Origin: a virus | Reading direction: 5' to 3' (one strand) | DNA length: 64,000 nucleotides | Virus record (IMG/VR): IMGVR_UViG_3300008448_000004 | Location: 1 to 64,000 of that record | Part shown: positions 1 to 64,000 of the stretch, piece by piece | Layout of the letters: each line of letters opens with the position of its first letter | How positions within the stretch are numbered: the stretch's first letter is position 1 | Notes under the pieces: model-generated | What the model was told of the DNA's origin: nothing | What the model saw: only the letters and a program-made list of their open reading frames with translations | Database searches by the model: none | Position numbers and translations under genes: made by a program

Positions 1-2645
1 GGTGTTTGAGTTACTGTGTTTGTAGGAGTGTTAGTAGGTGTACTAGTTTGAGTGGGGGTTTGTGTTGAAGTATTAGTTGGAGTTTGTGTTGCAGTCTGTG
101 TTGCAGTTTGAGTTGGTGTAGTTGTACGGGTAGGGGTTTGAGTAGGTGTCTGTGTAGGTGTGTTAGTTGGAGTTTGAGTACTGGTAGGAGTTTGAGTATT
201 AGTTTGAGTAGGGGTGTTTGTAGGAGTCTGTGTTGAAGTTTGAGTATTAGTAGGGGTCTGTGTAGTTGTATTGGTAGGAGTATTAGTAGGGGTTTGAGTA
301 GCTGTCTGAGTAGGGGTTTGAGTACCGGTTGGTGTATTTGTAGGAGTTTGCGTAGCTGTATTTGTAGGAGTACTGGTGGGAGTGATTGTACTGGTAGAAG
401 TCTGTGTAGGAGTCTGTGTTGCAGTTTGAGTTGGAGTTACTGTTGTAGTTGGAGTTTGGGTACTCGTTTGTGTCGGTGTATTTGTAGGAGTAGCTGTACC
501 GGTCGGTGTCTGTGTTGGTGTTTGAGTTCTAGTTTGAGTAGGAGTGATCGTATTAGTAGGGGTATTCGTTGGAGTTTGAGTAGAGGTACTAGTTGGAGTT
601 TGGGTATTTGTAGGAGTCTGCGTAGCTGTCTGGGTAGGAGTCTGTGTTGGAGTGTTTGTAGGAGTCTGTGTTGATGTCTGAGTATTTGTAGGGGTGTTAG
701 TAGGGGTATTAGTTGGAGTGTTTGTAGGAGTTGTAGTAGTAGTTGGTGTGTTGGTTGGTGTATTTGTGGGAGTTTGCGTAGCGGTATTGGTAGGTGTTAT
801 AGTATTGGTAGGAGTATTAGTTGGAGTTTGTGTAGGGGTGTTAGTTGAAGTGTTTGTGGGAGTTTGAGAAGGAGTCCTAGTTTGGGTTGGTGTCTGCGTC
901 GATGTACTTGTAGGAGTTTGCGTAGCGGTATTGGTAGGAGTTATAGTACCGGTAGGAGTATTTGTAGGGGTGTTAGTAGAGGTCTGTGTTGTAGTTTGAG
1001 TAGGAGTTGTAGTGTTGGTAGGAGTATTCGTCGGTGTCTGTGTCGGTGTGTTAGTGGGAGTTATAGTATTTGTAGGAGTGTTCGTTGGTGTCTGTGTTGC
1101 GGTATTAGTAGGTGTGACTGTATTAGTAGGAGTTTGAGTGGGAGTATTAGTTGGAGTTTGTGTAGGGGTAGTGGTACGGGTGGGGGTTTGGGTGCTAGTC
1201 TGTGTTGGAGTGTTCGTAGGAGTTTGTGTAGGAGTTATGGTATTAGTAGGTGTGTTGGTTGGAGTTTGGGTAGAGGTCTGTGTTGGAGTATTTGTAGGGG
1301 TTGTGGTATTAGTAGGGGTGTTAGTAGGAGTCTGAGTACTGGTTTGAGTAGGGGTATTTGTCGGGGTATTAGTTGGAGTCTGGGTAGAGGTCTGTGTTGC
1401 GGTATTAGTTGGAGTTATAGTATTGGTAGGTGTGTTAGTAGGAGTATTGGTTGGAGTGTTTGTTGGAGTATTAGTTGATGTTGCTGTATTTGTAGGTGTC
1501 TGTGTTGCAGTTTGAGTGGGAGTTTGAGTTGGAGTTTGTGTATTAGTGGTAGTATTAGTTGGTGTATTCGTAGGAGTTTGAGTAGATGTTTGAGTAGGTG
1601 TTACGGTATTTGTAGGAGTATTTGTAGGGGTTTGTGTTGCAGTTTGCGATGGTGTAGAGGTTTGAGTAGGAGTTTGAGTTGGAGTTTGGGTATTAGTTTG
1701 TGTTGGTGTTATAGTATTTGTAGGGGTGTTAGTAGGAGTTTGAGTACTAGTTTGAGTAGGAGTTACTGTGCTAGTAGGAGTTTGTGTACTTGTACTTGTA
1801 GGAGTGTTTGTAGGTGTTGCTGTCTGGGTAGGAGTCTGTGTACTTGTATTTGTAGGGGTATTAGTAGGAGTTTGAGTATTAGTAGGTGTCTGAGTGCTGG
1901 TTTGAGTAGGAGTTTGGGTTGGTGTAGTTGTTGGAGTCTCAGTAGCGGTAGGGGTTTGGGTAGAAGTCTGTGTTGGTGTTACAGTACCAGTAGGTGTTTG
2001 GGTAGGAGTTTGTGTTACGGTAGCTGTAGGTGTTTGAGTAGGTGTCTCTGTATTTGTAGGAGTTTGAGTAGGGGTACTAGTATTTGTCCGGGTTGGAGTG
2101 GGGGTTTCTGTGTTTGTAGGGGTGTTTGTAGGTGTTTGGGTGTTAGTAGGGGTTTGTGTAGGTGTCTCTGTATTTGTAGGAGTTTGAGTAGGGGTTTGTG
2201 TAAGTCCTACGGTTGGAGTATTGGTTGAAGTAGGTGTATTTGTTGGAGTAAAAGTAGGAGTTTTGGTAGTTGTAGGTGTCGGAGTAGCAGTGCGAGTTGG
2301 TGTAGGTGTTGCTTGAGCTGTTCTTGTAACAGTTGCAGTCGGTGTTGGTGTAATTAGTGAACCGATAACGAAGGTAAAGCTACAATCTAAGCCAGGAGTA
2401 GGCGTAGGCGTAGGTGTCGGTATAACAATAGGGATCGTAAATATATCAGTACATATGCCAACTCCATCTAATATAATATTTACTGCTGTATTCGGAAGAT
2501 TATTAACAGTGTATCCTGCTACTAGTTCTGTACAAGATACATTAGATGCGAGTAAGTTCGCAGGTGTAACACTATCGTAGTATAGGTCGAAAGGCCCTGT
2601 AGACGACCCGCAACTAGTGATTTGTATTACTGCTGATACTAACAT
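1..2645 (-). CDS. Thr-Pro repeat fibre-like protein, partial (3' end outside window)
   Basis: An ATG after TATAAGGA opens a frame that stays open for 881 codons to the window edge. Residues 1-85 are non-repetitive and resemble the N-terminus of the 1136-residue protein encoded at 3644-7054 (both have IQIT near residue 8 and GPF-x-x-YYD). A short TPTPTPTP linker and a few more ordinary residues follow, then more than 700 residues in which threonine occupies every second position and proline about every fourth (TPTNTPTQ type units). Such low-complexity stalks suit an extended fibre or adhesin shaft. It is the last gene seen of the leftward structural operon, so a distal tail-fibre role is inferred. 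The C-terminal tip is not visible. The plus-strand frames across it are antisense artefacts. Confidence 0.85.
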
Positions 2646-2702
2646 TCCTTATATTGTAAATATAAATAGAATTTTTTAGGTTTTTAACTTAATTTTCACT
2701 GA

Positions 2703-3629
2703 TTAAAATTCATAGGCATTTACAGTTATAGACCCGTCACCTGTAGGATTATATGTGCCATAACTATTAACTGCGGTAGTAGGATCTGTTGCTGTATTGT
2801 TATATATAGTACTTCCGTTATCTACTACAGTTAAGCCGTTATATGCATCGTTAACCCCGTCACTTGTTGTGTAAGTATACACTGATATAGTATCTGCACC
2901 ATACGCGGTGAAATTGCCGCTACCGTTAGAAGTAAGAGTTACTACCGTATTTCCGTTCCTGCTAATTGCCATGTAAGCAGCGGTTGCAGTAGTCGTAAAG
3001 CTATAAGATATTGTAAACGATGTTGTCGGGGTAGGGGTCGGTGTTAGAGTATTAGTTGGTGTATTAGTTGGGGTGAGAGATATTGTTAAGGTAGGTGTTG
3101 GAGTAGGAGTAGGGGTTGCTAGTATGTTATTACAAGCATTTGCACCATTAGTTCCTCCTTGATCGTAAAGTGTTGTAGATAGCGGGTAAAGTCCTTTTAC
3201 GCTGTTTACCGAAGTTACTGGTGTGTTTGAATAGATGTAGTTAACATAGCAAGGGTAGGGAGTCTGCCCGGAAACAACTACACAATCTCCGTAATCTTTA
3301 TACCACCATTGGCTGTATGGTGTAAAGTTAGGATCGCTAGGAAAGTAGCCGTAAGCAACGGGTATATTTGAACCAGATTCGGTGAGTTCACCACTAGTAC
3401 AGTTTCTATACTTTGTAATTGCATAAATATCAGTACAGTCTATCCAGCTATCTATGTAACCGTTTTCTAAAACCGTAGCGCATTTTACTCCATCGGAATA
3501 CTGTCCAGCATTAACCGGTACGTACTGACTTGCTGAATAGGCATAGAGGTAGCAGCCTATGTTAAAGGTTGAACAGTTAGAGTACAGTGTCGATGAGGTA
3601 GCTTCGCAAAATCCAGGTCCAACAGCCAT
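2703..3629 (-). CDS. Tail-fibre-like protein with TPT linker (308 aa)
   Basis: A Cys- and Tyr-rich N-terminal domain (residues about 1-170) is joined by a Thr-Pro linker (about 172-205, TPTPTPTPT) to a C-terminal domain (about 206-308) predicted to be beta-rich, with many Thr, Ser, Val and Tyr residues. It lies between two much longer Thr-Pro repeat proteins and reads like the same architecture with the stalk shortened. No recognised catalytic motif. Role in adsorption is inferred from position and architecture only. Confidence 0.75.
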   Translation of the reverse strand: MAVGPGFCEATSSTLYSNCSTFNIGCYLYAYSASQYVPVNAGQYSDGVKCATVLENGYIDSWIDCTDIYAITKYRNCTSGELTESGSNIPVAYGYFPSDPNFTPYSQWWYKDYGDCVVVSGQTPYPCYVNYIYSNTPVTSVNSVKGLYPLSTTLYDQGGTNGANACNNILATPTPTPTPTLTISLTPTNTPTNTLTPTPTPTTSFTISYSFTTTATAAYMAISRNGNTVVTLTSNGSGNFTAYGADTISVYTYTTSDGVNDAYNGLTVVDNGSTIYNNTATDPTTAVNSYGTYNPTGDGSITVNAYEF

Positions 3630-3643
3630 ATCTTAAAAAATTA

Positions 3644-6600
3644 TTATTCTTCTAATGCTACAAAACATAAGTATGTACAGAAACAAGAACTCAATCCTAC
3701 ATCATAGGTTAATGTTAATGGATAGTAAGTTACAGGGTAACAGTTGTTAACATCCACGCATAAGGTACCTAATCCTGTAGTATTAACAGCTACAGCATTT
3801 CCGGTTCCACACCCTCCATCTGCTGCTGAGATATTCCCGATTGTTCCTTGTCTGATACAAGCTTTTACAGTTTCGAAAGGTCCTATTGCAATACATCCAG
3901 TATTATTCTGCCTTGTAATATATGATGCATAGACTTCAAAACTGTTAGGGTTGTAAATCTCTGTACAATCTCCTAACTCTTCCGGTGTAGGAGTGGGTGT
4001 TCTGGTAGGAGTAAGAGTTGGTGTTTGAGTTGGAGTTTCTGTATTGGTAGGTGTAATAGTGTTAGTAGGAGTTGCTGTATTAGTTGGTGTTTGAGTTGGA
4101 GTTTCTGTATTGGTGGGGGTAAGGGTATTAGTAGGAGTTATTGTACTAGTGGGAGTTACTGTGTTAGTGGGGGTTCGAGTGGGAGTATTAGTAGGAGTTT
4201 GAGTTGGGGTATTTGTAGGGGTATTGGTAGGAGTATTTGTAGGAGTATTTGTAGGGGTGTTAGTAGGGGTATTAGTTGGAGTTTGAGTAGGAGTGTTTGT
4301 AGGAGTGGTGGTTCTAGTAGGGGTTTGAGTATTAGTTTGAGTAGGTGTCTGTGTTGGTGTATTGGTTGGTGTATTTGTGGGAGTTATTGTTCTAGTTGGA
4401 GTTTGAGTGGGTGTTTGTGTTGGCGTATTGGTTGGTGTATTTGTGGGAGTAGCAGTTCTAGTAGGAGTATTAGTAGGTGTCTGTGTCGGTGTATTTGTAA
4501 TGGTCTGTGTTGGTGTCTGTGTTGCAGTAGGTGTTTGTGTTGCTCCAGAAGTCTTAGTGGGAGTTTGAGTAGCCGTATTAGTTGGGGTCTGAGTAGGAGT
4601 ATTTGTAGGAGTAGTGGTTCTGGTGGGAGTTTGGGTAGAAGTGTTTGTTGGGGTATTCGTAGGAGTACTAGTTCTAGTAGGTGTGTTAGTACTAGTTTGA
4701 GTTGGGGTATTTGTAGGAGTTTGAGTAGCTGTATTTGTTGGAGTTTGCGTCGGTGTGGTAGTAGGAGTTGTGGTTTTTGTCGGAGTATTTGTGGGAGTTT
4801 GTGTGCTGGTTTGCGTTGGAGTATTAGTGGGTGTTTGTGTTGGTGTGTTTGTAGGAGTAGCGGTTCTGGTAGAAGTGTTGGTAGGAGTTTGAGTTAAGGT
4901 GTTTGTTGGGGTGTTTGTTGCTGTCGAAGTAGGGGTTTGAGTAGCTCCTGTAGTTCTAGTAGGAGTCTGGGTTGTGGTATTAGTAGGAGTTTGTGTGGGA
5001 GTTTGAGTGTTTGTAGCTGTATTTGTTGGAGTGTTTGTAGGTGTAGTTGTTTTAGTGGGTGTCTGTGTTGAGGTTTGAGTTGGTGTTTGAGTAGGGGATA
5101 ATGTTACAGTATTGGTAGGTGTTTGGGTTGTAGTTTGTGTAGGAGTTAATGTGGGAGTATTAGTAGGGGTTTTAGTACTTGTAGCGGTTTGTGTCGGTGT
5201 CTGCGTTGGTGTCTGTGTAGGTGTTCCGGTGTTGGTTGGAGTTTGAGTAGGGGTATTAGTAGGAGTTTGAGTTGCAGTTTCGGTAGGGGTCTGTGTAGGA
5301 GTTTGAGTTGCAGTTTCAGTAGGTGTTTGTGTTGAAGTTGCAGTATTAGTTGGAGTTTGAGTAGTTGTAGGTGTGTAGGTTGGTGTAATTGTGGGAGTGG
5401 GGGTATTTGTAGGTGTGTACGTAGGTGTTGGGGTGGGGGTAGAGGTTGCTGCTAAAGAACAGTTAACCGATACCGTATACTCTCCCCCGCAAGGAGCATC
5501 TATAATTAAAGTAGCTGTTGTAGGAAATGCGGCTGTCTTACTGAACGATAAAGTGCCGGTTCCTGCTGCGATCACTGGATCTCCTGATAGGCATGTAGCG
5601 TATGCAGCACAGCTTGTATTAAAGCAATCTCCTACATAGCCACTTGTGTAAGTGTTGCCGTCCCATATTAGAGTAAACCTATCCGGTATGAAGTTTGTTA
5701 TATAGTCTATGCCTACAGTACCCGTAACTGCGCCAATATTAATTGTATACTTTGCAGTGTAAGGGGGTGCTGTTCCTTGTAAAGTATCACCGCAGTTTAG
5801 TGTTCCTATAATAGCTAGATCTGTTGGTGTAGGTGTTGATGTTCTTGTAGGTTGTGGAGTTCGTGTAGGAGTCAGTGTAGTCGTAGGTGTTGTAGTGGGT
5901 GTAGAAGTTTCTGTAGATGTTGGCGTTACTGTCCTTGTGGGTTGTGGAGTTCTCGTTTCAGTAGGTGTAACTGTGTTGGTTGGAGTCTGGGTAGGAGTTA
6001 TTGTGTTAGTTGGGGTTTGAGTAGCAGTGGTTGTGTTAGTTGGAGTTTGTGTTGGGGTTTGGGTGTTAGTTAAGGTAGGAGTTGTTGTGTTAGTTGGGGT
6101 TTGAGTAGGGGTTTCGGTACTTGTAGGAGTTTGGGTAGGGGTTTCTGTGTTAGTCGGAGTTACTGTACTGGTAGGAGTATTAGTAGGTGTTTCGGTAGGA
6201 GTTATAGTATTTGTAGGTGTATTAGTAGGTGTCCTTGTAGGTGTTACAGATATTGTAACCGTTGGCGTAGGAGTTTCGGTACTTGTAGGAGTTTGGGTAG
6301 GGGTTTCGGTACTTGTAGGAGTTTGTGTAGGAGTACTTGTAGTAGTGGGAGTGGGGGTATTACTATTAACAGGAGTTCCACTCAATGTAGGTGTAGGGGA
6401 TTCAGTCGGCTGCGGTGTTCTTGTAGATGTTGTTGTAGGAGTAGGAGTAGGTGTGTTTGGGGTTATAGTTACGGTCGGAGTATTAGTAGGTGTTATTGTG
6501 TTAGTTGGAGTCTGTGTAGGCGTCTCCGTAGAGGTGGCGGTGGGGGTGTTTGTAGTTGTAGTAGTAGGTGATGGGGTTTGAAATGGTGTTTGGGTAGGAG

Positions 6601-7054
6601 TTTGGGTAGGAGACGAGGTTGGCTCGGGAGTTCTGGTTGGAGTTTGGGTAGGGGTTTGGGTTGCTGTGATGCTGGGTGTTGGTGAGTTACTAGGAGTGAA
6701 TGTAGGTGTTGGTGAGTTACTAGGAGTGAATGTAGGTGTAGGGGAATTACTCGGTGTAATGCTAGGAGTAATAGTGTTCGTAGGAGTGATAGAAGGTGTT
6801 ATAGTGTTTGTAGGAGTAGGAGTAGGAGTTGGCTGTCCAATGCCTGGAATCGGTTCTATAACTATGTTGTTACAGCCTGGTTGTATATTTTCTAATATAA
6901 TTAGAGTTGCTGTAGAGGGTAGATTGACTATGTAAGGAAAATCTACTAAAAATATATTAGCTGCAACTTGAGTTAGGGAAGAAACAGTATCGTAATATAT
7001 GTTAAAAGGTCCTTGTGCTCCACCTCCTGTTATCTGTATTGAGTAACTTGCCAT
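3644..7054 (-). CDS. Long Thr-Pro repeat fibre protein (1136 aa)
   Basis: Order: N-terminal module (1-75) homologous to the start of the partial protein at the left window edge; Thr-Pro stalk (about 75-410); an Ig-like or beta-sandwich island with four or more cysteines (about 415-540); a second, more regular Thr-Pro stalk (about 545-1020) with T at alternate residues and Arg or Lys recurring every 18-34 residues, always at an even spacing; C-terminal Cys-rich domain (about 1030-1136). The start follows GAAAGGAAA. Mucin-like composition suggests an extended, possibly O-glycosylated fibre. The 12-bp-like repeat DNA makes length variation by slippage or recombination likely. Confidence 0.85.
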
Positions 7055-7085
7055 TTTCCTTTCAGCATTTTATATGGTGATACTC

Positions 7086-8624
7086 TTAACATCCTGTACA
7101 GTTAGTGTTAGTACAATAAGCTCCTACAGCAAAAATTTGATTTCCGTTATTTGCAGGAGATACTGATACGCTAAATATTGAATTAACTCCATTCAAGTTG
7201 TAATTTAGGTTTGTTGCAGACGTACCGCCTGTATACTGTCCTGACTGTAATGTAACAGATTGGTTGCTCAGTAATACTGGGAATCCTGAGGTTGTATTTA
7301 GGTAAGCGCTAAATGTTACAGTAACGTTTGTGTTAGGTGGATATCCTCCGATAATATCACCTACTGTCTGCAGTCTGTAGTAAACTGTAGATTGATTTGC
7401 TCCTGTATTCTCATAGTACAGACATAGTGTCATGTATAGCATATTAACAGGAGTAACGGTTGGGGTAGGAGTAGGTGTTTGTGATTTCGTAACCGTAGGA
7501 GTTGGCGTGTTGGTAGGTGTTACGGTATTGGTAGGTGTTATAGACGGTGTTAGTGTATTAGTAGGCGTTACCGAAGGAGTTGTTGGTGGTGTTGCTGTTA
7601 TAGTAGGTGTTATAGATGGTGTTAATGTGACGGTTGGGGTTGGAGTAAGTGTTGCAGGAGGCGTCATTGTCGGTGTAGGTGATGGCTGAATAGTCACTGT
7701 TCCGCCTATAATTTCACAATTAATAATACTTACTATAATAGTAGATACGTTACTAGGGGCACAAGCAGAGCTTGTAACGCTGTAATTTATCGAATATACA
7801 CCTTCTGTACTTGATAAAGGATCTGCATTGTCTAACTCTACTTGTCCTGATATTACCGTATAGTCAGGGAAAAGGTTTCCAGGTATAGGCTGTAACTGTA
7901 AACTTGCTACATCGACTGCACTACAATCAGCAGTTGTCGTTATTAGCGGCTGTATAATTTTAGGATCATCGGTGGTTAAGAAGACTTCAAATACATCAGA
8001 TGTATTAGGTCCTGAATCAAAGAGGCAGCTGTAGTCTGGATTAGTTATTACAATTAATCCCTGGGGGTATAGTATATTACCTACTAAACTTCCTGATTCT
8101 ATACATCTATAGAGGAAATCTGAATTGTACAGTATTTCATCTGTATAGTCATTTGTATTGAAGGTTCCGACTGCGCAGTCTGCAACATCTACTAGATTAC
8201 CATTTCCGTCATCTACAATTAAAAAAGCGCTAGTAGTACTTCCTAATCTAAATGTTTTAGGGTGAATTGCTTCTCCATAAATTTCTTGAGGTACAGATAC
8301 TATCTTTATACTAGAAGTAGGAAGATTCCTTATATCAGCTTGATAAGAACCAGGTACTGCTGTTGATTGTAGGCTATCGTTATAAGCAGACGCAGATGTA
8401 AAAGAAGCTGATTGAGCTGCTCTATAGAAGAGATTCCTAATAGAAGAGTAATATAATCCTTCTTCAGGGAAAGAGCCGGTTATAGATTGTGCTGTATTAA
8501 CACCTTTGAAGACTTGTATTCCTGCATCGTAGAAAGAACAGTCTGTGTACTCCAGGTAATTTAATGCCCTGTATGGAATTACAGCTAGATCTGAAATCGA
8601 TAGTGTCTTGAATGCAGAACTCAT
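7086..8624 (-). CDS. Virion protein with TPT linker (512 aa)
   Basis: The N-terminal two thirds (1-320) are a non-repetitive structural-type sequence with many Ser, Thr, Tyr and Asn. A Thr-Pro linker (about 322-400) carries TPTPTVT and SITPT units, and a C-terminal domain (about 402-512) ends in a Cys-rich tail (NTNCTGC). It is the first of four Thr-Pro proteins in transcription order and probably the one closest to the baseplate, linking baseplate proteins to the distal stalks. No family recognised. Confidence 0.75.
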
Positions 8625-8648
8625 TCTTCATTTTAGTTTTAAATTTAA

Positions 8649-9713
8649 TTACCAATCTAACTTAACTCTAAACAGTGCTTCTTTTGTGAAGTCCTTAACT
8701 AGAGGCTTAGATGTTTTTGCTACAGCTAGAAGCTCGTTATTATCATTGTATAAGCCGATAGTCGTCACATAGGTCTGTGGACTATTCACAAAATTAGGGT
8801 AGACGAAATCCCCGCTCCCGCTTATCATCGAAGGGTTAGTGGTGTAGTTAAAATCCTGGTTTCCTACTCTAACAAATATATAATCTGAAGCAATTGTCTC
8901 TTCGCTGTTCATTTGAAAATATCCTGAGCTACTAACTGCATTATATACTAATTGATAGTTATATGCTGCAACATCGGCTCCCTGGTTTGGAGTAGCAGAA
9001 ATACCGCCGTTTGCAAAAGTTAATGCTAGGGCTCTAGGATTTAGGACTATGGTTCCAATATCTGGGAGAAAATACCCGTAAGAGCCGGATGCTGTATATC
9101 CTGCTACGATACCAGCACCGACTGTTGAAGTTGTCGGAGTACCGTAAGAACCGCTTACGATATCAAATGCTCTACCACAATCTAGGTAAGTATTAACAGA
9201 AACTGTCTTACTATTATCTGATAGTTTTAGAACATTTCCTGAGTTATCTTTTAATTGCAGGTTAAAGCTACCGGGAAGTAGATGTTCTTTGTATCTAGTT
9301 CTCTCTACGTTTATGACGTAAATATCTGGTGAGTTAATGGGTGAGGTTGTACTTAAGCCGCAAGTCTGTGAAGTTGAGCCTAGTCCGAAACTAAAACCTG
9401 TGTTTTCATCTCCAAATACCAAGGTTCTGTATTGACCGTACACTGTCTTAGTAGGAGATACTCCAGGTACTAAATCATTGTAGTATGTTGAACCTGAGCC
9501 TGAGATGTGTCCGTATGCTACACTAAACTGAACTTCTGCATCCGCAGAGTTTGGGTTTGCTTGATATACATCTAGGTAAAATTCAGGAGCAGGAGAGTAT
9601 ACTGAAGAGGTGTAGTAAGAAGTTAGTACAGGCTCATTTCCTGTCCATGTCGGCACTGTTATTGAATCCGTACTTATTACGAAATCAGTAGGCTGTAATC
9701 TAGCGTAGCTCAT
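8649..9713 (-). CDS. Structural protein, baseplate or fibre region (354 aa)
   Basis: Unrecognised protein rich in Ser, Tyr, Gly and Thr, typical of virion components. It includes VAYGHISGSGSTYYND and a late VYPNFVNSPQTYVTTIGLYNDNNEL stretch of a kind I associate with large marine T4-like phages (from memory, not searched). It sits 14 nt after the 219-residue conserved protein, in one operon with the baseplate genes. Likely a baseplate-attached or fibre-base protein. Confidence 0.65.
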   Translation of the reverse strand: MSYARLQPTDFVISTDSITVPTWTGNEPVLTSYYTSSVYSPAPEFYLDVYQANPNSADAEVQFSVAYGHISGSGSTYYNDLVPGVSPTKTVYGQYRTLVFGDENTGFSFGLGSTSQTCGLSTTSPINSPDIYVINVERTRYKEHLLPGSFNLQLKDNSGNVLKLSDNSKTVSVNTYLDCGRAFDIVSGSYGTPTTSTVGAGIVAGYTASGSYGYFLPDIGTIVLNPRALALTFANGGISATPNQGADVAAYNYQLVYNAVSSSGYFQMNSEETIASDYIFVRVGNQDFNYTTNPSMISGSGDFVYPNFVNSPQTYVTTIGLYNDNNELLAVAKTSKPLVKDFTKEALFRVKLDW

Positions 9714-9727
9714 ATGGTTATATTACT

Positions 9728-10387
9728 TTAAATATTCGTTTTTAGAATAGTAACCGGAACAGATACTCTTGCTCCAGAATCACGTCCTTCTATAACTAAC
9801 AAGGTAGTTAGTGACGGCTGTGATCCGAATAGGGTGTTAACTGTTGTTGCGGTTAGGTTTATAGTAGCACCAACAACTGTCTTTCCTACGTTGGTACCTA
9901 CTGTTGTTGTTGAGTTTAGAGCTTGTGCTTCTGCTGTATTAATTCCAGTTCCGTTAAAGCTACTTAAAACTCTAACATCGTTAATTGTTGCTATGTAACC
10001 AGATTGCTCAAAAGTAGAAGTAGCTCCTAGATAATTTAAGGTCTGTGGAGTTATAGATAATGAAGCACCTTGTCTTAAGCTTATACTACTATAACCGATA
10101 TCTAGTACCGGGAGTTTTGAAGTACCTCTGGGTAGAGTTATGAGTTTGTACTTCATAATCTGTTGATCATCAGGAAAGGCTTCAATTACGGGCATATTCT
10201 CAATTGCTTCACCGTAGTAAGCAGATCCGGACGGATGAGATGGGTTATATAAAGTATAGTCTATTTCATCATCAGACAAAGCAAACTGTGTAATACGGAA
10301 AGATCCGTCATTTCTAGCTAGAAGCTGGCGTCCTTTCTTTGTTAAGATAGCGTCTAATATTACAGACGTGTTATTTAGATATCCCAT
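9728..10387 (-). CDS. Conserved T4-like virion protein (219 aa)
   Basis: The N-terminus MGYLNNTSVILDAILTKKG, followed by GSFRITQFALSDDEIDY and NPSHPSGSAYYGEAIENMP, matches a conserved structural protein I associate with T4-like marine phages. Function is not known to me; its position beside the large baseplate protein suggests a baseplate or fibre-attachment component. A CTATTTATA-like motif (AATATTTATA) lies about 21 nt upstream. Confidence 0.7.
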   Translation of the reverse strand: MGYLNNTSVILDAILTKKGRQLLARNDGSFRITQFALSDDEIDYTLYNPSHPSGSAYYGEAIENMPVIEAFPDDQQIMKYKLITLPRGTSKLPVLDIGYSSISLRQGASLSITPQTLNYLGATSTFEQSGYIATINDVRVLSSFNGTGINTAEAQALNSTTTVGTNVGKTVVGATINLTATTVNTLFGSQPSLTTLLVIEGRDSGARVSVPVTILKTNI

Positions 10388-10434
10388 TTTTTATGTAGTT
10401 TGACTATTATAAATATTAAATATAAGGATTTTAA

Positions 10435-13400
10435 TTAAATGAGTCCTTGACTTTTTAAAGATTTTATCACATTTCCTGCATTTTTCCTAACAGCTTCTTG
10501 TATATACTGCGGGTAAACTACTCCATTTTCTACGAGAGCCGGATTAATTGGATTGTATCTTAATATAAGATTTGTCTCATCCGGTATATGTTTAGCGATA
10601 ATATACTTGCATATTGTACCATCTGTAGTCGCGGTTGGCTGAGTTGTTAAGATGTTGCGGTTAATCGATCTATCTAATACAGCATAGAATCTTTGATTTG
10701 TTATGTTGCCTCCTACGGAACCTGAGAAGAAGGTTGTTACTATTCTATATTCTTCTTGCTCTGACCATCCTAGTGAAGAACTATAGAAGTGTATAGCATC
10801 ACCGGGAGCTAGAGTGAACGGTAGTTCTACTGGTTCAATAGGGGAAGTTGATGTAGCCGGGTCACTTGAGTCGTTAAATAGTATTTCTATCCCGTTATAT
10901 AGGGTATTTGAAATAAATTCTGAAAATTCTATTAGTCTGTTCGAATATGAGGGTTGCTCAGGTGATGTACCGGGATAGTTTAGACATACTTGAAGGTCTC
11001 TACCGGTACTTTCGTAGGTGACAAACTCAATAGGTGGTATATCTCCGCAACTATTACAGGTACCTGCTGCTGTATAAGTCACTCCGCCTCCGTTTGATGG
11101 TATAGATTGTAGCGGATGTAAACATATTGTAGTACGTCCAACCGGTAGAGTGTGGCTTGTTACGCTAGAATCACAGTAGCCTCTATAAGCTACTACCACC
11201 GGCGCTCCGGAAGCATTGTTGACGTTTACTGAATCACCTAACGGGTATCCAGCTGATATACCGGCGGCGAAGAACTGTATATAGCCTCCGGCGGTACTTG
11301 GTGAACATTGGAAACAATCACACTCGGTAAATATTTGTATATTTTGCGTAGTTGAGGTAGTACTTCCTAGGAAGGTAAATGGACCGTATGTTGAGTACGC
11401 GTCTAGATCTAAGTAAGAGTAACACATATAGCTATTTAGCCATCTATGCTGTATTCTAACGTATACTGATAAAGCACAGGTTGTTGGTAGGTCAGCAGCT
11501 CCGCCAGGACCTATGTATTGTACGTTTTGTATAATTAAAACTTTACCTACGTTAGGTATGGTCTGTGTTGTATAGTTTGCTATATAGTTTGCAGGATTTG
11601 ACCATCTTGCGTAGTTACCCTCCGTTGTACAGTCTACAGGCGTACCTCCTCCTCCTTGTCCGGGTATTAGTGTTACTGTACGTTGAGGTTGAGAATAACT
11701 CCAGCTAAAAGCTGTAGCAGTGCCGGCTATATTATGTAATATGGGCAGGTACCTATAACCTCCTTCGTAGAGTTGTATTTGCTTATTTGATAGTACCGTG
11801 GTTGACTGGTCTGTGTAGTCGAATAGTGAGATATTTACAGTCTCTCCTCCTTTATATAAGTTTTGTACCTCAAAAATATTATTATTTTCTTTAGTTAGAT
11901 CTAATACATTTTCGGTGTTATCTAGAAGATATTTTATTTGTGCATTACTTCTAGAGGGAAGTGTTAAGGATGCTGTGTATATATCTACTAGATAGGCGTA
12001 TTGATTTCTAATCTTGTCAATCGCTGCGGTTTTTCCATATGAAGAATCTCCTACAGAGTAAGTACTGTATAGTCTACTGATAGTTTTAGATCCTTCGTAT
12101 CTAGGAATAGTATATACTTTTGATTCGTAATTTGAATCTTGTATCTGTGCCCAAGGAACATAAGGACTACCGTATTGAGGATTATCAATAGATACTTCGT
12201 ACATGGACTGTGTTACTAATCCGTAGTTAACAGGAAGTACTTGGTTATAAGTGTAGTCTAGATCGTAGAACTGTGTAGAGCGTCTACTTTCGGTTACATT
12301 ATTGAAAAGAGGATCTAATGAATATGTTACGTAATACCAGCTTTCTCTATTTACAGATAGGCTTTCGGTGTTTATAGGAACTACGTTAGACACTTCTGTT
12401 TGTTCAAAAACAATCGGTGAATTATGAGGCATAGCTTCAAAACTAGAGCCTTGGTACTCTCCTGTAAATTGAGCTAAGTGATTAGGTTGGTACTTAGTTG
12501 TAGAACCGCTAGGAGTCATTATAGACATACTGTAAGCCGTTTCATACTCTACACCTTGCGGTACGCTAGCTGTTATAAAAGCTGTATCAATAGAGCCGGT
12601 ATATTCGTATCGAATAAGGTCCGGTTCGTGACGAGGATATTTAGGTCTCTCTAATATGTGAGGCTTTATGACTACCCCTGTTGATAGATTAGCTCTAGCA
12701 GGAGTAAAATCCTTTATCATCTTAAAGAGTGAATTGTCAATATACTTAAGTAATCTAACAAAATCAAAAAAGTTAAAACTTTTTAAATATTTCTCAAAGT
12801 ATAATTTCTGTAAATTATCTAAATCTCGATAACGAATCGTATACCTGTCTGTAGGCTTTCCAATATATTCATCTATATCAAACTTACCTAGTTGATCTAT
12901 AATATCTTCATCGATGAGATCCGTAGGAGAGAAAGCTACTTCTAGCTGTGGGCTAGATATCACTCTATCAGTATCAAATCTCTGGAGTGTTACGGCTGTA
13001 TCAAGTAATCTCTCAACTGCATAACTTCCAGTAATAGTTTCTTCAATTATAACTTTATTGTTTACCTTTTGAGAAATTCCTACAGTAGGGCTTGTAATAA
13101 GATCTGTAAATTCTTGAGGTATAAAATTTCTATAATTATCGGCAGAGAATAAACCGTAGCCGTATAATGGCCCGTTAAAAAAGGATTTTATGTCTACTAC
13201 CGTCTGTCCTGTTTCAGGTATATAAAAAGTACCGGATACTGCGGGGTGTATTGTATCTACAACTGCGTTAGGATCTATTGTGCTAACGTCGAGGAGGTAT
13301 AGGTCATAGTCTTTAGCATTTAGTTCATTATTGTTTTCGTCTAGGTACGGTACTGTTAGGTTGTTTCCTAAAGGAGCTCTAAAAATAAGATTAAATAGAG

Positions 13401-15945
13401 ATCCAGTTGCGTAGTCTAAAGAGTAGTCTGCAGAATTGAGTACGTGGCGGTCAAATACACTTTCCGGAATAGGTGATGTCCAGTATCTAAATTCTTGAAA
13501 ATATCCGTTAAAGTTTCGATCGTTAGGAGATATAACGCTGTTATTATTTGCACCTCCTAAGTAAGCCACAAAAGATGTTGCTTTAGAAGCATTAAAGGAA
13601 TTCCAAGAAGTATTATAGCTTGTTTGAGATGCTCCATTTATACTAATACTGGCAGAGCCTTGAAAGCCGACTCTGCTAATTCCTTCTTCGTTAAAATATG
13701 CATTTTTAACATAGACGGTATACTTGTTGTTAGCGGAAGGTGTAGCAGCTATACTACCGGTTTCGCGTTGTAGAAGAACAGTCCACCATTTTTCGTTATC
13801 AAAGAACGGTAAGTAGATTGGAGTAGTTTCTAGTACTCCGCTTCCTCCGTTTAGATAGAATGTTAGATAGCCGTAGTTTTCATAAGAGCTTGTTACAGTT
13901 GCTTTAGGAACTGTTGTAGATGGGTCGTAATGTAATCCTAATCCGAACTGTAAGTTAGCATCGCTTCCTACTTGAAATAAGGATTGCTCATAATATCCTG
14001 CTTCAGGTACTCCTTTTGTTTTAAACCTAAACTCTATTGCATCAGGTACAATATTTGCATTACCTGTTTTTAAGAAAGTATAGTAAGAAGGAGCCCAGGG
14101 AAATGCTATACTACTTGTAAAGTCGTTACTGTAAGCAAGGCTAAATCTATTTTCTTTATAACCACTGTATATACTATTTTTTATTACACCTCCGTATTCG
14201 TTAATTCTTAAAATAGTATCTGGAAGACCGTAGCAGTTGATAAGTGCGCGTAGGCCTCGTTCTGTTCCTTTGGTTTTTAAGAGATAAGGAAGGTTATGGT
14301 AGATTCTTTTATAATACTCTAGCGTTATATCCTCTGCTGCCATAGTGCTTTCTGAAGATGTAACGTAGTATTGTATTACTTCAGATCCTGTGGGCGGTAG
14401 TAGAGAACCGTCTGCGTTAAATCCTAAAATAGAATAGTAGACGTTATCTGAAATGTTGGTGTTGGTGTATAGGTTTATTCCTAAACCTTTAAGGGTGTTA
14501 GCTATCAGGTCTTTCGATATACCTCGAGTTAAGCTGTTGTTTGCATTAAACTTCTGCGTTACATCTTTTAAGTATATCCAGATATTGTCAAAATGTTGGC
14601 CTACCATATCTAGGAACGTCTCATAAGGTAGGTTATCGGAATCATCTCTGAGGTATGTAGGTATTGTATTTAAGAATAAATCTTTATTCTCATTATCATA
14701 CCTTGAAGCACTGTAGAGTATAGATAGTGAAGTAGCTGTCGGACTGTTGCTTGGAGCTCCTAGCCAATTAATTGCTTGTGAGCTTGTAACAGAGTATAGT
14801 TCGTATATTTTTTCAGAAGTATATTTAGGCCAGGTTGTTGATCCGGATTCATAGTAAAGGTAATATTCATAGCCGTCGAACTTCTCGATTATGTTATTTA
14901 TCTTAGACTGTATTACTTCTTTAGTACTTCCTAATATAGCCGTATTAGCGGTTGCTACTACGTTATTGTCTAAATTATAGAGATCTGCTGAATAGCTTTC
15001 AATAAGCTGTAGCTTGTATTTAAAATTATAAAGTCTCTCAGTTACAGAAGAAAAATGAGCAAAATTTTCAAATTGAGAATAGTCTACATTTATCTCTACA
15101 CCTTTTTCTTCTAATAAACTTTTTATTTGCTGGTAGGAAGAAGATATCGGAGCAGAGAATAAAGTTTCATACGAATATTCTTGAACGGTTTGATTGATTC
15201 TTTCGTTTACAGCTACTGAGAGGTTCGGACCTCTTAGCCTTAATGTTGTATCTGGTGCAGCTTCTTCAAAAACTTGTATGTTAACTGCAAAGCTTGCAGG
15301 CTCACTCAATTTCTCTACAAACCAGAAAGTGCTTTTATCTTCTAAGGCAAACGGTAGAGGTTCGTAGAGTTTTACATATAGTACAACATCATCATCAGTA
15401 TCTACTGCTGCTGCGAGATTAACTCCTATTAGAGTTATATTATTTCCAAAATTTAATAGAAAATCAGAAAAGTAAGCTCTTGTTGATGTCTTTATTTGAT
15501 AATCAGCAAATAGATTAAGTATCTCCTCAGAACCTAAATTTTGACTACTTACTTTAAGCTCGGTTCTATCTGTTGAAATTTCTTTTATCCAGTATGGACT
15601 AGCTTGATTACTTCCTAGTATGGTTGTAAAGAAGTTATAGGTTACCGTAGCGGTACCACGAGTTATACCTGCATTAGAGAGATCTCTTTTAGGATCTAAA
15701 TCTAAAGTAAAGGTAGTATCTTGAGCTGGGTTGTTGCCGGAAGGGTCTGGTTTATAGTCTAAACTGTTAAGGTTGCTAAAGATTAGTTTATTGTTTAAAT
15801 CATAGATGTGATATTCAATATAATCTTCAGGATTACCAAACTGAGTACTTACTTTGAACTGCTGTATTAGGTTCAAATCTTTTGAGCTATACTCTTGGAA
15901 CTCCTGTGGGTTATCTATGGAATTTATCGTAATCTTTTCGCTCAT
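10435..15945 (-). CDS. Very large baseplate/tail protein with gpI-like and lectin-like regions (1836 aa)
   Basis: Residues about 430-590 resemble the P2 gpI / phage tail protein I type (FLDMVGQHFDNIW, then PYLLKTKGTERGLRALI and LPDTILRINEYGG near 552-585). Residues about 610-800 look like a concanavalin-A/LamG beta-sandwich (IEFRFKTKG, WWTVLLQRE, NGYFQEFRYW). The rest, to 1836, is beta-rich and includes a late Cys-rich segment. Its start overlaps the stop of the 112-residue gene by one base. It probably joins the baseplate wedge to the fibre proteins encoded downstream. Assignments are by eye. Confidence 0.75.
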   Translation of the reverse strand: MSEKITINSIDNPQEFQEYSSKDLNLIQQFKVSTQFGNPEDYIEYHIYDLNNKLIFSNLNSLDYKPDPSGNNPAQDTTFTLDLDPKRDLSNAGITRGTATVTYNFFTTILGSNQASPYWIKEISTDRTELKVSSQNLGSEEILNLFADYQIKTSTRAYFSDFLLNFGNNITLIGVNLAAAVDTDDDVVLYVKLYEPLPFALEDKSTFWFVEKLSEPASFAVNIQVFEEAAPDTTLRLRGPNLSVAVNERINQTVQEYSYETLFSAPISSSYQQIKSLLEEKGVEINVDYSQFENFAHFSSVTERLYNFKYKLQLIESYSADLYNLDNNVVATANTAILGSTKEVIQSKINNIIEKFDGYEYYLYYESGSTTWPKYTSEKIYELYSVTSSQAINWLGAPSNSPTATSLSILYSASRYDNENKDLFLNTIPTYLRDDSDNLPYETFLDMVGQHFDNIWIYLKDVTQKFNANNSLTRGISKDLIANTLKGLGINLYTNTNISDNVYYSILGFNADGSLLPPTGSEVIQYYVTSSESTMAAEDITLEYYKRIYHNLPYLLKTKGTERGLRALINCYGLPDTILRINEYGGVIKNSIYSGYKENRFSLAYSNDFTSSIAFPWAPSYYTFLKTGNANIVPDAIEFRFKTKGVPEAGYYEQSLFQVGSDANLQFGLGLHYDPSTTVPKATVTSSYENYGYLTFYLNGGSGVLETTPIYLPFFDNEKWWTVLLQRETGSIAATPSANNKYTVYVKNAYFNEEGISRVGFQGSASISINGASQTSYNTSWNSFNASKATSFVAYLGGANNNSVISPNDRNFNGYFQEFRYWTSPIPESVFDRHVLNSADYSLDYATGSLFNLIFRAPLGNNLTVPYLDENNNELNAKDYDLYLLDVSTIDPNAVVDTIHPAVSGTFYIPETGQTVVDIKSFFNGPLYGYGLFSADNYRNFIPQEFTDLITSPTVGISQKVNNKVIIEETITGSYAVERLLDTAVTLQRFDTDRVISSPQLEVAFSPTDLIDEDIIDQLGKFDIDEYIGKPTDRYTIRYRDLDNLQKLYFEKYLKSFNFFDFVRLLKYIDNSLFKMIKDFTPARANLSTGVVIKPHILERPKYPRHEPDLIRYEYTGSIDTAFITASVPQGVEYETAYSMSIMTPSGSTTKYQPNHLAQFTGEYQGSSFEAMPHNSPIVFEQTEVSNVVPINTESLSVNRESWYYVTYSLDPLFNNVTESRRSTQFYDLDYTYNQVLPVNYGLVTQSMYEVSIDNPQYGSPYVPWAQIQDSNYESKVYTIPRYEGSKTISRLYSTYSVGDSSYGKTAAIDKIRNQYAYLVDIYTASLTLPSRSNAQIKYLLDNTENVLDLTKENNNIFEVQNLYKGGETVNISLFDYTDQSTTVLSNKQIQLYEGGYRYLPILHNIAGTATAFSWSYSQPQRTVTLIPGQGGGGTPVDCTTEGNYARWSNPANYIANYTTQTIPNVGKVLIIQNVQYIGPGGAADLPTTCALSVYVRIQHRWLNSYMCYSYLDLDAYSTYGPFTFLGSTTSTTQNIQIFTECDCFQCSPSTAGGYIQFFAAGISAGYPLGDSVNVNNASGAPVVVAYRGYCDSSVTSHTLPVGRTTICLHPLQSIPSNGGGVTYTAAGTCNSCGDIPPIEFVTYESTGRDLQVCLNYPGTSPEQPSYSNRLIEFSEFISNTLYNGIEILFNDSSDPATSTSPIEPVELPFTLAPGDAIHFYSSSLGWSEQEEYRIVTTFFSGSVGGNITNQRFYAVLDRSINRNILTTQPTATTDGTICKYIIAKHIPDETNLILRYNPINPALVENGVVYPQYIQEAVRKNAGNVIKSLKSQGLI

Positions 15946-16283
15946 TATGTCAGTTTACTTATATCTACTAAAGTTTGATTCGATTCAAGAAGCTGTTGTT
16001 TAAGAGTGTTAATCTCTTCTAACAACGCTCTTTCGTTGTCGCTAATTATATCTCCGCCAATATATTCACCGCTAGTCTTTACTAGGTATTCATGCGAATT
16101 AATTTCTCCGGTAACTGGTATTTGAAAAAATAGCTGTTCATAAAGTTGAAAGAATTTCTCCACTGTTACTTCTTCCTCCACTGGAGCGGAAGGCTTTATT
16201 AGTTGTGTGAATTGAGTATCTACTACTTTAGGGTAGGTACTCGCACCTAATACTTGCCTAATTAATTCGACTTTTTCGCTCAT
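15945..16283 (-). CDS. Small baseplate-operon protein (112 aa)
   Basis: Acidic protein of unknown family starting MSEKVELIRQVLG, with predicted helices at both ends (VEKFFQLYEQLFF; NERALLEEINTLKQQLLES). It overlaps both neighbours by one base, so it is translationally coupled within the baseplate block. A small wedge or linker protein is plausible. Confidence 0.7.
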   Translation of the reverse strand: MSEKVELIRQVLGASTYPKVVDTQFTQLIKPSAPVEEEVTVEKFFQLYEQLFFQIPVTGEINSHEYLVKTSGEYIGGDIISDNERALLEEINTLKQQLLESNQTLVDISKLT

Positions 16284-17548
16284 TATCTTTCAATTTTAAA
16301 AACTAAGTCGTTATCAACTATAACCTCCTGATACGGTAGCTCGTCTAATTCAACGTCAGTATAGGTATTTAGTGCATCATATATCGCATCTTCACTATCA
16401 AATAAGGAAAGAGGTCCGAAAGATGTATAATAGATTCTAGCCTTAATTAATATCTTATAGAATCTCTCCGGTTGTAGTCCATTTGCATATAGGTTAAAAT
16501 AGTTGCCGTAGTAGTCAGCACTTACCTTTGTATACTCTGTATCAAAGTCTATAACCATCTCTTCAGTCTTATAGTCTTGAATAGCCCAGTATGTTTTTTC
16601 CGGTAAGTACTTCCAGTTTAAATACACTGAAGAGGTTGTGAATTGTCGTGTAGGGTACTTATCTCTTGCTTTAAGTCTGAAAGAGTATATTGATCCTTCT
16701 TTGTATTTTCCTACGTTGTTTTCACATAGAAGAACAAAGTCATTAGTTATAACATATCTGGTATTAGAAGGGCTTAGATTATAGTGAGAATCATCCCATT
16801 TAAACTCTATACATGGTGGGTAGATTGTATGGGTATCCATAGAGAAAAACTTAAGATCTATAAAAGATCCGGTGTTCAATTCTATAGAACCGGAATGTTT
16901 AACGATAAGTCCGTAATTGACAGATCCGGAAAACCATTGATCTACTATATCAGTAACATCTAAATTAACATCCTTGTTGCTAGTGTAGCTAAAAGACTGT
17001 GTTGTCAAGTAGTTGTCATTCCAAGAACCGCCGCCTGTAATAAAGAGGTATGACATATCTCCAAGAGAGGCTGTCCATCTAGGACTGTTATTAACTTGAC
17101 CTGTATAAATCCACGAAGTACCTGTAGTGTTGTAAGGGTAGTCTGCAAACTTACCTGTTCCCATATCCCAGCTTTGAGTTACAGGGTAACATTCTAGGCT
17201 ATAATCTTCAGATAAATTTTGAGCAAAAGCTAGATACATCCTCAAGTTAGCTTGAAATGAACTACTGTTGAGGTTTTTTAGTACTGAAATATCTCCTGAT
17301 GAGAAGGATATTAATGATCTACTGATGTCTTCGTAAGGAGTAGGTAATGTTGTATTATAATATTCGTTGTATGCGAAATCATAATTATAATAGGGGGAAG
17401 TTTCTATTGGTACTTTACCGGTATATCTCAAGTAGTCTTGAGAGTTTTTTACAGATACTTCCAATACTTCATCCCTACCTGTATTTTTTAAAGGTGTTCT
17501 TGAATATAGTGTTGCATCTTTATTTGGAAATATTTTATATACCGCCAT
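16283..17548 (-). CDS. Virion structural protein (421 aa)
   Basis: The N-terminus MAVYKIFPNKDATLYS and recurrent SGSV/TGSF/Ser-Tyr-rich strands are typical of phage baseplate or fibre proteins; a DNRLR-type carbohydrate-binding fold is possible (YLAFAQNLSEDYSLECYPVT, LDVTDIVDQW) but unproven. It lies between the gp6/J-like gene and the gpI-like giant, where contractile phages encode wedge components. Confidence 0.7.
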   Translation of the reverse strand: MAVYKIFPNKDATLYSRTPLKNTGRDEVLEVSVKNSQDYLRYTGKVPIETSPYYNYDFAYNEYYNTTLPTPYEDISRSLISFSSGDISVLKNLNSSSFQANLRMYLAFAQNLSEDYSLECYPVTQSWDMGTGKFADYPYNTTGTSWIYTGQVNNSPRWTASLGDMSYLFITGGGSWNDNYLTTQSFSYTSNKDVNLDVTDIVDQWFSGSVNYGLIVKHSGSIELNTGSFIDLKFFSMDTHTIYPPCIEFKWDDSHYNLSPSNTRYVITNDFVLLCENNVGKYKEGSIYSFRLKARDKYPTRQFTTSSVYLNWKYLPEKTYWAIQDYKTEEMVIDFDTEYTKVSADYYGNYFNLYANGLQPERFYKILIKARIYYTSFGPLSLFDSEDAIYDALNTYTDVELDELPYQEVIVDNDLVFKIER

Positions 17549-17569
17549 TGGATTAAGTTATATATTATT

Positions 17570-19453
17570 TTAAAAAGTTACAACTTTACCTTTTATATCT
17601 CTATCTGGGAATTTGACTTCGAAGATAGAGGGATCTAAAGAAGGGTATACAACTCCGTTTAAAGTAGCTGATGAAATATCGTAAGCATATGGAGAGTAAT
17701 CTCCTTCGTACTTATTCACAATCTCTACATTACGGACTGTTTGTACTCCCTGTACCTGGTCTATAACGTTATAAATATCAGAAAGTATTAAGGGTTGATT
17801 TATTTCCCATCTCTGAATATCGAAGTAAGCTTTTAGTTTAGTAATTGCTTCTGCGATAACTTCACGTCCTGCGTAGTTAGGTCTTAAAACTACCTCAAAG
17901 TTTACACCGATATTGACTATAAAGGCATCTCGTATATAAATCGTATCTGTAAGCATTCTATACTGAGTCAGATAGGTTTTAAGATTTTCTTTTAAGCTTA
18001 AAAGCGGTTGATCTAAATTTCCATCTGCGTCGTATCCTAATACGTAGATTGTAGCAGTATATGGATCTATAACTCCGGGTTGTTCTTGTAGTATGTTTTT
18101 AAATACTGCACTGTCTTTTGTAATATAGGCTTTAGCTATTTTACCGAATTGAGAAGGCATACTATAGGCATGAGCAATATAGTCTTGCTGAGTAACAGCG
18201 CGTAGCTGAGTTGGATACTGTAGTAGTGTGTTTAGTTTTATTTCTTCAACGGTATCACCGTCTCCACCTCCTGCTGCAGGTAGAGGGTTATTAACACTAA
18301 CTGAGTTCTGAATGATCTGTGCTAGATTATTATCTGTCGGTACTCCGACATAGAAGTTAGAGTTTAAGGTAGTTATGCTATTCAAAGAATTAGCAGGAAC
18401 ATTTGCTGATGCGCCGCCTCCTACTAGGTAGGTAACGGTTAAAGTTGTATTAGAGGGAGCAAGTCCGTAAGTGTAGGTTGTTGTAAAATTTGTAGGGTCG
18501 TAAGCTGTATTTAGTTTTGTTAAGCCGTCTAAAAGTCCTATTCCTGCTTTATTAGGATTAGGTATTACTGCTTCATCAGCTACTAAGTTTATACCTGGTC
18601 CGAATTGTAATTCGACTTTACTATCTGTTGTTATTCTACTTACAAAACGTCTGGGTACTTTTCTTACTTGTAAGAAGTACGGTACTTGTTCTGTATCGTT
18701 TCTATACTCTGGAACAGCTCCTTCTAAGTTAGCGACAGATTCTAAAATCGTATCTTGGGCTAAATAAGGGACTTCATACCATGTGTTATTATCACTATCT
18801 ACTACGCTTATCACCTGTATTACGTCAGAGTCTGTAATCGTTACTGTTGAAAACTTAACGGGTTCTGTGAATGTAAAAGTAGCAGTCTTAAGTGTACCGG
18901 ATAAAGCTTGAGTAGTCTTTTTGAGAAGGTAGTATTGAGGGTTACCGAATCCGTCTGTTGAATATACTGTAACCTCTGTAGGAGATGTTGAGCTTGATAC
19001 GGTAAAGTTAATTGACTGTGGTACGTAGAAATTAGTGGTGAGACCTGTATTACCGTTTATCTGCATTCCATCTTCGATTGTTAGACTGTAGTCGTAATCG
19101 GGGACATATACTCCGGAACCTGGTGAGTTTTCTTTAGATGGTAGAAGTTGATATACATCTAGATCAACGGTTGCTGCTGAGGTTAATTTTGGTTTATATC
19201 CTAGCATGTAAGCTAAGGCGTATACGTTAGATGGTTGTTTTGCATACTGTAGGAATGTTTCCTGTATCTGATTATCCAAATAAAAGGAGAGTACATCACC
19301 TACATAAGAAGCCATTTCAATAAACATACTACCAGGTGAAGCAGTTGTAAAGTCGTTATAGACTGTAGGGTAGTACGCTTTAGCATACTCGATTAAAGCT
19401 GCTTTAAAATCGGTGTAGTCTTTATTAAGATATTTTATATCTACGTTAGCCAT
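17570..19453 (-). CDS. Baseplate wedge protein, gp6 / gpJ-like (627 aa)
   Basis: Hallmarks of the baseplate J family: N-terminal KYLNKDYTDFKAALIEYAKAYYP, then GSMFIEMASYVGDVLSFYLDNQIQE (about 40-65), a gDGDTVEEI-like segment in the middle, and a C-terminal AYFDIQRWEINQPLILSDIYNVIDQVQGV region. T4 gp6 is about 660 residues, so length fits. It forms the wedge dimers that make up the inner baseplate ring. Starts eight bases inside the gp25-like gene, so the two are coupled. Confidence 0.9.
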   Translation of the reverse strand: MANVDIKYLNKDYTDFKAALIEYAKAYYPTVYNDFTTASPGSMFIEMASYVGDVLSFYLDNQIQETFLQYAKQPSNVYALAYMLGYKPKLTSAATVDLDVYQLLPSKENSPGSGVYVPDYDYSLTIEDGMQINGNTGLTTNFYVPQSINFTVSSSTSPTEVTVYSTDGFGNPQYYLLKKTTQALSGTLKTATFTFTEPVKFSTVTITDSDVIQVISVVDSDNNTWYEVPYLAQDTILESVANLEGAVPEYRNDTEQVPYFLQVRKVPRRFVSRITTDSKVELQFGPGINLVADEAVIPNPNKAGIGLLDGLTKLNTAYDPTNFTTTYTYGLAPSNTTLTVTYLVGGGASANVPANSLNSITTLNSNFYVGVPTDNNLAQIIQNSVSVNNPLPAAGGGDGDTVEEIKLNTLLQYPTQLRAVTQQDYIAHAYSMPSQFGKIAKAYITKDSAVFKNILQEQPGVIDPYTATIYVLGYDADGNLDQPLLSLKENLKTYLTQYRMLTDTIYIRDAFIVNIGVNFEVVLRPNYAGREVIAEAITKLKAYFDIQRWEINQPLILSDIYNVIDQVQGVQTVRNVEIVNKYEGDYSPYAYDISSATLNGVVYPSLDPSIFEVKFPDRDIKGKVVTF

Positions 19454-19859
19454 TCTGCAAGTTTATAGTAATTTGATCTTCTTGATTTGTATTCAAAACT
19501 TTATAGCTTAACGTAACATTTACCGTATTTGTATCAGGTGAAGGAAGTATTTTTAAGTCTGTTATTTCTACTTGTGGAAAATAATTTTCAATTCCCGTAG
19601 TAATTAGATCTTGTAAACTCTCCTTAAATACTTCTGTTTGTTGATCGAAAAGTTTTCTTCGAAGTCCTAATCCGAACTCAGGTTCAAACACTCGTTCGCC
19701 TGGTTCGGTTAATATGTAGTTTATGAGGTTATATTGTAGCTGTTCTTGAGTTGTATAGACTGTTCTAAAAGCGGAAGGGTAGACGAATGGAATAGCCACT
19801 CCTACCCCTGTGCTTGCTCGTAGGTCTAATACGTTTATATTTTGTTCTCTATAAGCCAC
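19446..19859 (-). CDS. Baseplate wedge protein, gp25 / gpW-like (137 aa)
   Basis: The GPW_gp25 signature EPGERVFEPEFGLGLRRKL occupies residues 52-70, with a preceding NLINYILTE helix; length (about 130) is normal. It is the sheath-proximal wedge protein of contractile injection systems and seeds sheath assembly. Directly upstream of the gp6-like gene as in many contractile phages. Confidence 0.93.
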   Translation of the reverse strand: MAYREQNINVLDLRASTGVGVAIPFVYPSAFRTVYTTQEQLQYNLINYILTEPGERVFEPEFGLGLRRKLFDQQTEVFKESLQDLITTGIENYFPQVEITDLKILPSPDTNTVNVTLSYKVLNTNQEDQITINLQNG

Positions 19860-19860
19860 T

Positions 19861-20340
19861 TTATAAATTCATTTTTTTCATTAGATGAGAAAAGTCTGGG
19901 ACGGTTGTAATCTCTACGGATTCTTCTTTACTTCCTCTTCTGGCTGTATTTAGCATAGCATCTACGCTACCTACCGGTTCTGGGGCAGGTATTATACTGC
20001 TTTCGCCGAACATAGACATATTAGCGGTATTAGCGCTAAGTATCGATCTATACTCTTGTGATTCTGGCATGTTTAGATTTTTCATCATTTCAAGCCTTGT
20101 TTCTTCGAGGATACTAGAAGCACCACTATTTGCAGACGGTGTTACAGGTGCTGCAATTCCGTTACTAAGCGGTGTGGCTGTTTGCTGAAAAGAAGAGGTT
20201 TGCCCGGAAGGTTTGCTCTTTATTACTTCTAGTAATATGGGTACCATTTCTTCTCTAACGGCATTTTTAACTTCTTCTCTAATAAGTTTTCTTAAAACTT
20301 CTAAAGAATTCGGTTTTTTAGATGTAGTCTTTTGGTTCAT
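19861..20340 (-). CDS. Virion-associated protein (159 aa)
   Basis: Lys/Glu-rich N-terminal helix (NSLEVLRKLIREEVKNAVREEM) followed by a low-complexity Ser/Thr/Pro/Gly middle and MNMPESQ-type motif. No recognised family. It sits between the gp25-like gene (gap of one base) and the 763-residue protein; AATATTTATA stands just upstream of the ATG. Possibly a small tail or baseplate chaperone. Confidence 0.65.
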   Translation of the reverse strand: MNQKTTSKKPNSLEVLRKLIREEVKNAVREEMVPILLEVIKSKPSGQTSSFQQTATPLSNGIAAPVTPSANSGASSILEETRLEMMKNLNMPESQEYRSILSANTANMSMFGESSIIPAPEPVGSVDAMLNTARRGSKEESVEITTVPDFSHLMKKMNL

Positions 20341-20368
20341 ATGTTATAAATATTTGAGATACTTAAAT

Positions 20369-22660
20369 TTACCCTCCTTCTAAGCGTTCTCTTGCTGCAT
20401 CATCTTCTGCTAATCTTTTCTTAGCTTTCTCAGCTTCTTTTTGGATAAGAGGGTTTCTTGAGAACTTAGCTGCTGTTATAGTAGCTTTTAATTTAGCACG
20501 TTCTGCTTTAGTTAACAACTTCGCAGTTGTAGTCTCTGCGATTGAGCTAGAAGTGGTTCTTTCAATAGCATTTACTCCGGAAGTATTAGAACTTGTTGCA
20601 GCTATACCTTGATCCTGTATTTGAGATTTTGTCTTTGACACACTATCCTGTACTCTCTTTCTTACTTTCTTTTTCAACTTCTCTCCGTTCTTAAGACCTG
20701 TTATAAAATTATCAAGATCTTTTTGAGTCTCCGCTACATCTTCAGCAGCTCCGTCTTCATCAAAAGCATTATCATCCTCAAGAGTTAGATCTAAAGATCC
20801 AGCAACACTATCTAGTAGTTGTTGATCCTCTATTCCTAGAGAATTATCTGTACCTTGTACAAGCCCTCGACTTACAAGCTGTAATCTCAATTCTTCTACT
20901 AATACAACTGTGTTGGTAGCAAAGCTAAGATTACCTTCTAATACTAAAACACCTTTATCATCATATGCTACTGCTCTTCGTCTTTTTAAGGTCTTACCTT
21001 CATCTACAAGTTCTTCCTCGACAATACCGATAGTGTATCCAGGTATCTTAACCTTATTAAGTAAGTCTGCTTGAGCTTGTGCATAGTTGTTAGCAAATTG
21101 CTCTAGTTTTCGTTTAACATCTTTGAGATCTTCTAAAGCTCTTTGTGCTTCTTTAATAACTGGATTGTCTTTTAGCTGTTCGCAAGCAGTTAGCTTTACT
21201 AATAAGATTGTTATCTCTTGTTCAACGAGATTTATCTTCTCTAGCAAAAATAAGACGAAGTCGTAAACTAAAACTAAGAGTCTGTTTATTTGAGATAGTA
21301 CTTTAAGAATTGTCTCTTTTTGACGTTGGATTGTATTCTTTACTGTTTCTAGGGTAGAGTTAATTCCAAAAACAGTGAACATATTGGGTAGAGGTAGGGT
21401 ATGAAATAGCTTAACGATTATATCTAACACCTTCACTAAGGTTGTGACTAATCTAACAATGGTTCTCGCAAAAGTTATTATTTTTAAAATTTGAAGACCA
21501 GCTTGGGTTAAGCTCTTAACTGCTTTTAGTATGGATTTTACAGCAGGTATAAGTTGAGCTGGGTTTAGAGTTTTTTGCAGCTGTTCTACTTGCTTTTGTA
21601 TCTGTAGTAGGTTAACTAGGCCTTGGGCTGAATTTAAGGTAGAAATTGCTCCGAGTATTCCTTGGACGTCGTATAGTTTGTTAACGAGTTTTTGAATATC
21701 CTGATTAGGTATATCGGCGATAGTTCTATATTTGCCGAAGTATCCGGTCAAATCTTCTAAAGTACTTCTTAACTTTCCTGTTCCCGGTATCACGGATAAC
21801 AACGGTGTTACGGATTGAGTTATTTCCGGCCCCAGTCGTCTTAATTCAGTTAATACGTTAAGTAGTTTTTCTTTTTCAGCAGAACGATCTGCGTTTGTAG
21901 GTGCTGTTGTTGATACGGTTTCTTGAGTTCTAGCGTTGTTACTTATTGTTGAGAAAGCAGTATATTTTGTAATAGCTTCGTTTAGATTTGAAGCTTTTAA
22001 TTGAGCTTTCTTCAGCTGTTCTAAAGCTCTAGGATTATTTTTAAATACTTTATCTGTTGTAACTTTTGATAAGTAGTAATTTATGATATTACAGATATCT
22101 ATCTTATTGATAGCTTTAAGAGGTTTTAAGATAAACTTATCGAAAAAACTAGTAATCTTATCTTGATAGGATACCATCTTCTTAGCAGAAGTTAAAACAA
22201 ATTTCTCTAGTCCCTTTGCAGAAGGTGGCGGTACGGGCGGCGGTATAGGTGGAGGTGGTTTTGGTGTAAAGTTAGGAGTTATAGCAGTTTTAGCGATTGC
22301 AGGATTTTTTCTAGCAGCTCGGATTATTACTTCTCCTTCTTCTCCAGGCTGTGGCTCTAGAATTACCTCTCCTAAATCTGTCTTTTCAGTAGTTGTTGAA
22401 ATTGGCTTTAGGGCTGGTTTAAGGGAGACGTTCGTTATAGAAACGAACTCAGCAGGGACTTGAGCAGTATTTAGATTAAGCGTAAATTTACCTTGGCTAT
22501 CAGATGTCGTACCTACTGATGTCGGTTTTTGATTTTTATCAATAGCTAGAATAGATGCTCCTAATAGGGGTTGTCTTTTATTATCGTAAATAACTCCTGT
22601 TATAGTTCTCTTACCGGGGGGTAAGGCAGCTGGTGTAGTATTTGGTGTATTTTCTGCCAT
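20369..22660 (-). CDS. Baseplate-region protein with carboxypeptidase-regulatory-like domain (763 aa)
   Basis: Residues about 18-95 form a CarboxypepD_reg-like beta-sandwich (RTITGVIYDNKRQPLLGASI then TTSDSQGKFTLNL), the domain that usually begins Bacteroidetes TonB-dependent receptors. A proline run (KPPPPIPPPVPPP, near 135) follows, then long amphipathic and hydrophobic helices (about 150-560, including RLLVLVYDFVLFLLEKI) and a charged C-terminal tail. It lies between the gp5-like spike genes and gp25, where a hub, tape-measure-like or tail-tip protein would be expected. The exact role is open. Confidence 0.65.
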   Translation of the reverse strand: MAENTPNTTPAALPPGKRTITGVIYDNKRQPLLGASILAIDKNQKPTSVGTTSDSQGKFTLNLNTAQVPAEFVSITNVSLKPALKPISTTTEKTDLGEVILEPQPGEEGEVIIRAARKNPAIAKTAITPNFTPKPPPPIPPPVPPPSAKGLEKFVLTSAKKMVSYQDKITSFFDKFILKPLKAINKIDICNIINYYLSKVTTDKVFKNNPRALEQLKKAQLKASNLNEAITKYTAFSTISNNARTQETVSTTAPTNADRSAEKEKLLNVLTELRRLGPEITQSVTPLLSVIPGTGKLRSTLEDLTGYFGKYRTIADIPNQDIQKLVNKLYDVQGILGAISTLNSAQGLVNLLQIQKQVEQLQKTLNPAQLIPAVKSILKAVKSLTQAGLQILKIITFARTIVRLVTTLVKVLDIIVKLFHTLPLPNMFTVFGINSTLETVKNTIQRQKETILKVLSQINRLLVLVYDFVLFLLEKINLVEQEITILLVKLTACEQLKDNPVIKEAQRALEDLKDVKRKLEQFANNYAQAQADLLNKVKIPGYTIGIVEEELVDEGKTLKRRRAVAYDDKGVLVLEGNLSFATNTVVLVEELRLQLVSRGLVQGTDNSLGIEDQQLLDSVAGSLDLTLEDDNAFDEDGAAEDVAETQKDLDNFITGLKNGEKLKKKVRKRVQDSVSKTKSQIQDQGIAATSSNTSGVNAIERTTSSSIAETTTAKLLTKAERAKLKATITAAKFSRNPLIQKEAEKAKKRLAEDDAARERLEGG

Positions 22661-22664
22661 TAGG

Positions 22665-23180
22665 TTATTTAGTGTAAGATACTTGTGATTTTATATTATC
22701 AAGGCTACCGCTTATGTTAATGCAGGTACTTTTTAAGCTAGAAGCTTTACTTACTACATCTACTACTGCTTCTGCAAAATTTGAATCACTTAAATTAGAT
22801 AATGCATCTGCTGTTGCAGCTAATTTTGATAAAAGAAGTCCCAGGTCTTTTGCTAAGGTGTTTGCTTTAGTCACAGGCTCTCCTTCTGGTTTGGCTTGTA
22901 GTCCGAGCTCAATAATCGGAGCATTTATAGTCGTACCTGTCTTACTATCTATATTGACTGCTCCAGGCGATGATAACCCGATTGCATTCTTACCGAATAA
23001 AAAAATAGAATCTCCTTTGCTGTGTACTATTACTCTACCAGAGGTTAGTATAATCTGCTCTCCTTTGTAAGGGAATTGAGGTATGTAAGGAGTTTGTTGA
23101 ACTCTAGTGTTCTTATTTTGATCATCCTTAACTAAGGTTGAAACCAGTTCTTTAATACTATTTAAAGGTCTTGTTGCCAT
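22665..23180 (-). CDS. Possible central-spike protein (171 aa)
   Basis: The middle (about 45-100) contains short beta repeats (GEQIILTSGRVIVHSKGDSIFLFG, VNIDSKTGTTINAP) like the triple-stranded beta-helix needle of gp5/VgrG proteins; the C-terminal half is helical. It follows the gp5-like OB-fold gene by two bases, so the hub and spike, fused in T4 gp5, may here be two proteins. Inference from repeat pattern and order. Confidence 0.6.
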   Translation of the reverse strand: MATRPLNSIKELVSTLVKDDQNKNTRVQQTPYIPQFPYKGEQIILTSGRVIVHSKGDSIFLFGKNAIGLSSPGAVNIDSKTGTTINAPIIELGLQAKPEGEPVTKANTLAKDLGLLLSKLAATADALSNLSDSNFAEAVVDVVSKASSLKSTCINISGSLDNIKSQVSYTK

Positions 23181-23182
23181 AG

Positions 23183-24040
23183 TTATTGGTTATTTCTTCT
23201 ATCTTGTTCTTTTCTTGAAATAGTATTATAACTAGTAGGTAGTACAGGTATACTTAATAACGTATCCTGACTAACATTAGGCTGTGTGTAAAATGATTCT
23301 AAACTAAAGTTATCTTTAATATCTTGAATTTCAATTTCCTGAGTTGTTGTAAGCCATATTGAGCTTTTATCCATATTTACATCTTCGACGAGAAGCATGA
23401 AAGGGTCACCACTTCCAGAGGGATGCCCATTAGTTATGATTGTTATAGGATCTCCTTCTGTACCGGATTTACTCCATGGATTAGTTGTTCCTGGTTTGCT
23501 GGTACTTCCAAATCTAATAGAGCTTCCCCATCTACTTTCCATTATGATATCTCCAAGGAAAGGTTTAAGTGACAATACAGAATCTTTCTCTGCAATGTCT
23601 GCAGTTGGTCGAGTTGCGCTTTTAGATTGAGGTATGCTTATTCCTTGTTCTATATCTCGTCTAGTCGGCGTTGTCTTTTTAGCTTTATTACCGTATGTAA
23701 TTAAATTAGGAAACTTATTGTGGTGAGTATTCACCCAAAGAGCGAAAGGAGAAAAGTAGTATTTAGATTGAGCAGTACTAGATTCATTTAAGTTATAACT
23801 AGGACCTGTTATGATAGCCACAATTTCATCTTCAACGGGAAATTGTTTAAAATTTACATTTAAAGGTCTAGCTTTATTATCTCCAGAAGAATTACCGAAT
23901 AGGGGAGTGTAGGTTATAAGGCCTAGATTTTTAGGATCGTCTAAAATAACAGAATCAACTCTACCTATAATAACTCCTTTTATAGAAGAGCTATTACCGG
24001 ATTTTACACCCCTGTTTACCTCTTGGTTATTCTCCAGCAT
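23183..24040 (-). CDS. Baseplate hub OB-fold protein, gp5-like (285 aa)
   Basis: GVIIGRVDSVILDD opens an OB-fold-like region, and GDIIMESRWGSSIRFGSTSKPG with NPWSKSG and GDPITIITNG (about 160-215) is the pattern of gp5-like hub proteins in T4-like phages. There is no lysozyme insertion (no catalytic E-D/C-T arrangement seen), unlike T4 gp5. It starts at the base where the 110-residue gene ends (ATG overlapping the stop). Confidence 0.75.
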   Translation of the reverse strand: MLENNQEVNRGVKSGNSSSIKGVIIGRVDSVILDDPKNLGLITYTPLFGNSSGDNKARPLNVNFKQFPVEDEIVAIITGPSYNLNESSTAQSKYYFSPFALWVNTHHNKFPNLITYGNKAKKTTPTRRDIEQGISIPQSKSATRPTADIAEKDSVLSLKPFLGDIIMESRWGSSIRFGSTSKPGTTNPWSKSGTEGDPITIITNGHPSGSGDPFMLLVEDVNMDKSSIWLTTTQEIEIQDIKDNFSLESFYTQPNVSQDTLLSIPVLPTSYNTISRKEQDRRNNQ

Positions 24041-24372
24041 TACTTAGCTTCTAGCTGTTTAATTTCACTAAAAATAAGTTCCTTATCTCTTTCTGAAAGT
24101 AGACCTCCTTCTTGAGATTCGGTAGCGTTAGCCATAGCTTTTTGAACGATGCCTGCCATCTTAATTAAAGCTTCATCATTCTTAACAGCTACTTCCATGT
24201 AACCTTGTAATAGAGGTACGATTAGAACAGCATCGCCAGGTTCGTTTATCATATCTTTTAACTGTAAGATCATATCCTTAAGCTGCTTTTCTTTATTTCT
24301 ACTGTTTTTGTAGATATCTTCTAGCAACGAGGAGAAGGTCTTACCGTTAAAAACTTCTTGATTAAAGTCCAT
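24040..24372 (-). CDS. Small helical protein in baseplate operon (110 aa)
   Basis: Almost entirely helical and charged (YKNSRNKEKQLKDMILQLKDMI), ending LSERDKELIFSEIKQLEAK. No family recognised. It overlaps the gp5-like gene by one base and follows the sigma factor gene by about 25 bases. CTATTTATT lies shortly upstream of its ATG, near the putative late motif. Confidence 0.65.
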   Translation of the reverse strand: MDFNQEVFNGKTFSSLLEDIYKNSRNKEKQLKDMILQLKDMINEPGDAVLIVPLLQGYMEVAVKNDEALIKMAGIVQKAMANATESQEGGLLSERDKELIFSEIKQLEAK

Positions 24373-24397
24373 GATCTTTTAAAATAAATAGTGAGCC

Positions 24398-25168
24398 TTA
24401 AAAAATATCTGAACTGTAACCGTATTCTAAGTATCTATTGTTTAGAGCTTTATATAATTTCTTTAGTCTCTTGATTATACTAGTTACAACCGGGGTTGGT
24501 GCGTCTGTAATCTCTCTGATGTATATATACAGGGCTTTTTTGGATAGTATATCTAGGTTTTCTCTTTTACGGAAGAGTTCTAATATAGCATCAGCTACTT
24601 TAGCGTCTCTCTCTTTAGGGAAGAATAAACTAAGATTACTCTCTACGTATTTAACAAATAAATCAAGTACGCTAGTTGTTTCAAGATTCTGTTCCTTATC
24701 TATACTATTTACTATACCAGCCAAGATTGTCTTATCTACATCAACATCTTCAAGAGGAGCTTTTTCTTTCTTTCTCTTATAGTTACGTTTATTGTAGTTA
24801 ATTAAATACCTCTTTGCTATAGTACCAAAGTAAGAGTAAGCTTTACCTTTTGATTGATCGTACAAATGTAACTTCTCTAGTAAGACTGCTACTACTTCAT
24901 GTTTAAGCTCATCTATCGTATTAACTTCTGTATAATAGAACTTAAAAGTGTGAATTATATTTTCTGCTAGTTTATGAAAAGCATAATTAATCTTTTCGTT
25001 AAAAAGTTTATTCCTGTGAATACTATTTGAACTAGCTAAATACTCTAAAATAGCATCTTCGGTTTCCTGTGTAAAATAGAGTATGGATTGTTTTGGTTTT
25101 CGTTTTCGGACTGTGCCTGCTTTTGTTAATTGTACTTCTACTTCATTCTCTACAAGTTCATGGTTCAT
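24398..25168 (-). CDS. Late-transcription sigma factor, gp55-like (256 aa)
   Basis: Residues about 85-140 (DELKHEVVAVLLEKLHLYDQ, then KAYSYFGTIAKRYLINYNKRN) carry the sigma region 2 pattern of T4 gp55-type late sigma factors, with an aromatic/basic helix for -10 recognition. A Lys/Arg-rich N-terminus and helical C-terminus follow. Length (T4 gp55 is 185 residues) is somewhat greater. It would direct host RNA polymerase to late promoters; the CTATTTATA motif found near several late genes is a candidate target. Overlaps the next upstream gene by four bases. Confidence 0.75.
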   Translation of the reverse strand: MNHELVENEVEVQLTKAGTVRKRKPKQSILYFTQETEDAILEYLASSNSIHRNKLFNEKINYAFHKLAENIIHTFKFYYTEVNTIDELKHEVVAVLLEKLHLYDQSKGKAYSYFGTIAKRYLINYNKRNYKRKKEKAPLEDVDVDKTILAGIVNSIDKEQNLETTSVLDLFVKYVESNLSLFFPKERDAKVADAILELFRKRENLDILSKKALYIYIREITDAPTPVVTSIIKRLKKLYKALNNRYLEYGYSSDIF

Positions 25169-25440
25169 TTTCTAAAAAATTGGTTTAACAGTTTCTGTAT
25201 CTCCATAACTGTATTAAAGAACGTTCCGACCTCGTCATCGCTCTTAAAGATACCGCGCTTATCCATCTCTGATAGCATTTTATCAGATTGTTCTACGATA
25301 GCTTGCATATTCGTTATGAGCTGATTTTGATCTTCTACGATACGTTCGAGTTTAATATTCTTTTGGTAAAGGTTAAAAACAATATACCCTATGATCGTAA
25401 AAAACCATAGGGCTATATTTAAAAGTGTACTTACTGTCAT
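25165..25440 (-). CDS. Small membrane protein with coiled coil (91 aa)
   Basis: One N-terminal membrane segment (residues about 5-24, LLNIALWFFTIIGYIVFNLY) followed by a long coiled coil (KNIKLERIVEDQNQLITNMQ onward). ATGA-type overlap with the sigma gene. Function unknown; size and topology fit an inner-membrane accessory protein. Confidence 0.65.
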   Translation of the reverse strand: MTVSTLLNIALWFFTIIGYIVFNLYQKNIKLERIVEDQNQLITNMQAIVEQSDKMLSEMDKRGIFKSDDEVGTFFNTVMEIQKLLNQFFRK

Positions 25441-25443
25441 AGT

Positions 25444-26226
25444 TTATAAGTTTTTTAATGCATTTAAAATACCTGGATTGTTTGATCCGAGGCGTTTTAA
25501 AGCTGTTTGAGATGCTTTAGGATTATTTGTTTTTACAGCTGGTTTTGGGGTAGCTGGTTTGGAGTTAGCTTTATTAAACTTTCCGTACCATTCATGTTCC
25601 CATTCTACTCTAGCTGCTAACATATCTGCTTGATGCACTAGGATAGGAAGGTAGCTTCTTAATCGAGATTCCGGTTGATAAGAAATTAGATAAGGTTTAT
25701 TAGATTCATCGTACAAGCCGTCATGTAACTTTATACCTAGGTATTCATTCTGAGAAATTACTATACCTTCAGCTTGTAGTATAAAGAGAGACCTGTCTGG
25801 AACAGTTGAGAAGGGTAGTGATGTGTTGTACTTATACATCCTTCCTAGCTTTTGAATCTCCCAGTCGTTATCGTTAGGGTGAGTACCTGGTGTTTCTGGA
25901 AGACCTAATTTACCGAGGTCATGGTTAATACAAACAAAAGCTAACTCTTCATCAGTAAAATCTGTCTTAGCTTCAAAAATTTCCCAAGTAGCTTTTAATT
26001 GAAAAGCAGCAGCAACTACTCTATTGATGTGATCAACATAGCCACCGGGTATACAGTTATGGTTAGATTTAGTGATAGCAGCAGGAGCTAGAACGATATG
26101 ATCTTCCATCTTCTTATACATCTCCATAAGCTTATCACCCCTTTCTCCAGTAATATACTTACCTATATTATCTTGAAATATGAACCAATTCTCTTGTATC
26201 TGCTCCGCGGATAATTCGTAACTCAT
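25444..26226 (-). CDS. HD-domain phosphohydrolase-like protein (260 aa)
   Basis: Metal-binding pattern of the HD superfamily: GGYVDHINRVV (His near 66), VCINHDLGKLG (HD near 102-103), IKLHDGLYD and a late HQADMLAARVEW. Members hydrolyse nucleotides, cyclic nucleotides or nucleic-acid ends; substrate cannot be told here. The C-terminal about 45 residues are low-complexity Lys/Pro/Ala. Located in the structural operon next to the late sigma factor. Confidence 0.75.
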   Translation of the reverse strand: MSYELSAEQIQENWFIFQDNIGKYITGERGDKLMEMYKKMEDHIVLAPAAITKSNHNCIPGGYVDHINRVVAAAFQLKATWEIFEAKTDFTDEELAFVCINHDLGKLGLPETPGTHPNDNDWEIQKLGRMYKYNTSLPFSTVPDRSLFILQAEGIVISQNEYLGIKLHDGLYDESNKPYLISYQPESRLRSYLPILVHQADMLAARVEWEHEWYGKFNKANSKPATPKPAVKTNNPKASQTALKRLGSNNPGILNALKNL

Positions 26227-26229
26227 AAA

Positions 26230-26400
26230 TTAATTTTCTTTATTGATTAAGGATTGTATTTCGGCAATAAGTTCTTTAGCCCTACTAATTACATTTCTAA
26301 TCTCATTCTTAGGCGCATTAATAGTAGTTAATGAATCAATAGTAACTTGTAAATTCGCTAACTGTTCTAACTTTTTATCAACTAAAGGTTTGTATTTCAT
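26230..26400 (-). CDS. Small coiled-coil protein (56 aa)
   Basis: A 56-codon frame fills the space between the HD gene (three bases away) and the glutaredoxin-like gene, whose 3' end it overlaps by 23 bases. It begins MKYKPLVDKKLEQL and ends AELIAEIQSLINKEN-like helix, fully helical and charged. Overlapping start and tight packing match its neighbours; no family recognised. Confidence 0.6.
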   Translation of the reverse strand: MKYKPLVDKKLEQLANLQVTIDSLTTINAPKNEIRNVISRAKELIAEIQSLINKEN

Positions 26401-26713
26401 CTCTATGTTTTTTAATTATTTCTATAATCTCGTCAACGGAGTTATAATACTCAAAGTAATTATCTCCTAATTGAGTAAGGTTATCATTTTTCCCCTTTTG
26501 AGGATTTATAAAGACAGATTTTGAATACCCTACTTCTAATATAAGCTTCGGATATCTTGTATCTTCAAAAAACTGTTCTAATTTATGAATTTGAGCCCTG
26601 TACTCGGGGTCGGAGACTTCTATAGCAGTAAACGGTATTTTACTCTTCTTTAGAATCTTGATGGTATCATCGCAGAAACCACACCCTTCCATTTTAAATA
26701 CTCTTACTTTCAT
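26378..26713 (-). CDS. Glutaredoxin-like protein (111 aa)
   Basis: A thioredoxin-fold redox site CGFC at residues 11-14 follows a beta strand (MKVRVFKMEG), with YPKLILEVG as the cis-Pro strand (near 55-63). This fits phage glutaredoxins (NrdC/Grx type), which keep ribonucleotide reductase reduced or assist disulfide chemistry. A host-type promoter and A/G-rich leader lie upstream. Assignment good, substrate unknown. Confidence 0.8.
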   Translation of the reverse strand: MKVRVFKMEGCGFCDDTIKILKKSKIPFTAIEVSDPEYRAQIHKLEQFFEDTRYPKLILEVGYSKSVFINPQKGKNDNLTQLGDNYFEYYNSVDEIIEIIKKHRDEIQTFS

Positions 26714-26782
26714 CTTTCATTCTTTTATCTTTCTTCTTACTTACTTTCTTTCCTTCTTTTCTTAAGAAGAAATGCTTATAGC

Positions 26783-26815
26783 AAAAAGCTAAGGTTTTTT
26801 TAGCAGAAAAACAAC
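26783..26815 (-). promoter_or_regulatory. Putative Bacteroidetes-type promoter for structural operon
   Basis: Minus strand reads GTTG, exactly 20 nt after its TTG, then TAGCTTTTT, close to the -33/-7 consensus TTTG-N19-21-TAnnTTTG. It lacks the GTCTGA spacer word of the phage's main promoter family. About 70 nt of purine-rich leader separate it from the glutaredoxin-like ATG. Confidence 0.5.
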
Positions 26816-26834
26816 TTTCTAGAAAAAAAATATT

Positions 26835-27107
26835 TTAACTGAGAGATCTTAAGATGAGAATACCTTCATCATACAATTCCCATAATTCCCATTCTACACA
26901 CAAATCAACGATTTTGGAAGTTTCGTTTAAGATAATTCGCTTCGTTTCTTCATCTAAAGAACTAATAAATTCCGAAGCATCTGCACTCTGTAATGTGCTA
27001 GATATAGCTAATATATATTCTGTAATACTAGAGAAGTACTGGTTTAGGATCTCTTCCGTAGCTTCTTCTAAACCCATTTCTAATGTTAATGCATCTAATT
27101 CAGTCAT
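26835..27107 (-). CDS. Small acidic protein (90 aa)
   Basis: Acidic helical protein with no recognised motif (MTELDALTLEMGLEEATEEI; ends ELYDEGILILRSLS). First gene read leftward from the divergent region at 27110-27330, preceded by its own promoter and a strong leader hairpin. Function unknown. Confidence 0.65.
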   Translation of the reverse strand: MTELDALTLEMGLEEATEEILNQYFSSITEYILAISSTLQSADASEFISSLDEETKRIILNETSKIVDLCVEWELWELYDEGILILRSLS

Positions 27108-27125
27108 AGCTTCTTAACAAAAAGC

Positions 27126-27153
27126 GGGCCCAGGTTACTCCTAACCCAGGCCC
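27126..27153 (-). promoter_or_regulatory. Leader hairpin, possible attenuator
   Basis: Arms GGGCC-CA-GGTTA and TAACC-CA-GGCCC pair around a 4-nt loop with a 2x2 internal loop. In the minus-strand transcript the hairpin is followed by GCTTTTTG, then the ATG of the 90-residue gene about 18 nt later, so it lies between promoter and gene and could act as an intrinsic attenuator or RNA stabiliser. Confidence 0.5.
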
Positions 27154-27179
27154 TATATTTACACCCTAACCAACATTAA

Positions 27180-27211
27180 TAAATATACATGGTTTTCTAA
27201 AACAAACCAAC
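27180..27211 (-). promoter_or_regulatory. Putative promoter for the 90-aa gene
   Basis: Minus strand GTTGG, 20 nt after its TTG then TATATTTA, matching the Bacteroidetes -33/-7 layout. The leader hairpin at 27126-27153 lies downstream. Confidence 0.45.
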
Positions 27212-27332
27212 TTTTCTTTAAATTTTTATTTTTTAATTTAGATGAACTATTTATAATGGATATAAACTCTTAAGCAACTAAGAGTAGGATTAACGTAACC
27301 CCTTTCTATGGACTCTGATGATAAACGACTAA

Positions 27333-27545
27333 ATGAAATCGAAATCCAGATTCTTAAGCAACGCTTCAACAGTCTGCCTCATGATCGCAGTCTTTCTAAA
27401 CCCTCTTGGGTTCGACGCCTTATTCAAACTAGTAATGAACTGGACAGGTTCTTACTGGCTTACGGATGCGATTTTTTATGGAGGTGCACTCCTATTTGCT
27501 GGGCTTTATATTTATTTCAAAAAATTAGCTAATAAAGATTTATAA
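27333..27545 (+). CDS. Small membrane protein (70 aa)
   Basis: Two predicted membrane segments (residues about 12-34 and 44-62; LTDAIFYGGALLFAGLYIYF). Chosen over the overlapping +2 frame starting at 27308 because that frame lacks membrane or domain character and this one ends one base into the next gene's ATG (TAATG). First of the only three plus-strand genes; CTATTTATA at 27247-27255 lies upstream in the same orientation. Confidence 0.7.
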   Translation: MKSKSRFLSNASTVCLMIAVFLNPLGFDALFKLVMNWTGSYWLTDAIFYGGALLFAGLYIYFKKLANKDL

Positions 27546-28099
27546 TGGTACATAACCTACAACTACGTGAGTATATAAAAAATCAAGTACTAGAGGTATT
27601 GAATGAAGAAGATAATCTAGAAGCTGAATTAGAATCCGGCTTAAAAGATATTGCTAAAGATATTGCTCAAGGAATTGAGAAAAAAGAAGACCAGTTAAAA
27701 GAAGGTCCGGTTGTTCTAGCTTTAAGCGTTGCATTTGCCATCCCAGCTGTTATTGATGGATTAGGAAGCCTTATGAAGCTGATAGGTAAAGTAACTAAAT
27801 CTAAAGGAGTAGAGAATGCCTCTGAGAAGGTACTTCATGCAGCTCATAAAGTACATTCGTGGTTTCTAAAACCTATTAAGTGGGTTCTTAAAAAGAAGAT
27901 GCCCGACACTCCTGAGGATAAGATTAGCGAATTAGCTGAAACAATTCACAAGTCTATCGTATTCTTATTATTCGTTGCATCCGGTATCGGACTTGCTGCT
28001 GCAATTAAAAAAGCGCAAATCGGACAGGCTGCTGCGGAAGCTGCTTTAACAGCTATAAAAGGAACTGAATTAGGAACATTCGTCGCAAGTAAATTATAA
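27545..28099 (+). CDS. Membrane-associated virion-type protein (184 aa)
   Basis: Starts with LREYIKNQVLEVLNEE, an N-terminal amphipathic helix, then a charged coil, a hydrophobic segment (about 60-85, VVLALSVAFAIPAVIDGLGSL) and a second near the C-terminus (about 145-170). It overlaps the 70-residue gene stop. No family recognised; a pore-forming or internal virion protein is conceivable. Confidence 0.65.
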   Translation: MVHNLQLREYIKNQVLEVLNEEDNLEAELESGLKDIAKDIAQGIEKKEDQLKEGPVVLALSVAFAIPAVIDGLGSLMKLIGKVTKSKGVENASEKVLHAAHKVHSWFLKPIKWVLKKKMPDTPEDKISELAETIHKSIVFLLFVASGIGLAAAIKKAQIGQAAAEAALTAIKGTELGTFVASKL

Positions 28100-28104
28100 T
28101 TAAC

Positions 28105-29283
28105 ATGAAACTTATTAAACTACTATCACAAAGGTTACTAGAGGCTGAAGGAGATGAAGAACAGCAAGCAGTTGGTTCAGATCAAGAAGCAGCCGATCAA
28201 TTAAAACAAGCTTTTAAATCTACTAGCGTAGAGGACTTTGTAACTAAGTTTAAAAGCATAGCTTCTGATCCTAAAGTTCAAGCTGTTTTAAAAGCTGGAC
28301 AGACTGATGCAGACCCAAAAGATGAAGTTGTTAAGTACTCTACTAAGCAATTAAAAGTAACAGGTCTACTACCTACTCAGAATGAGATAGGATTTGACCA
28401 GAGTATTGAAAACATTATCACCGATCAATACGGTAGTTTAGAGAGCATATTAAAAGGAAAAGCTAACGTAGGAGGTCCTATCGTAACTTACCAAGGTAAA
28501 TATGTAATCGATGGACATCATAGATGGAGTCAAGTATATGCAGCTAATCCTAATGCTAGCATGGAAGCGATAGACCTTCAAGGTAATTTAAAACCTACCG
28601 AGATGTTAAAAGTTGTACATGCTGCTATCGCTGCTGATATCGGTAAAGTACCTTCTTCTAATCCTAAAGGTATTAACATCCTCAACGGTGTTAGTGAGAA
28701 GCAAGTAACAGATAAAGTAGATGAGAAGTTAACAGATAAAGCAAAGGGAGTATGGGCAGCTAACGGATACAAAGACAATAAAGCTATTGCTGATCACATA
28801 TATAAGAACTTACAATCCTTAATTAATAAGAACAAACCAGTCCCTGGAGCTCCTGGACGTAAGGACATGCCTCAAACAGATGCAGGCGGAACTAAGATTA
28901 CTGATAAGCTCGGACACATTGCACAAGGACAAGTTAACTTTAAAGATCCGGCTGCCGGTGATGTAAAGAAGGAAGCGAATCTAAATTTATTCGAGATGCT
29001 TGTCGATAGATTAGATGAAGCTGCTTACGCCGATTTATCCGGAATAGAGATAGGAAAGCAAGAGTATGATCCTAGAACAGGATCTAGAACAACTGTACAG
29101 GATATTAATCCGGAAACCGGAAAAGTAACTTGGGATGTTCAATACGATATAACTGCAAAAGAGGTTCATGAAAAACTAGACGATCTTGTAGAATTTATGG
29201 ATAAAGTGAAGCCCGGATCGGATCTTCATAAAGTCCTCCAGATTATAAAGTCGTTAAGAAGACAAGTAGCTAAGCAGATATAA
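28105..29283 (+). CDS. ParB/Srx-fold domain protein (392 aa)
   Basis: After MKLIKLLSQRLLEAEGDE, residues about 85-165 contain a ParB-like core: QNEIGFDQS, GPIVTYQGKYVIDGHHRWSQ and a helical follow-up. DGHHRW is the catalytic or nucleotide-binding loop of ParB/sulfiredoxin-fold proteins. The rest is Lys/Asp-rich and probably an extended virion or DNA-associated region. Five bases after the 184-residue gene; ended by the terminator at 29466-29490. DNA binding, nuclease or ATP/CTP use cannot be distinguished. Confidence 0.7.
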   Translation: MKLIKLLSQRLLEAEGDEEQQAVGSDQEAADQLKQAFKSTSVEDFVTKFKSIASDPKVQAVLKAGQTDADPKDEVVKYSTKQLKVTGLLPTQNEIGFDQSIENIITDQYGSLESILKGKANVGGPIVTYQGKYVIDGHHRWSQVYAANPNASMEAIDLQGNLKPTEMLKVVHAAIAADIGKVPSSNPKGINILNGVSEKQVTDKVDEKLTDKAKGVWAANGYKDNKAIADHIYKNLQSLINKNKPVPGAPGRKDMPQTDAGGTKITDKLGHIAQGQVNFKDPAAGDVKKEANLNLFEMLVDRLDEAAYADLSGIEIGKQEYDPRTGSRTTVQDINPETGKVTWDVQYDITAKEVHEKLDDLVEFMDKVKPGSDLHKVLQIIKSLRRQVAKQI

Positions 29284-29354
29284 GACCTATTCTCAGACCT
29301 AATATCCCTTGCATCTCCCGGTTCTCTCTAAAAAACAATATCTATATATAGAAA

Positions 29355-29380
29355 TAAAAAACCCTTGGAGAAACCAAGGG
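29355..29380 (-). terminator. Rho-independent terminator for leftward genes
   Basis: On the minus strand CCCTTGG-TTTCT-CCAAGGG is followed by TTTTTTA. It would end transcription from the genes at 29566-30972 before it meets the convergent plus-strand unit. Confidence 0.7.
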
Positions 29381-29465
29381 AAAATAGGGGAGATTAAGGG
29401 GCTAACTACTTGAGAATGAATGAGTTATAACTAGTTGATAATCAATGATTTACATATAATAGAAA

Positions 29466-29490
29466 AGCCCCATATCGGGGCTCTTTTTTT
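29466..29490 (+). terminator. Rho-independent terminator for the plus-strand operon
   Basis: AGCCCC-ATATC-GGGGCT followed by CTTTTTTT on the plus strand, about 180 nt after the ParB-fold gene. The same hairpin has a weaker TTTTC tail on the minus strand, so it may work both ways. Confidence 0.8.
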
Positions 29491-29565
29491 AGTTGAGTAT
29501 AATGATCGAGATCTCGTGAGGATAGCCGGGTAGTATTTGAACCGGCACTGATGTGATTTGCATAT

Positions 29566-29853
29566 TTAATTTTTAATTTCATCAAAATAGAAGGTTAACG
29601 CCTTATTGTACCCTGTTTCAATATTGACATAAGTACCACCGTACTCAACAACAGCACCTGATTCTACTAAGCGCTTTGCTCGCTTAAGACGCCTTGCTAC
29701 CAGCGAATCATTTACATCAGAACGAGGATCTTCCATGAATGAAGTGGCCGTATACTCACCTCCGCAACCACATCTGCAATGGTGATCTTTACCTAAATAG
29801 ACTTGAGAAATCTGATTGAGCGTAGCGCTCAGGAATTGTTCTTTGTTTAACAT
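29566..29853 (-). CDS. Small Cys/His-rich protein (95 aa)
   Basis: Begins MLNKEQFLSATLNQI; this start is chosen because it directly follows the conserved leader AATAAAAGTTATG shared by many genes here, whereas the longer frame would overlap the neighbouring gene. A compact HHCRCGCGG cluster (about 23-31) may bind a metal. No family recognised. Confidence 0.65.
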   Translation of the reverse strand: MLNKEQFLSATLNQISQVYLGKDHHCRCGCGGEYTATSFMEDPRSDVNDSLVARRLKRAKRLVESGAVVEYGGTYVNIETGYNKALTFYFDEIKN

Positions 29854-29872
29854 AACTTTTATTTTTATTTGA

Positions 29873-30241
29873 TTAATAATCGTAAGACATAGCCTGTCTT
29901 TCAGCAACTTTACTAGTAGAAGGATGCGCGTAAACAAATCCTATTATACCAGTCTTTTTATCTTGACAAGAAACATACACAATTTCTGCTTTTTCAAATC
30001 CGGCTTCTAAAACTGCCGGCCAACCTCCGTTGAATTTGAATGTCTGCGTAAAGCCTGTATTATAACGCTCAGTTTCTGGTTTAAGATTGTAAAGATCTTT
30101 GCAAACTATAGAAATTTGTTTCATAATAGGATCATTGAAACTGTAAACAGGAACTCCATAATCACAAGCGTCATTGTATATGCGCTTTGATTTGCTTTTA
30201 ATTTCTTTAACTAAGTGACCCATCTCTTTGTAAACTGACAT
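29873..30241 (-). CDS. Hypothetical protein (122 aa)
   Basis: Start MSVYKEMGHLVKEI is fixed by the AATAAAAGTTATG leader immediately upstream. Helical N-terminus, then a mixed region (GGWPAVLEAGFEKAEIVYVS). No recognised domain. Part of a run of early-type small genes behind the promoter at 30994-31026. Confidence 0.65.
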   Translation of the reverse strand: MSVYKEMGHLVKEIKSKSKRIYNDACDYGVPVYSFNDPIMKQISIVCKDLYNLKPETERYNTGFTQTFKFNGGWPAVLEAGFEKAEIVYVSCQDKKTGIIGFVYAHPSTSKVAERQAMSYDY

Positions 30242-30260
30242 AACTTTTATTTTTGATTGA

Positions 30261-30710
30261 TTAAGAAATTTTCCAAGCTTGATGAACACGACGCTTAAGC
30301 CTAGTACTGTTGTCGATAAGTACACCATCTTTAACAACTAAAGCATGACCTCTAACAAGCACATAGTAGGTACCGGAAGGATACTTCTTGATAAAGGTCT
30401 GCACATTCATACAACGCTTCCGCATCCAACCGCCAGGCTGTTTATATTCTTGAATAACAGTAACCTCAACAGTCATCTTACCAAAAGGAGTTGAGACTTT
30501 AAAATCGTTTACGATTGCTTTAGTCTTTGTACCTTTACCGTTAATCCGGCCCCAATTCTTCTGAGCATAAGCATGAGCTTGATCGTACGGTACATTACAG
30601 GCAACAGCGAGGGAATTTACAGCACAGTTGTTAGTATCCCCATTCTTAAGAATAGCATCACCGTTGTGTAGAACTTCTTTGTTAATATCCAGGACATCAA
30701 CTTTTAACAT
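30261..30710 (-). CDS. Possible papain-fold-like small protein (149 aa)
   Basis: Order of NNCAVNSLAVACNVPYDQAHAYA (Cys near 30) and GHALVVKDGVLIDNS (His near 121) resembles Cys/His arrangement of papain-like fold proteins; this is a pattern reading, not a proven family. The leader and spacing match neighbouring genes. A host-directed peptidase is one possibility. Confidence 0.55.
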   Translation of the reverse strand: MLKVDVLDINKEVLHNGDAILKNGDTNNCAVNSLAVACNVPYDQAHAYAQKNWGRINGKGTKTKAIVNDFKVSTPFGKMTVEVTVIQEYKQPGGWMRKRCMNVQTFIKKYPSGTYYVLVRGHALVVKDGVLIDNSTRLKRRVHQAWKIS

Positions 30711-30735
30711 AACCTATTTTTTTATTTTTGATTGA

Positions 30736-30972
30736 TTAGAGATAGTCGTAAATATCGTAAGAGTGAGTATCAGGATAAACCTCGATAATATCATTTTGAA
30801 AAAGCTCTAAGCATTTCTCATATGATTCACGCGACTTACAAGGATGGTCAATTGAACCATTACCTACTTTACGGTGCATACGAACGATATCGTAGCTATC
30901 AATGTAACCGGTTCTTTGAGCGGCGTAAAGCTCGTCATCTGTCTGGAAAGTGAATTTGTAATCTGTTGTCAT
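30736..30972 (-). CDS. Hypothetical acidic protein (78 aa)
   Basis: Acidic, Tyr/Asp-rich (ends VYPDTHSYDIYDYL), no recognised family. It is the first gene after promoter 30994-31026, with about 15-20 nt of leader. Confidence 0.6.
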   Translation of the reverse strand: MTTDYKFTFQTDDELYAAQRTGYIDSYDIVRMHRKVGNGSIDHPCKSRESYEKCLELFQNDIIEVYPDTHSYDIYDYL

Positions 30973-30993
30973 AACTATTATTGATTGATATAA

Positions 30994-31026
30994 CTAAAGA
31001 TACGTACAATATCTCAGACGAGCAAC
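30994..31026 (-). promoter_or_regulatory. Phage promoter (GTTG-N20-TATCTTTAG family)
   Basis: GTTGCT, then CGTCTGA in the spacer, 20 nt from TTG to TATCTTTAG. Transcription would begin within about 10 nt and reach ATG 30972. It follows the tandem palindromes at 31057-31110. Confidence 0.8.
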
Positions 31027-31056
31027 TTTTTCTTAAAAAAAGATAAAAAAAGTTCC

Positions 31057-31110
31057 TAACCCGTTGATTCTCAATAAGTTAGACATAACTCGTTGATTTT
31101 CAATTAGTTA
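31057..31110 (-). terminator. Tandem palindromes with T-run (terminator pair)
   Basis: Two 25-bp imperfect palindromes (arms of type TAACTCGTTGA / TCAATTAGTTA), five bases apart. On the minus strand the second is followed by GGAACTTTTTTT. They lie at the end of the 127-residue gene and directly before the next promoter. Confidence 0.65.
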
Positions 31111-31487
31111 GGAAACACCCAACGGTATATAAGATATCCAATGGTGAATATAGAAGCCCACACAAAGAGAAAAATCCATACATGCTTATTAGCTAGTCCA
31201 GCTTTAACCTTTTCACTTATGAACTTCTTTTTTACTACCGGCTTTTCTTCATGTATAACAGTAACAGTAGCACCTTCCATTTCAACAGGCTCTTTCTTAC
31301 TTCCCTTTAGACGTCCGTTGTATGTAATAAAAGCAGTATAGGTAGTTCTATTGTTATTATAGGGTGAAATGTAGACTGTTAAATTAGTATCTACAATATC
31401 ACGAGGTTCTTTATCCTTTAAAAACTCATCAAGGAGCCTATCTAGCTCCTGTAATGAATCCGCTTCTACTAAAAACGACTGTACCAT
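31104..31487 (-). CDS. Single-pass membrane protein (127 aa)
   Basis: Cytosolic-type N-terminal domain followed by one C-terminal membrane anchor (about 103-123, WIFLFVWASIFTIGYLIYRWV). No family recognised. Stop overlaps the terminator palindromes; the preceding 38-residue gene ends two bases before its ATG. Confidence 0.65.
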   Translation of the reverse strand: MVQSFLVEADSLQELDRLLDEFLKDKEPRDIVDTNLTVYISPYNNNRTTYTAFITYNGRLKGSKKEPVEMEGATVTVIHEEKPVVKKKFISEKVKAGLANKHVWIFLFVWASIFTIGYLIYRWVFPN

Positions 31488-31489
31488 TG

Positions 31490-31606
31490 TTAGTTGAGAA
31501 AGAGGTTAAACATCATCCTAAAAATCCAACTCCAAAAGAAATACCCTAGAGTCAGTATAAGAGCCCAGGTAATGATGAAGGGCCAGTTATACTTTTTCAT
31601 CTTCAT
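31490..31606 (-). CDS. Tiny membrane protein (38 aa)
   Basis: Begins MKMKKYNWPFI and is one hydrophobic helix with Trp and Phe (LILTLGYFFWSWIF). Start lies 20 bases inside the preceding gene and its stop two bases before the next, typical of coupled genes here. Unknown function. Confidence 0.55.
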   Translation of the reverse strand: MKMKKYNWPFIITWALILTLGYFFWSWIFRMMFNLFLN

Positions 31607-31808
31607 AAGTTTCAACCACGGCAATAACTGGTTCAAGGCTTTTACCGGCTTTGATCCAATCGAAAGTCTCTCTAGCTATCTTTTCATTATAGCTCAGTGA
31701 ATCGGGAACAAATCTACCATCCTTCTTAGTATACCACATAGAACGCTCTTGCATACCGGATAAAGTTTGTTCGATCTTTGTTTCTTTGATGAATTCAATT
31801 TTTGACAT
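31587..31808 (-). CDS. Hypothetical protein (73 aa)
   Basis: Begins MSKIEFIKETKIEQTLSG after a leader of the AAATAAACGTTATG kind. Small alpha/beta protein with no recognised motif. Confidence 0.6.
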   Translation of the reverse strand: MSKIEFIKETKIEQTLSGMQERSMWYTKKDGRFVPDSLSYNEKIARETFDWIKAGKSLEPVIAVVETYEDEKV

Positions 31809-31813
31809 AACGT

Positions 31814-31981
31814 TTATTTTTTGTTGATTAAGAATTGCTTTAACAGGAGTGAAATTATATATGCTAGAGATGTTACTATAAAAGTAACAATAAAGAGATC
31901 GGACTTTATTGCAAAGATACTAATCAATACCATCAACGCAAAGAATAGGAAGACGTACTTGTACATATTACTTTCTTTCAT
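31814..31981 (-). CDS. Small two-helix membrane protein (55 aa from this start)
   Basis: Two hydrophobic segments (FLFFALMVLISIFAI and IVTFIVTSLAYIISLLL). The start MKESNMYKYVF is preferred over a start 36 bases earlier because it overlaps the stop of the 46-residue gene by only a few codons; a further ATG five codons on is also possible. Unknown function. Confidence 0.55.
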   Translation of the reverse strand: MKESNMYKYVFLFFALMVLISIFAIKSDLFIVTFIVTSLAYIISLLLKQFLINKK

Positions 31982-32108
31982 ACCTATCCAATAACTGTTT
32001 AAGAATAGAATTCTCAAGCTTTAAATCTTGAATCTGTCCATGTTGCATAAAGGAATAAATTCCTAGACCAACAATAACAAGAACTAAAATTGCAACTAGC
32101 ATAACCAT
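31968..32108 (-). CDS. Small membrane protein with coiled coil (46 aa)
   Basis: An N-terminal membrane segment (LVAILVLVIVGLGIYSF) and a short coiled coil (LKLENSILKQLLDRYERK). It directly follows the promoter at 32117-32148, about 10 nt from the -7 element. A second in-frame ATG two codons on could be used. Confidence 0.6.
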   Translation of the reverse strand: MVMLVAILVLVIVGLGIYSFMQHGQIQDLKLENSILKQLLDRYERK

Positions 32109-32116
32109 TGATTTAA

Positions 32117-32148
32117 CTAAAGATAGTAACTTAGCTTCTAACCCCAAA
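32117..32148 (-). promoter_or_regulatory. Host-type promoter (TTTG-N19-TATCTTTAG)
   Basis: Minus strand has TTTG, a 19-nt spacer and TATCTTTAG, a near-perfect Bacteroidetes promoter without the GTCTGA spacer word found in the phage family. Confidence 0.7.
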
Positions 32149-32214
32149 CTCTTTACAGATCGTCATGAAGAAGGTTTCCCGCGCGAGATAGCCTACTTTA
32201 TTTATATATTGATA

Positions 32215-32553
32215 TCACTTCCAATATATGTTAATCAAGATAATGATCAAGGAAAGTGTAATACAGATACCGGTCTTTACAGTAACCGGTTCACGGAAAA
32301 TGATCCAAGACATAACCGAAAACGTAATCACTCCCACTCCTTGTCCGATTAATCTCCCTTGCCAAGTAGCTCCAAAGTAGGCATTAATCAATTCAGTATA
32401 CTTGACAAGTAAAAAGCCAATCGGTATACTAACTATGGCTAGAACCCAATAAGACCCCTTTAGAATGGGAAATTTAGATGACCCTTGTAATTGAAGATAA
32501 GATATGACCTGGGCGATGGTCACCAAGAGGAGCGGGTATAAAAGCTTTATCAT
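32215..32553 (-). CDS. Small four-helix membrane transporter-like protein (112 aa)
   Basis: Four hydrophobic helices (near 3-20, 36-52, 70-88, 92-110) with the length and topology of small multidrug-resistance / EamA half-type proteins; the usual SMR membrane Glu is not clearly present. Substrate unknown. Shares four bases with the next upstream gene. Confidence 0.6.
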   Translation of the reverse strand: MIKLLYPLLLVTIAQVISYLQLQGSSKFPILKGSYWVLAIVSIPIGFLLVKYTELINAYFGATWQGRLIGQGVGVITFSVMSWIIFREPVTVKTGICITLSLIIILINIYWK

Positions 32554-32765
32554 ATGTATTCGATTAAAAGTTCTTCGGAGGGTAAAAGACGCTGGAGACC
32601 TAAAAACTTGTCCGGATGATCAAAGGGCTTGGCTTGAGATTGGTCCATAGTCCAAACCGGTCGACCGCCTTTCTCCAAACCGAGAAAAAACCCGTATTGG
32701 CTAAAGATCACAAACTCCCCCTTCCCGACCTCTCCATTAGTATTAGACGATACTCTTCGAGCCAT
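32550..32765 (-). CDS. Hypothetical protein (71 aa)
   Basis: Contains GKGEFVIFSQYGFFLGLEKGG and WTMDQSQAKPF, a small beta-type fold by look. No family recognised. ATGA overlap with the membrane-protein gene. Confidence 0.6.
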   Translation of the reverse strand: MARRVSSNTNGEVGKGEFVIFSQYGFFLGLEKGGRPVWTMDQSQAKPFDHPDKFLGLQRLLPSEELLIEYI

Positions 32766-32799
32766 AATAGGAAGTTAAAAAGTTTACCAAACATATTGA

Positions 32800-33123
32800 T
32801 TACTTGTAATTAGGTTCTACTAATGATCCATCTGCTTGCCTGGAAGCAAAATCTATCCAATAGGCTACATCTTCGGGTAGACAATGGCCTTTAACTGTAT
32901 CACCGCCCGGAAACTCAAACCAATTATTCTCTCCATCCCAAATAGCTATTTCGGCCGTAGGACAAGAGTAGATCGGATCACGTTTAATCCAATCAAGAGG
33001 ATCGATATCGGTTCTATTAAGAGAATGGTTATCACAATAGTTACTCGTACCCCACTGTACGGATATAGTCCAACCATTGACAAAACTGATCTGAAAGCCT
33101 TTATTAAATGTAGATTTGAACAT
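32800..33123 (-). CDS. Hypothetical protein (107 aa)
   Basis: Begins MFKSTFNKGFQISFVNGWTISVQWG, with several Trp and Cys residues and TAEIAIWDGENNWFEF, resembling small beta-sandwich proteins that phages often encode. Unknown function. TATTTATA stands just before the ATG. Confidence 0.6.
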   Translation of the reverse strand: MFKSTFNKGFQISFVNGWTISVQWGTSNYCDNHSLNRTDIDPLDWIKRDPIYSCPTAEIAIWDGENNWFEFPGGDTVKGHCLPEDVAYWIDFASRQADGSLVEPNYK

Positions 33124-33412
33124 AACTGAAATATTTATATATTTTACTTAATAGAATTTTTTCTTGGAATCTTGCGAGGCAAGTAACGTGAACTGATTGA
33201 TAAAAAGTAAGATAGGAATATATATTCCCTTAAGTGGTAGGATTTAGAATTCCTTGCAGAGCTATCAAGCCCTTCGGGCTCCTAGTGTACTGCCTATGGG
33301 CTGTAATTACGTTGGTGTCAGACTGACAGCAGACTGCTCTTGACCGGGGGTAGGGTGCGGGCAGGCCACTCCTACATGACCACCCGCTAACCCACGGCTC
33401 CTGTGAGGGATA
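33124..33412. other. Intergenic GC-rich structured segment, no gene
   Basis: No plausible reading frame. The right half (33240-33410) is much richer in G and C than its surroundings and contains hairpins: GCGGG...CCCGC at about 33363-33389, AGCCC-TTC-GGGCT near 33278-33290, and GTCAGACTGAC near 33317. The left half has a perfect 14-bp palindrome GGAATATATATTCC (33215-33228) beside TATCTTAC, a possible weak promoter. It may encode a structured RNA. Confidence 0.4.
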
Positions 33413-33637
33413 TTAGGCGTTCATAGAGGCCAGCTTAGTAGCTAGTGTCTCACGGCGATACGCCATACGATAAGCAGTATTGGTGATAGTGTCGTTGAAA
33501 CGACGGCCAGCCAGTACATTGCTTACATGCGATGCAGAATAGTTCAACTCGCTTGCGATGTTAACGATGTCGCCACGCTTACGGCGTTGAGCTACCTTTA
33601 CCAGTTTAAATACCGGTGTCAATTTTTGGAATGCCAT
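33413..33637 (-). CDS. Small helix-turn-helix DNA-binding protein (74 aa)
   Basis: RGDIVNIASELNYSASHVSNVLAGRRFND (about 21-49) reads as a lambda-repressor-like HTH: two helices, with SASHVSNVLAG as recognition helix. Very basic overall. A transcription regulator of phage or host genes is inferred. GC-rich non-coding DNA follows. Confidence 0.75.
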   Translation of the reverse strand: MAFQKLTPVFKLVKVAQRRKRGDIVNIASELNYSASHVSNVLAGRRFNDTITNTAYRMAYRRETLATKLASMNA

Positions 33638-33728
33638 GTTAAATGGTTTTGTTGTTAGTGAATATAAATAAAAGATTTCTATTGTCTTATCTATATAAGG
33701 TAAGGACTTTATCTCTGACTACATACTC

Positions 33729-33992
33729 TTACCAGATCGAACCATCGAGTTCATTTGTATCACCATCCTCCAGGTTACCATCTTCATCGTATACATCTCT
33801 ATCATCAGCAGCATCCATAGAGGCGATCAGGTAATCTAGCTCAGTAAGCTCCTCTTGGAGGCCATATTGGATATCATTCCAATGATCGGATTCGGACTTA
33901 GATAGTTCTAGCTCATAGATCTCATCAGTGAGTTGAGCAATAAGGTCTACTAGTTCTTCTTTTAAGGTCTTAATTGTTTCTGTTCTTGACAT
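33729..33992 (-). CDS. Acidic coiled-coil protein (87 aa)
   Basis: Residues 5-65 are a long heptad-type helix (IKTLKEELVDLIAQLTDEIYEL), then an Asp/Glu-rich tail (DEDGNLEDGD). Resembles small phage proteins of unknown role. A strong hairpin separates it from the DUF932-type gene upstream. Confidence 0.65.
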   Translation of the reverse strand: MSRTETIKTLKEELVDLIAQLTDEIYELELSKSESDHWNDIQYGLQEELTELDYLIASMDAADDRDVYDEDGNLEDGDTNELDGSIW

Positions 33993-34020
33993 AGTGATTA
34001 GTTAAAGAGTGATGAAAGAA

Positions 34021-34054
34021 AGTGGAGGGGGACCGGCCCGAAATGCCGGCCCTG
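34021..34054. repeat. Intercistronic hairpin
   Basis: GGAGG and CCTCC, then CCGGC and GCCGG, pair around CCGAAAT to form a long GC-rich stem between two genes. No T-run follows on the minus strand, so RNA processing or stability is a likelier role than termination. Confidence 0.5.
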
Positions 34055-34076
34055 CGACCTCCTATTTATCAATCAA

Positions 34077-34910
34077 TCAAACAAACTGCTCAGTTAATGC
34101 CCAGAGCTTCTGGTTCAGCTCAAGGTCTTTCAGCATATTAGTAATCTTACGCACCTTACGTGCACCGCCATTAGCGGTTGTAGTCTCAAAGCCACCTCCT
34201 ACGAGATGCTCTTGAACACGATTGAATACTTTCCAGAGAGTATTACCATCATCCTCTTTACGAGTAGACTGGAGTATCTGACGTACCTCATCATCGGTAC
34301 ACTCTCTTTCTTCACCCATACGGGTCTGCAAGGCTTGCTTAGCGAACTCGGTCTGCTCTTTAGCAGTCATTACCTTCTCAGACAAGACGTTAATCTTCTG
34401 AGTTACTTGAGGTAGAGCGGCCACGGCATCGTTAACCAGCTTCTTAAGCTCATCAAAGGAATAACCTAAGTGACGCATTACAAATGAACCCATATCTTTA
34501 TCCTTAACTACAAGGCCGTTTGAACATACAAGGCGGAATACTCCGATCTCGAATTTAAACTTACCCCAACCTCTGTGGTTGTTCATGATAACGATCTGAG
34601 GATAGGCCTCGATACCACCGTTAGCATCTTGGATGAAGATGGACGGGTTAAAGAACTTGACCAGATGTTTACCATACTTGGTCTGTACTTGATCGGAAGA
34701 CTTCATTGCCTTAGCATCACATACCTCCCAACCGAGGGTCTTCATATCCTCGATGATCTGATAGGTAGGGATGAAGGTATACTTCTTCGAAGTCTTATCG
34801 TAAGGCTCCTGGGTGTAGACCTGAGGTGCTGCTTCACGGATCTGATCGGCAGACATTACGGTCAATGATTTGAACTTAGCTGTTTTCTGTTCCTGTGTAG
34901 GTGTAGACAT
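34077..34910 (-). CDS. DUF932-type phage protein (277 aa)
   Basis: The sequence IPTYQIIEDMKTLGWEVCDAK, PQIVIMNNHRGWGKFKFEIGVFRLVCSNGLVV and a helical C-terminal half with VFNRVQEHLVGGG match the phage/plasmid DUF932 family, whose role is unknown. Length is near normal. Its codons look more GC-rich than its neighbours. Own promoter at 34938-34970. Confidence 0.8.
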   Translation of the reverse strand: MSTPTQEQKTAKFKSLTVMSADQIREAAPQVYTQEPYDKTSKKYTFIPTYQIIEDMKTLGWEVCDAKAMKSSDQVQTKYGKHLVKFFNPSIFIQDANGGIEAYPQIVIMNNHRGWGKFKFEIGVFRLVCSNGLVVKDKDMGSFVMRHLGYSFDELKKLVNDAVAALPQVTQKINVLSEKVMTAKEQTEFAKQALQTRMGEERECTDDEVRQILQSTRKEDDGNTLWKVFNRVQEHLVGGGFETTTANGGARKVRKITNMLKDLELNQKLWALTEQFV

Positions 34911-34937
34911 AACTTTTATTTTTTTTATTTGATTTAT

Positions 34938-34970
34938 ATAAAGATAAGAACTTTATTTCATACTAGCAAC
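34938..34970 (-). promoter_or_regulatory. Phage promoter (GTTG-N20-TATCTTTAT)
   Basis: GTTGCTAGTATGA, 20-nt spacer, TATCTTTAT, then a leader ending AATAAAAGTTATG of the DUF932-type gene. Differs from the family word by one base (GTATGA). Confidence 0.75.
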
Positions 34971-34976
34971 TTTATT

Positions 34977-35306
34977 TTAGAAGCAGATAGAATCTCTTTC
35001 GGCCCAATCCTGCTCCTCAAGCTTTTCAATAGCACTGGCCAGACCGGGGTACCACTTAGCTGTATAAGCCTCGTAGGAGAGCTCTTTTTCATCCTTCATC
35101 ATATTACGAGAAGGAATGTAGATACAATCGCCATTAGAAGCTGACATCGATACCTGACAGTCAGGCATCATATCGGCCATCGCCTCAGCATTAGCAACCA
35201 TGACATCAGCATTATAGTCCTGGATTGTGATCCCATCTCCATTATCGATTTCGATAACATCGGTGAGCTGATTGATTACTTTGATCTTGATTGATACTAC
35301 TGACAT
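34977..35306 (-). CDS. Hypothetical protein (109 aa)
   Basis: Begins MSVVSIKIKVINQLTDVIEI; an acidic alpha/beta protein with no recognised family. Own promoter lies 20 nt upstream of its ATG. Confidence 0.65.
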   Translation of the reverse strand: MSVVSIKIKVINQLTDVIEIDNGDGITIQDYNADVMVANAEAMADMMPDCQVSMSASNGDCIYIPSRNMMKDEKELSYEAYTAKWYPGLASAIEKLEEQDWAERDSICF

Positions 35307-35326
35307 ATGATTGATGATTGATATAA

Positions 35327-35359
35327 CTAAAGATAGGAACTATTTCTCAGACTAGCAAC
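35327..35359 (-). promoter_or_regulatory. Phage promoter (GTTG-N20-TATCTTTAG)
   Basis: GTTGCTAGTCTGA with an exact 20-nt spacer before TATCTTTAG. Its -33 lies just beyond the stop codon of the 37-residue gene. Confidence 0.8.
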
Positions 35360-35366
35360 TTTATTT

Positions 35367-35480
35367 TTAAAGCCTTACATCTTTTTCTGGCTTCATAAAC
35401 CTAGCCGCTACCAAGATACTTATACAAACTACCATTGCCAGACCGGCCTCCTGAAACATCTCTTTTAAAATCTCTATCAT
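35367..35480 (-). CDS. Tiny membrane protein (37 aa)
   Basis: Begins MIEILKEMFQEAGL, then one membrane helix (AMVVCISILVAARF) and a basic tail. Has its own promoter immediately upstream, which supports it being a gene. Confidence 0.6.
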   Translation of the reverse strand: MIEILKEMFQEAGLAMVVCISILVAARFMKPEKDVRL

Positions 35481-35499
35481 ATTATTTGATTGACTATAC

Positions 35500-35532
35500 A
35501 TAAAGGTAGATACTTTCTTTCAGACTAGCAAC
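35500..35532 (-). promoter_or_regulatory. Phage promoter (GTTG-N20-TACCTTTAT)
   Basis: GTTGCTAGTCTGA and a 20-nt spacer before TACCTTTAT. A degenerate copy of the terminator palindrome lies directly upstream. Confidence 0.75.
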
Positions 35533-35540
35533 TTTATTTA

Positions 35541-35799
35541 TAACTCATTGATTATCAATCGATTCGATATAGCCGGAATAAATATATATTTGCTAACTAA
35601 TTGATTCTGAAGGAGTTATCCCGCGCGGGGGAGTATCTTCTTTCCTATCCCAACACATTTCTCTATATTTTTATACACACAATCTAGATCCTAATCTATA
35701 TTCTATTACCTTATTAGCCTTTCATCTCCCCTGTCTTATTTTCTCTATATCTTTTATACACATTCTACTTTGCTTTAAATCTCCCTTATCTAATAGGGT
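35541..35799. other. Gene-free stretch with degenerate palindromes and an 82-bp repeat
   Basis: No convincing gene. From the left: two degenerate copies of the TAACTCATTGA palindrome (from 35541 and from 35593), a perfect 10-bp palindrome CCCGCGCGGG near 35624, then T/C-rich DNA in which TTTCTCTATAT followed by TTTATACACA recurs 82 bases apart (35658 and 35740). Confidence 0.5.
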
Positions 35800-36420
35800 C
35801 TAGAAGGGGTTTCTCGGTATGGGGACCGAATAGTATCTATCCAGCCACGTCCATACATCTTCAGCATCGGTAAACGGTCCTCCGAATACCGGATAGTTAT
35901 CTGCCATATATTCTTCTTCTATCTCTTTCCATCCTCTTTGATTATCAAATAGCCGTTCTCTTTCAAAGTGTATTCCTTCTATGAATCCTGATACCCATAT
36001 ATCTTCATCTGTATAATTTGGAAACAGGCCTTCATCTGGGATTCTATCTATGGCCTCTTTTCTTAATATGGTTTCTTGATACTTGGCAGCCGCCTTGACT
36101 AGTTCTTGACTTGGGGGAGGAGGTTCTTCTATCGCTTTTATCAATATATCTAGATCCTCTTTTGAATAAGATTCAACAGAAGGTAGTCCCGAATACTCAC
36201 AAGTATCTGTCTTATTATATGTTTCGTTGTAGTATTGTTCTCCATTTTCATTTGGTGGCAATATATTTTTGCCATTATTATGTGCCTCTATTATCTGCTC
36301 TTTCTCCATCTCTTTTGCTCTCTCTACTACTTCTAGCCATTCTCTACCTGTTAACTTTTCTTGATTCTCTTTACTCGATATCTGGTCTATCAACCAATTT
36401 ACTGCTGTTTGTTGTGCCAT
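35800..36420 (-). CDS. Small phage protein, two-module (206 aa)
   Basis: N-terminal part (QTAVNWLIDQI ... MEKEQIIEAHNNG ... YNETYNK) is paralogous to the 67-residue protein encoded just upstream; the C-terminal part (NYTDEDIWVSGFIEGIHFE) resembles the 44-residue protein beyond it. So this gene looks like a fusion of the two, or they like a split of it. The repeated MEKEQI helix is common in Bacteroidetes phage proteins; function unknown. Confidence 0.65.
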   Translation of the reverse strand: MAQQTAVNWLIDQISSKENQEKLTGREWLEVVERAKEMEKEQIIEAHNNGKNILPPNENGEQYYNETYNKTDTCEYSGLPSVESYSKEDLDILIKAIEEPPPPSQELVKAAAKYQETILRKEAIDRIPDEGLFPNYTDEDIWVSGFIEGIHFERERLFDNQRGWKEIEEEYMADNYPVFGGPFTDAEDVWTWLDRYYSVPIPRNPF

Positions 36421-36423
36421 AGT

Positions 36424-36627
36424 TTATTTGTTATATGTTTCTTTATAAAAAATTTCTGCTTCAATTAAAGCATCTTTTTTATCAATGTCTACTGTGCCAT
36501 TCCAATAAGCATCCATTATCTGCTCCTTCTCCATTTGTTTGGCATGATAAAACAAGTGAGCTTTTTCTAATCTATGCTCAAGAGGTAATCTTTGAAGTTC
36601 TGCAATCAACCATTCTACTGCTGTCAT
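36424..36627 (-). CDS. Small protein, paralogue of N-terminal module (67 aa)
   Basis: MTAVEWLIAELQRLPLEHRL ... KQMEKEQIMDAYWNG ... FYKETYNK parallels the first 70 residues of the 206-residue protein. Function unknown. Confidence 0.65.
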   Translation of the reverse strand: MTAVEWLIAELQRLPLEHRLEKAHLFYHAKQMEKEQIMDAYWNGTVDIDKKDALIEAEIFYKETYNK

Positions 36628-36628
36628 T

Positions 36629-36763
36629 TTATTCTGATTTAGAAGTTAAATACCCTGTTACAAATCCATTAATCCACATCTGCTTGTCTGTCTCATTACA
36701 TCCATGACATCCTTCCCACATGCTTTCAGCTAGTTGTTTAATTTCTTCTAATGTTTGTGCCAT
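36629..36763 (-). CDS. Small Cys-containing protein, paralogue of C-terminal module (44 aa)
   Basis: Short helical protein with CHGC (about 19-22) and NETDKQMWINGFVTGYL, similar to the C-terminal segment of the 206-residue protein. Stop lies one base before the next ATG. Leader AACAAATAACTATG type. Confidence 0.6.
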   Translation of the reverse strand: MAQTLEEIKQLAESMWEGCHGCNETDKQMWINGFVTGYLTSKSE

Positions 36764-36776
36764 AGTTATTTGTTTT

Positions 36777-37019
36777 TTAACTCAATAATTCATCCATCGA
36801 TACCCCATGCTTATTTAATATCTGATAGAACTCCTCTCTTGCTCGGTCTAAAGCATCATAAGCTTCCTGGGTTAGATCTTCGTTATACTTTGTCTGCGAT
36901 CTTAGATACTGATCTACATCCCATAACGCTAGCACGATATCCAATGCCTTAACCGCTCTTAAATGTCCCTGACGGTCATCGGGTTCGTTTAAATCGAATT
37001 CAAGTATTCCTTTTGCCAT
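36777..37019 (-). CDS. Conserved phage hypothetical protein (80 aa)
   Basis: MAKGILEFDLNEPDDRQGHLRA, then LDRAREEFYQILNKHGVSMDEL: a pattern I recognise from small proteins of many dsDNA phages. Function unknown. One base separates it from the next upstream gene. Confidence 0.7.
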   Translation of the reverse strand: MAKGILEFDLNEPDDRQGHLRAVKALDIVLALWDVDQYLRSQTKYNEDLTQEAYDALDRAREEFYQILNKHGVSMDELLS

Positions 37020-37020
37020 A

Positions 37021-37287
37021 TTATTTGTTATTTGTTATTTTCTTAATCATAAACTGTATTAGCTTTACTAATAGGATTACCGCCCCTACCCTGCCTACGA
37101 TCTCGCCCGGTTCCATCTCCTGGGTCTCGTCTGATATCAAAATCCATGTCACTCCTACCACTATCGATAATCCGTAGACATTAAATAGAATAGCTAAAGG
37201 AAGAGCAATTATGATACCTATCCATTCGGCTATCTTCAATAGTACTATTTCTAATAAGCTTTCACCACCGGGTCTATATTTTTTCAT
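37021..37287 (-). CDS. Membrane protein (88 aa)
   Basis: Two or three hydrophobic segments (about 17-38, 40-55, 70-84) in a small protein with basic ends. No family recognised. Preceded by the GC-rich palindrome-dense island at 37306-37392. Confidence 0.6.
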   Translation of the reverse strand: MKKYRPGGESLLEIVLLKIAEWIGIIIALPLAILFNVYGLSIVVGVTWILISDETQEMEPGEIVGRVGAVILLVKLIQFMIKKITNNK

Positions 37288-37305
37288 CGATCTACTTTAT
37301 ACTTT

Positions 37306-37392
37306 TTCAAGCTAGGAACGAGAGCCGGGCGGCCGGCGCTATTTTTTCTCGCGCGCGTCACCGTCTTGGGATCGAGATCGGCGCCCCCTTTC
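37306..37392. other. GC-rich palindrome-dense intergenic island
   Basis: A short intergenic island far richer in G+C than its surroundings, packed with six-base palindromes: CGGCCG, GCCGGC, GCGCGC and GGCGCC, plus a GATCGAGATC repeat. No gene seen. The purpose is unknown; such words are rare elsewhere in the window. Confidence 0.5.
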
Positions 37393-37398
37393 TGCTTA

Positions 37399-37653
37399 CT
37401 AGTAGTGTACGGGTTCATAAGTCATTTCAAAAATATCTGGCTTGCAAGGATAGATCTCACCTTTAACGCCTTTTATTACCCAATCTCCTTTGTCTGCTTT
37501 CATTACTCCTTCTAGAGTTGCAATATACAGGCCTTCTTCTGAATTGTTAATTCCTAATCCATCTCCTTTCATCTCTATAATCTGCTTGACTGATTCTGGA
37601 TCTGTGTACTGAATTGCTTCTACGAAAACTTGTTTCTTTTGAAAAATTGGCAT
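37399..37653 (-). CDS. PGDYG-type phage protein (84 aa)
   Basis: The C-terminal pattern GVMKADKGDWVIKGVKGEIYPCKPDIFEMTYEPV is that of a widespread small phage protein family (PGDYG domain). Function unknown. Three bases after the 184-residue gene. Confidence 0.8.
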   Translation of the reverse strand: MPIFQKKQVFVEAIQYTDPESVKQIIEMKGDGLGINNSEEGLYIATLEGVMKADKGDWVIKGVKGEIYPCKPDIFEMTYEPVHY

Positions 37654-37656
37654 ACT

Positions 37657-38211
37657 TTATAGTTTTACTTTTATATTATCTGATTCTGCAGTCCATAAAT
37701 GAACGCTTGAATCAACTGTTATATCGCTTCTGTTCGGATCTCTTTTCCAAAACTCATGTCTAATTACTTGAATGATATCAAATGCCACCCTGCATGATTC
37801 ATCTACACTTGGATTGTGTATACCGTAAGAAGCGTTGTGACTCATCATATCACTGAGAAGCATATTCCTTCCCATGCATAATGTTCTCACACCAGCATCA
37901 CGAATGAGATGAAACTTTTCATAATCAATAGATAATTTAACTTGATCTTTAGGAAACCATCTAAGTTCTTCTTTAGCTCCCCACCATCCTTTGGTCTGTA
38001 TCCTATTCTTAGTCACCTTAACTACTTCGCCTTGCTCTGTTCTGTCCCCAATCTCTATAGGCTTCTTAGGTCTGAGCTTCTCTCTTAACACACCTTCGTA
38101 GGTTGGGTGATCTTTGATAACGTCCATCTGTCCTATGCCTACTCTTGAATAGAAGTCTAAAGCTTTTTGAATAAGGCGTAATTGTTCTTCTGTAACCTCT
38201 AATGTTGCCAT
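37657..38211 (-). CDS. Conserved phage hypothetical protein (184 aa)
   Basis: MATLEVTEEQLRLIQKALDFYSRVGIGQMDVIKDHPTYE is characteristic of small phage proteins of unknown role; the middle has a basic WGAKEELRWFPKDQVKL segment. Directly downstream of the terminator at 38280-38304, so it starts a new unit. Confidence 0.65.
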   Translation of the reverse strand: MATLEVTEEQLRLIQKALDFYSRVGIGQMDVIKDHPTYEGVLREKLRPKKPIEIGDRTEQGEVVKVTKNRIQTKGWWGAKEELRWFPKDQVKLSIDYEKFHLIRDAGVRTLCMGRNMLLSDMMSHNASYGIHNPSVDESCRVAFDIIQVIRHEFWKRDPNRSDITVDSSVHLWTAESDNIKVKL

Positions 38212-38279
38212 CTTGTAGTTTGTTTGTTCATTCTAAATATAGTAAATAAACTTCTAATAAACTACTCTATAAGGTTCAT

Positions 38280-38304
38280 AAAAAAGCCGGCTACTAAGGC
38301 CGGC
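38280..38304 (-). terminator. Rho-independent terminator
   Basis: On the minus strand GCCGGC-CTTAGTA-GCCGGC is followed by TTTTTT, about 25 nt after the 90-residue gene. Confidence 0.8.
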
Positions 38305-38329
38305 TCTTATATGGCATGCAAGGGGTAAT

Positions 38330-38602
38330 CTAAATCGTCTGGTTAATTATAATATGGAGCTCTTCTTTATCTAGTCCGGCTTTATGGGCCGCTAGTACTG
38401 CTTCTTCGAATTCTAAGCGAGGGAAGCTATCTTCAGCTAGAAAATCCATCATCTCAGCATCTACCTCTGCTTCATCTTCCATTACCGGGATCTCTGTTCT
38501 CTGCCCATCTAAAGGTGAGCCAGCATCATCCCAGCATTCGAAACATTCTCTTGATTCGTTTATACCTGCTAGCTTCTGGAGTCTTTTTATTTCGCTTTTC
38601 AT
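38330..38602 (-). CDS. Acidic protein with RLQKLAGI N-terminal motif (90 aa)
   Basis: Begins MKSEIKRLQKLAGINES, sharing the (M/L)Q(Q/K)LAGI motif with the start of the preceding gene. This start lies after an A/C-rich leader; an upstream ATG would overlap the previous stop by 13 bases. Acidic body (DEAEVDAEMMDFLAED). A recurring N-terminal tag suggests a shared targeting role. Confidence 0.65.
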   Translation of the reverse strand: MKSEIKRLQKLAGINESRECFECWDDAGSPLDGQRTEIPVMEDEAEVDAEMMDFLAEDSFPRLEFEEAVLAAHKAGLDKEELHIIINQTI

Positions 38603-38613
38603 TCTTGTTTGTT

Positions 38614-39129
38614 TTAACGTCTGCAATAATGATCAGCAACTTGGTCTCTATTTCCTTCGTCATCTACACGGTAACATTTTCCATCATTACCTCTCATATA
38701 GATTACTTCATATTCATCTAGAACAGCTGATGATTCGTCTCCGGGTATTGCTGTTTCTACTCCTTTCTCATCTGTATCCGGATAGTCTGTTACTGCTTGA
38801 TCTTCTTCTATATCGTCTTCACCTCCTTCAGCAGCAGCTACTAAACTTAAGAATTCTTTATCCTGTAGCATAGCTGGGTTGTGAATATCTAGAGTAGCCA
38901 TTGTATCATCTCCATATTCAACCCATTCTACAGCATCAACTCCTTCTCCACCATCCCATTCGTGCTGGCCTACTACTTTATACTTAGATCTAATGTAATC
39001 AGATACTGCTTGTATAGCATCTAGATCATATCCAAAAAAGAAAGATTTAATTGGTTCTTTTTCCTCATTTAAAGAACGGATTCCAGCTAATTGTTGCATT
39101 CTAGCTGCTTCGTTAACGTATTGTTTCAT
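38614..39129 (-). CDS. Acidic protein with RMQQLAGI motif (171 aa)
   Basis: MKQYVNEAARMQQLAGIRSLNE is followed by an acidic region with EEDIEEDQ and VDDEGNRDQV near the end; HYCRR is the C-terminus. Its ATG overlaps the stop of the 35-residue gene (ATGA). No enzyme motif recognised. Confidence 0.65.
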   Translation of the reverse strand: MKQYVNEAARMQQLAGIRSLNEEKEPIKSFFFGYDLDAIQAVSDYIRSKYKVVGQHEWDGGEGVDAVEWVEYGDDTMATLDIHNPAMLQDKEFLSLVAAAEGGEDDIEEDQAVTDYPDTDEKGVETAIPGDESSAVLDEYEVIYMRGNDGKCYRVDDEGNRDQVADHYCRR

Positions 39130-39233
39130 ATATATTGTTTTAAAATTTCGTGATTTGCTTTTATTCTCTTGTCATTTTTTAACCCAGACTTCCTACTTTT
39201 CATAGGTTTGGGTTTAGGTTTTCTTCTTGCCAT
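39126..39233 (-). CDS. Tiny very basic protein (35 aa)
   Basis: Begins MARRKPKPKPMKSRKSG and is strongly cationic. Start overlaps the previous stop (TAATG) and its stop overlaps the next start (ATGA), so it is wedged between two genes with no spare bases. Nucleic-acid binding is a guess from charge. Confidence 0.6.
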   Translation of the reverse strand: MARRKPKPKPMKSRKSGLKNDKRIKANHEILKQYI

Positions 39234-39535
39234 TATGGTACTAAACTAAAATGTATACGATCTGTGTCTATAAAACGAGACATAACATTGATCATAACGC
39301 TATCTATAGTAGATATATCAGGAAGAAGAGAAACGTTAACAGTCTGTTCAGTAGCTTCTACAGTCTGTACTAGATTACCGTTAAAGTAAAAGAATACAAC
39401 ACAGACCCAAGTGAATGTAGTTTGTGCTTGATTTGTATGACGGGTAATAAATCCTACGCGGTCTGTTCTTTCATACTCCTGTAAGATACTGCCAAACTTT
39501 TCTGCTTCTGTCCTAATTGCTTGAGTAATTGTCAT
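39233..39535 (-). CDS. Hypothetical protein (100 aa)
   Basis: Small alpha/beta protein starting MTITQAIRTEAEKFG. CTATTTATA lies three bases upstream of its ATG, so transcription from it could be leaderless. Function unknown. Confidence 0.6.
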   Translation of the reverse strand: MTITQAIRTEAEKFGSILQEYERTDRVGFITRHTNQAQTTFTWVCVVFFYFNGNLVQTVEATEQTVNVSLLPDISTIDSVMINVMSRFIDTDRIHFSLVP

Positions 39536-39549
39536 GTCTATAAATAGTG

Positions 39550-40152
39550 TTAAAATTTTACAAAACTACAAAAAAGATTCTTAGATTGCTGCCAAGACTT
39601 AGTCGGTTTAGCATTTAAGAAATAATAGCACTCTTTCTTCTTAGAGATCTCCCAAAATATATGTTTATGAAAAGCAGTTGGTATAGTAGCACCGGCTGGT
39701 ACTCTTGTATTAGATTTAAACTCTAATATTATTTTGATCGTAAGCGGCTCTCTATCATCCCAAATTCTTTCTTGCTGTTCTAATAGTCTCCACTCTCCTC
39801 TATTCAAATCCTGTTGCTGTAGAGCACTATTAAGATAAGAAAAGGTCTGGTAGAGGTTCTCCATACTATCCGAAAAGGTAGCAGCGGGAGCTAGGTGTCC
39901 TTTATCCCAAGGATTACTATAATAGTCTTGTCCGTCTGATGTATGTATATCTCTCTCGGTGTGAAAGTCCATCGTACCTCTATTAACTTTAGTCTGTCTG
40001 TTTGTTGATCTGTATATCAACCATTTTGGTTGTTCTAAAACTTCGGAGTAAACTACTTCAAAGATTTTATTCTTCACGTAAACTGAATCGCGGTTCTGTG
40101 CTTGTGCTGATAAGCTGAAGCTAAATAGTACTAGTAGGAAAATGTTCTTCAT
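39550..40152 (-). CDS. Secreted DNA/RNA non-specific endonuclease, NUC1-like (200 aa)
   Basis: Signal peptide (MKNIFLLVLFSFSLSAQAQ) and the beta-beta-alpha metal nuclease motif DKGHLAPAATF (catalytic His 86), followed by LNSALQQQDLNRGEWRLLEQ, which carries the metal-binding Asn seen in the Serratia/NucA family. It would act outside the cytoplasm (periplasm or outside), where it could digest host or competing phage DNA. CTATTTATA stands 9 nt upstream of the start. Confidence 0.85.
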   Translation of the reverse strand: MKNIFLLVLFSFSLSAQAQNRDSVYVKNKIFEVVYSEVLEQPKWLIYRSTNRQTKVNRGTMDFHTERDIHTSDGQDYYSNPWDKGHLAPAATFSDSMENLYQTFSYLNSALQQQDLNRGEWRLLEQQERIWDDREPLTIKIILEFKSNTRVPAGATIPTAFHKHIFWEISKKKECYYFLNAKPTKSWQQSKNLFCSFVKF

Positions 40153-40172
40153 TCCTTTTGATATAAATAGCT

Positions 40173-40523
40173 TTACTCAGCATATTTACCGTCATCTATA
40201 TCTTTCAATACCTGTTTAATATGTTTACAATGTGATCGTCCTCCTCCAAAGGTAAACGCTTCACAACTACAAGACCATTTCTCATTTGAGTATCTAACAT
40301 CATATACTTTTCCTTTTGATCCAGGTACTTCAAAATCCATCTCTATATCTAGAGCAGGGTTTCTTTTCTGACCGTAATGCTTTCTAAACCAGAGTAGATC
40401 CTTATAGGTAGTCTCCATCGGAACTTCCTCCCACTTACCCTCGACGATCAGATACTTCTTGCCAGGCTCTTGAATTGATTCGAAGAGCACTGGCGGCATC
40501 ATACTGTGTATTATCCTAGGCAT
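40173..40523 (-). CDS. SWIM-type zinc-finger protein (116 aa)
   Basis: CxC...CxH signature: Cys 85 and 87, Cys 99 and His 101 in WSCSCEAFTFGGGRSHCKHI. SWIM domains bind zinc and often DNA or protein. Small stand-alone SWIM proteins are common in phages. Three bases after the 295-residue gene. Confidence 0.75.
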   Translation of the reverse strand: MPRIIHSMMPPVLFESIQEPGKKYLIVEGKWEEVPMETTYKDLLWFRKHYGQKRNPALDIEMDFEVPGSKGKVYDVRYSNEKWSCSCEAFTFGGGRSHCKHIKQVLKDIDDGKYAE

Positions 40524-40526
40524 GTA

Positions 40527-41414
40527 TTAAGCATTTTGGTTTTTAGTATACTCGGCGTAATGCGCTTCAGCTCGCTTAGTCTTCCAATCAGCTGTTTTAG
40601 TTTCCCATTCGTATACTTCTTCGATAAACTGATCAAGTCTCATAGCTGTTAATTCGTAAGTTCGAAGGCTCTTCGGACCACCTTCAACTTCTACGCGATA
40701 TTTTATACCGACTTTACCTATAATCTTATACGAATTAATATAGGTGTATTCGTAGTTACCACGTCCGTACTGAAGTTGTGCGGTGCCTGGCTTCTCTTCA
40801 AGTATACGTTTGTCTTCTTGCCAGTTAATCTCTTTGTAGGGCTTTAGGGTAAACTTAACACCTATCTTCCTATACTCTGCTTTCTTCTGTACTGCCATAT
40901 CTGACTCTACCTGACGAACACTTCGGTTGAGCGTTTGAATCTCTTCCCAGATAGGAGCTATTTCACTCTCTGTAGCATCGTAGGCATGGCTCCAGTTATT
41001 AAGGAATTCATTAGCTATGGCACTAAAGTTCTTTCCTACTTCTCCGACTAGCTTCATATAGGTAAGTTCAGCATTATAGCCGACTTGTATACTGCTCTCT
41101 CCATCAAACCGAAGATTACAGTACTCTTCATTTTTACCTTCGCTACGCCAGTTACGTTCTTTTCGAAGTTCTACCTGACGAGTCCATCGTGATTTGCTTT
41201 CCATATTAACTGAGATGTTAATTGCGGAAGAGTTGGACATCTCTACTTTCAAAGGTACGTAGATTAGATCACATTCAGTTCGCAACCAGTCGGTAATCTC
41301 GGCAACTAGTTTTTCTTTTGCCGGAATAACAACTTCGGTGTGCATAGTTTTAGCTTTAAGCTCGAGCGATTCGATCTGAGACTTAAGGGCGTTGAGGACA
41401 ATTTGATTACTCAT
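40527..41414 (-). CDS. Coiled-coil protein (295 aa)
   Basis: N-terminal coiled coil (about 5-40), a Trp/Arg-rich middle (SRWTRQVELRKERNWR) and a second long helix (about 150-190). No family recognised. Own promoter at 41437-41469. Confidence 0.6.
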   Translation of the reverse strand: MSNQIVLNALKSQIESLELKAKTMHTEVVIPAKEKLVAEITDWLRTECDLIYVPLKVEMSNSSAINISVNMESKSRWTRQVELRKERNWRSEGKNEEYCNLRFDGESSIQVGYNAELTYMKLVGEVGKNFSAIANEFLNNWSHAYDATESEIAPIWEEIQTLNRSVRQVESDMAVQKKAEYRKIGVKFTLKPYKEINWQEDKRILEEKPGTAQLQYGRGNYEYTYINSYKIIGKVGIKYRVEVEGGPKSLRTYELTAMRLDQFIEEVYEWETKTADWKTKRAEAHYAEYTKNQNA

Positions 41415-41436
41415 AACTTTTATTTAATTGATTTAA

Positions 41437-41469
41437 CTAAAGATAGGTGATGTTTTTCAGACTAGCAAC
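41437..41469 (-). promoter_or_regulatory. Phage promoter (GTTG-N20-TATCTTTAG)
   Basis: GTTGCTAGTCTGA, 20-nt spacer, TATCTTTAG, leader ending AATAAAAGTTATG. The -33 lies 6 bases past the stop of the previous gene. Confidence 0.8.
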
Positions 41470-41475
41470 TTTTTT

Positions 41476-41751
41476 TTAACAGCCAGCTTGACGTTCTAGC
41501 TCTTCATCGATTCGCATCTGATGGTATTTCCATTTCTCCCAAAACTCAGCATTAGTTTCTTTTTCGGGAGCAGGCCAGTTTTTATCATTAGACCAGCCTT
41601 CGGGAAACATCGGCTTAAAGTCCTCGTCTGTTAACTTAGGATTCATAAGCTCAAAAGTAGCTCTAAATCTAGAGTAATCTTTGTCTTCAAGACTCATTCT
41701 CACTAGCGTCTGTAACGCATTCTTCTTATTCATAACTTTTATTTTTAACAT
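41476..41751 (-). CDS. Hypothetical protein (91 aa)
   Basis: Begins MLKIKVMNKKNALQTLVRM; the ATG at residue 7 follows the AATAAAAGTTATG leader and may be the true start. Helical, basic; no family recognised. Confidence 0.6.
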   Translation of the reverse strand: MLKIKVMNKKNALQTLVRMSLEDKDYSRFRATFELMNPKLTDEDFKPMFPEGWSNDKNWPAPEKETNAEFWEKWKYHQMRIDEELERQAGC

Positions 41752-41758
41752 GATTTGA

Positions 41759-41992
41759 TTAGCAGTAGATAGCGGTGGTTACGTTGGCTTTGAGCCTATT
41801 CCAAAACGTCTTATCTTTTCGTATGAACATTGTCATGCTCTTCTTAACATAAGACTCCTCAATCCAACCGTCGACAGTCACAGAGCTATTATACAGGCGG
41901 ACAAAGATCCCAGCACAGTAAGGCATATTATTATCTCTAAAGAAGTCTACAAGCTGGTCAAGGTTCAGTCTGTCTGTTAAATTCGTATTCAT
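41759..41992 (-). CDS. Hypothetical protein (77 aa)
   Basis: Begins MNTNLTDRLNLDQLVDFFRD after the conserved leader. Small alpha/beta protein, no family recognised. Transcribed from promoter 42017-42049. Confidence 0.6.
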   Translation of the reverse strand: MNTNLTDRLNLDQLVDFFRDNNMPYCAGIFVRLYNSSVTVDGWIEESYVKKSMTMFIRKDKTFWNRLKANVTTAIYC

Positions 41993-42016
41993 AACTTTTA
42001 TTTTTGATTGATATAA

Positions 42017-42049
42017 CTAAAGGTACGAGCTTTTTTTCAGGCCGCCAAC
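42017..42049 (-). promoter_or_regulatory. Phage promoter embedded in upstream gene end
   Basis: GTTGGCGGCCTGA, 20-nt spacer, TACCTTTAG. The -33 and spacer start lie inside the last codons and TGA stop of the 45-residue gene, so one sequence serves both as coding and promoter. Confidence 0.75.
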
Positions 42050-42174
42050 TTTTTCCAAGATTTATTTTTACGAGAGTAAACCTTTTTAGAAGGCTTTACC
42101 TTCTGGATCATCTGACGGCGGATGATTTGAGCTACGTGTCGCTCTGAAAGTCCGTTAAAAGTATCGTTTGTCAT
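42037..42174 (-). CDS. Small basic protein (45 aa)
   Basis: Begins MTNDTFNGLSERHVAQI and ends in a Lys/Ser-rich tail (KKLAA). Has its own promoter 22 nt upstream, and its final codons form part of the next promoter. Unknown function. Confidence 0.6.
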   Translation of the reverse strand: MTNDTFNGLSERHVAQIIRRQMIQKVKPSKKVYSRKNKSWKKLAA

Positions 42175-42195
42175 AACTACTATTGATTGATATAA

Positions 42196-42228
42196 CTAAA
42201 GATACGGAGACTATCTCAGACGAGCAAC
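42196..42228 (-). promoter_or_regulatory. Phage promoter (GTTG-N20-TATCTTTAG)
   Basis: GTTGCTCGTCTGA, 20-nt spacer, TATCTTTAG. It follows the terminator palindromes by about 25 bases. Confidence 0.8.
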
Positions 42229-42246
42229 TTTATTTTAAAAAGTACA

Positions 42247-42301
42247 AAAAAAAGCCCATTGAGAATCAATGGGTTATAACTTATTGAGAATCAATGAGTT
42301 A
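42247..42301 (-). terminator. Tandem palindromes, second a strong terminator
   Basis: Two palindromes; on the minus strand the downstream one is CCCATTGA-TTC-TCAATGGG followed by CTTTTTTTT, a classical intrinsic terminator. The upstream one begins with the TAA stop of the 75-residue gene. Confidence 0.85.
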
Positions 42302-42526
42302 GAAAAGGCGGTTATTCCCTCTACCTGCTTGATGATTTTCTTTCATCAACCTATACCAGGTTAGGCTAATATCAATTGCTGCAAGAAGAGGAGCAAAGAT
42401 TATAATAGCTAAAGTCTCAAGTCCGGGAGTAGCGCCGATAACTCCGTCGAGGGTATACCTTTTATAACTCTTAAACGCTCTCCAAAGACAGTAGGTAATG
42501 CTTACAATGTAAATAATCCAAAACAT
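42299..42526 (-). CDS. Membrane protein (75 aa)
   Basis: Two hydrophobic segments (FWIIYIVSITYCLW near 2-15; LETLAIIIFAPLLAAIDISL near 36-55) and a basic tail. Unknown function. Its TAA stop is the first three bases of the terminator palindrome. Confidence 0.6.
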   Translation of the reverse strand: MFWIIYIVSITYCLWRAFKSYKRYTLDGVIGATPGLETLAIIIFAPLLAAIDISLTWYRLMKENHQAGRGNNRLF

Positions 42527-42537
42527 ATGTTTAATTT

Positions 42538-43317
42538 TTAGTATATATCTAATGTTCTATCTGCTCTAATTTCAACCTCCCAAGGTTTGTTTACTGGGTT
42601 ATAGGCATGGTTACATATGCTTGCGTTTATGTAAGTAGTAAAGACATTCTCATCCCAGCCATGACTTTCATGTATATGTCCCGATAGGTGTAACAGAGGT
42701 GAAATACCTTCTACTTTCTTTCTAAGATCTTCACATCCTACATACTCTTGGGTAGACGGAATGTAGTCTAGTTTATAAGCAACCGGTCCATGAGTTATAA
42801 TTATGTCTGTATCTCTAGGAATCTCTTCCCAGATCTTAGCTATATCCGGACCTCGGTGAGCGTTAAACGCCCATCTATCTCCATGAAACCAGGGAGTATA
42901 TGGACTACCCCATATCTTTATCGTATTACTACCATCGCCTATTTCTATCGACGAGTTTTCCAAATAAGAAACGCCATAATCGCTAAGTTCAAAATCAGAT
43001 AGAGTATTACGAAGCCACGTTGGCTTTTTGCTATGCGATGTATCGTCCCAAAGATCGGAATCTTCATAAGTTCTAAAAAATTTTGGATCAAATGACTTAT
43101 CATGGTTGCCTGCAATAAATACAACTCCATAGGTAAATCTAGGAGCTTGTTTAATACACCATTCAAAGAAGTCCATAACCTCTCCTTTCTGTCCAACTCC
43201 GGAGAAGTCTCCTGCATGTAGTAAAACATCTCCATCAGGCAATGCATTAGGGAAGCGAGCTTTGCTTGTAAGGTGCTTATGCTGGTTGTGTGTGTCTGAT
43301 ATGCAGACTAGTTTCAT
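42538..43317 (-). CDS. Calcineurin-like metallophosphoesterase (259 aa)
   Basis: All blocks of the family: ISDTHNQH (7-14), DVLLHAGDFSG (about 30-40), FIAGNHDKSF (about 67-76), IITHGPVAY (about 172-180) and LSGHIHESHG (about 210-219). It uses two metal ions to hydrolyse phosphate esters; the substrate (nucleotides, nucleic-acid ends or cyclic nucleotides) is not evident. Four-base overlap with the 67-residue gene. Confidence 0.85.
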   Translation of the reverse strand: MKLVCISDTHNQHKHLTSKARFPNALPDGDVLLHAGDFSGVGQKGEVMDFFEWCIKQAPRFTYGVVFIAGNHDKSFDPKFFRTYEDSDLWDDTSHSKKPTWLRNTLSDFELSDYGVSYLENSSIEIGDGSNTIKIWGSPYTPWFHGDRWAFNAHRGPDIAKIWEEIPRDTDIIITHGPVAYKLDYIPSTQEYVGCEDLRKKVEGISPLLHLSGHIHESHGWDENVFTTYINASICNHAYNPVNKPWEVEIRADRTLDIY

Positions 43318-43517
43318 GAAAGTATTGCTTTAAGCTTTAACATATCGTACTGTGCTAACATATCTTTAGCATTAAGTATCCCAGTCCTATCAGTATACAT
43401 ACGTGATACTTTTAATTCTTTAACCCATTTCTGGTAGTTAGCATCTAATTTCGTCTGTTCACGTTCCAGCTCAATCTCCTGTAAACGATCTAGATCTAGA
43501 GTTAATATACTATTCAT
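43314..43517 (-). CDS. Small coiled-coil protein (67 aa)
   Basis: MNSILTLDLDRLQEIELEREQTK reads as a long helix with heptads. Overlaps the phosphoesterase gene by four bases, so may accompany it. Own host-type promoter upstream. Confidence 0.6.
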   Translation of the reverse strand: MNSILTLDLDRLQEIELEREQTKLDANYQKWVKELKVSRMYTDRTGILNAKDMLAQYDMLKLKAILS

Positions 43518-43532
43518 AGAGGTTTATTTGAA

Positions 43533-43564
43533 ATAAAGATAGGGGTTATCTATCAAATATCAAA
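43533..43564 (-). promoter_or_regulatory. Host-type promoter (TTTG-N19-TATCTTTAT)
   Basis: Minus strand TTTG, 19-nt spacer, TATCTTTAT, a close match to the Bacteroidetes consensus without the GTCTGA word. Confidence 0.7.
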
Positions 43565-43769
43565 CTGATTCTTGTTCGTGAGAGTTATCTAAGGATCCTA
43601 CCGTCTGGTATGCATCCCATAGCTGCTCTAAAGCATGCTCTAGTTGAACTTTAACATTTCTATTCTGCTTCGATACTGGATGATTCATACAGTGCTCATC
43701 TAAGGTACACATCAGTATATGTAATCGATCCATAAGTTCAAGATAGTGTCCGGCATTAACTTTTTCCAT
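43560..43769 (-). CDS. Hypothetical protein (69 aa)
   Basis: Helical, with MCTLDEHCMNHPV (two Cys, two His) as a possible metal site near residues 19-31. Five bases after thymidylate synthase; unknown function. Confidence 0.6.
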   Translation of the reverse strand: MEKVNAGHYLELMDRLHILMCTLDEHCMNHPVSKQNRNVKVQLEHALEQLWDAYQTVGSLDNSHEQESV

Positions 43770-43774
43770 ATAAA

Positions 43775-44704
43775 CTAATTACTCAGAGGTGCTTTAATTG
43801 CTGGATGATATTGATAGTCTTCTAGTTGAAAGTTAACTTCACCGTTTACTGCTTCATCTAATCCCTTGTGTTCTAAGTTAGCTAAGAATATAGGATTCAT
43901 TTGTAACCTGGGTAGCTTATAAGGTGTTCTTTTAATTTGTTCTTTTGCCTGCTCAATATGGTTACTGTATAGATGTACATCGCCTAGATTACCTATTAGT
44001 TCATCGGGAACCATACCTACTGCTTTAGCGAGAATTTGAAGAAGTAATCCGTACGAAGCAATGTTAAACGGCAACCCTAGGAACGTATCTACTGATCGTT
44101 GATTCCACATTAGAGAGATTGCTCTTGTAGGTGCTGCATTATTTGCCGGGTAATAAGTTAGTCTTTCTTGTACGGTTAACTCTCTCGTATAGACTTGAAA
44201 TCCATAATGACAAGGAGGTAATACCATTTGATCTAACTCGGCTACATTCCAAGCATTGACCATCAATCTTCTACTATCCGGGTCTGTTTTTAGTTGATGT
44301 ATGAGCATTAGAATCTGATCATACCATACTGATCCTTTTGCTAAGTAGTGAACGTTCGGAAGATCTATCCATCCTTGCCATCTCCTCCATTGTTTACCGT
44401 AGATTGGTCCTAATTCACCATCTGTTCTTCCTGATTTAATATAGTCACCATCCCAAATATGGCAGTTATTATCATGTAGAAATTTAATATTAGTATCCCC
44501 TCTCAAGAACCAAACAAGTTCAGTCACCATAGTCTTGAATGCCATCTTCTTTGTAGTCAACAATGGAAATCCTTCTTTCATGTTGTGCCTAATTTGCCAA
44601 CCGAAGATTGATCTTGCCCCTGTACCTGTTCGATCTGCTTTATCGATGCCGAAATGTAGGATATGTTCTACTAACTCTTTGTACTGACGATCTATATTGT
44701 TCAT
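43775..44704 (-). CDS. thyA: Thymidylate synthase (309 aa)
   Basis: Full ThyA-type enzyme: DRTGTGARSIFGWQ (24-37), the catalytic Cys 165 in LPPCHYGFQVY, and RSVDTFLGLPFNIASYG with the conserved dUMP-binding Asn. It methylates dUMP to dTMP with methylene-tetrahydrofolate, supplying dTTP for phage DNA synthesis. Length is slightly above E. coli ThyA (264). Nine bases after the dehydrogenase-like gene. Confidence 0.97.
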   Translation of the reverse strand: MNNIDRQYKELVEHILHFGIDKADRTGTGARSIFGWQIRHNMKEGFPLLTTKKMAFKTMVTELVWFLRGDTNIKFLHDNNCHIWDGDYIKSGRTDGELGPIYGKQWRRWQGWIDLPNVHYLAKGSVWYDQILMLIHQLKTDPDSRRLMVNAWNVAELDQMVLPPCHYGFQVYTRELTVQERLTYYPANNAAPTRAISLMWNQRSVDTFLGLPFNIASYGLLLQILAKAVGMVPDELIGNLGDVHLYSNHIEQAKEQIKRTPYKLPRLQMNPIFLANLEHKGLDEAVNGEVNFQLEDYQYHPAIKAPLSN

Positions 44705-44713
44705 TAATCTGGT

Positions 44714-45571
44714 TTAATCTTCACTAACAGCTCTACCTACTTGTTTTAGCCAATCTAGGTCTGTTCTAACTAAAGCATTCTTATTAATAGCTGCTGTAAG
44801 GATGGTTGTATCAACATCTAAAGACTTTGCTAGAAACTCTAGCGCTTTTATATCTTTAGGGAAGCAATGACCTCCGTACCCGTAATCACCATCCGGTCCA
44901 GGCACTGCCCAGTGAGAGTGTCCTAACCTATCATCGTATCGAGCATACTCAATAACCTTATCATAATCTATGCTCAATGCTCGACATAGCTCGTACATTT
45001 CGTTTGCAAAAGAAACTTTAGTTGCAAGGAAAGTATTAGTAACATACTTTATCATTTCAGCAGTTGTAGAATCTGTTTTAATGATATTAACTTTAGGAAA
45101 TACTTTTGAGAAGATATGTTTAACTCTAGAAGATACTTCTCTTTCTCCTCCTATAATTATCCTACTCTGATTTTTATAATCTTCTACTGCGTTAGCTTCT
45201 GTTAGAAACTCTGGGTTAAATGTTACCGTTAGGTTAGAGTACTCTCGATTAAGGCCTTTAGTAGTGCCGGGTGGAACAGTAGACTTTAGAATAACTACAA
45301 GATCTACTATACCTAGATTATAAGCGGCAAGGTCTAGCTCTCTCAGCACGCTTCGTACAATACTAAGATCACATTCGCCATTCTTTTTCATCGGAGTAGG
45401 TACACATAAGAAGATATCTCGAGTTAAAGATACCAGCTGGTCTACTGAGGATGTATTAGTTTGTTTTGTTTTATCTTTATCGTAGGTGTAGATATTGAAA
45501 TGATTCTTCATTCCTTCTCTAACGGCTGAACCTACAAAGCCTTGTCCTATAATACCTATTGATTCTTTCAT
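44714..45571 (-). CDS. UDP-glucose/GDP-mannose dehydrogenase-like protein, C-terminally short (285 aa)
   Basis: NAD-binding GIIGQGFVGS (6-15), STVPPGTT (97-104), NPEFLTEANAVED (119-131) and the catalytic Cys 236 in YGGHCFPKD are intact. Bacterial relatives are about 400-450 residues; this one ends soon after the active site, so the C-terminal sugar-nucleotide-binding domain is missing. It may bind or oxidise an unusual nucleotide sugar, or act with a partner; proximity to phage sugar genes is only general. Overlaps the 98-residue gene by four bases. Confidence 0.8.
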   Translation of the reverse strand: MKESIGIIGQGFVGSAVREGMKNHFNIYTYDKDKTKQTNTSSVDQLVSLTRDIFLCVPTPMKKNGECDLSIVRSVLRELDLAAYNLGIVDLVVILKSTVPPGTTKGLNREYSNLTVTFNPEFLTEANAVEDYKNQSRIIIGGEREVSSRVKHIFSKVFPKVNIIKTDSTTAEMIKYVTNTFLATKVSFANEMYELCRALSIDYDKVIEYARYDDRLGHSHWAVPGPDGDYGYGGHCFPKDIKALEFLAKSLDVDTTILTAAINKNALVRTDLDWLKQVGRAVSED

Positions 45572-45864
45572 TCTGTTTCTTCTGAGATGATTGTTGCGTA
45601 TTGATCTGCTGCTTTAGGGTTACGTTCGTTAAGTATTTGGAAAGCTACCTGGTAGCGTCCTAACTCTATCTGAGTAGGGAATAATTCACTGTAGAGAGAA
45701 TCAGCTTTACTTTCAATACTGTCTACGTGATGTGCTAGGCTATCTGCTCTTAGCTCTAGAGTGTAGAGTTTAGTTCTTAGCCTGCTTACTTTCTTGTAAT
45801 TAGAGAATTGAAGGATTGCCATACCTGCAACTAAAATTGCAGCTAACAAATAAGTCTTATTCAT
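45568..45864 (-). CDS. Membrane-anchored coiled-coil protein (98 aa)
   Basis: An N-terminal membrane helix (YLLAAILVAGMAILQF) followed by a coiled coil (RLRTKLYTLELRADSL). ATGA overlap with both neighbours. Unknown; spanin-like topology but far from the lysis genes. Confidence 0.6.
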   Translation of the reverse strand: MNKTYLLAAILVAGMAILQFSNYKKVSRLRTKLYTLELRADSLAHHVDSIESKADSLYSELFPTQIELGRYQVAFQILNERNPKAADQYATIISEETE

Positions 45865-46019
45865 GATATATTATTTTTATCTTCTTCATCTGAATCCCAG
45901 TTTAGGAAGTCCTCTCCTTTATAGTCGGGATGATTCTTATGCATATAGGCTATACCTCCGGCCCATAGCCATGCAATACTTAATACGATTGCTAACATAA
46001 ACAGTATAAATCCTATCAT
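45861..46019 (-). CDS. Small membrane protein (52 aa)
   Basis: One membrane segment (GFILFMLAIVLSIAWLWAG) and an acidic tail (NWDSDEEDK). Both ends overlap neighbouring genes by four bases (ATGA), the pattern of real genes here. Confidence 0.65.
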   Translation of the reverse strand: MIGFILFMLAIVLSIAWLWAGGIAYMHKNHPDYKGEDFLNWDSDEEDKNNIS

Positions 46020-46282
46020 TGTTCTATTATTTTTAATCCGTAATTTAAGTTAATCATAGCCATCTCAACTTGAGCTTGTTTCTTAGTTGTTCTCAAATAA
46101 TGCTTAATAAACCCCTCACCCCAATCCCGCCACTGCTTATTCTGTTCTGGAGTCATGGTATACTGCAAATACCATTCATCTGTTCGATTGAGTAGGTCTT
46201 CGTACACTACACTATGCCCTGCTATCTTAAACATCTCGTTTATTAAGGCTCTTATTACTTGAGTTCTATCTAATCGTCCCAT
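46016..46282 (-). CDS. Hypothetical protein (88 aa)
   Basis: Helical, with RTQVIRALINEMFKIAG and WRDWGEGFIKHYLRTTKKQA. No family recognised. Follows the RNA ligase by nine bases. Confidence 0.6.
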   Translation of the reverse strand: MGRLDRTQVIRALINEMFKIAGHSVVYEDLLNRTDEWYLQYTMTPEQNKQWRDWGEGFIKHYLRTTKKQAQVEMAMINLNYGLKIIEQ

Positions 46283-46291
46283 AGTGTTAAG

Positions 46292-47416
46292 TTATGAATT
46301 TTCTTCTTTATTCCAAAATGGTTTCTGGTACTTAGGTTTAAGAAGTTTCCAAATAAGCTCAGTCTGCTTTACTCTATTACCGCTCCACATAGCATACATT
46401 ACCGGATGCAGTTCAGGAGGCATATTATTTTGAACGTATAAAGCATAATCTTTCTTAGAAGGTTCTGGATCTTTATCTCCATACTTGCCGTACTTAAACG
46501 AGTCGTGAGCTTTTCCACATCTTTCATATATGCTATAGAATGCATATTTAAACTCTCCTATCTTATACCTAACCCATTTGTCAAACTCATCCGGTACTTG
46601 TTGAAGAAGTTTAATAATGTCTTCCGATCTTCCTTCTTTTAACGCTTCCCAGATATCAGTTGTAGCAAAGTTAGTTAGTAGACTATGAAGTCTAACATAC
46701 TCTTCGAACTTAATCTTCATTCTAAAATTACCTGGCTGAAATCTTAAGATAAATCCTTCTTTATTTGCTTCGTTTTTAGCTTTTAAACTTCTATATAAAT
46801 CAGGGCCAAAAGCAAAGTGTTGTTCAGTCTTGACTAAATCTTCTTCCGGTATTCCGGACATATTAAAGATTGCTTTAGCAGTAGTCCAATGTACCTCTTC
46901 TCCGTTGATTGTTGCACTTAAAAAGACTACCTTTTCTTCTCCATTATAATCTACTACGATTCTATTTTCAGGGTATATTATCTCGCAGATATACGCTGTA
47001 TTAGTTTCAAAAGCTCTTAAGTTGTACTTAGATTTAATAATCTCCATACCTTTAATAGCTTGCTCTGATATAAATGATCCTTTAGTAGCTAAATGCCATT
47101 CGTTATTATAGTAGAATAAAGTACCTAAAGAGCCGTCTACTTTCTCTTGAACATAAACGTAATCTCCTTTTTCCGGTATTTGATTAGGCCGTAATAACTC
47201 TTCGTAGTTAAAAAACTTAGCAAAAGAACTAGCTATAACATTTCCTTCTTTATCTAGAATTAAACCTCTACAGTTTAAAGTTATATCATCCCACTTCTTC
47301 TCATACTGGCATGTCCTTGAGTAGTTGTAGATAGAAAGAGGAAGGGTTGGATGATCTTGTTTGACTATCCACCCTTCATCAATATAACTGTTTAGTATGC
47401 TTAGATCGTATCTCAT
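46292..47416 (-). CDS. rnlA: RNA ligase, T4 Rnl1-like (374 aa)
   Basis: NCRGLILD (about 48-55), SSFAKFFNYEE (about 63-73) and the nucleotidyl-transferase motif EKVDGS with nucleophile Lys 92; further nucleotidyltransferase motifs include KEGFILRF and KIKF. Length equals T4 Rnl1 (374). It seals RNA ends with ATP; T4 Rnl1 repairs tRNA cut by host anticodon nucleases. It overlaps the kinase gene by four bases and follows a phosphoesterase, so the three likely form one repair unit. Confidence 0.9.
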   Translation of the reverse strand: MRYDLSILNSYIDEGWIVKQDHPTLPLSIYNYSRTCQYEKKWDDITLNCRGLILDKEGNVIASSFAKFFNYEELLRPNQIPEKGDYVYVQEKVDGSLGTLFYYNNEWHLATKGSFISEQAIKGMEIIKSKYNLRAFETNTAYICEIIYPENRIVVDYNGEEKVVFLSATINGEEVHWTTAKAIFNMSGIPEEDLVKTEQHFAFGPDLYRSLKAKNEANKEGFILRFQPGNFRMKIKFEEYVRLHSLLTNFATTDIWEALKEGRSEDIIKLLQQVPDEFDKWVRYKIGEFKYAFYSIYERCGKAHDSFKYGKYGDKDPEPSKKDYALYVQNNMPPELHPVMYAMWSGNRVKQTELIWKLLKPKYQKPFWNKEENS

Positions 47417-47826
47417 AATTTGATCTCAAATCTATTTTTCATTTGCTCTAACTTCTCAGCAGGTACTCCATGCTCGTTAACTCCTCCATGCCTGTTCTCA
47501 ACTATTATACTAAAGACATGGTACCCGTACTCTTCTGCTAGCTTATAATACTCCTCCATTTCCCATTCCTGGGTAAAAGTATTCGATACTACAATCTCAG
47601 GATAGTACTGAGAGTTTAATTGATTATCTTTCATTCTCGTCTCTACTTCTCTCCTACACCAAGCATGAGCGTCTTTTATCTTAGATGGGTCAAAGTTATA
47701 GACTCCATCTGCTCCTATAAAATACTTATCTGCTTCACATACAGCATATTCATTCCAGATTAAATTAGCAAAAGTACTCTTACCTGCTCCTGGACAGCCT
47801 CTAACTAAAAATAGTGCTTTTATCAT
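47413..47826 (-). CDS. P-loop kinase, polynucleotide-kinase-like (137 aa)
   Basis: Walker A GCPGAGKST (10-18) with AVCEADKYFIGADGVYNFDPSKIKDAH and a late lid-type EVVVSNTFTQEWEM region, like the kinase domain of polynucleotide kinases and related AAA_33 proteins. No phosphatase domain. It would phosphorylate 5'-OH ends before ligation. Sits between the phosphoesterase and the RNA ligase with overlapping or near-touching genes. Confidence 0.8.
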   Translation of the reverse strand: MIKALFLVRGCPGAGKSTFANLIWNEYAVCEADKYFIGADGVYNFDPSKIKDAHAWCRREVETRMKDNQLNSQYYPEIVVSNTFTQEWEMEEYYKLAEEYGYHVFSIIVENRHGGVNEHGVPAEKLEQMKNRFEIKL

Positions 47827-47832
47827 ACAGTC

Positions 47833-48495
47833 TTATTTTTCTCCTACTAAACGTTCTTCGTGGTGATCTTGAGGCAGTCTATTAGCTTGGACTGGACGGC
47901 CGGATAACATTCTAACAACATCTTCCATATCGTAAGGAGTTAGATCGTTTCCATCCATGCCTACGTCCATACTTCTACCTCCCATTTTCTTTTTAGATGA
48001 AGGCAGGTGTACGTGTCCAAATAGGTGAAACCTTCCCTTATTCATATTATGCCAACTACATAAAGGATAATGCATGAGCACAAACTCATAATTACCTTTC
48101 GGTGAGTAAACATTTAACACCAGGTATTCAAAAGTCTTTCTAAAGATACCTTGAATACCTTCGCGGTTATTCTCGATATGATGATCGTGATTCCCGTATA
48201 GAAGGAATATGTTCTGACATACAATTCGATCTCTAAATTCTTTGATTGATTCAAATCCTCCGAAAGACCAGTCCCCTAAGTGAAATAGTATATCATCCTG
48301 CCCCACTGTGTTATTGATACCGGCTACAATAGCGGCGTTCATCTTTTCGAGGTTAGCAAAGTCTCTAGTCTGAGAGATAGGAATATCTCCAGTTTGAGTT
48401 CTCCAGTCAGTTACTCCTCTACATATGTTTCTATGATTATAGTGCGTATCGGAAGTAAAGAACAGACGTTGTCCTTCTCTTAAAACCAGCTTCAT
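47833..48495 (-). CDS. Metallophosphoesterase of the RNA-repair cluster (220 aa)
   Basis: Blocks TSDTHYNHRNIC (14-25), ILFHLGDWSFGG (near 69-80), LLYGNHDHH (near 98-106), LMHYPL and LFGHVHLP. A dinuclear metal phosphoesterase. Located seven bases before the kinase and in the same order as phosphatase relative to ligase in bacterial Pnkp, it may remove 2',3'-cyclic or 3'-phosphates. That role is inference; the fold is clear. Confidence 0.85.
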   Translation of the reverse strand: MKLVLREGQRLFFTSDTHYNHRNICRGVTDWRTQTGDIPISQTRDFANLEKMNAAIVAGINNTVGQDDILFHLGDWSFGGFESIKEFRDRIVCQNIFLLYGNHDHHIENNREGIQGIFRKTFEYLVLNVYSPKGNYEFVLMHYPLCSWHNMNKGRFHLFGHVHLPSSKKKMGGRSMDVGMDGNDLTPYDMEDVVRMLSGRPVQANRLPQDHHEERLVGEK

Positions 48496-48498
48496 ATT

Positions 48499-48708
48499 TT
48501 ATTCTTTTGAGGTACTATTAGATCTTGTAAACAGGACTTGGAATAATGCAATTAACCCCAAAGCTTTCCAGAAAGTAATCTCATGTATACCTTCTACAGT
48601 ACCTACCAGGCAACTGTTCCAAAGCCACATAACCGGGTAGGCTAAAAGTATTGCTATTACTGCTATAAATACTATAGCTGTTACTACTACAACTAAAGTC
48701 TGTTTCAT
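48499..48708 (-). CDS. Membrane protein (69 aa)
   Basis: Long N-terminal hydrophobic segment (LVVVVTAIVFIAVIAILLAYPVMWLW) and a second near ALGLIALFQVLF. Unknown. Three bases after the phosphoesterase start. Confidence 0.6.
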   Translation of the reverse strand: MKQTLVVVVTAIVFIAVIAILLAYPVMWLWNSCLVGTVEGIHEITFWKALGLIALFQVLFTRSNSTSKE

Positions 48709-48728
48709 GTTTGTTTGATTGAGTATGT

Positions 48729-48965
48729 TTAGAATTCGCCTTTCATTTTTATTTTTGTCTTGCGAGAAAGATCTCTTCGCAGTTGATCCGATTCAAGTGT
48801 TTTCTCTAACTCTTCTTGATTTACTATATCAAGGATTTGTCGAGCGGCTTCTGCATCTACCCAAGGATTGCCATCAACGTCGTAGATGTCTCCTATGTAG
48901 TAGAGGTCGTCTACCATTTTAAGATCGGATAATTTTCTTTTGTAATAACCATAACTGAAGCTCAT
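48729..48965 (-). CDS. Hypothetical protein (78 aa)
   Basis: Begins MSFSYGYYKRKLSDLKM; a LDIVNQEELEKTLESDQLRR helix follows. No family recognised. Promoter 48995-49027 is directly upstream. Confidence 0.6.
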   Translation of the reverse strand: MSFSYGYYKRKLSDLKMVDDLYYIGDIYDVDGNPWVDAEAARQILDIVNQEELEKTLESDQLRRDLSRKTKIKMKGEF

Positions 48966-48994
48966 ACATCACATTTTACTTTTTAACGATATAC

Positions 48995-49027
48995 CTTAAG
49001 ATAGGTAATTTGACTCAATTTACCAAC
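48995..49027 (-). promoter_or_regulatory. Phage promoter, weaker member (GTTG-N20-TATCTTAAG)
   Basis: GTTGGTAAATTGA, 20-nt spacer, TATCTTAAG. Only TGA of the spacer word is kept. It overlaps the end of the 96-residue gene. Confidence 0.6.
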
Positions 49028-49305
49028 TTTACTTCTTTGATAAGGTTGGTATAAGTCTTCCCACAAATAGCAGGGTTAGAAGCTATTTCGCTAGCTATAG
49101 AATTTTTCTGGATCTTTTTAGTCCAGATTTGATTCTTGTAGTTAGCAACAGTACACTCGGTACCGTTATCTTCTAAAACAATCCACATCTCAGGATCATA
49201 ACTATGCCTACTTGTCATAGACATTCCCCAGGCAGATACAAAGTAGCAATATCCTACAAGGTTAATTTCTTTCAATTGATCGTAACTCTTCAATTTCATA
49301 TACAC
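49015..49305 (-). CDS. Hypothetical protein (96 aa)
   Basis: Small alpha/beta protein, MYMKLKSYDQLKEINLVGYCYFVSAWGM. No family recognised. Its last codons overlap the next promoter. Confidence 0.6.
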   Translation of the reverse strand: MYMKLKSYDQLKEINLVGYCYFVSAWGMSMTSRHSYDPEMWIVLEDNGTECTVANYKNQIWTKKIQKNSIASEIASNPAICGKTYTNLIKEVKLVN

Positions 49306-49322
49306 ATTTTTTGATTACTAAA

Positions 49323-49760
49323 TTAAGCGGCATTCTGTACGAATGCCATTGATGCCCAAGTCTTGGTATTTAAGCTCTTCCACATATTCCAGTCGACCAT
49401 TTTACTGAAAGCGCGGTGCATATCACCTACGGTTAAAGCTTCTAAGATACCTTTGTCAATACTAACCCATTTACCACCTTTAACACACAGTACGTGAAAC
49501 CAGTGGCCACCTATCTTTACTTCAACACCTCCGCAGTGCTTGGATAAGTTATGTACTAAGCTTCCAACTGTACCTTTCGCATCAGCAATAATTTGGAAAC
49601 CAGCTCTACATTTCGTAATCCAACGAAACTCATACTCGTCTGTTGCAGATTTTAAGTGGTTACTAACGCTTACATCTTTACCGTTGATTCTGATGTTACC
49701 GTAGAACACATCACCGCCACAAATACTTTTCTTGTCATTTACTGTGATCATACTTTTCAT
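49323..49760 (-). CDS. Hypothetical protein (145 aa)
   Basis: Start MKSMITVNDKKSICGG is chosen because the conserved leader and promoter 49790-49822 lie directly upstream; a longer frame (to 49865) would run through that promoter. Contains GGDVFYGNIRINGKDVS and HWFHVLCVKGGKW. Unknown family. Confidence 0.65.
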   Translation of the reverse strand: MKSMITVNDKKSICGGDVFYGNIRINGKDVSVSNHLKSATDEYEFRWITKCRAGFQIIADAKGTVGSLVHNLSKHCGGVEVKIGGHWFHVLCVKGGKWVSIDKGILEALTVGDMHRAFSKMVDWNMWKSLNTKTWASMAFVQNAA

Positions 49761-49789
49761 AACTCTTATTTTTGATTTGATTGATATAA

Positions 49790-49822
49790 CTAAAGATAGG
49801 AAACTTTTTTCAGACGAGCAAC
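49790..49822 (-). promoter_or_regulatory. Phage promoter (GTTG-N20-TATCTTTAG)
   Basis: GTTGCTCGTCTGA, 20-nt spacer, TATCTTTAG. The TAG stop of the 44-residue gene reaches the -33. Confidence 0.8.
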
Positions 49823-49956
49823 TATTTTTCTTGCTCTTCTTGAATTTTTTCCATAAACACCTCATACAGCTCTTCGAAGGTGAGGTCAGTCTGCCACATT
49901 CTGGTAATGATTAACCACTTGCTAAATTCGATTGCTCTTTCTTTTACGTAATCCAT
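49822..49956 (-). CDS. Small acidic helical protein (44 aa)
   Basis: Begins MDYVKERAIEFSKWL and ends in a Glu/Lys helix. Own promoter upstream at 49977-50010, and its TAG runs into the next promoter. No family recognised. Confidence 0.6.
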   Translation of the reverse strand: MDYVKERAIEFSKWLIITRMWQTDLTFEELYEVFMEKIQEEQEK

Positions 49957-49976
49957 ATCCTTGATTGATTAATATA

Positions 49977-50010
49977 CCTTAAGATAGGAATCTTTTTTCA
50001 GACGAGCAAC
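49977..50010 (-). promoter_or_regulatory. Phage promoter (GTTG-N20-TATCTTAAG)
   Basis: GTTGCTCGTCTGA, 20-nt spacer, TATCTTAAG. Lies directly after the palindromic terminator pair. Confidence 0.75.
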
Positions 50011-50035
50011 TTTTTCTTGAAAAATACAGAAAAAA

Positions 50036-50083
50036 GTTTATTGAGAATCAATGAGTTATAACCTATTGAGAATCAATGAGTTA
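50036..50083 (-). terminator. Tandem palindromes with T-run
   Basis: Two copies of the TAACTCATTGA / TCAATAGGTTA type; on the minus strand the second is followed by AACTTTTTTC. The first three bases are the TAA stop of the 82-residue gene. Confidence 0.7.
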
Positions 50084-50329
50084 TAGCTCTTCTAGTATAC
50101 TTAATACTTTTCTCCAATATGACTGGTAGTGCGGTTCTAAAGAAGCGTATGAGTTGAATTGTTGCCATTGAGCATCATCTTTCAGTAGAGGTATTATTTC
50201 CTCAACGCAGGCTTTAGCTGCTATCTTAGCATGATACTTTTCCTCTGAGGTGCCTGATTGTCCGTAGCAGTTATTTCTAAACTTATGTATAAGCTCTGCT
50301 GCTTTAGTTGTAGGTGTTGGGTATATCAT
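50081..50329 (-). CDS. Hypothetical protein (82 aa)
   Basis: Helical, with KAAELIHKFRNNCYG and KIAAKACVEEIIPLLKDD. Small proteins of this type (possible NERD/phage early proteins) are common in Bacteroidetes phages. Stop codon is part of the palindrome. Confidence 0.6.
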   Translation of the reverse strand: MIYPTPTTKAAELIHKFRNNCYGQSGTSEEKYHAKIAAKACVEEIIPLLKDDAQWQQFNSYASLEPHYQSYWRKVLSILEEL

Positions 50330-50517
50330 TGTGCTCCTATTTCAGTTGTGCCTTTATGTCCATTTGTTCCTTCCCATTCAACAATTGCTTTAACATACTG
50401 CTGTCTAAGTCTCATGACCATAAAGGGGAGGGTTTGTTCTTCTAGAGAGATCTTCTTTACTTTTTCAATTCCGTGCGGGAACTTAATCTTGAAAGTGTAC
50501 AGTACTTCTTTTTTCAT
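50326..50517 (-). CDS. Hypothetical protein (63 aa)
   Basis: MKKEVLYTFKIKFPHGIEKVKKISLE: small beta-hairpin protein; four-base overlap with the next gene. Unknown. Confidence 0.6.
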   Translation of the reverse strand: MKKEVLYTFKIKFPHGIEKVKKISLEEQTLPFMVMRLRQQYVKAIVEWEGTNGHKGTTEIGAQ

Positions 50518-50543
50518 AATCTTGATTTAAGGTATTTTAATTT

Positions 50544-51140
50544 TTAATCCCACCACCTCTCACTTCTCTCTTCCATGATCTTCCAGAGTAGCTTATTACT
50601 TCTCTGCTGGTTGAAACTAGCTACATAGTAAGATAAGGTTTGTTTTCCTTGCAAGCCACTAAAATCTTTTCCTGAGTATTTCTTCTTTACTCTTTTAACC
50701 GATCCTGGATACTTTGCTAAGTAGGCATCTAAGTTTTCTGATTTAGTTTCAAACGCTAGCTCAGTTACTTCCGGATTACCTTCGGCAGGTATAAATTTCA
50801 TATCTATATCCTGATAATCATGATGTTCTGTGCCGTAATATTCTTCGTGCTTACGTTCAATTAAATTTAGTACCCATGTCATATCTCTATTATCTCGTTC
50901 TATATCCATATGACGGTTATGGTGTACGAGATATGCTCTCTGATACTCTATCTTCTTTTGGAGTAGTTTTGTTATAAAGTAATCATCCCAGTCTTTATCC
51001 TTGTAGATGGTTGGGATCCACCTAATGATATTTTTTACACCATCCCAGAAGTTATTGAACCAGTAAGGAGTGTACCTTCTCCAAGTTCTTCTACCCCATG
51101 CTGAATCTTGCGGAAGTATCAGCTTTTTGTATTGTGTCAT
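50544..51140 (-). CDS. Conserved phage hypothetical protein (198 aa)
   Basis: MTQYKKLILPQDSAWGRRTWRR, then a Trp-rich IIRWIPTIYKDKDWDDYF stretch and a late SYYVASFNQQRS: a phage protein pattern of unknown function. Overlaps the end of the glucosaminidase gene by 50 bases. Confidence 0.65.
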   Translation of the reverse strand: MTQYKKLILPQDSAWGRRTWRRYTPYWFNNFWDGVKNIIRWIPTIYKDKDWDDYFITKLLQKKIEYQRAYLVHHNRHMDIERDNRDMTWVLNLIERKHEEYYGTEHHDYQDIDMKFIPAEGNPEVTELAFETKSENLDAYLAKYPGSVKRVKKKYSGKDFSGLQGKQTLSYYVASFNQQRSNKLLWKIMEERSERWWD

Positions 51141-51597
51141 TTGTAACTGGTTTTAATATAATGTACTTATGTTTCTTGATAATGCTTTTAAGCTTTACAG
51201 TATAGTTTTTACCTTCAGAGTATGTTCTGTCTAACATTGACATATACTGTGTTCTTGTATACTCTTTTTTAGAGAACATATAATCTTGATAGAGCTTATA
51301 ATCATACACCGATTGAACCCAGTCTGTGTATTTGGCATACCCTTTACTTCCTTTCGTAGCTACAGTTTCTCGAAGCCTGGGTAGCTTCATACCGAATAGG
51401 TTATTGTTGTTTATGCAATTAGCGCTTTTAAAATGTCCTGTCTCTAGAACAGCTTGTGCAAATACTAAATCAGGATACTTTATATCCATCTGATTAATTA
51501 CTCGCCATAGGTTCTCTTTGGTTAGGAGCTTTCCTTCTCCGGGAAGGGCAAAGCTGAAGAATAGGACTCCAGCAAGTACCAGTAGTACTTTTTTCAT
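51091..51597 (-). CDS. Secreted glucosaminidase-type peptidoglycan hydrolase (168 aa)
   Basis: Signal peptide (MKKVLLVLAGVLFFSFALPG) and a glucosaminidase-fold core with DLVFAQAVLETGHF (Glu 52 as acid), NNNNLFGMKLP and WVQSVYDYKLYQDYM. It would cleave murein glycan strands in the periplasm, in addition to the GH19 endolysin. Confidence 0.8.
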   Translation of the reverse strand: MKKVLLVLAGVLFFSFALPGEGKLLTKENLWRVINQMDIKYPDLVFAQAVLETGHFKSANCINNNNLFGMKLPRLRETVATKGSKGYAKYTDWVQSVYDYKLYQDYMFSKKEYTRTQYMSMLDRTYSEGKNYTVKLKSIIKKHKYIILKPVTNDTIQKADTSARFSMG

Positions 51598-51627
51598 TTT
51601 AAATAAGTTAAGTTAAGAAATAAGCTC

Positions 51628-51879
51628 TTACTTATAAGTCTGAGCTAGGTTTTGAAAGTCTGCAATTCTCATTGCTCCGTTTCTCCTACCTACTTCTTGT
51701 CCGTCTTTTATATAGATGAAAGTAGGGACACTTCTCACTCCGTATTGTCTAGTAAGATCCGGACTCATCTCAGCATCTACTTTCTCGATCGATAAAAACT
51801 GCTGAGCTTCTGCTACTACAGGTGCCATTGCTTTGCAAGGACCGCACCATGATGCTGTAAAATATAATACTTTAAACAT
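51628..51879 (-). CDS. Thioredoxin (83 aa)
   Basis: ASWCGPCKAM (Cys 12 and 15) after the first strand, EKVDAEMSPDLTRQYGVRSVPTFIYIKDG with the cis-Pro loop. Small for a thioredoxin but complete. A general disulfide reductant, here likely for ribonucleotide reduction. Preceded by a promoter that contains a palindrome. Confidence 0.9.
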   Translation of the reverse strand: MFKVLYFTASWCGPCKAMAPVVAEAQQFLSIEKVDAEMSPDLTRQYGVRSVPTFIYIKDGQEVGRRNGAMRIADFQNLAQTYK

Positions 51880-51892
51880 AGATTGATTTTAA

Positions 51893-51925
51893 ATAAAGAT
51901 ACGGAGTTGCCTCCGTACCTCCAAC
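51893..51925 (-). promoter_or_regulatory. Thioredoxin promoter with palindromic spacer
   Basis: GTTGG, 20-nt spacer, TATCTTTAT. The spacer holds ACGGAG-GCAA-CTCCGT, a perfect 6-bp inverted repeat that touches the -7 element and may be an operator. Confidence 0.6.
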
Positions 51926-51945
51926 TTGTTATGGTTCGTCTATAA

Positions 51946-52545
51946 TTACGCTAAGTAAGAATAGTACTCTTTAAAATGCTTAATTCGATCCGGAAGGCCG
52001 ATTGTACCTCCGTTTACTTTTTTGGTAACTGCTGTTACGACTGCATCGGTAGCTCCTTTATCTGCATCTAGATTTATCTTTCTACTATTCCAATACCATG
52101 CTGCAGAAAGGAGAGGGTACTTTGTTGATACTAAGTCCGGATTCTCGAGGATATTTTCTGTAACAATAACGTCAAAGGCTTTATAGTTATCTTTACCAGT
52201 AAGCTGAATATAACCACGACCACGATACTTCCAACCTTCACCAGATGCTTTATCACCATTTCCCATGCGAGACGCATAAACAATGTTAGCAATCTTCTCA
52301 GGCTTACGCTCATATAATTTAGCAGTTGCTTCATCGGGGAAGTATTTTTTGAAGGTAGTCAATAATCCTTTTGCTCCGTAGTTTAAATTTTCGTTAACTA
52401 CTTTGAAGCCTCCTGATTCATGTCCACATTGAGCTAGGAAATGGGCTAAACGTAGCGGGGTATTGATCTGAAACTTCGATATTGTGTCTGGTATTTGAGC
52501 TAAAACAGCTTCAGGTACGTGACCTTTTAGTTTATCTAAATTCAT
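51946..52545 (-). CDS. GH19 chitinase-fold endolysin (199 aa)
   Basis: Catalytic pair in LAHFLAQCGHESGGF (Glu 43) and NENLNYGAKGL (Glu 52), then GEGWKYRGRGYIQLTGKDNY, the GH19 signature of phage endolysins. No signal peptide, so release depends on the holin. Cleaves the glycan backbone of peptidoglycan. Overlaps the lipoprotein gene by four bases. Confidence 0.93.
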   Translation of the reverse strand: MNLDKLKGHVPEAVLAQIPDTISKFQINTPLRLAHFLAQCGHESGGFKVVNENLNYGAKGLLTTFKKYFPDEATAKLYERKPEKIANIVYASRMGNGDKASGEGWKYRGRGYIQLTGKDNYKAFDVIVTENILENPDLVSTKYPLLSAAWYWNSRKINLDADKGATDAVVTAVTKKVNGGTIGLPDRIKHFKEYYSYLA

Positions 52546-52940
52546 AGTCTAAATTGATTTTGATTATTTAATGTATCGATTACTTCTTCTACTGTACTAT
52601 CGGACTTAACTGAGGTAGTTGTTTTTGCTTTACCCCAGAAGTTCTTTTTAGTCTCTATATAAATAGTATCAGTCTTAGTGATAACTTTATTAGCTGTTAA
52701 TCTAGCTTCTGCTACCTCTTCTTTTAAAGTTTCGATCTTCTCAACTGTCTGTTCAATTTTCTGTGTAATTATTTTCTCGCTTACTTTATTGATACTATCA
52801 TTTACCAGTACGTGTTCTTGGCTGATCTGTATGATAGAATCTATTTCTGCATACTCTTGTTTAACTGCATCCTGTATTGAAGGTTCGTTTGTAGAGCATC
52901 CAGCTAAGAGCATTAATCCGACTAAGTGTACAACTTTCAT
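52542..52940 (-). CDS. Lipoprotein, outer-spanin-like (132 aa)
   Basis: Signal peptide with lipobox (VGLMLLAGCS), then a coiled coil (KIIEQTVEKIETLKEEVAEARLTANKV-type region) and a Ser/Thr-rich tail. Together with the next gene it has the topology of a two-component spanin that fuses the envelopes in Gram-negative lysis. Assignment rests on topology and position. Confidence 0.65.
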   Translation of the reverse strand: MKVVHLVGLMLLAGCSTNEPSIQDAVKQEYAEIDSIIQISQEHVLVNDSINKVSEKIITQKIEQTVEKIETLKEEVAEARLTANKVITKTDTIYIETKKNFWGKAKTTTSVKSDSTVEEVIDTLNNQNQFRL

Positions 52941-52941
52941 A

Positions 52942-53208
52942 TTATTTTATTTTACCGAGTTCTTGCAATACAGTTATCTTAGAAGCTAAAGCAGAAGCTG
53001 CACTATCTGATTTGCGAAGCTGTTCTGTAAGTTGAGATACTTTTGCTTCAAGTACTTCTATCTTAGCATCTTGCTTAGACTGTATATTACTGTTGGACAT
53101 TTTAATATCAACATAGAGGTATCCAACAGCAACTATGCAAATAAACATTAGACCCTTTACTGGGTCTTTTGAAAATTCTTTAAATGTTATAGGAGTTTTT
53201 ACTGGCAT
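52942..53208 (-). CDS. Inner-membrane coiled-coil protein, i-spanin-like (88 aa)
   Basis: One membrane helix (GLMFICIVAVGYLYVDI, about 19-35) followed by a periplasmic coiled coil (KIEVLEAKVSQLTEQLRKSD). Two bases from the lipoprotein gene. Spanin partner by inference. Confidence 0.6.
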   Translation of the reverse strand: MPVKTPITFKEFSKDPVKGLMFICIVAVGYLYVDIKMSNSNIQSKQDAKIEVLEAKVSQLTEQLRKSDSAASALASKITVLQELGKIK

Positions 53209-53238
53209 TTTGTTTTAGATTTCGAGAGGTTGCTAATA

Positions 53239-53520
53239 TCACAACGCTGTCGTATCTACACTAGTATTAACTAGAGTATCAACAACTTGGTTTGCACTAT
53301 CTACAACAACAGGTTGTTCGAAAACTCCAGATACGTATTTAACTATTAGGTCTGGATTGAGAAACTCTTCGGGTATGTATCCGTAATGTACTCCTATTGC
53401 GGCTAGGATAAATACTCCGGTACATACTCCGACGATAGATAACTTCTTTCCTTTAAGCTTTTCAAGTAACGATACTGCTTTTTCAGTAAGGATAGCAGAG
53501 AGGGTCTTCTTTGTACTCAT
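53239..53520 (-). CDS. Membrane protein of lysis region (93 aa)
   Basis: Start MSTKKTLSAILTEKAVSLL is taken because the longer upstream frame overlaps the next gene extensively. One membrane helix (LSIVGVCTGVFILAAIGVHYG) and a Val/Asp/Thr tail. Could be an antiholin or second holin; unproven. Confidence 0.55.
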   Translation of the reverse strand: MSTKKTLSAILTEKAVSLLEKLKGKKLSIVGVCTGVFILAAIGVHYGYIPEEFLNPDLIVKYVSGVFEQPVVVDSANQVVDTLVNTSVDTTAL

Positions 53521-53545
53521 TCTATCTATTTTAATTATTAAGGGA

Positions 53546-53821
53546 TTATAGCTCTTCTTCGCCTTCTGCTTTTTCTTCCTGTGCAGCTTTCTTATTGATA
53601 AACTTATCAACAGAAGCAATACCGAAAGATCCTAGAGTTAACCAAAGGAACGCATTAAAGATAAAGTCGTTAATTACTAGATCTTTACCTAAGTACCCGG
53701 TTATAATATCAGCAATGGCGAAAATAACCATCATAAAAAAAGCTAAAAAGCCTATGACTGCTTTCTCGTTTATGTCATTGCTGTCTCTAAATAAAGCCCC
53801 TACCCACTCTTTGAATTTCAT
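53546..53821 (-). CDS. Holin-like membrane protein (91 aa)
   Basis: Two membrane helices (KAVIGFLAFFMMVIFAIADIITG and DFIFNAFLWLTLGSFGIAS) and a charged C-terminal tail (KKAAQEEKAEGEEEL), the arrangement of class II holins. First gene of the unit after the terminator at 53844-53876. Confidence 0.6.
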   Translation of the reverse strand: MKFKEWVGALFRDSNDINEKAVIGFLAFFMMVIFAIADIITGYLGKDLVINDFIFNAFLWLTLGSFGIASVDKFINKKAAQEEKAEGEEEL

Positions 53822-53843
53822 AAGGTTAAGTTAATTAGTACAT

Positions 53844-53876
53844 AAAAAAAGGCTACATATATTCCTATATGTAACC
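53844..53876 (-). terminator. Strong rho-independent terminator
   Basis: On the minus strand an 11-bp stem (GGTTACATATA / TATATGTAGCC) with a GGAA loop is followed by TTTTTTT. It ends the receptor/lipoprotein unit before the lysis genes. Confidence 0.9.
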
Positions 53877-53921
53877 TACCTTTTACATTTATAAATAGTA
53901 AGGTACTGTTAAAAATAAAGC

Positions 53922-55109
53922 TTACTGTCCTTTTATAGGGAATCTAGTCCATCCATTAATCCAAGTAGGCATAGCAATCTCCGGAATCGTTATGCTAATC
54001 TCTTTATTTCCTTGAGTTAATGCTTTTACTTTTACGTCATCTGAAGTAATAACTGAAGACTTGCTTATAAAGTTTAAACTGGGTATAAAAGATCCTACCG
54101 AGTTATCTTCGAATTTAGACGTACCATCTTTATAAAAGGTAGCAGTCTCATTTGATTCTAAACTGAATCCTCCTTTCATATAGCCGAAGAATGTTGAGTT
54201 GGTAACAGTAAATTGTGTAGCTCTTCTGAATCTTAGAGCTAGGTTATGGTTAGTCAAAGCATCAGCGACGTTAGGGCCAATTAAAACTAACCCTATCAGC
54301 TTTGGATGAGTGAATGGTTGAGCTGTAGAGCCTACACCGTCGTTATCACACTCAACTCCGTTACCGGCATCTCCGTTATCTACAAACTGCGGATCACGTT
54401 TTGCTATACTATTACTAACAGTTCCAGTATAACCGAAATCAAAATCGTAATCATCATCTGCTGTAGCAAATGCATATAAATTTTTAGGCGATACAGTACC
54501 GCCGAAGAATTCAAATGCATCGTCGTTAGCGTAAACTGTTTGCACGTATTCAATTATAGTGCCTGAACCTACGGCGCCTAAAGTAAGTGCGTTAATTTCA
54601 GAGTTAGGTAAAGCAGCAATGCCGGCATATTCGATACGAACATACTTCAGTATACCGCTATTGTCGCTATCATCGGTACCTCCGTAAGGACGTCCCACGC
54701 CTCCTTCAATAGTTGGTTCAGATGAACGATTAGTTTTAGCTTTACCCAAAATAATAATACCGCCCCAGTCACCAGGAGATCTCTCGCCGGCGATTTTACC
54801 TGAAGTGAATATGATTGGCTTTTGAGCAGTTCCTTCAGCTAGTATCTTTGCTCCTCTTTCGATACACAAAGCACCTTTTTCTGCAATATCACTTTTGATT
54901 ACAGTACCTGGTTGGATGATAAGAGTAGCACCTTCTTTAACATAAACGTACCCTTTTAATGTCCATTCCTTATCTGATGTTAAAGTTGTGGTTGTTGTAA
55001 TATTACCTGTTATAATTTTGTCTATAGGTACATTGATTGGTTCATCCACAGGACTCTTTTTACATGCAAATAGACCGATAAGTACTAACAGCGATACTAG
55101 CTTTTTCAT
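53922..55109 (-). CDS. Bacteroidetes-type surface lipoprotein, receptor partner (395 aa)
   Basis: Signal peptide and lipobox (GLFAC, Cys 16) and then a repeated right-handed beta-helix-like body: KGYVYVKEGATLIIQPGTVIK, GALCIERGAKILAEGTAQKPIIFTSG, GDWGGIIILGKA, EYAGIAALPNSEINALTLGAVG. Proteins of this type in Bacteroidetes sit beside TonB-dependent receptors. It overlaps the receptor stop by four bases (ATGA), so they are made together. Ligand unknown. Confidence 0.75.
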   Translation of the reverse strand: MKKLVSLLVLIGLFACKKSPVDEPINVPIDKIITGNITTTTTLTSDKEWTLKGYVYVKEGATLIIQPGTVIKSDIAEKGALCIERGAKILAEGTAQKPIIFTSGKIAGERSPGDWGGIIILGKAKTNRSSEPTIEGGVGRPYGGTDDSDNSGILKYVRIEYAGIAALPNSEINALTLGAVGSGTIIEYVQTVYANDDAFEFFGGTVSPKNLYAFATADDDYDFDFGYTGTVSNSIAKRDPQFVDNGDAGNGVECDNDGVGSTAQPFTHPKLIGLVLIGPNVADALTNHNLALRFRRATQFTVTNSTFFGYMKGGFSLESNETATFYKDGTSKFEDNSVGSFIPSLNFISKSSVITSDDVKVKALTQGNKEISITIPEIAMPTWINGWTRFPIKGQ

Positions 55110-57361
55110 AAATTAAAGTTTAATGATAGTGAAATTGTTTGTTCGTTATTTGTTTTAATTAGATCACCTCTTGATTTTTGATAGTAGATAGACGGTTGGG
55201 CTAGTATATCGCTTATCGCTAACTTAATCTCACCTTTACCTGCTTTACGTAGATAAACTACATCAACCACATCTCTTGAATTTTCAAAGATGTCTGAGTA
55301 GCCTTGAAAGCCTACAGCAGATATTCTATCTCCAGTTCTATTATAGGATACATTAAAAGTATTCTTATTCTTATGTATATTGACTCCGCTATTAACTACA
55401 TAATCAGATTGACCTTGTAACCTTCTCTTAAGTCCGGTACCGGTAACCTGAGAATGTATTAGGGAACTATTCGTATAGATTTCTAACCACTTGGTAACAT
55501 TCTTTCTCACTTCTACTTCTATACCTACTGTTACTGCTTTCTTGGGATTAGAAAATGTTAATAGTAGGTTAGAAGGTACAGAACCATCTGCTACAATCTG
55601 TTCAATAGGGTTAGTGAATTGTTTACCGAATAAACTAACAGATATATTCTCTCCAGCTTTAGGATAGTATTCCCATTTCAAGTCCAAGTTATAGATGTCT
55701 GTCTTTTTAAGATTAGGATTACCGAGCAGCTGAGCATTTCTTACAAAGTCGTAGTAGGCAAAGTTAGCTACCTCTCTAAATTCAGGACGTGCTAAAGTCT
55801 TTGAAGCTGAGAAGCGATACTTCACTTTATCTAAACTATAGGATAGGTTAATAGAAGGTAGTATATCTAGGTATACTCTATTGACGTTAAGTCTCTGTCC
55901 AGAAAAGTCTGCAGTATATAAATCAAATATATTATATTCACTTCTAAGACCTCCGGATACTTTTAATTTTTTAAATTGATTATCATATTGAATGAAGCTG
56001 CTTCCTAAAAAGAAATTAGCGGTATACCTGTCTGTATTATTTGTTATTTCCTCTAATAAGTCTTCTCTCTGGTATCTAAATATTCTTGCTTTAAAAGCTC
56101 TACCTCTTTGTAGGTAGTTTGCACCTACTTTAAAGTTACTCAACTCTTTAGATAAACCTAAGTTGAAACTCTCTTCGTTCATATCAGACCAAAACCTGTA
56201 TGTATCCCTCCACGCTACAGTGTATAGATCTTCTGTACCTAAAGATCTGACTTTAGGAGTTACTCTATAATCAGGCTGATCTCTTACCATAAGATTGAAT
56301 CCTGCTTGAGCATCCCAGGACTTTATTTTTGCTTCTATCTGTGAATTTAAAAATGTCTTGATAATATTATTTGTAGAAGTAGTACTAACTTGCTGTACGT
56401 TGTCGTAGTTTAGTCCTGATCTTGTTAGGTAAGATCTATCTATCTGTCTGTTGAAATTGGTCTTGAATGTATACTTGTTCTCTCCAAGGTAGGTTAGGTT
56501 TAAGAAACTATTTAAAAGAGAGGTGTTGGTGTAGACAGTATCTTTGTACTTGTACGCTAATTCAGAGCTTGATTGGTAATCTAACCTATCAATATAATTT
56601 AAAGTATAGTTGTTTCTAAAAGACGTATTAAACAATATTCCAAGTTTACCTCTTTTATTTCCTACTGTAAAGCTGCTATTAAGGTTAGGAAAGGATGTAA
56701 ACTTCTTTACGGGTGGAGTTTTTATAAGAGACGTGTACTGCTCTTTTTGAACATTGTTAGATACTCTATAAAGGTAAGTACTAGGAAACGTGGAGGGGAA
56801 CACCGCTTGGTGTACTAATTTAAAATCTCTCGCGGTTGAAATCGTCCCCCATCCACTTCCTATTCCTGCTGAAATAAAGTTACTTGTAACCTCTTTTAGG
56901 TTAACTTGAATTATGCCACCTGCAAAATCTCCCGGTAAGTTTGGGCTTGCTGATTTTAATACAATAATATTATCTATAAGTCCTGTAGGTATGATATCAA
57001 AAGAGAAAGCTCTTCTATCAGGCTCGGTAGAAGGTAGTACCGTTCTTCCTATCATTGCAACATTATACCTATCCGATAGACCTCTGACTAGTACATATTT
57101 ATCAGACTGTATCGTTACTCCGCTAACTCTCTTAAGAGCATCACTAACAACTCTGTCAGGTGTTCTTTTTAAAGCTTCAACAGAAACTCCATCCGAGATA
57201 GAAATATTGTTCCTAACTGTTGATATAACAGCTGAAATGTTTTCTTTCTTTGCGGAAGAACGAACTACTATTTTCGAAAGAGTCTGGTTAAATAAAGTGT
57301 CTTGTGAAAAACTAACTTGTGTTATGAAGAGACAAGCAGTAAGAAAAAGCCTAGCAACCAT
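55106..57361 (-). CDS. TonB-dependent outer-membrane receptor (751 aa)
   Basis: Signal peptide (MVARLFLTACLFITQVSFS, 1-19), a short linker and a plug domain (about 45-160: VSDALKRVSGVTIQSDKYVLV, RGLSDRYNVAMIGRTVLPS, LPGDFAGGIIQVNLKEV), then a 22-strand-type barrel to a C-terminal SLSLNFNL strand with final Phe. It lacks the CarboxypepD_reg-like domain usual for Bacteroidetes receptors. It would import a large ligand across the outer membrane. A hairpin covers its start. A full-length, intact receptor in a phage is unusual. Confidence 0.88.
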   Translation of the reverse strand: MVARLFLTACLFITQVSFSQDTLFNQTLSKIVVRSSAKKENISAVISTVRNNISISDGVSVEALKRTPDRVVSDALKRVSGVTIQSDKYVLVRGLSDRYNVAMIGRTVLPSTEPDRRAFSFDIIPTGLIDNIIVLKSASPNLPGDFAGGIIQVNLKEVTSNFISAGIGSGWGTISTARDFKLVHQAVFPSTFPSTYLYRVSNNVQKEQYTSLIKTPPVKKFTSFPNLNSSFTVGNKRGKLGILFNTSFRNNYTLNYIDRLDYQSSSELAYKYKDTVYTNTSLLNSFLNLTYLGENKYTFKTNFNRQIDRSYLTRSGLNYDNVQQVSTTSTNNIIKTFLNSQIEAKIKSWDAQAGFNLMVRDQPDYRVTPKVRSLGTEDLYTVAWRDTYRFWSDMNEESFNLGLSKELSNFKVGANYLQRGRAFKARIFRYQREDLLEEITNNTDRYTANFFLGSSFIQYDNQFKKLKVSGGLRSEYNIFDLYTADFSGQRLNVNRVYLDILPSINLSYSLDKVKYRFSASKTLARPEFREVANFAYYDFVRNAQLLGNPNLKKTDIYNLDLKWEYYPKAGENISVSLFGKQFTNPIEQIVADGSVPSNLLLTFSNPKKAVTVGIEVEVRKNVTKWLEIYTNSSLIHSQVTGTGLKRRLQGQSDYVVNSGVNIHKNKNTFNVSYNRTGDRISAVGFQGYSDIFENSRDVVDVVYLRKAGKGEIKLAISDILAQPSIYYQKSRGDLIKTNNEQTISLSLNFNL

Positions 57362-57393
57362 ATGAGAGATTAAGTTTAATTAGTACTCTCATA
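57361..57393 (-). promoter_or_regulatory. Start-codon hairpin of receptor gene
   Basis: TATGAGAG and CTCTCATA form a perfect 8-bp stem with a 17-nt loop. The 3' arm ends with the A of the receptor AUG and the 5' arm contains an upstream ATG that opens a 13-codon frame overlapping the receptor start. Could set translation of the receptor or bind a dimeric regulator. Confidence 0.55.
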
Positions 57394-57441
57394 CCTAGTT
57401 GAAAAGCTTACTCTAACCTCAATTCTAGTATTAAGTATATA

Positions 57442-57789
57442 TTAAGATTCGCTCTCAGAATCCTGATCAGCTATTTGCTGCTTACCTTTTTCGGTTAAGA
57501 ATAACCACTCTACTCCTTCAGCATCTTCAACACTATCGGCATAACCTCTATCAACGAGAGAGTTAACAATCGACTCAGCTAACGATCGCATTATTAGATC
57601 TTGAGCTTCTTCTTCTTCCCATACTAGTTCTGCTCCATTAGTCCATTTTGTAAATAAGGACTCTGCTAGAACTCTCTCCAGTATGTCTCGATTAATCTCT
57701 TCTTCTTCCTGCCAGGACTCTACAATTATGCCTGCGGCTTGTTGAGCGACTTTCTTTACCTCTTCTGGGTAATGTTCTGCTGAAATCAT
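57442..57789 (-). CDS. Acidic phage protein (115 aa)
   Basis: Start MISAEHYPEEVKKVAQQ is chosen because the longer frame would run into the 3' half of the tmRNA. Acidic helical body (ESWQEEEEINRDILERVL) with EGVEWLFLTEKGKQ near the end. Unknown; first gene after tmRNA in the direction of transcription. Confidence 0.65.
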   Translation of the reverse strand: MISAEHYPEEVKKVAQQAAGIIVESWQEEEEINRDILERVLAESLFTKWTNGAELVWEEEEAQDLIMRSLAESIVNSLVDRGYADSVEDAEGVEWLFLTEKGKQQIADQDSESES

Positions 57790-57804
57790 AACGTATGTTT
57801 TAAA

Positions 57805-58242
57805 TGGTGGAGATGACGGGAGTCGAACCCGTGTCTCCGAAAGAGACAATAACACCAACGTTTCACATGCTTAGTACTGCTTTCGGGCCCGTATGCTAAA
57901 CTTAGGCTAGCTGGGTCTGTCTACTGCACCGTAAGGGCTGACCGGTTATGGTCGAATCCACCACCTTGTTTTAATTGACTACAAGGAAAACTACGGCTCG
58001 CAATATGCGTCCGGATGCCGTCTCTATAGCGTACGACTCGCTGTTGTGTTCTGTTCCTAGGCTCTCTACCGCCCGATGCGGACTAGGCTGCTACAGCGTA
58101 GTCGGCGCCTACGAAAGACATTAAGTCTTCGAAGGTCATAGTTGACATTTCGTCATTTGTTGTTTAGTATCTTCTAAGGCAGTATACTCAAATGCCTGCA
58201 TGTGGTATTACCTCAACATTCGGATCAATACCAAACATCCCC
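57805..58242 (-). ncRNA. ssrA: tmRNA (transfer-messenger RNA)
   Basis: The 3' end carries a T-arm and acceptor strand CGGGTTCGACTCCCGTCATC ending ...CTCCACCA, which pairs with 5' GGGGATG (GGGGATGTTTGGTATTGATC). After a pseudoknot (S1 AGGCA/TGCCT at 58193-58197 and 58177-58181; S2 AGTAT/ATACT at 58184-58188 and 58166-58170) a reading frame ends ADYAVAA-TAG at 58083. E. coli tmRNA starts its tag 90 nt from the 5' end; here that point lies near 58154, giving a tag of about 22-25 residues ending GADYAVAA, instead of the usual 8-12. It rescues stalled ribosomes and marks the product for proteolysis. Confidence 0.92.
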
Positions 58243-58268
58243 ATATTGTAAAGAACTAAATATAAATA

Positions 58269-58478
58269 TCACTTGCCTCTCGATTCATTCAAACGAGCAA
58301 CTTGTTTAGCAGTCTCTGGATCTCGTATGATGTTAATCCAGGTAGTTGATTTATGGTCAGCAACTACGTGTCCGGAAAAACGAGAAGTTGTAGAATGGTT
58401 TACGCAGGTATCTTTATACCCAAGCTCTACTCGTTTAGTTGGAATAGCACTCTTACAAACTTTGCAATAATATGTCAT
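58269..58478 (-). CDS. Small zinc-ribbon-like protein (69 aa)
   Basis: CKVCKSA (Cys 5, 8) and later CVNHS and HVVADH give a possible Cys/His metal site. TATTTATA lies between its stop and the tmRNA 5' end. Unknown function. Confidence 0.65.
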   Translation of the reverse strand: MTYYCKVCKSAIPTKRVELGYKDTCVNHSTTSRFSGHVVADHKSTTWINIIRDPETAKQVARLNESRGK

Positions 58479-58501
58479 AACTGTTTATTTTAATATTAAA
58501 G

Positions 58502-58536
58502 AAAAAAAAGAGCCCCGAGCCTAGACAAGCTAGGGC
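58502..58536 (-). terminator. Likely rho-independent terminator
   Basis: On the minus strand CCTAG/CTAGG and flanking GCCC/GGGGC complementarity is followed by TCTTTTTTTT, just after the metallopeptidase-like gene. Confidence 0.6.
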
Positions 58537-58543
58537 GTTTAGG

Positions 58544-58945
58544 TTATGAAAACAATTCTTTAAAGCATCTTGTTCTATCTTTTCGAGCTATGATACGGGC
58601 TTCTACTTCTAACGGATCTCCATCTTCGAAAGCCATATCCAATTTACCTTCTTTAGCCATTGCTCGTAAATGACTTCTTAACGGCTGCTGGTAGTGTACC
58701 CATTCGTGAATCATAGTATCGATGATATCCATTATCGTCTTATTCTTATCTTTGCTTACGAAGATCGTATTTTCTATCCAATCATACTCTCCGTAAATTC
58801 CTTCAGTAAGGTAGTCTTCTTTTCGATACTGCAAGTCCGGATATGGTCCGTTTATCTTGCTCCTCCCGTAATTAGATACACACCACCAATACACTTTTTC
58901 GACATCTGCTCTAGTTGGCTTGCTCTGTTTAGTTCTCTTCTTCAT
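58544..58945 (-). CDS. SprT-like metallopeptidase-fold protein (133 aa)
   Basis: The zinc motif HEWVHY (HExxH, near residues 85-90) is preceded by ENTIFVSKDKNKTIMDIIDTMI, as in small SprT/WSS1-like and phage metallopeptidase-fold proteins. EVEARIIARKDR may supply the third ligand. Role in protein processing or DNA-protein crosslink repair is possible but not shown. Confidence 0.7.
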   Translation of the reverse strand: MKKRTKQSKPTRADVEKVYWWCVSNYGRSKINGPYPDLQYRKEDYLTEGIYGEYDWIENTIFVSKDKNKTIMDIIDTMIHEWVHYQQPLRSHLRAMAKEGKLDMAFEDGDPLEVEARIIARKDRTRCFKELFS

Positions 58946-59038
58946 AGTTATACCTTTTACGTGGTTAAAGATACAACCTATTTCTTAGAGTTAAAACTAT
59001 CCTCTGCTCCTAGCAGCAATTATAAATATAGAACTGCT

Positions 59039-59458
59039 TTACTTTTCGTTGAGAACTTCTTTAAGAGGCTTAGTCCATCCACCGTACTGTGAGGTAGCAA
59101 TCCAGCCTGTTTCGGGATCGTAAAGGTAGTTGAACTCCTCGGCGATCTTGTTACTGTAAAACTCTTCCAGGGTAGTGGTCTTAGCTTCTGAGTTTTTCTC
59201 GTTTCGATCTCGTCCGTAGAAGACGCAAACATCTTCTTGAGGATCATCAAAGGTATGAGTAGCGTCTGAAGAAGCGGTGATCTTCTCGTTTAAGGAACTA
59301 AGGTCTCCTAGTTCTAAAATCTGATCGATCAATTCTGGATCGGTATAATACTCTTGTAAGAGTACTCCGTTATGTTCAGGGTATCCGTCCCAGTGACAGT
59401 ATACAGAGGTTACTGAACCATCAGAATTTAACTTGCCAATTCGTGAACGTGTTGCCAT
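59039..59458 (-). CDS. Conserved phage protein (139 aa)
   Basis: MATRSRIGKLNSDGSVTSVYCHWDGYPEHNG is a widespread phage N-terminus of unknown function; C-terminal region LYDPETGWIATSQYGGWTKPL. No enzyme motif. Confidence 0.8.
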   Translation of the reverse strand: MATRSRIGKLNSDGSVTSVYCHWDGYPEHNGVLLQEYYTDPELIDQILELGDLSSLNEKITASSDATHTFDDPQEDVCVFYGRDRNEKNSEAKTTTLEEFYSNKIAEEFNYLYDPETGWIATSQYGGWTKPLKEVLNEK

Positions 59459-59483
59459 GTGTTTATATATTTTTGGTTAGGAA

Positions 59484-60332
59484 TTAAGCACGGGAGTAGG
59501 TTACTTGCTCCCGTGTGATGTTGAATGCGAGTCTTTCGCCAGCAGTTCCGAGACGGTTCTTACTGAACTCCATTATGCAACGATTCTCTTCTCTATCGCG
59601 AGACATTTCGAGCATTGCGGAAGTCATATGCTTAAGACGGTTGCTTCCTAAGAAGTCTCCGTTCTTAGTTACTTGCTGAATAATCAGGAAGCAGGTATAT
59701 AGGCTAGCTTGGTTGTAGCCTTCGTTATGCTTTTCCATAAGATCTAAAATCCAGCTCTCAGCTTGAGACTTAGACATTCCGGAGTAATCCTGAACGGTAC
59801 GGCACACCTCAGCCCAAGAGTCTATGAGCACAAGATCGTAACCGTTCTGCAAGATTCGTTCGATAGCTACAACAGGATTCGTCTTAGCATAGTCGGCCAG
59901 GAATAGGATATCCAGGTCAGCGAAAGCAGGGAAACGTTTACAGTAGCGGAACATATCTATTCGGCCCATCTCTCCGGAGATGAATAGAACTTTCTTACCA
60001 GATCGCTTCGCACGATCTACAAAGTCAAGACCTACAGTCGACTTACCTACACCGGGACTACCGATAAGGATTACGTTTGTAGCGGGCATAAAGCCGCCTT
60101 CGGAGGAAATAAACTGGTCAAGATTCTTATTACCAGTTCTGATTGGAGAGAAGATTTGCTGATCAAAATTTAGATCTTTAATCCTAACGGTGTTTACATC
60201 GAAGGTACCGTAGTTAGTTTCCATTTTAGGAACTGAAGGATTGTTGCTGATTAGTCCGAGAGTCTTTGCTCGAACATAACCTACCATCTTACCCGTAGCA
60301 GGGTTCAGGAATTTTTGTTGTGTTAGATTCAT
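59484..60332 (-). CDS. RecA-fold ATPase, RadA/DnaB-like (282 aa)
   Basis: Walker A GSPGVGKST (91-99), KVLFISGEMG (about 114-123), Walker B DLVLIDSWAE (about 165) and a C-terminal FSKNRLGTAGERLAFNI arrangement typical of RadA/Sms and DnaB C-terminal domains (KNRxG). It has no zinc-finger or Lon-like domain, so it is the ATPase core alone, acting as helicase loader, recombinase or branch-migration protein. Own promoter at 60366-60398. Confidence 0.85.
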   Translation of the reverse strand: MNLTQQKFLNPATGKMVGYVRAKTLGLISNNPSVPKMETNYGTFDVNTVRIKDLNFDQQIFSPIRTGNKNLDQFISSEGGFMPATNVILIGSPGVGKSTVGLDFVDRAKRSGKKVLFISGEMGRIDMFRYCKRFPAFADLDILFLADYAKTNPVVAIERILQNGYDLVLIDSWAEVCRTVQDYSGMSKSQAESWILDLMEKHNEGYNQASLYTCFLIIQQVTKNGDFLGSNRLKHMTSAMLEMSRDREENRCIMEFSKNRLGTAGERLAFNITREQVTYSRA

Positions 60333-60365
60333 AACCTATTATTGTTTTACTTTTGACTGATATAA

Positions 60366-60398
60366 CTAAAGATAGATACTTTTTTTCAGACTAGCAAC
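60366..60398 (-). promoter_or_regulatory. Phage promoter for the ATPase gene
   Basis: GTTGCTAGTCTGA, 20-nt spacer, TATCTTTAG. It coincides with the last codons and stop (TAG) of a 23-codon reading frame. Confidence 0.8.
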
Positions 60399-60437
60399 TT
60401 TTTGTTGATCTTTTTTTTCTATCTTTTGCTTTCTCAT
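60366..60437 (-). CDS. Possible micro-peptide gene (23 aa)
   Basis: A 23-codon frame (MRKQKIEKK ... SLKKSIYL) starts just after the second promoter (60446-60478) and ends with TAG inside the first promoter. It is very basic. Because promoter words encode its last third, it could be chance; its ATG position behind a promoter supports it. Confidence 0.4.
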   Translation of the reverse strand: MRKQKIEKKDQQKVASLKKSIYL

Positions 60438-60445
60438 TAATATAC

Positions 60446-60478
60446 CGAAAGATAGGAACTATTTTTCAGACTAGCAAC
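60446..60478 (-). promoter_or_regulatory. Phage promoter, tandem upstream member
   Basis: GTTGCTAGTCTGA, 20-nt spacer, TATCTTTCG. Lies 80 bases upstream of the other promoter and directly behind the palindrome pair. Confidence 0.8.
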
Positions 60479-60490
60479 TTTTTTTCAAAC

Positions 60491-60550
60491 AAAAAATAAC
60501 CCACTGAGAATCAATGAGTTATACCTAACTACTTGAGAATCAATGAGTTA
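60491..60550 (-). terminator. Tandem palindromes with T-run
   Basis: Two 25-bp palindromes of the TAACTCATTGA type, four bases apart; on the minus strand the second is followed by TTTTTTG. The first three bases are the TAA stop of the 96-residue gene. Confidence 0.75.
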
Positions 60551-60838
60551 TGATTTCTTAAATTTTCCCTTGGTTTGAGGGCCAAATTCTTCAACCGATA
60601 TAGGTCCGTATGGGAACTTTTTTAGGTCGTATGTCCATCGACTATCTACGTTTCCTTCTTCGTCTTTGTATAGGACTACAAACTTTGTTTCTTTCTGAAA
60701 CTTTTCTTCTTTGGCTTCTCGAGGACCTCTTCTACTAGCTAGTACCTGTTCTACTTTTTGAGATATATCTTGCTCGGGGAGAGCATTATTGGTTTTGCCG
60801 TAGAGTTGTTTTTTCTTTTCCTTACTTGCCTTTGACAT
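60548..60838 (-). CDS. Hypothetical protein (96 aa)
   Basis: Lys-rich N-terminus (MSKASKEKKKQLYGK) and a beta-type KFVVLYKDEEGNVDSRWTYDL middle. Shares 17 bases with the next gene. No family recognised. Confidence 0.6.
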   Translation of the reverse strand: MSKASKEKKKQLYGKTNNALPEQDISQKVEQVLASRRGPREAKEEKFQKETKFVVLYKDEEGNVDSRWTYDLKKFPYGPISVEEFGPQTKGKFKKS

Positions 60839-61163
60839 TCTTTGCTCCCTTTACTGCTGGTTTTTTAGTGCTCTTGTTCGCCGGAGCTTTCTTTGCAGTA
60901 GATTTCTTTTCAGATTTGATAGCAGGTAATGCGCTTGCACCTGCAGTCGGAGTGACTACCGGGAAGTTAGTCATTTCAAAATCGATCTTGTCAGATTCAA
61001 CGGGGAGGATTTCTTCGGCAACAGCTTCTTTGTTTCCTGTAAACCAGCTCTTAAGTTTTTTTAAAAGGCTCATTGTGTTTTGTTTTGCGTTTTGGATTGT
61101 GAAATTGTTTATGATAAAAATACTATACTCTTCTTCGGTAAATGGTCTTTTAAGGAGTCCCAT
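60822..61163 (-). CDS. Protein with Lys/Ala/Pro-rich histone-H1-like tail (113 aa)
   Basis: The C-terminal part (about 75-113, KSTAKKAPANKSTKKPAV) is a basic Lys/Ala/Pro tail. Starting at 61163 overlaps the preceding stop by 14 bases; a second start MSLLKKLKSWF at 61073 is also possible and would leave an 83-residue protein. DNA-binding or compaction is inferred. Confidence 0.6.
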   Translation of the reverse strand: MGLLKRPFTEEEYSIFIINNFTIQNAKQNTMSLLKKLKSWFTGNKEAVAEEILPVESDKIDFEMTNFPVVTPTAGASALPAIKSEKKSTAKKAPANKSTKKPAVKGAKNVKGK

Positions 61164-61308
61164 TTCTTTTATCTAGTTTGTTATAAATAGTTTGTTTTTT
61201 ACTACCAAGCTCTTTTAATTTAGCGAATCTACTGTCCGCTTTTAAGATCTTATTAGCTACTTTCTCTAACGCTTTTCTCTTTAGGGAGTCTTTCTTTTCT
61301 TCTTTCAT
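61150..61308 (-). CDS. Small basic helical protein (52 aa)
   Basis: MKEEKKDSLKRKALEKVANK with a Lys/Glu-rich helix throughout. Overlaps the preceding gene by 56 bases and the next by 14, so both could be real but the arrangement is less clean than elsewhere. Confidence 0.5.
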   Translation of the reverse strand: MKEEKKDSLKRKALEKVANKILKADSRFAKLKELGSKKQTIYNKLDKRNGTP

Positions 61309-61447
61309 CTACTAGTCTTTGAATTGCTGGTGTTAAATATCTGTTCCATGGGTTGGTATCTAACTCTACCTTTACTCTCGGTAACCTTGGATATTTAATC
61401 TTGTCTTGAAACCTTTCTTTGTAACCTGCTATTTTATTAGTTTGCAT
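61253..61447 (-). CDS. Hypothetical protein (64 aa)
   Basis: Start MQTNKIAGYKERFQDK overlaps the preceding stop by 11 bases (TATGCAAACTAA). Basic, with PRLPRVKVELDTNPWN. No family recognised. Confidence 0.55.
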   Translation of the reverse strand: MQTNKIAGYKERFQDKIKYPRLPRVKVELDTNPWNRYLTPAIQRLVDERRKERLPKEKSVRESS

Positions 61448-61661
61448 AAGCTGATCTTTCACATAGAATTGATTTCCACTCTTTACAGGTTCCGATTATG
61501 GCTGTAATGCTATGCGGTATAGCTTCTTTATCTAACAGCCTAAGTATCAGAGTCTGCATAGTCTTTCTCCTATCAACATGAAGTAGAGGATCAATTCCAG
61601 CTGGCACATACCTGTCAACAAGCTCACTGACTATTAGTTCAGTATCCTTATCTACTTTCAT
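61437..61661 (-). CDS. Hypothetical protein (74 aa)
   Basis: Start MKVDKDTELIVSELVDRYV follows the previous stop; an earlier ATG (12 codons upstream) would overlap it by 26 bases. Helical; RRKTMQTLILRLLDKEAIP resembles small DNA-binding or chaperone-like helices. Confidence 0.6.
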   Translation of the reverse strand: MKVDKDTELIVSELVDRYVPAGIDPLLHVDRRKTMQTLILRLLDKEAIPHSITAIIGTCKEWKSILCERSAYAN

Positions 61662-61671
61662 TTTAACCAAA

Positions 61672-61992
61672 TTAGGCTTTTTTTGGCTTTTCAACAACTT
61701 GTTCTAGCTCCTTAATTAATCCTTGAATCTGGCTACACCTTTCATACATTTCATTTTCACTAAAAACTTCTAAGCATTTTGTTAGAGCAAAGCTCCATTG
61801 ATCTTTTTCAAGTTTAAACTTATATACGTTCAAAGGATCCTCTCTAAGCTGTACATCAAATACATTTACTGTCTTATACTTTTTAGTCATCCCTCTTTTT
61901 ATAGAAGCATATATTACTTCTGTTATCTCTAAGTCATTAGATTCTAACTTAGCTTTAAATTCACTCAAGGTACTTACAGCTATTTGTTTCAT
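61672..61992 (-). CDS. Hypothetical protein (106 aa)
   Basis: MKQIAVSTLSEFKAKLESNDL, mixed alpha/beta, ending in a Lys/Pro tail. Unknown. Five bases before the glycosyltransferase. Confidence 0.6.
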   Translation of the reverse strand: MKQIAVSTLSEFKAKLESNDLEITEVIYASIKRGMTKKYKTVNVFDVQLREDPLNVYKFKLEKDQWSFALTKCLEVFSENEMYERCSQIQGLIKELEQVVEKPKKA

Positions 61993-61996
61993 TTAA

Positions 61997-63013
61997 TTAT
62001 TTTAATTGTTCAAGGATACTTGTCATATACTTCAACCAAGGCTCTTTAATAAATAGCTCCCTAGCAGTAGTATAAGCCTGTTTACTGCAGTACGCCCAAT
62101 ACTCCTCGTCTGCCCATAAATCGTAAGCTTTGTTACTTCCGGCGGGTACATCGTCTGCAGCGACACTTAGTTCTGGATGGCATAAACGTTGAGTGTCAAC
62201 TTGTTCGTTACCTATTACTGGTATTCCTAGGTATGCACAGTTGAGGGAAAAGGTTCCAGCTGCAACTGTAGGCATCATATGAACTCCTATTTTAAAGGTA
62301 GAAAGTTCTTTCATCCAATCTATCCACGACAGATAGGGAAGGTGTTTAACTAGGATTTCTTCTCCAGGTCTTTTATTGTGCATAGAAGGTACCCAAGCCT
62401 CGTATCCTTTGTCAATTAAGTACTTAGATACTTTGTAGCTTTTCATACCTCCATACCACCTACAGAAGTTTCCTCCTATTATGAGCTTCTTCTCACGAAT
62501 AGGAACTTTATCGACAATCTGTTTTACACTGTCTTCTATGAGGAGAGTTCTCATAACAGCTACTTGTTTACCGTAGACCGAGTAGTATGCCTTGTCTGCT
62601 TCATTGTGGCAGAAAATAGCATCACTTTGATCTAATATAATCTCATGGTATATTTGTTCTGTTAGACTGTAGTCTTCCGGGAACCAACTTGGCCCTTCTT
62701 GAACGAAACATACTTTACCGTTCTGGCTCTTAAGTGTTGGAATAATTTTGTCTAGAGTTCCACTACTGCAGAACATATTATACAACCTAGGCGGCTGTGT
62801 ATTAGACAGTGTTAGCCCTTCAGCATTTAACTCAACATTTCCTTTAGGCCAGATTATAAAGACAAAATCAAACCCGGAGACGCTTTTGTAATTAAAGAGA
62901 GAGAAGTGTTCTGCGTCTAAGGCATGCATCCAGGCAAACTCAGTTCGCATATTAGGGTAGTTTGCAGGAATCTTACCTGTCATGCCCATTTCGGTTAGGA
63001 AAGCAATTTTCAT
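61997..63013 (-). CDS. GT-B-like glycosyltransferase (338 aa)
   Basis: Two Rossmann-type halves: N-terminal MKIAFLTEMGMTG and a C-terminal nucleotide-sugar region with IIGGNFCRWYGGMKSY, GYEAWVPSMHN, GVHMMPTVAAGTFSLNCAYLGIPVIGNEQVDTQRL. It would add a sugar to an unknown acceptor. Directly follows the GDP-fucose synthase gene, so GDP-fucose or a related sugar is a reasonable donor. Confidence 0.75.
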   Translation of the reverse strand: MKIAFLTEMGMTGKIPANYPNMRTEFAWMHALDAEHFSLFNYKSVSGFDFVFIIWPKGNVELNAEGLTLSNTQPPRLYNMFCSSGTLDKIIPTLKSQNGKVCFVQEGPSWFPEDYSLTEQIYHEIILDQSDAIFCHNEADKAYYSVYGKQVAVMRTLLIEDSVKQIVDKVPIREKKLIIGGNFCRWYGGMKSYKVSKYLIDKGYEAWVPSMHNKRPGEEILVKHLPYLSWIDWMKELSTFKIGVHMMPTVAAGTFSLNCAYLGIPVIGNEQVDTQRLCHPELSVAADDVPAGSNKAYDLWADEEYWAYCSKQAYTTARELFIKEPWLKYMTSILEQLK

Positions 63014-63943
63014 TTATACAACCTGTTTCGTGATCAAATATTCGTATGTATGTTTAACTGCAGCTTCAAACGGTGTTAGTTTGAAATTAGGGAATACTTG
63101 TTTTAATTTTTCGTTACTAGCATCTTTTCTGTACTGCCCATCTAAATCTCCGGAGTATCTAATTTCAAAATGTTCTAATCCTAAAGCTTTTAACGTAGCT
63201 AATGTTAGTTCGTTTATAGATAAAACTTCCGAGGGGCATACGTTAAGGTTAGTATAGGTGTTAGTCTCTATCATCTCTACTATTAGCCTAGCTAAATCTT
63301 TTGCATACATAAACTGTCTAAGAGGCTTACCTGTTCCTAGTAATTCAATATAAGACCTGCCTTCTTTTTGAGCAACTATAATTTTTTTCAACAAAGCGCT
63401 TACAAAATGACTTCCTTTATCGTCGTACTTATCGTATTCGCCGAAAAGGTTACACGGTGTAAGGTAGCAGTAATTACTGTTGTTATTCGTAGCATTGATT
63501 ACATCTACGTGGACTCCCATAACCCTCTTTGCATATCCGTATCCGTAGTTGGTAGGAGTCGGAGGTCCGAAATGTAGATCTTCTTCTTTCATAGGGTATT
63601 GAAACTCTTCTATACGGTCAAAGTTATCCGGGAATACACAAGTACTGAGAGCTGTGATAAAATTGTTTACTTTAAATTCTCGACAAGCTCTGACAATGTT
63701 AAAGTTCATCATTAAGTTATCTTCGAAATAAACCAGCGGTCTTTCAATATTATCTCGAATACCTCCCACTACTGCAGCTAAGTGTATTACAATTTCCGGC
63801 TTGTACGACTGTACGTAGCTGTAAGTATGAGAAGGATTTAATAAATTAAGCTGATGTGAGGAGGGGTAATCTGCTTGTGGGAGTAGTTCTCTTAAGTACT
63901 TACCTACCATACCACTTCCGCCTGTAACTAGTATTCTTTTCAT
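63014..63943 (-). CDS. fcl: GDP-L-fucose synthase (309 aa)
   Basis: An extended SDR: GGSGMVGKYL (8-17), STCVFP (Ser/Cys catalytic pair), YGYGYAKRVMG (Tyr-Lys dyad) and SHF with the conserved His. These are the residues of GDP-4-keto-6-deoxymannose epimerase/reductase. Makes GDP-L-fucose from the GMD product; no GMD gene is visible in the window. Overlaps the glycosyltransferase start. Confidence 0.9.
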   Translation of the reverse strand: MKRILVTGGSGMVGKYLRELLPQADYPSSHQLNLLNPSHTYSYVQSYKPEIVIHLAAVVGGIRDNIERPLVYFEDNLMMNFNIVRACREFKVNNFITALSTCVFPDNFDRIEEFQYPMKEEDLHFGPPTPTNYGYGYAKRVMGVHVDVINATNNNSNYCYLTPCNLFGEYDKYDDKGSHFVSALLKKIIVAQKEGRSYIELLGTGKPLRQFMYAKDLARLIVEMIETNTYTNLNVCPSEVLSINELTLATLKALGLEHFEIRYSGDLDGQYRKDASNEKLKQVFPNFKLTPFEAAVKHTYEYLITKQVV

Positions 63944-63945
63944 AT

Positions 63946-64000
63946 TTAGTATCTTGATATAAATTCAGATCCATCTCGATCAGGATCTGCTGTATATTGA
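63946..64000 (-). CDS. C-terminal end of a gene entering the window (partial)
   Basis: The frame reading YTADPDRDGSEFISRY then TAA is the only one with protein-like composition; its stop lies two bases before the fucose-synthase ATG. Too short to assign. Confidence 0.45.
   Translation of the reverse strand, partial: QYTADPDRDGSEFISRY

Follow-up and report, generated by a model that had tools for sequence, protein, structure and literature searches.

A captured TonB-dependent receptor and its lipoprotein partner as probable phosphorus-acquisition cargo of T4-like Bacteroidota phages

Phages often enter their hosts through TonB-dependent receptors; what, then, does a phage gain by encoding one itself? 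We addressed this question for a locus in a large-genome virus infecting Bacteroidota bacteria, represented by IMG/VR record IMGVR_UViG_3300008448_000004 (180,934 bp in full), the first 64 kb of which are hereafter called the window. PHROG matches in the record to terminase, portal, major head protein, and tail sheath identified a T4-like phage. A receptor gene and an adjoining lipoprotein gene lie, as the initial annotation had placed them, between the tmRNA region and the lysis genes. The tmRNA (57805-58242, Rfam RF00023) is upstream of the receptor, and endolysin-type genes (51091-51597 and 51946-52545) are downstream of the pair; an ARAGORN scan reported neither a tRNA nor a tmRNA, though Rfam detects the latter.

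The receptor gene (55106..57361, minus strand) is an intact ORF of 751 aa. Pfam assigned a plug domain (PF07715) to residues 57-148 (56918..57193, minus strand) and an outer-membrane beta-barrel (PF14905, OMP_b-brl_3) to residues 398-747 (55121..56170, minus strand), and the same search of the window receptor returned no CarboxypepD_reg domain (PF13715), in agreement with its earlier description as a full-length receptor lacking only that N-terminal domain. NCBIfam model TIGR01782 gave a partial match under the cut-off. The AlphaFold model was a barrel with a mean pLDDT of 72, the plug part being of low confidence, and its top PDB fold matches were TonB-dependent transporters (E about 1e-20), with Bacteroides XusA-XusB (9gbc) and a Bacteroides B12 transporter with its lipoprotein (8bmx) among the matches. 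Directly after the signal peptide, the stretch LSKIVVR (57260..57280, minus strand) aligns with L-x-E-V-x-V-like stretches of relatives, and we read it as TonB-box-like.

The suggestion that the missing N-terminal domain marks a special family did not hold up. Long phage receptors (e.g., that of contig L019) carry PF13715, as do host receptors, and the domain is present in a large minority of phage receptors. Because phage receptors with and without it are intermingled on the tree, with at least five changes of state, its absence in the window is not the mark of a special family; PF13715 characterizes the host form and is not required for membership of the Pho-regulon pair.

The lipoprotein gene (53922..55109, minus strand), also an intact ORF, encodes 395 aa with no match in Pfam, PHROG, or NCBIfam, and a comparison of its sequence with solved PDB structures gave nothing meaningful. 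AlphaFold predicts it with confidence (pLDDT 85) to be a beta-helix, the nearest PDB folds being right-handed beta-helices in matches that were general and weak, none of them below E 0.01. The lipobox cysteine Cys16 (55062..55064, minus strand) and the motifs DDAFEFFGG and DDDxDFDFG are invariant in 25 phage homologues. Behind Cys16 stand lysine and acidic residues, an arrangement that we take to resemble the surface-export signal of Bacteroidota. The family itself is widespread, with a match in 199/247 sampled genomes of one bacterial class.

The two genes share a 4-nt stop/start overlap (ATGA, 55106..55109, minus strand), which probably couples translation of the lipoprotein to that of the receptor, and an intrinsic terminator consisting of a hairpin and then a run of seven T residues (53850..53877, minus strand; -17.2 kcal/mol, z -6.5) closes the unit. 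With both ORFs intact, these features substantiate the proposal of a receptor and an overlapping lipoprotein organized as one unit with its own terminator. The same overlap occurs in 52 of the 57 other phage contigs that have both genes, with a 2-nt gap in four and a frameshifted receptor in the last (L052), and host pairs are usually separated by gaps of about 4-291 nt. A scan for sigma-70-type promoters yielded matches no commoner than chance.

Does the pair belong to phages at all, or could it be host DNA that entered this record by contamination or misassembly? Two scans of IMG/VR for lipoprotein homologues found the lipoprotein encoded on 61 further contigs from 56 metagenomes (counted by record name), which, together with this record, provide 43 distinct full-length sequences. 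The receptor was directly upstream in 57 of the 61 contigs, the other four being cut by the contig end, and the pair is thus conserved in related phage genomes. One or more T4-type hallmarks (terminase, major head protein, or tail sheath) were strongly matched in 16 records besides that of the megaphage LR745206, out of 50 searched, many of which are short fragments. The genes flanking the pair match phage genes of this record, yet they vary by phage, comprising lysis genes, the tail-fibre region, or the nucleotide-metabolism region, which points either to relocation of the module or to rearrangement of the genomes surrounding it. The worry of host contamination, or of a chimera, is ruled out by these independent phage contigs, dozens of which carry intact homologues. 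As for disabling mutations in close relatives, the frameshift in L052 is one such case, against dozens of intact copies. Across both genes, dN/dS was 0.03-0.25, synonymous change far exceeding non-synonymous change, which indicates, at the level of sequence, that the pair is under purifying selection. Among annotated phages, the receptor was matched by only 5 of 50,697 records.

We then asked where the pair came from. A bacterial genome scan located it in Chitinophagaceae, Sphingobacteriaceae, and relatives, nearly always as adjacent genes, and the host forms were larger (receptors about 935 aa, lipoproteins about 455 aa). Quick maximum-likelihood trees placed the phage lipoproteins in a single clade inside Chitinophagaceae (43 phage rows, SH-aLRT 95) and grouped the phage receptors in a single clade whose nearest kin are Chitinophagaceae hosts (37 phage rows, SH-aLRT 100). 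Host gene capture, one of the origins put forward by the initial annotation, is thus upheld by the nesting of both phage proteins within host Chitinophagaceae. The pair of megaphage LR745206 is distant, has the gene order reversed, falls outside the phage clade, and looks like a separate acquisition. Being host-derived, located inside genuine phage genomes, and kept intact, the pair has the features of a candidate auxiliary metabolic gene.

The bacterial loci point to the metabolism concerned. In Chitinophagaceae, the pair adjoins genes for the Pi transporter PiT (PF01384), a DUF47/PhoU_div protein, and a PhoB/PhoR-like regulator pair; the host regulators scored best against PhoB models, with scores under the curated cut-offs. 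PiT was found within 10 kb at 24 of 80 host loci. Among the seven closest host relatives, three (L074, L078, and L084) have both PiT and DUF47 just upstream of the pair, and with these sister hosts the phage pair is placed in descent from bacterial Pho-linked copies. Part of the host phosphate-gene context is one arrangement inherited by descent. In more distant Bacteroidia (L163, L164, and L169), the pair adjoins PhoB in another arrangement, the regulator pair and the receptor–lipoprotein pair standing back to back in L163 and L164. Some host copies are sited away from phosphate genes, and four families of host neighbors (c8, c10, c12, and c14) had no match in Pfam or NCBIfam.

Published work on similar pairs gives this context an experimental counterpart. 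In F. johnsoniae, Fjoh_0545 (plug, CarboxypepD_reg, and OMP_b-brl_3 domains) and Fjoh_0546, a lipoprotein with a pectin-lyase-type fold, belong to the phoBR operon (PUSIV) and are strongly induced by Pi depletion at the level of both RNA and protein, corresponding to about 8 and about 10 units of induction, respectively, in the published table; they do not respond to N or Fe limitation (PMC8115612). Domains and gene order are what link the phage and host pairs to Fjoh_0545/0546: the domains of Fjoh_0545 are those of the host receptors and of the long phage receptors, and the back-to-back order in L163 and L164 is the one that the F. johnsoniae locus numbers suggest for its phoBR operon. In Caulobacter, the lipoprotein ElpS (CC0170) is made under phosphate starvation and pairs with CC0171, whose expression is constitutive; the published ElpS family includes Bacteroides members (PMC2996285).

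We also examined the DNA upstream of the receptor for signs of Pho control. The sequence TTAATA-tatac-TTAATA (57429..57445, minus strand), a direct repeat of 11-bp period, lies 84 nt upstream of the receptor start codon (ATG) and is the only perfect (12/12) copy on either strand of the 180,934-bp genome, with 0.27 copies expected per 64 kb; boxes with one mismatch occurred at chance level in the window, and only the perfect copy was used for this phage. Scored as TTAAYA-N5-TTAAYA, with at least 11 of 12 positions matching within 130 nt upstream of non-redundant receptors, the repeat preceded 22 of 37 phage receptors versus 18 of 789 other phage genes (Fisher p 8e-23), a comparison that is partly circular for the phage set, the score having been derived by eye from these sequences, and in which related phages are not independent. 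After shuffling of the upstream regions, at most 3 of the 37 phage receptors scored. The phage repeats cluster 59-88 nt before the receptor start.

More independent support for a Pho box comes from a spacing control, the host set, and a published motif. Only the 5-nt spacer (11-bp period) was strongly enriched; the repeat was present at 44/72 host receptors versus 85/1040 other host genes; and the motif bound by a Pho-type regulator of Riemerella, a member of the Bacteroidota, is most strongly conserved at TTTAACA (PMC9603813). This motif was the only lead to a published Bacteroidota Pho box retrieved by a search of mainly open-access literature. Two neighboring host families, one of them a metallophosphoesterase, were enriched for the repeat as well. 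About 15 of the 37 phage receptors have no strong repeat directly upstream. In L014, L016, L018, and L052, the box precedes instead the gene heading the receptor operon, and a homologue of that gene in the window's phage, with no receptor behind it, has no box. Close to the pair of LR745206, a good Pho box was not found. The repeat looks like a candidate Pho box, judging from its sequence and from the partial outside support of the Riemerella motif.

Because of the host gene context, the published induction by Pi depletion, and the Pho-box-like repeat, we read the auxiliary role of the pair as one in phosphorus supply. An auxiliary metabolic function had been suggested initially as unspecified feeding of the host during infection; the function stands, narrowed to phosphorus. 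We estimate a probability of somewhat over three in four that the pair is phosphorus-acquisition cargo expressed through host PhoB, captured and kept by T4-like phages. According to this model, a T4-like phage lineage would have captured a Pho-regulon uptake pair from a Chitinophagaceae-type bacterium. In an infected cell starved of phosphate, active host PhoB would bind the direct repeat and drive the operon, upon which the receptor barrel would be inserted in the outer membrane and powered by host TonB, while the beta-helix lipoprotein, positioned at the cell surface beside the receptor, may aid capture or release of a phosphorus compound. The infected cell would thereby keep up phosphorus import for phage DNA as host gene expression declines. 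These viruses, in other words, probably help the infected cell to gather phosphorus when it is scarce.

A pair made under phosphate starvation might alternatively act as a sensor, or activate a secreted phosphatase, instead of serving uptake. We regard this as unlikely: overexpression of ElpS, which is itself no phosphatase, did raise extracellular alkaline phosphatase activity, but deletion of elpS did not lower it (PMC2996285), and the plug and TonB-box-like stretch of the phage receptor favor transport. Import of another nutrient, such as the carbohydrate proposed by earlier authors for the SusC-like receptor that megaphages Mar_Mega_1 and LR745206 encode (PMC9723777), is less probable still. 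A receptor with a surface lipoprotein follows the SusCD plan, and beta-helix proteins often bind glycans; however, the phage receptor has no match to the SusC family in Pfam or NCBIfam and a SusD partner is likewise absent, host copies stand beside phosphate genes, and the homologous F. johnsoniae pair responds to Pi depletion rather than to N or Fe. We give just as little credit to surface remodeling, another of the initial suggestions, whereby the receptor would displace or mimic a host receptor and block other phages, colicin-like toxins, or sister phages (superinfection exclusion). The frequent use of TonB-dependent receptors for phage entry and the many glycan-modifying genes of this phage, among them an epimerase gene (63014-63943), would fit such a role, which nevertheless leaves the co-conserved lipoprotein, the Pho-box-like repeat, and the phosphate context in hosts unexplained. 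Finally, the rarity of the receptor among annotated phages would fit a recent host capture devoid of function, or a misassembly that brought host DNA into the phage record, but this idea is already refuted by dozens of independent contigs, their single clade, purifying selection, and the conserved overlap.

Phosphorus is a limiting resource for phage production, to which the pstS/phoA set of cyanophages is the known phage response. If the phosphorus-acquisition reading is correct, the pair would give phages an auxiliary metabolic module that works at the cell surface, in a phylum for whose phages no phosphorus-uptake genes were found described in the literature searched. It would suggest that phages redirect Bacteroidota phosphorus uptake, and it yields both a candidate Bacteroidota Pho box and a lead to the function of a widespread, uncharacterized Pho lipoprotein family. 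It also puts in question the carbohydrate-import guess for phage TonB receptors. With less assurance, we favor a broader view, in which one ancient capture allowed T4-like Bacteroidota phages to maintain and spread a complete phosphorus importer of the outer membrane, controlled by host PhoB; on this view, the "SusC" of LR745206 may be a phosphorus system too.

How does the pair compare with known systems? Like SusCD, BtuB-BtuG, and XusA-XusB, it combines a TonB-dependent barrel with a lipoprotein, here putatively at the cell surface, but the phage lipoprotein is a beta-helix and not a SusD, BtuG, or XusB. In the mainly open-access literature searched, phage-encoded TonB receptors were described for two megaphages only, and there as putative importers of carbohydrate. 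One of these, LR745206, has the same kind of lipoprotein adjoining its receptor and differs in its reversed gene order, its position outside the phage clade, its want of a good nearby Pho box, and its published reading as a carbohydrate-uptake system (PMC9723777). Caulobacter CC0171/ElpS, likened here by description, is also a receptor and lipoprotein pair whose lipoprotein is made under phosphate starvation, but it belongs to another phylum and is chromosomal, beside type II secretion genes (PMC2996285). Fjoh_0545/0546 resembles the phage pair in having an adjacent receptor (plug and OMP_b-brl_3) and beta-helix-type lipoprotein and in belonging to the Pho regulon (PMC8115612), whereas the phage-borne version has a shorter receptor without PF13715, a 4-nt gene overlap, and no adjoining regulator. 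Cyanophage pstS/phoA provides the parallel in phages: there, a gene for phosphorus acquisition that a T4-like phage took from its host stands downstream of a host Pho box, under the control of host PhoBR (PMC10976474). Whereas pstS encodes a periplasmic ABC-transporter binding protein in phages of Cyanobacteria, the Bacteroidota phages carry an outer-membrane TonB receptor with its lipoprotein, so that the same host regulator seems to have been put to use in a different host phylum, at a different membrane, and with a different transport principle.

Beyond the receptor–lipoprotein pair, the Pho-box-like repeat (TTAAYA-N5-TTAAYA, scored over 12 positions) was also found in two related phage contigs, where the genes directly behind the lipoprotein (L038, 11259-11975; L047, 2136-2855) each carry a strong copy of their own and are perhaps additional Pho-controlled phage genes. 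In the window phage itself, the sole other gene with an 11/12 repeat upstream lies in the structural region (record positions 135892-136575, minus strand). Two calcineurin-like metallophosphoesterases are encoded on the minus strand of the same phage (42538-43317 and 47833-48495); a link of these enzymes to phosphorus use is possible, and no Pho box was found before either gene. At bacterial loci carrying the pair (L084, L094, L108 and others), we observed two adjoining families of uncharacterized predicted envelope proteins, c8 and c12. The repeat accompanied family c12 in 10 of 16 cases, and a Pfam search returned no match for this family.

In the 182,846-bp contig L052 (7850-10004), the receptor is frameshifted near codon ~580, reflecting either an assembly error or decay; in L016, a short contig similar to L052, it is intact. 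Megaphage LR745206.1 has the gene order lipoprotein → receptor (18404-22244) with no Pho box close by, and its pair was apparently acquired independently.

The phage-encoded tmRNA (57805-58242, minus strand) was missed by ARAGORN, though it was matched by Rfam RF00023 at 65 bits. The overlap of the open reading frame at 57442-57858 with the tmRNA end arises solely from a far-upstream TTG start.

At the window start (1-8000), GC skew is extreme, reaching 0.78 per 2 kb, and the far end of the record (173724-180934) encodes repetitive, Thr/Pro-rich tail-type proteins (e.g., in a stretch of 11 residues). Elsewhere in the record, long runs of genes resembling sugar-nucleotide enzymes and glycosyltransferases (the 61997-75000 region, and 160678-171393), including an epimerase at 63014-63943, suggest that the phage makes glycans or modifies a surface.

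Follow-up and report, generated by a model that had tools for sequence, protein, structure and literature searches.

The tags of tmRNAs are usually treated as short, near-universal degrons. In the 2025 tmRNA database, which draws on NCBI genomes and RefSeq viruses and holds 97,179 unique sequences, 79 of them from phages, the most frequent tag is 10 aa long (PMC11915505). Long tags as such are already known from the Mollicutes: the mf-ssrA tag of Mesoplasma florum, which is read by Lon in a host without active ClpXP, is longer than the E. coli tag and ends in NYAFA (PMC9382460). Phage-encoded tmRNAs have been listed for mycobacteriophages Bxz1, Wildcat and others and for Bacillus phage G (PMC4131195), and huge-phage genomes have been described with tmRNAs, for which ribosome-rescue roles were hypothesised, and also with SmpB (PMC7162821). 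Our literature searches found no paper on the tag strings described below or on Bacteroidota tags, an unremarked tmRNA-database entry being possible, and nothing on extended phage tags among titles and abstract openings.

The stretch of DNA analysed here (the window, 64,000 nt of a virus record of 180,934 bases) almost certainly encodes a tmRNA with an extended tag. This was the proposal of the first-pass annotation, namely a phage tmRNA whose tag is about twice normal length and begins DEMST, and it is borne out by A at position -4 of the resume codon and by selection across a viral family. The span first suggested for the gene is exact, since Rfam RF00023 matches it end to end on the minus strand (65 bits against a cut-off of 47, E 4.5e-23, model positions 1-374 of 374; Table 1), and this is the sole Rfam match above its cut-off within the window. 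The acceptor ends, T-arm and first pseudoknot (PK1) noticed at first reading are all present, and CCA is encoded. G3-U70 is the alanine identity pair, and it is kept together with all seven acceptor pairs in 51 of the 52 full-length family members among the matches listed, the exception being L221, whose 5' end seems to have been set wrongly. What identifies the window RNA as an RF00023 tmRNA is its score, G3-U70, PK1 with linker and A at -4, and an in-frame tag with a stop and an alanine-rich C-terminus; its acceptor halves lie at both ends of one RNA, as distinct from a permuted (two-piece) tmRNA, and its tag reading frame sets it apart from the tRNA-like-domain-only element of the phage DS6A type. 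ARAGORN, run over the whole window, missed the gene; the window RNA alone folded no better than its shuffles (z -0.93), and no enrichment of promoter-like sites was found. In addition, 12 of the 52 full-length tmRNAs among the matches listed have no encoded CCA (L127, L197, L198, L205, L206, L210, L212, L213 and L218-L221), and these phage RNAs would therefore need a CCA-adding enzyme.

Table 1. Features of the tmRNA locus in the window
Feature	Position	Strand	Details and basis
tmRNA gene, one-piece, not permuted	57805..58242	(-)	438 nt; Rfam RF00023; aligned with 35 viral relatives
5' acceptor strand GGGGAUG	58236..58242	(-)	7/7 pairs with CAUCUCC 57809-57815, including G3-U70
Pseudoknot 1 (PK1), AGGCA/UGCCU and AGUAU/AUACU	58166..58197	(-)	RNA nt 46-77; Rfam alignment, sequence checked
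11-nt linker AAACAACAAAU	58155..58165	(-)	A at -4 of resume codon; sequence
Putative tag reading frame DEMSTMTFEDLMSFVGADYAVAA, resume codon GAC, stop TAG	58083..58154	(-)	23 aa; comparative, and ARAGORN on relatives
Conserved internal module STMTFEDLMSFVGA	58104..58145	(-)	Tag residues 4-17; conservation, gap-blind scan
C-terminal DYAVAA-stop, self-folding RNA	58081..58103	(-)	Hairpin GACUA-C-GCUG-UAG-CAGC-C-UAGUC
T-arm ACGGG-UUCGACU-CCCGU	57816..57832	(-)	Rfam alignment and sequence

The same tag recurs in many other viral fragments. A degenerate pattern for GADYAVAA-stop alone matched at least 119 IMG/VR contigs, and nearly all of the matches listed extend upstream with the same peptide; a second pattern, in which the C-terminus was left free, likewise matched at least 119 contigs. 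Among the 128 distinct contexts in the matches listed, 117 have a T-arm downstream, eight have too little sequence, and none was found in three (L064, L188 and the unrelated L224), and the RF00023 cut-off was exceeded in 27 of 28 carrier contigs. Matching of acceptor and T-arm gave full-length RNAs for 55 of 122 matches, 38 of them distinct, and 52 distinct ones were obtained once Rfam matches had been added; in alignment A1 the window RNA stands with 35 of the remaining 51, among which L125 duplicates the window. Within 117 contexts that reach far enough upstream among the matches listed, the tag has 23 aa in 47, 24 in 60, 25 in seven and 26 in three, and none is as short as the ordinary ssrA tag of about 8-15 aa. 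ARAGORN, a program with no information on this family, called 46 of the 52 full-length members among the matches listed, with one of the long tags of the family in 45, and missed six, the window RNA among them.

The tags of this family are built from a variable start, a conserved internal module and an ssrA-like end. The N-terminal three to five residues differ between members (DEM, DVEL, AEEL, GEEK and others among the matches listed) and are followed by 14 residues with the consensus S-[TS]-[MFW]-T-[FYW]-[ED]-D-x-M-x-F-[VI]-G-A. In 50 sequences among the matches listed, position 3 of this module is occupied by M, F or W, and A, L, V or M is found at position 8. The same pattern is present in 63 distinct tags from both searches among the matches listed, of which the second search fixes several codons by itself. 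The C-termini vary in the way that ssrA tags do (DYAVAA, DYALAA, DLAVAA, DEYAYAA, YAIAA and others among the matches listed), with one variant DEATFA and one DYAVSA as endings other than AA. A control that was blind to the content of the gap (CAATAA[AC][CT]G, 33-62 free bases, then TAY-GCN-NTN-GCN-GCN-stop) matched at least 120 contigs, and the module was present in all 95 distinct in-frame long tags among the matches listed, 87 with GA and eight with GM, and a T-arm lay downstream in 85 of the 95. The same pattern with 2-32 free bases gave 67 contigs in a complete scan; the in-frame tags there, 50 distinct ones with 9-15 aa, are diverse (e.g., GERTYALAA, ANVDYSTEYYAVAA and ANDNSYALAA); 17 of the 50 have a T-arm downstream, and the remaining 33 are perhaps permuted tmRNAs or chance. 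Long viral tags with this 5' box and C-terminus therefore form one family, whereas the short ones are varied.

Judged by its substitution pattern, the tag frame is selected at the protein level. For the 12 codons before GADYAVAA that were not fixed by the first search pattern, 50 distinct sequences among the matches listed had a pN/pS of 0.33 in the tag frame, and the two other frames gave 1.03 and 1.79. After thinning to about nine divergent sequences the tag frame gave 0.28-0.41 and the others 1.02-1.21 and 1.23-1.60; since the pairwise comparisons are not independent, these values are indications rather than formal tests. Conservation along the RNA is also highest in the tag core, with a mean pairwise identity of 0.82 and no gaps, compared with 0.56 in the 5' part, 0.51 between the stop and ACTAAGC (55% gaps) and 0.72 in the 3' tRNA-like end. 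Recurrence in 117 viral contexts among the matches listed, together with this purifying selection on amino acids, argues that the frame is not due to chance, and a chance open frame was rejected because pN/pS is low in the tag frame only.

The family is confined to viruses in the collections that were scanned. The GADYAVAA-type C-terminal pattern had no match in the genome contigs of 84,980 bacterial and archaeal species, and the module pattern had one, L224 in a Tenericutes MAG, which was rejected as a bacterial tmRNA because it is an ordinary coding frame with no downstream T-arm. These scans require an exact pattern match and contigs no shorter than 3 kb; diverged versions could therefore be missed. 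A bacterial origin of the tag was rejected, as no bacterial or archaeal tmRNA in these contigs has it, and presence in more than 100 other viral fragments and in no tmRNA of about 85,000 species makes it look like a purpose-made viral variant. Among 50,697 phage records, tblastn gave no match to the tag, and blastn of the tmRNA gave only matches of 31-40 nt at the T-arm end in three records.

The carriers are probably Bacteroidota phages, as indicated by terminase, outer-membrane protein and signal peptides. The terminase of the window phage is 54% identical to that of Flavobacterium phage immuto and 49% to that of Microcystis phage Mel-JY01, and the phage carries a TonB-receptor-like outer-membrane protein with a PF14905 domain; on these two grounds the suggestion of a Bacteroidetes phage made at first reading gains inferential support. 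Signal peptides that end in SFSQ or SFGQ, a Bacteroidota signature, point the same way. Three carriers (G006, G009 and G021) have a different terminase with like phrog_2 matches in all three, that of G006 being nearest to the uncultured LR756500 (51%), phage PAU (36%), Tenacibaculum phage PTm1 (35%) and Flavobacterium phage MaF61 (31%), and the two carrier terminases are 25% identical, which indicates two phage lineages.

This tag is missing from named relatives. RF00023 had no match in immuto, PAU, PTm1, MaF61 or RM378 and gave a fragment of only 17 bits in Mel-JY01, and the tags read from the related huge phage LR756500 (GNNAEMRMAA) and from Lak-C1 (DDEIDFRMAA) have 10 aa each; the long tag, with its module, is therefore dispensable in the wider group. 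A different 24-aa tag, DNVNSFEQSILNELFAPVEMAVAA, was read from LR756504.1 (L373:1501-1857) and from the IMG/VR contig L385 (about 800-1154; 288,572 bases), and the tmRNA of LR756508.1 (L132:1501-1947; record 92434-92880), which has no encoded CCA, has an apparent 36-residue tag, GVNNADYESAGFTAEDFAQMDGESLYHGSERKPAAV. From the sequences compared, long tags thus seem to have had more than one origin among big phages. LR756508.1 contains, besides its full tmRNA, a tag-less RNA of 112 nt at 414804-414915 (L134:1501-1612; RF00023 58 bits, tRNA-like domain only), which resembles the mycobacteriophage DS6A element; elements of this kind reportedly inhibit tmRNA (PMC4131195, PMC11915505).

ClpP (PF00574) is encoded in six of 28 carrier contigs and is absent from the other 22, that of the window included; in all six, one copy shares the strand of the tmRNA and precedes it by about 3.6-3.9 kb. 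Since G007 and G020 look near-identical and G011 is close to them, these events are not all independent. Among the matches listed, 62 distinct contexts extend at least 4.9 kb upstream, and ClpP was present there in eight of them. The G007 protein has 180 aa, no recognisable head genes stand beside it in the stretch read, and its Ser and His motifs are, as we take them, the usual ones. In several carriers, phage ClpP (L225:5362-5904), some five small genes and the tmRNA follow one another as a block. In the window, two genes lie immediately downstream of the tmRNA (together 53922-57361, minus strand). One encodes a TonB-dependent-receptor-like outer-membrane protein of 751 aa (Plug and OMP_b-brl_3), for which a sequence search gave no solved structure and whose relatives were found in two other viral contigs at 62% and in five phage records at 26-29%. 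The other, for a likely lipoprotein of 395 aa with a signal ending in LIGLFAC, overlaps the receptor-like gene by 4 bases; an outer-membrane transporter pair borne by a phage would be unusual. As well, the window encodes a Thr-Pro-Asn/Gln repeat protein of 1136 aa (3644-7054, minus strand), near which stretches of positions 1-7054 contain dense tandem repeats and show a GC skew of about 0.5.

We propose that the phage tmRNA serves ordinary trans-translation with the SmpB, alanyl-tRNA synthetase and ribosome of the host and would add the 23-residue tag, where charging, SmpB use, tagging and ClpXP recognition are carried over from established tmRNA biology. SmpB was found in none of 31 records (28 viral contigs, many of which may be incomplete, and three phage records), so it would have to be supplied by the host. 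The C-terminal [YL]A[VLI]AA would presumably be read by host ClpX(P) as for any ssrA tag, and the module could be a second handle, which starts like a capped helix (T-x-x-D) and has its hydrophobic residues along a single face. T-[FYW]-[ED]-D resembles what we take to be a helix capping box, and the hydrophobic moment of TFEDLMSFVG in the window had a shuffle p of 0.045, with a median of 0.12 and 30 values below 0.1 over 63 tags among the matches listed, which weakly suggests an amphipathic helix. The module would most likely dock a host protease, unfoldase or adaptor, or ClpXP with phage ClpP in some phages, a role that is speculative; through such docking, proteins rescued during infection might be removed faster or by a phage-controlled route. 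The basic benefit would be ribosomes freed for viral translation, with the module setting the fate of the released protein. This mechanism as a whole, docking module included, we hold to be slightly favoured on balance.

Two other accounts accept the long tag and differ on the module. In the first, which is unlikely and is still the best of the alternatives, the module would have no protein partner: it would either act as a spacer alone or be left over from RNA structure, a former helix 5 that is now read through. The tag RNA does form hairpins: in the 3' one, over DYAVAA-stop, all nine positions are paired in 66 of 66 tag regions among the matches listed, and a double exchange of GCU...GCA for GCA...GCU (44 and 22 sequences among the matches listed) is compensatory, so that peptide and RNA structure are both kept there. 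Folding energy of the tag region was also below that of synonymous resampling in 52 of 66 among the matches listed, at a mean z of -0.53. The hairpin farther upstream, however, is weaker, with only five consensus pairs kept, one of which is broken in four of 66 sequences among the matches listed, and the module residues S1, T4 and F11 are kept in 50 of 50, M9 in 49 and D7 in 48 of the distinct sequences among the matches listed, at codons left free by the search, though third codon positions vary.

In the second account, rather less probable again, the module redirects instead of destroying: it would bind a host or phage protein, sequester tagged products or the protease, and shift host quality control the way of the phage. 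A strongly conserved motif ahead of a degron-like end and a phage ClpP near the tmRNA in some genomes would fit this, but degradation is what the mostly ssrA-like C-termini predict, no partner was found, and no module-like motif occurred elsewhere in the DNA fetched, save two tag copies cut off at the locus end. Docking that leads to removal remains the reading we prefer, and a bolder form of it is conceivable though doubtful. Bacteroidota viruses may have evolved a bipartite tag, an ssrA-like end plus a 14-residue docking module, by which rescued proteins would be sent to a destination chosen by the phage, either an adaptor of the host or a protease remade with phage ClpP. Trans-translation would then be re-targeted, not merely supplied, and the unrelated long viral tags of LR756504 and LR756508 would be separate inventions of this kind. 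That a family found only in viruses keeps the module across terminase lineages no more than 25% identical suggests that the tag peptide itself can be under viral selection, and the module gives a handle on the old question of why phages carry tmRNA; moreover, the tag is a candidate new degron for Bacteroidota genetics.

The remaining alternatives concern where the tag begins. The frame had been expected to be open for about 23 codons back to about nt 88, some 11 nt after the pseudoknot; it holds 23 residues and a stop, and its GAC, at RNA nt 89 with A at -4, stands directly after the 11-nt linker. The distance from PK1 to the resume codon in E. coli tmRNA is also 11 nt (PMC2481249). When a position-weight matrix was applied to five in-frame candidates, the best-scoring resume codon began with G and had A at -4 in all 117 distinct contexts among the matches listed, a result that is mildly favoured by the method and that excludes L224 and contexts with fewer than 90 nt upstream; by a simpler motif rule, 10 of 128 contexts are without the box. 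Resumption at the internal GGC (or GCC) would give GADYAVAA or ADYAVAA, a tag of 7-8 residues, and make the upstream frame an accident of RNA conservation. This is very improbable, even though GADYAVAA by itself resembles a normal tag, ADYAVAA (7 aa) was chosen by ARAGORN in one of its 46 calls (L220), and a hairpin is possible in part of the upstream frame of the window RNA. The base at -4 of GGC is C in 109 and T in eight of 117 contexts among the matches listed, and since such a change at -4 abolished E. coli tmRNA activity in a KanR assay (PMC2481249), a start at GGC or GCC is disfavoured, and so is the normal tag of 7-9 residues that the first-pass annotation had set against its own reading. 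The internal resume codon was rejected on this contrast with the A before the upstream codon, and it gives no reason for amino-acid level selection in the upstream frame. Least probable of all is the separate short peptide, MSTMTFEDLMSFVGADYAVAA, that in-frame ATGs (codons 3, 6 and 12 of the window tag) had suggested at first reading, which was rejected because M3 and M6 are poorly kept across 63 tags among the matches listed (M occurs at residue 3 solely in those 15 that start with DEM; residue 6 is M in 36 and F or W in 27), only M12, within the module, being nearly fixed, and the frame runs in phase up to the resume codon in all members.

Compared with described systems, the family shares with the listed phage tmRNAs that it is phage-encoded, and differs in a tag that was unmatched by tblastn in the phage records. 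Like the tmRNAs of huge phages it is found in large genomes, but SmpB is absent here (0 of 31 records), and the tags of LR756504 (24 aa) and LR756500 (10 aa) are different ones. The Mollicute mf-ssrA tag has about 27 aa, and like it the phage tags are longer than the E. coli tag; in C-terminus they differ, since they mostly end in YA[VL]AA or LAVAA among the matches listed, the window tag ends in DYAVAA, and none of 63 tags among the matches listed has the NYAFA of the Lon-type tag. With the bacterial one-piece tmRNA, as in E. coli ssrA, the family has in common the tRNA-like domain with G3-U70, the T-arm, PK1, the 11-nt linker, A at -4 and an alanine-rich C-terminus, and it is set apart by a predicted tag of 23-26 aa among the matches listed, by the internal module and by a tag whose 3' end pairs with itself.
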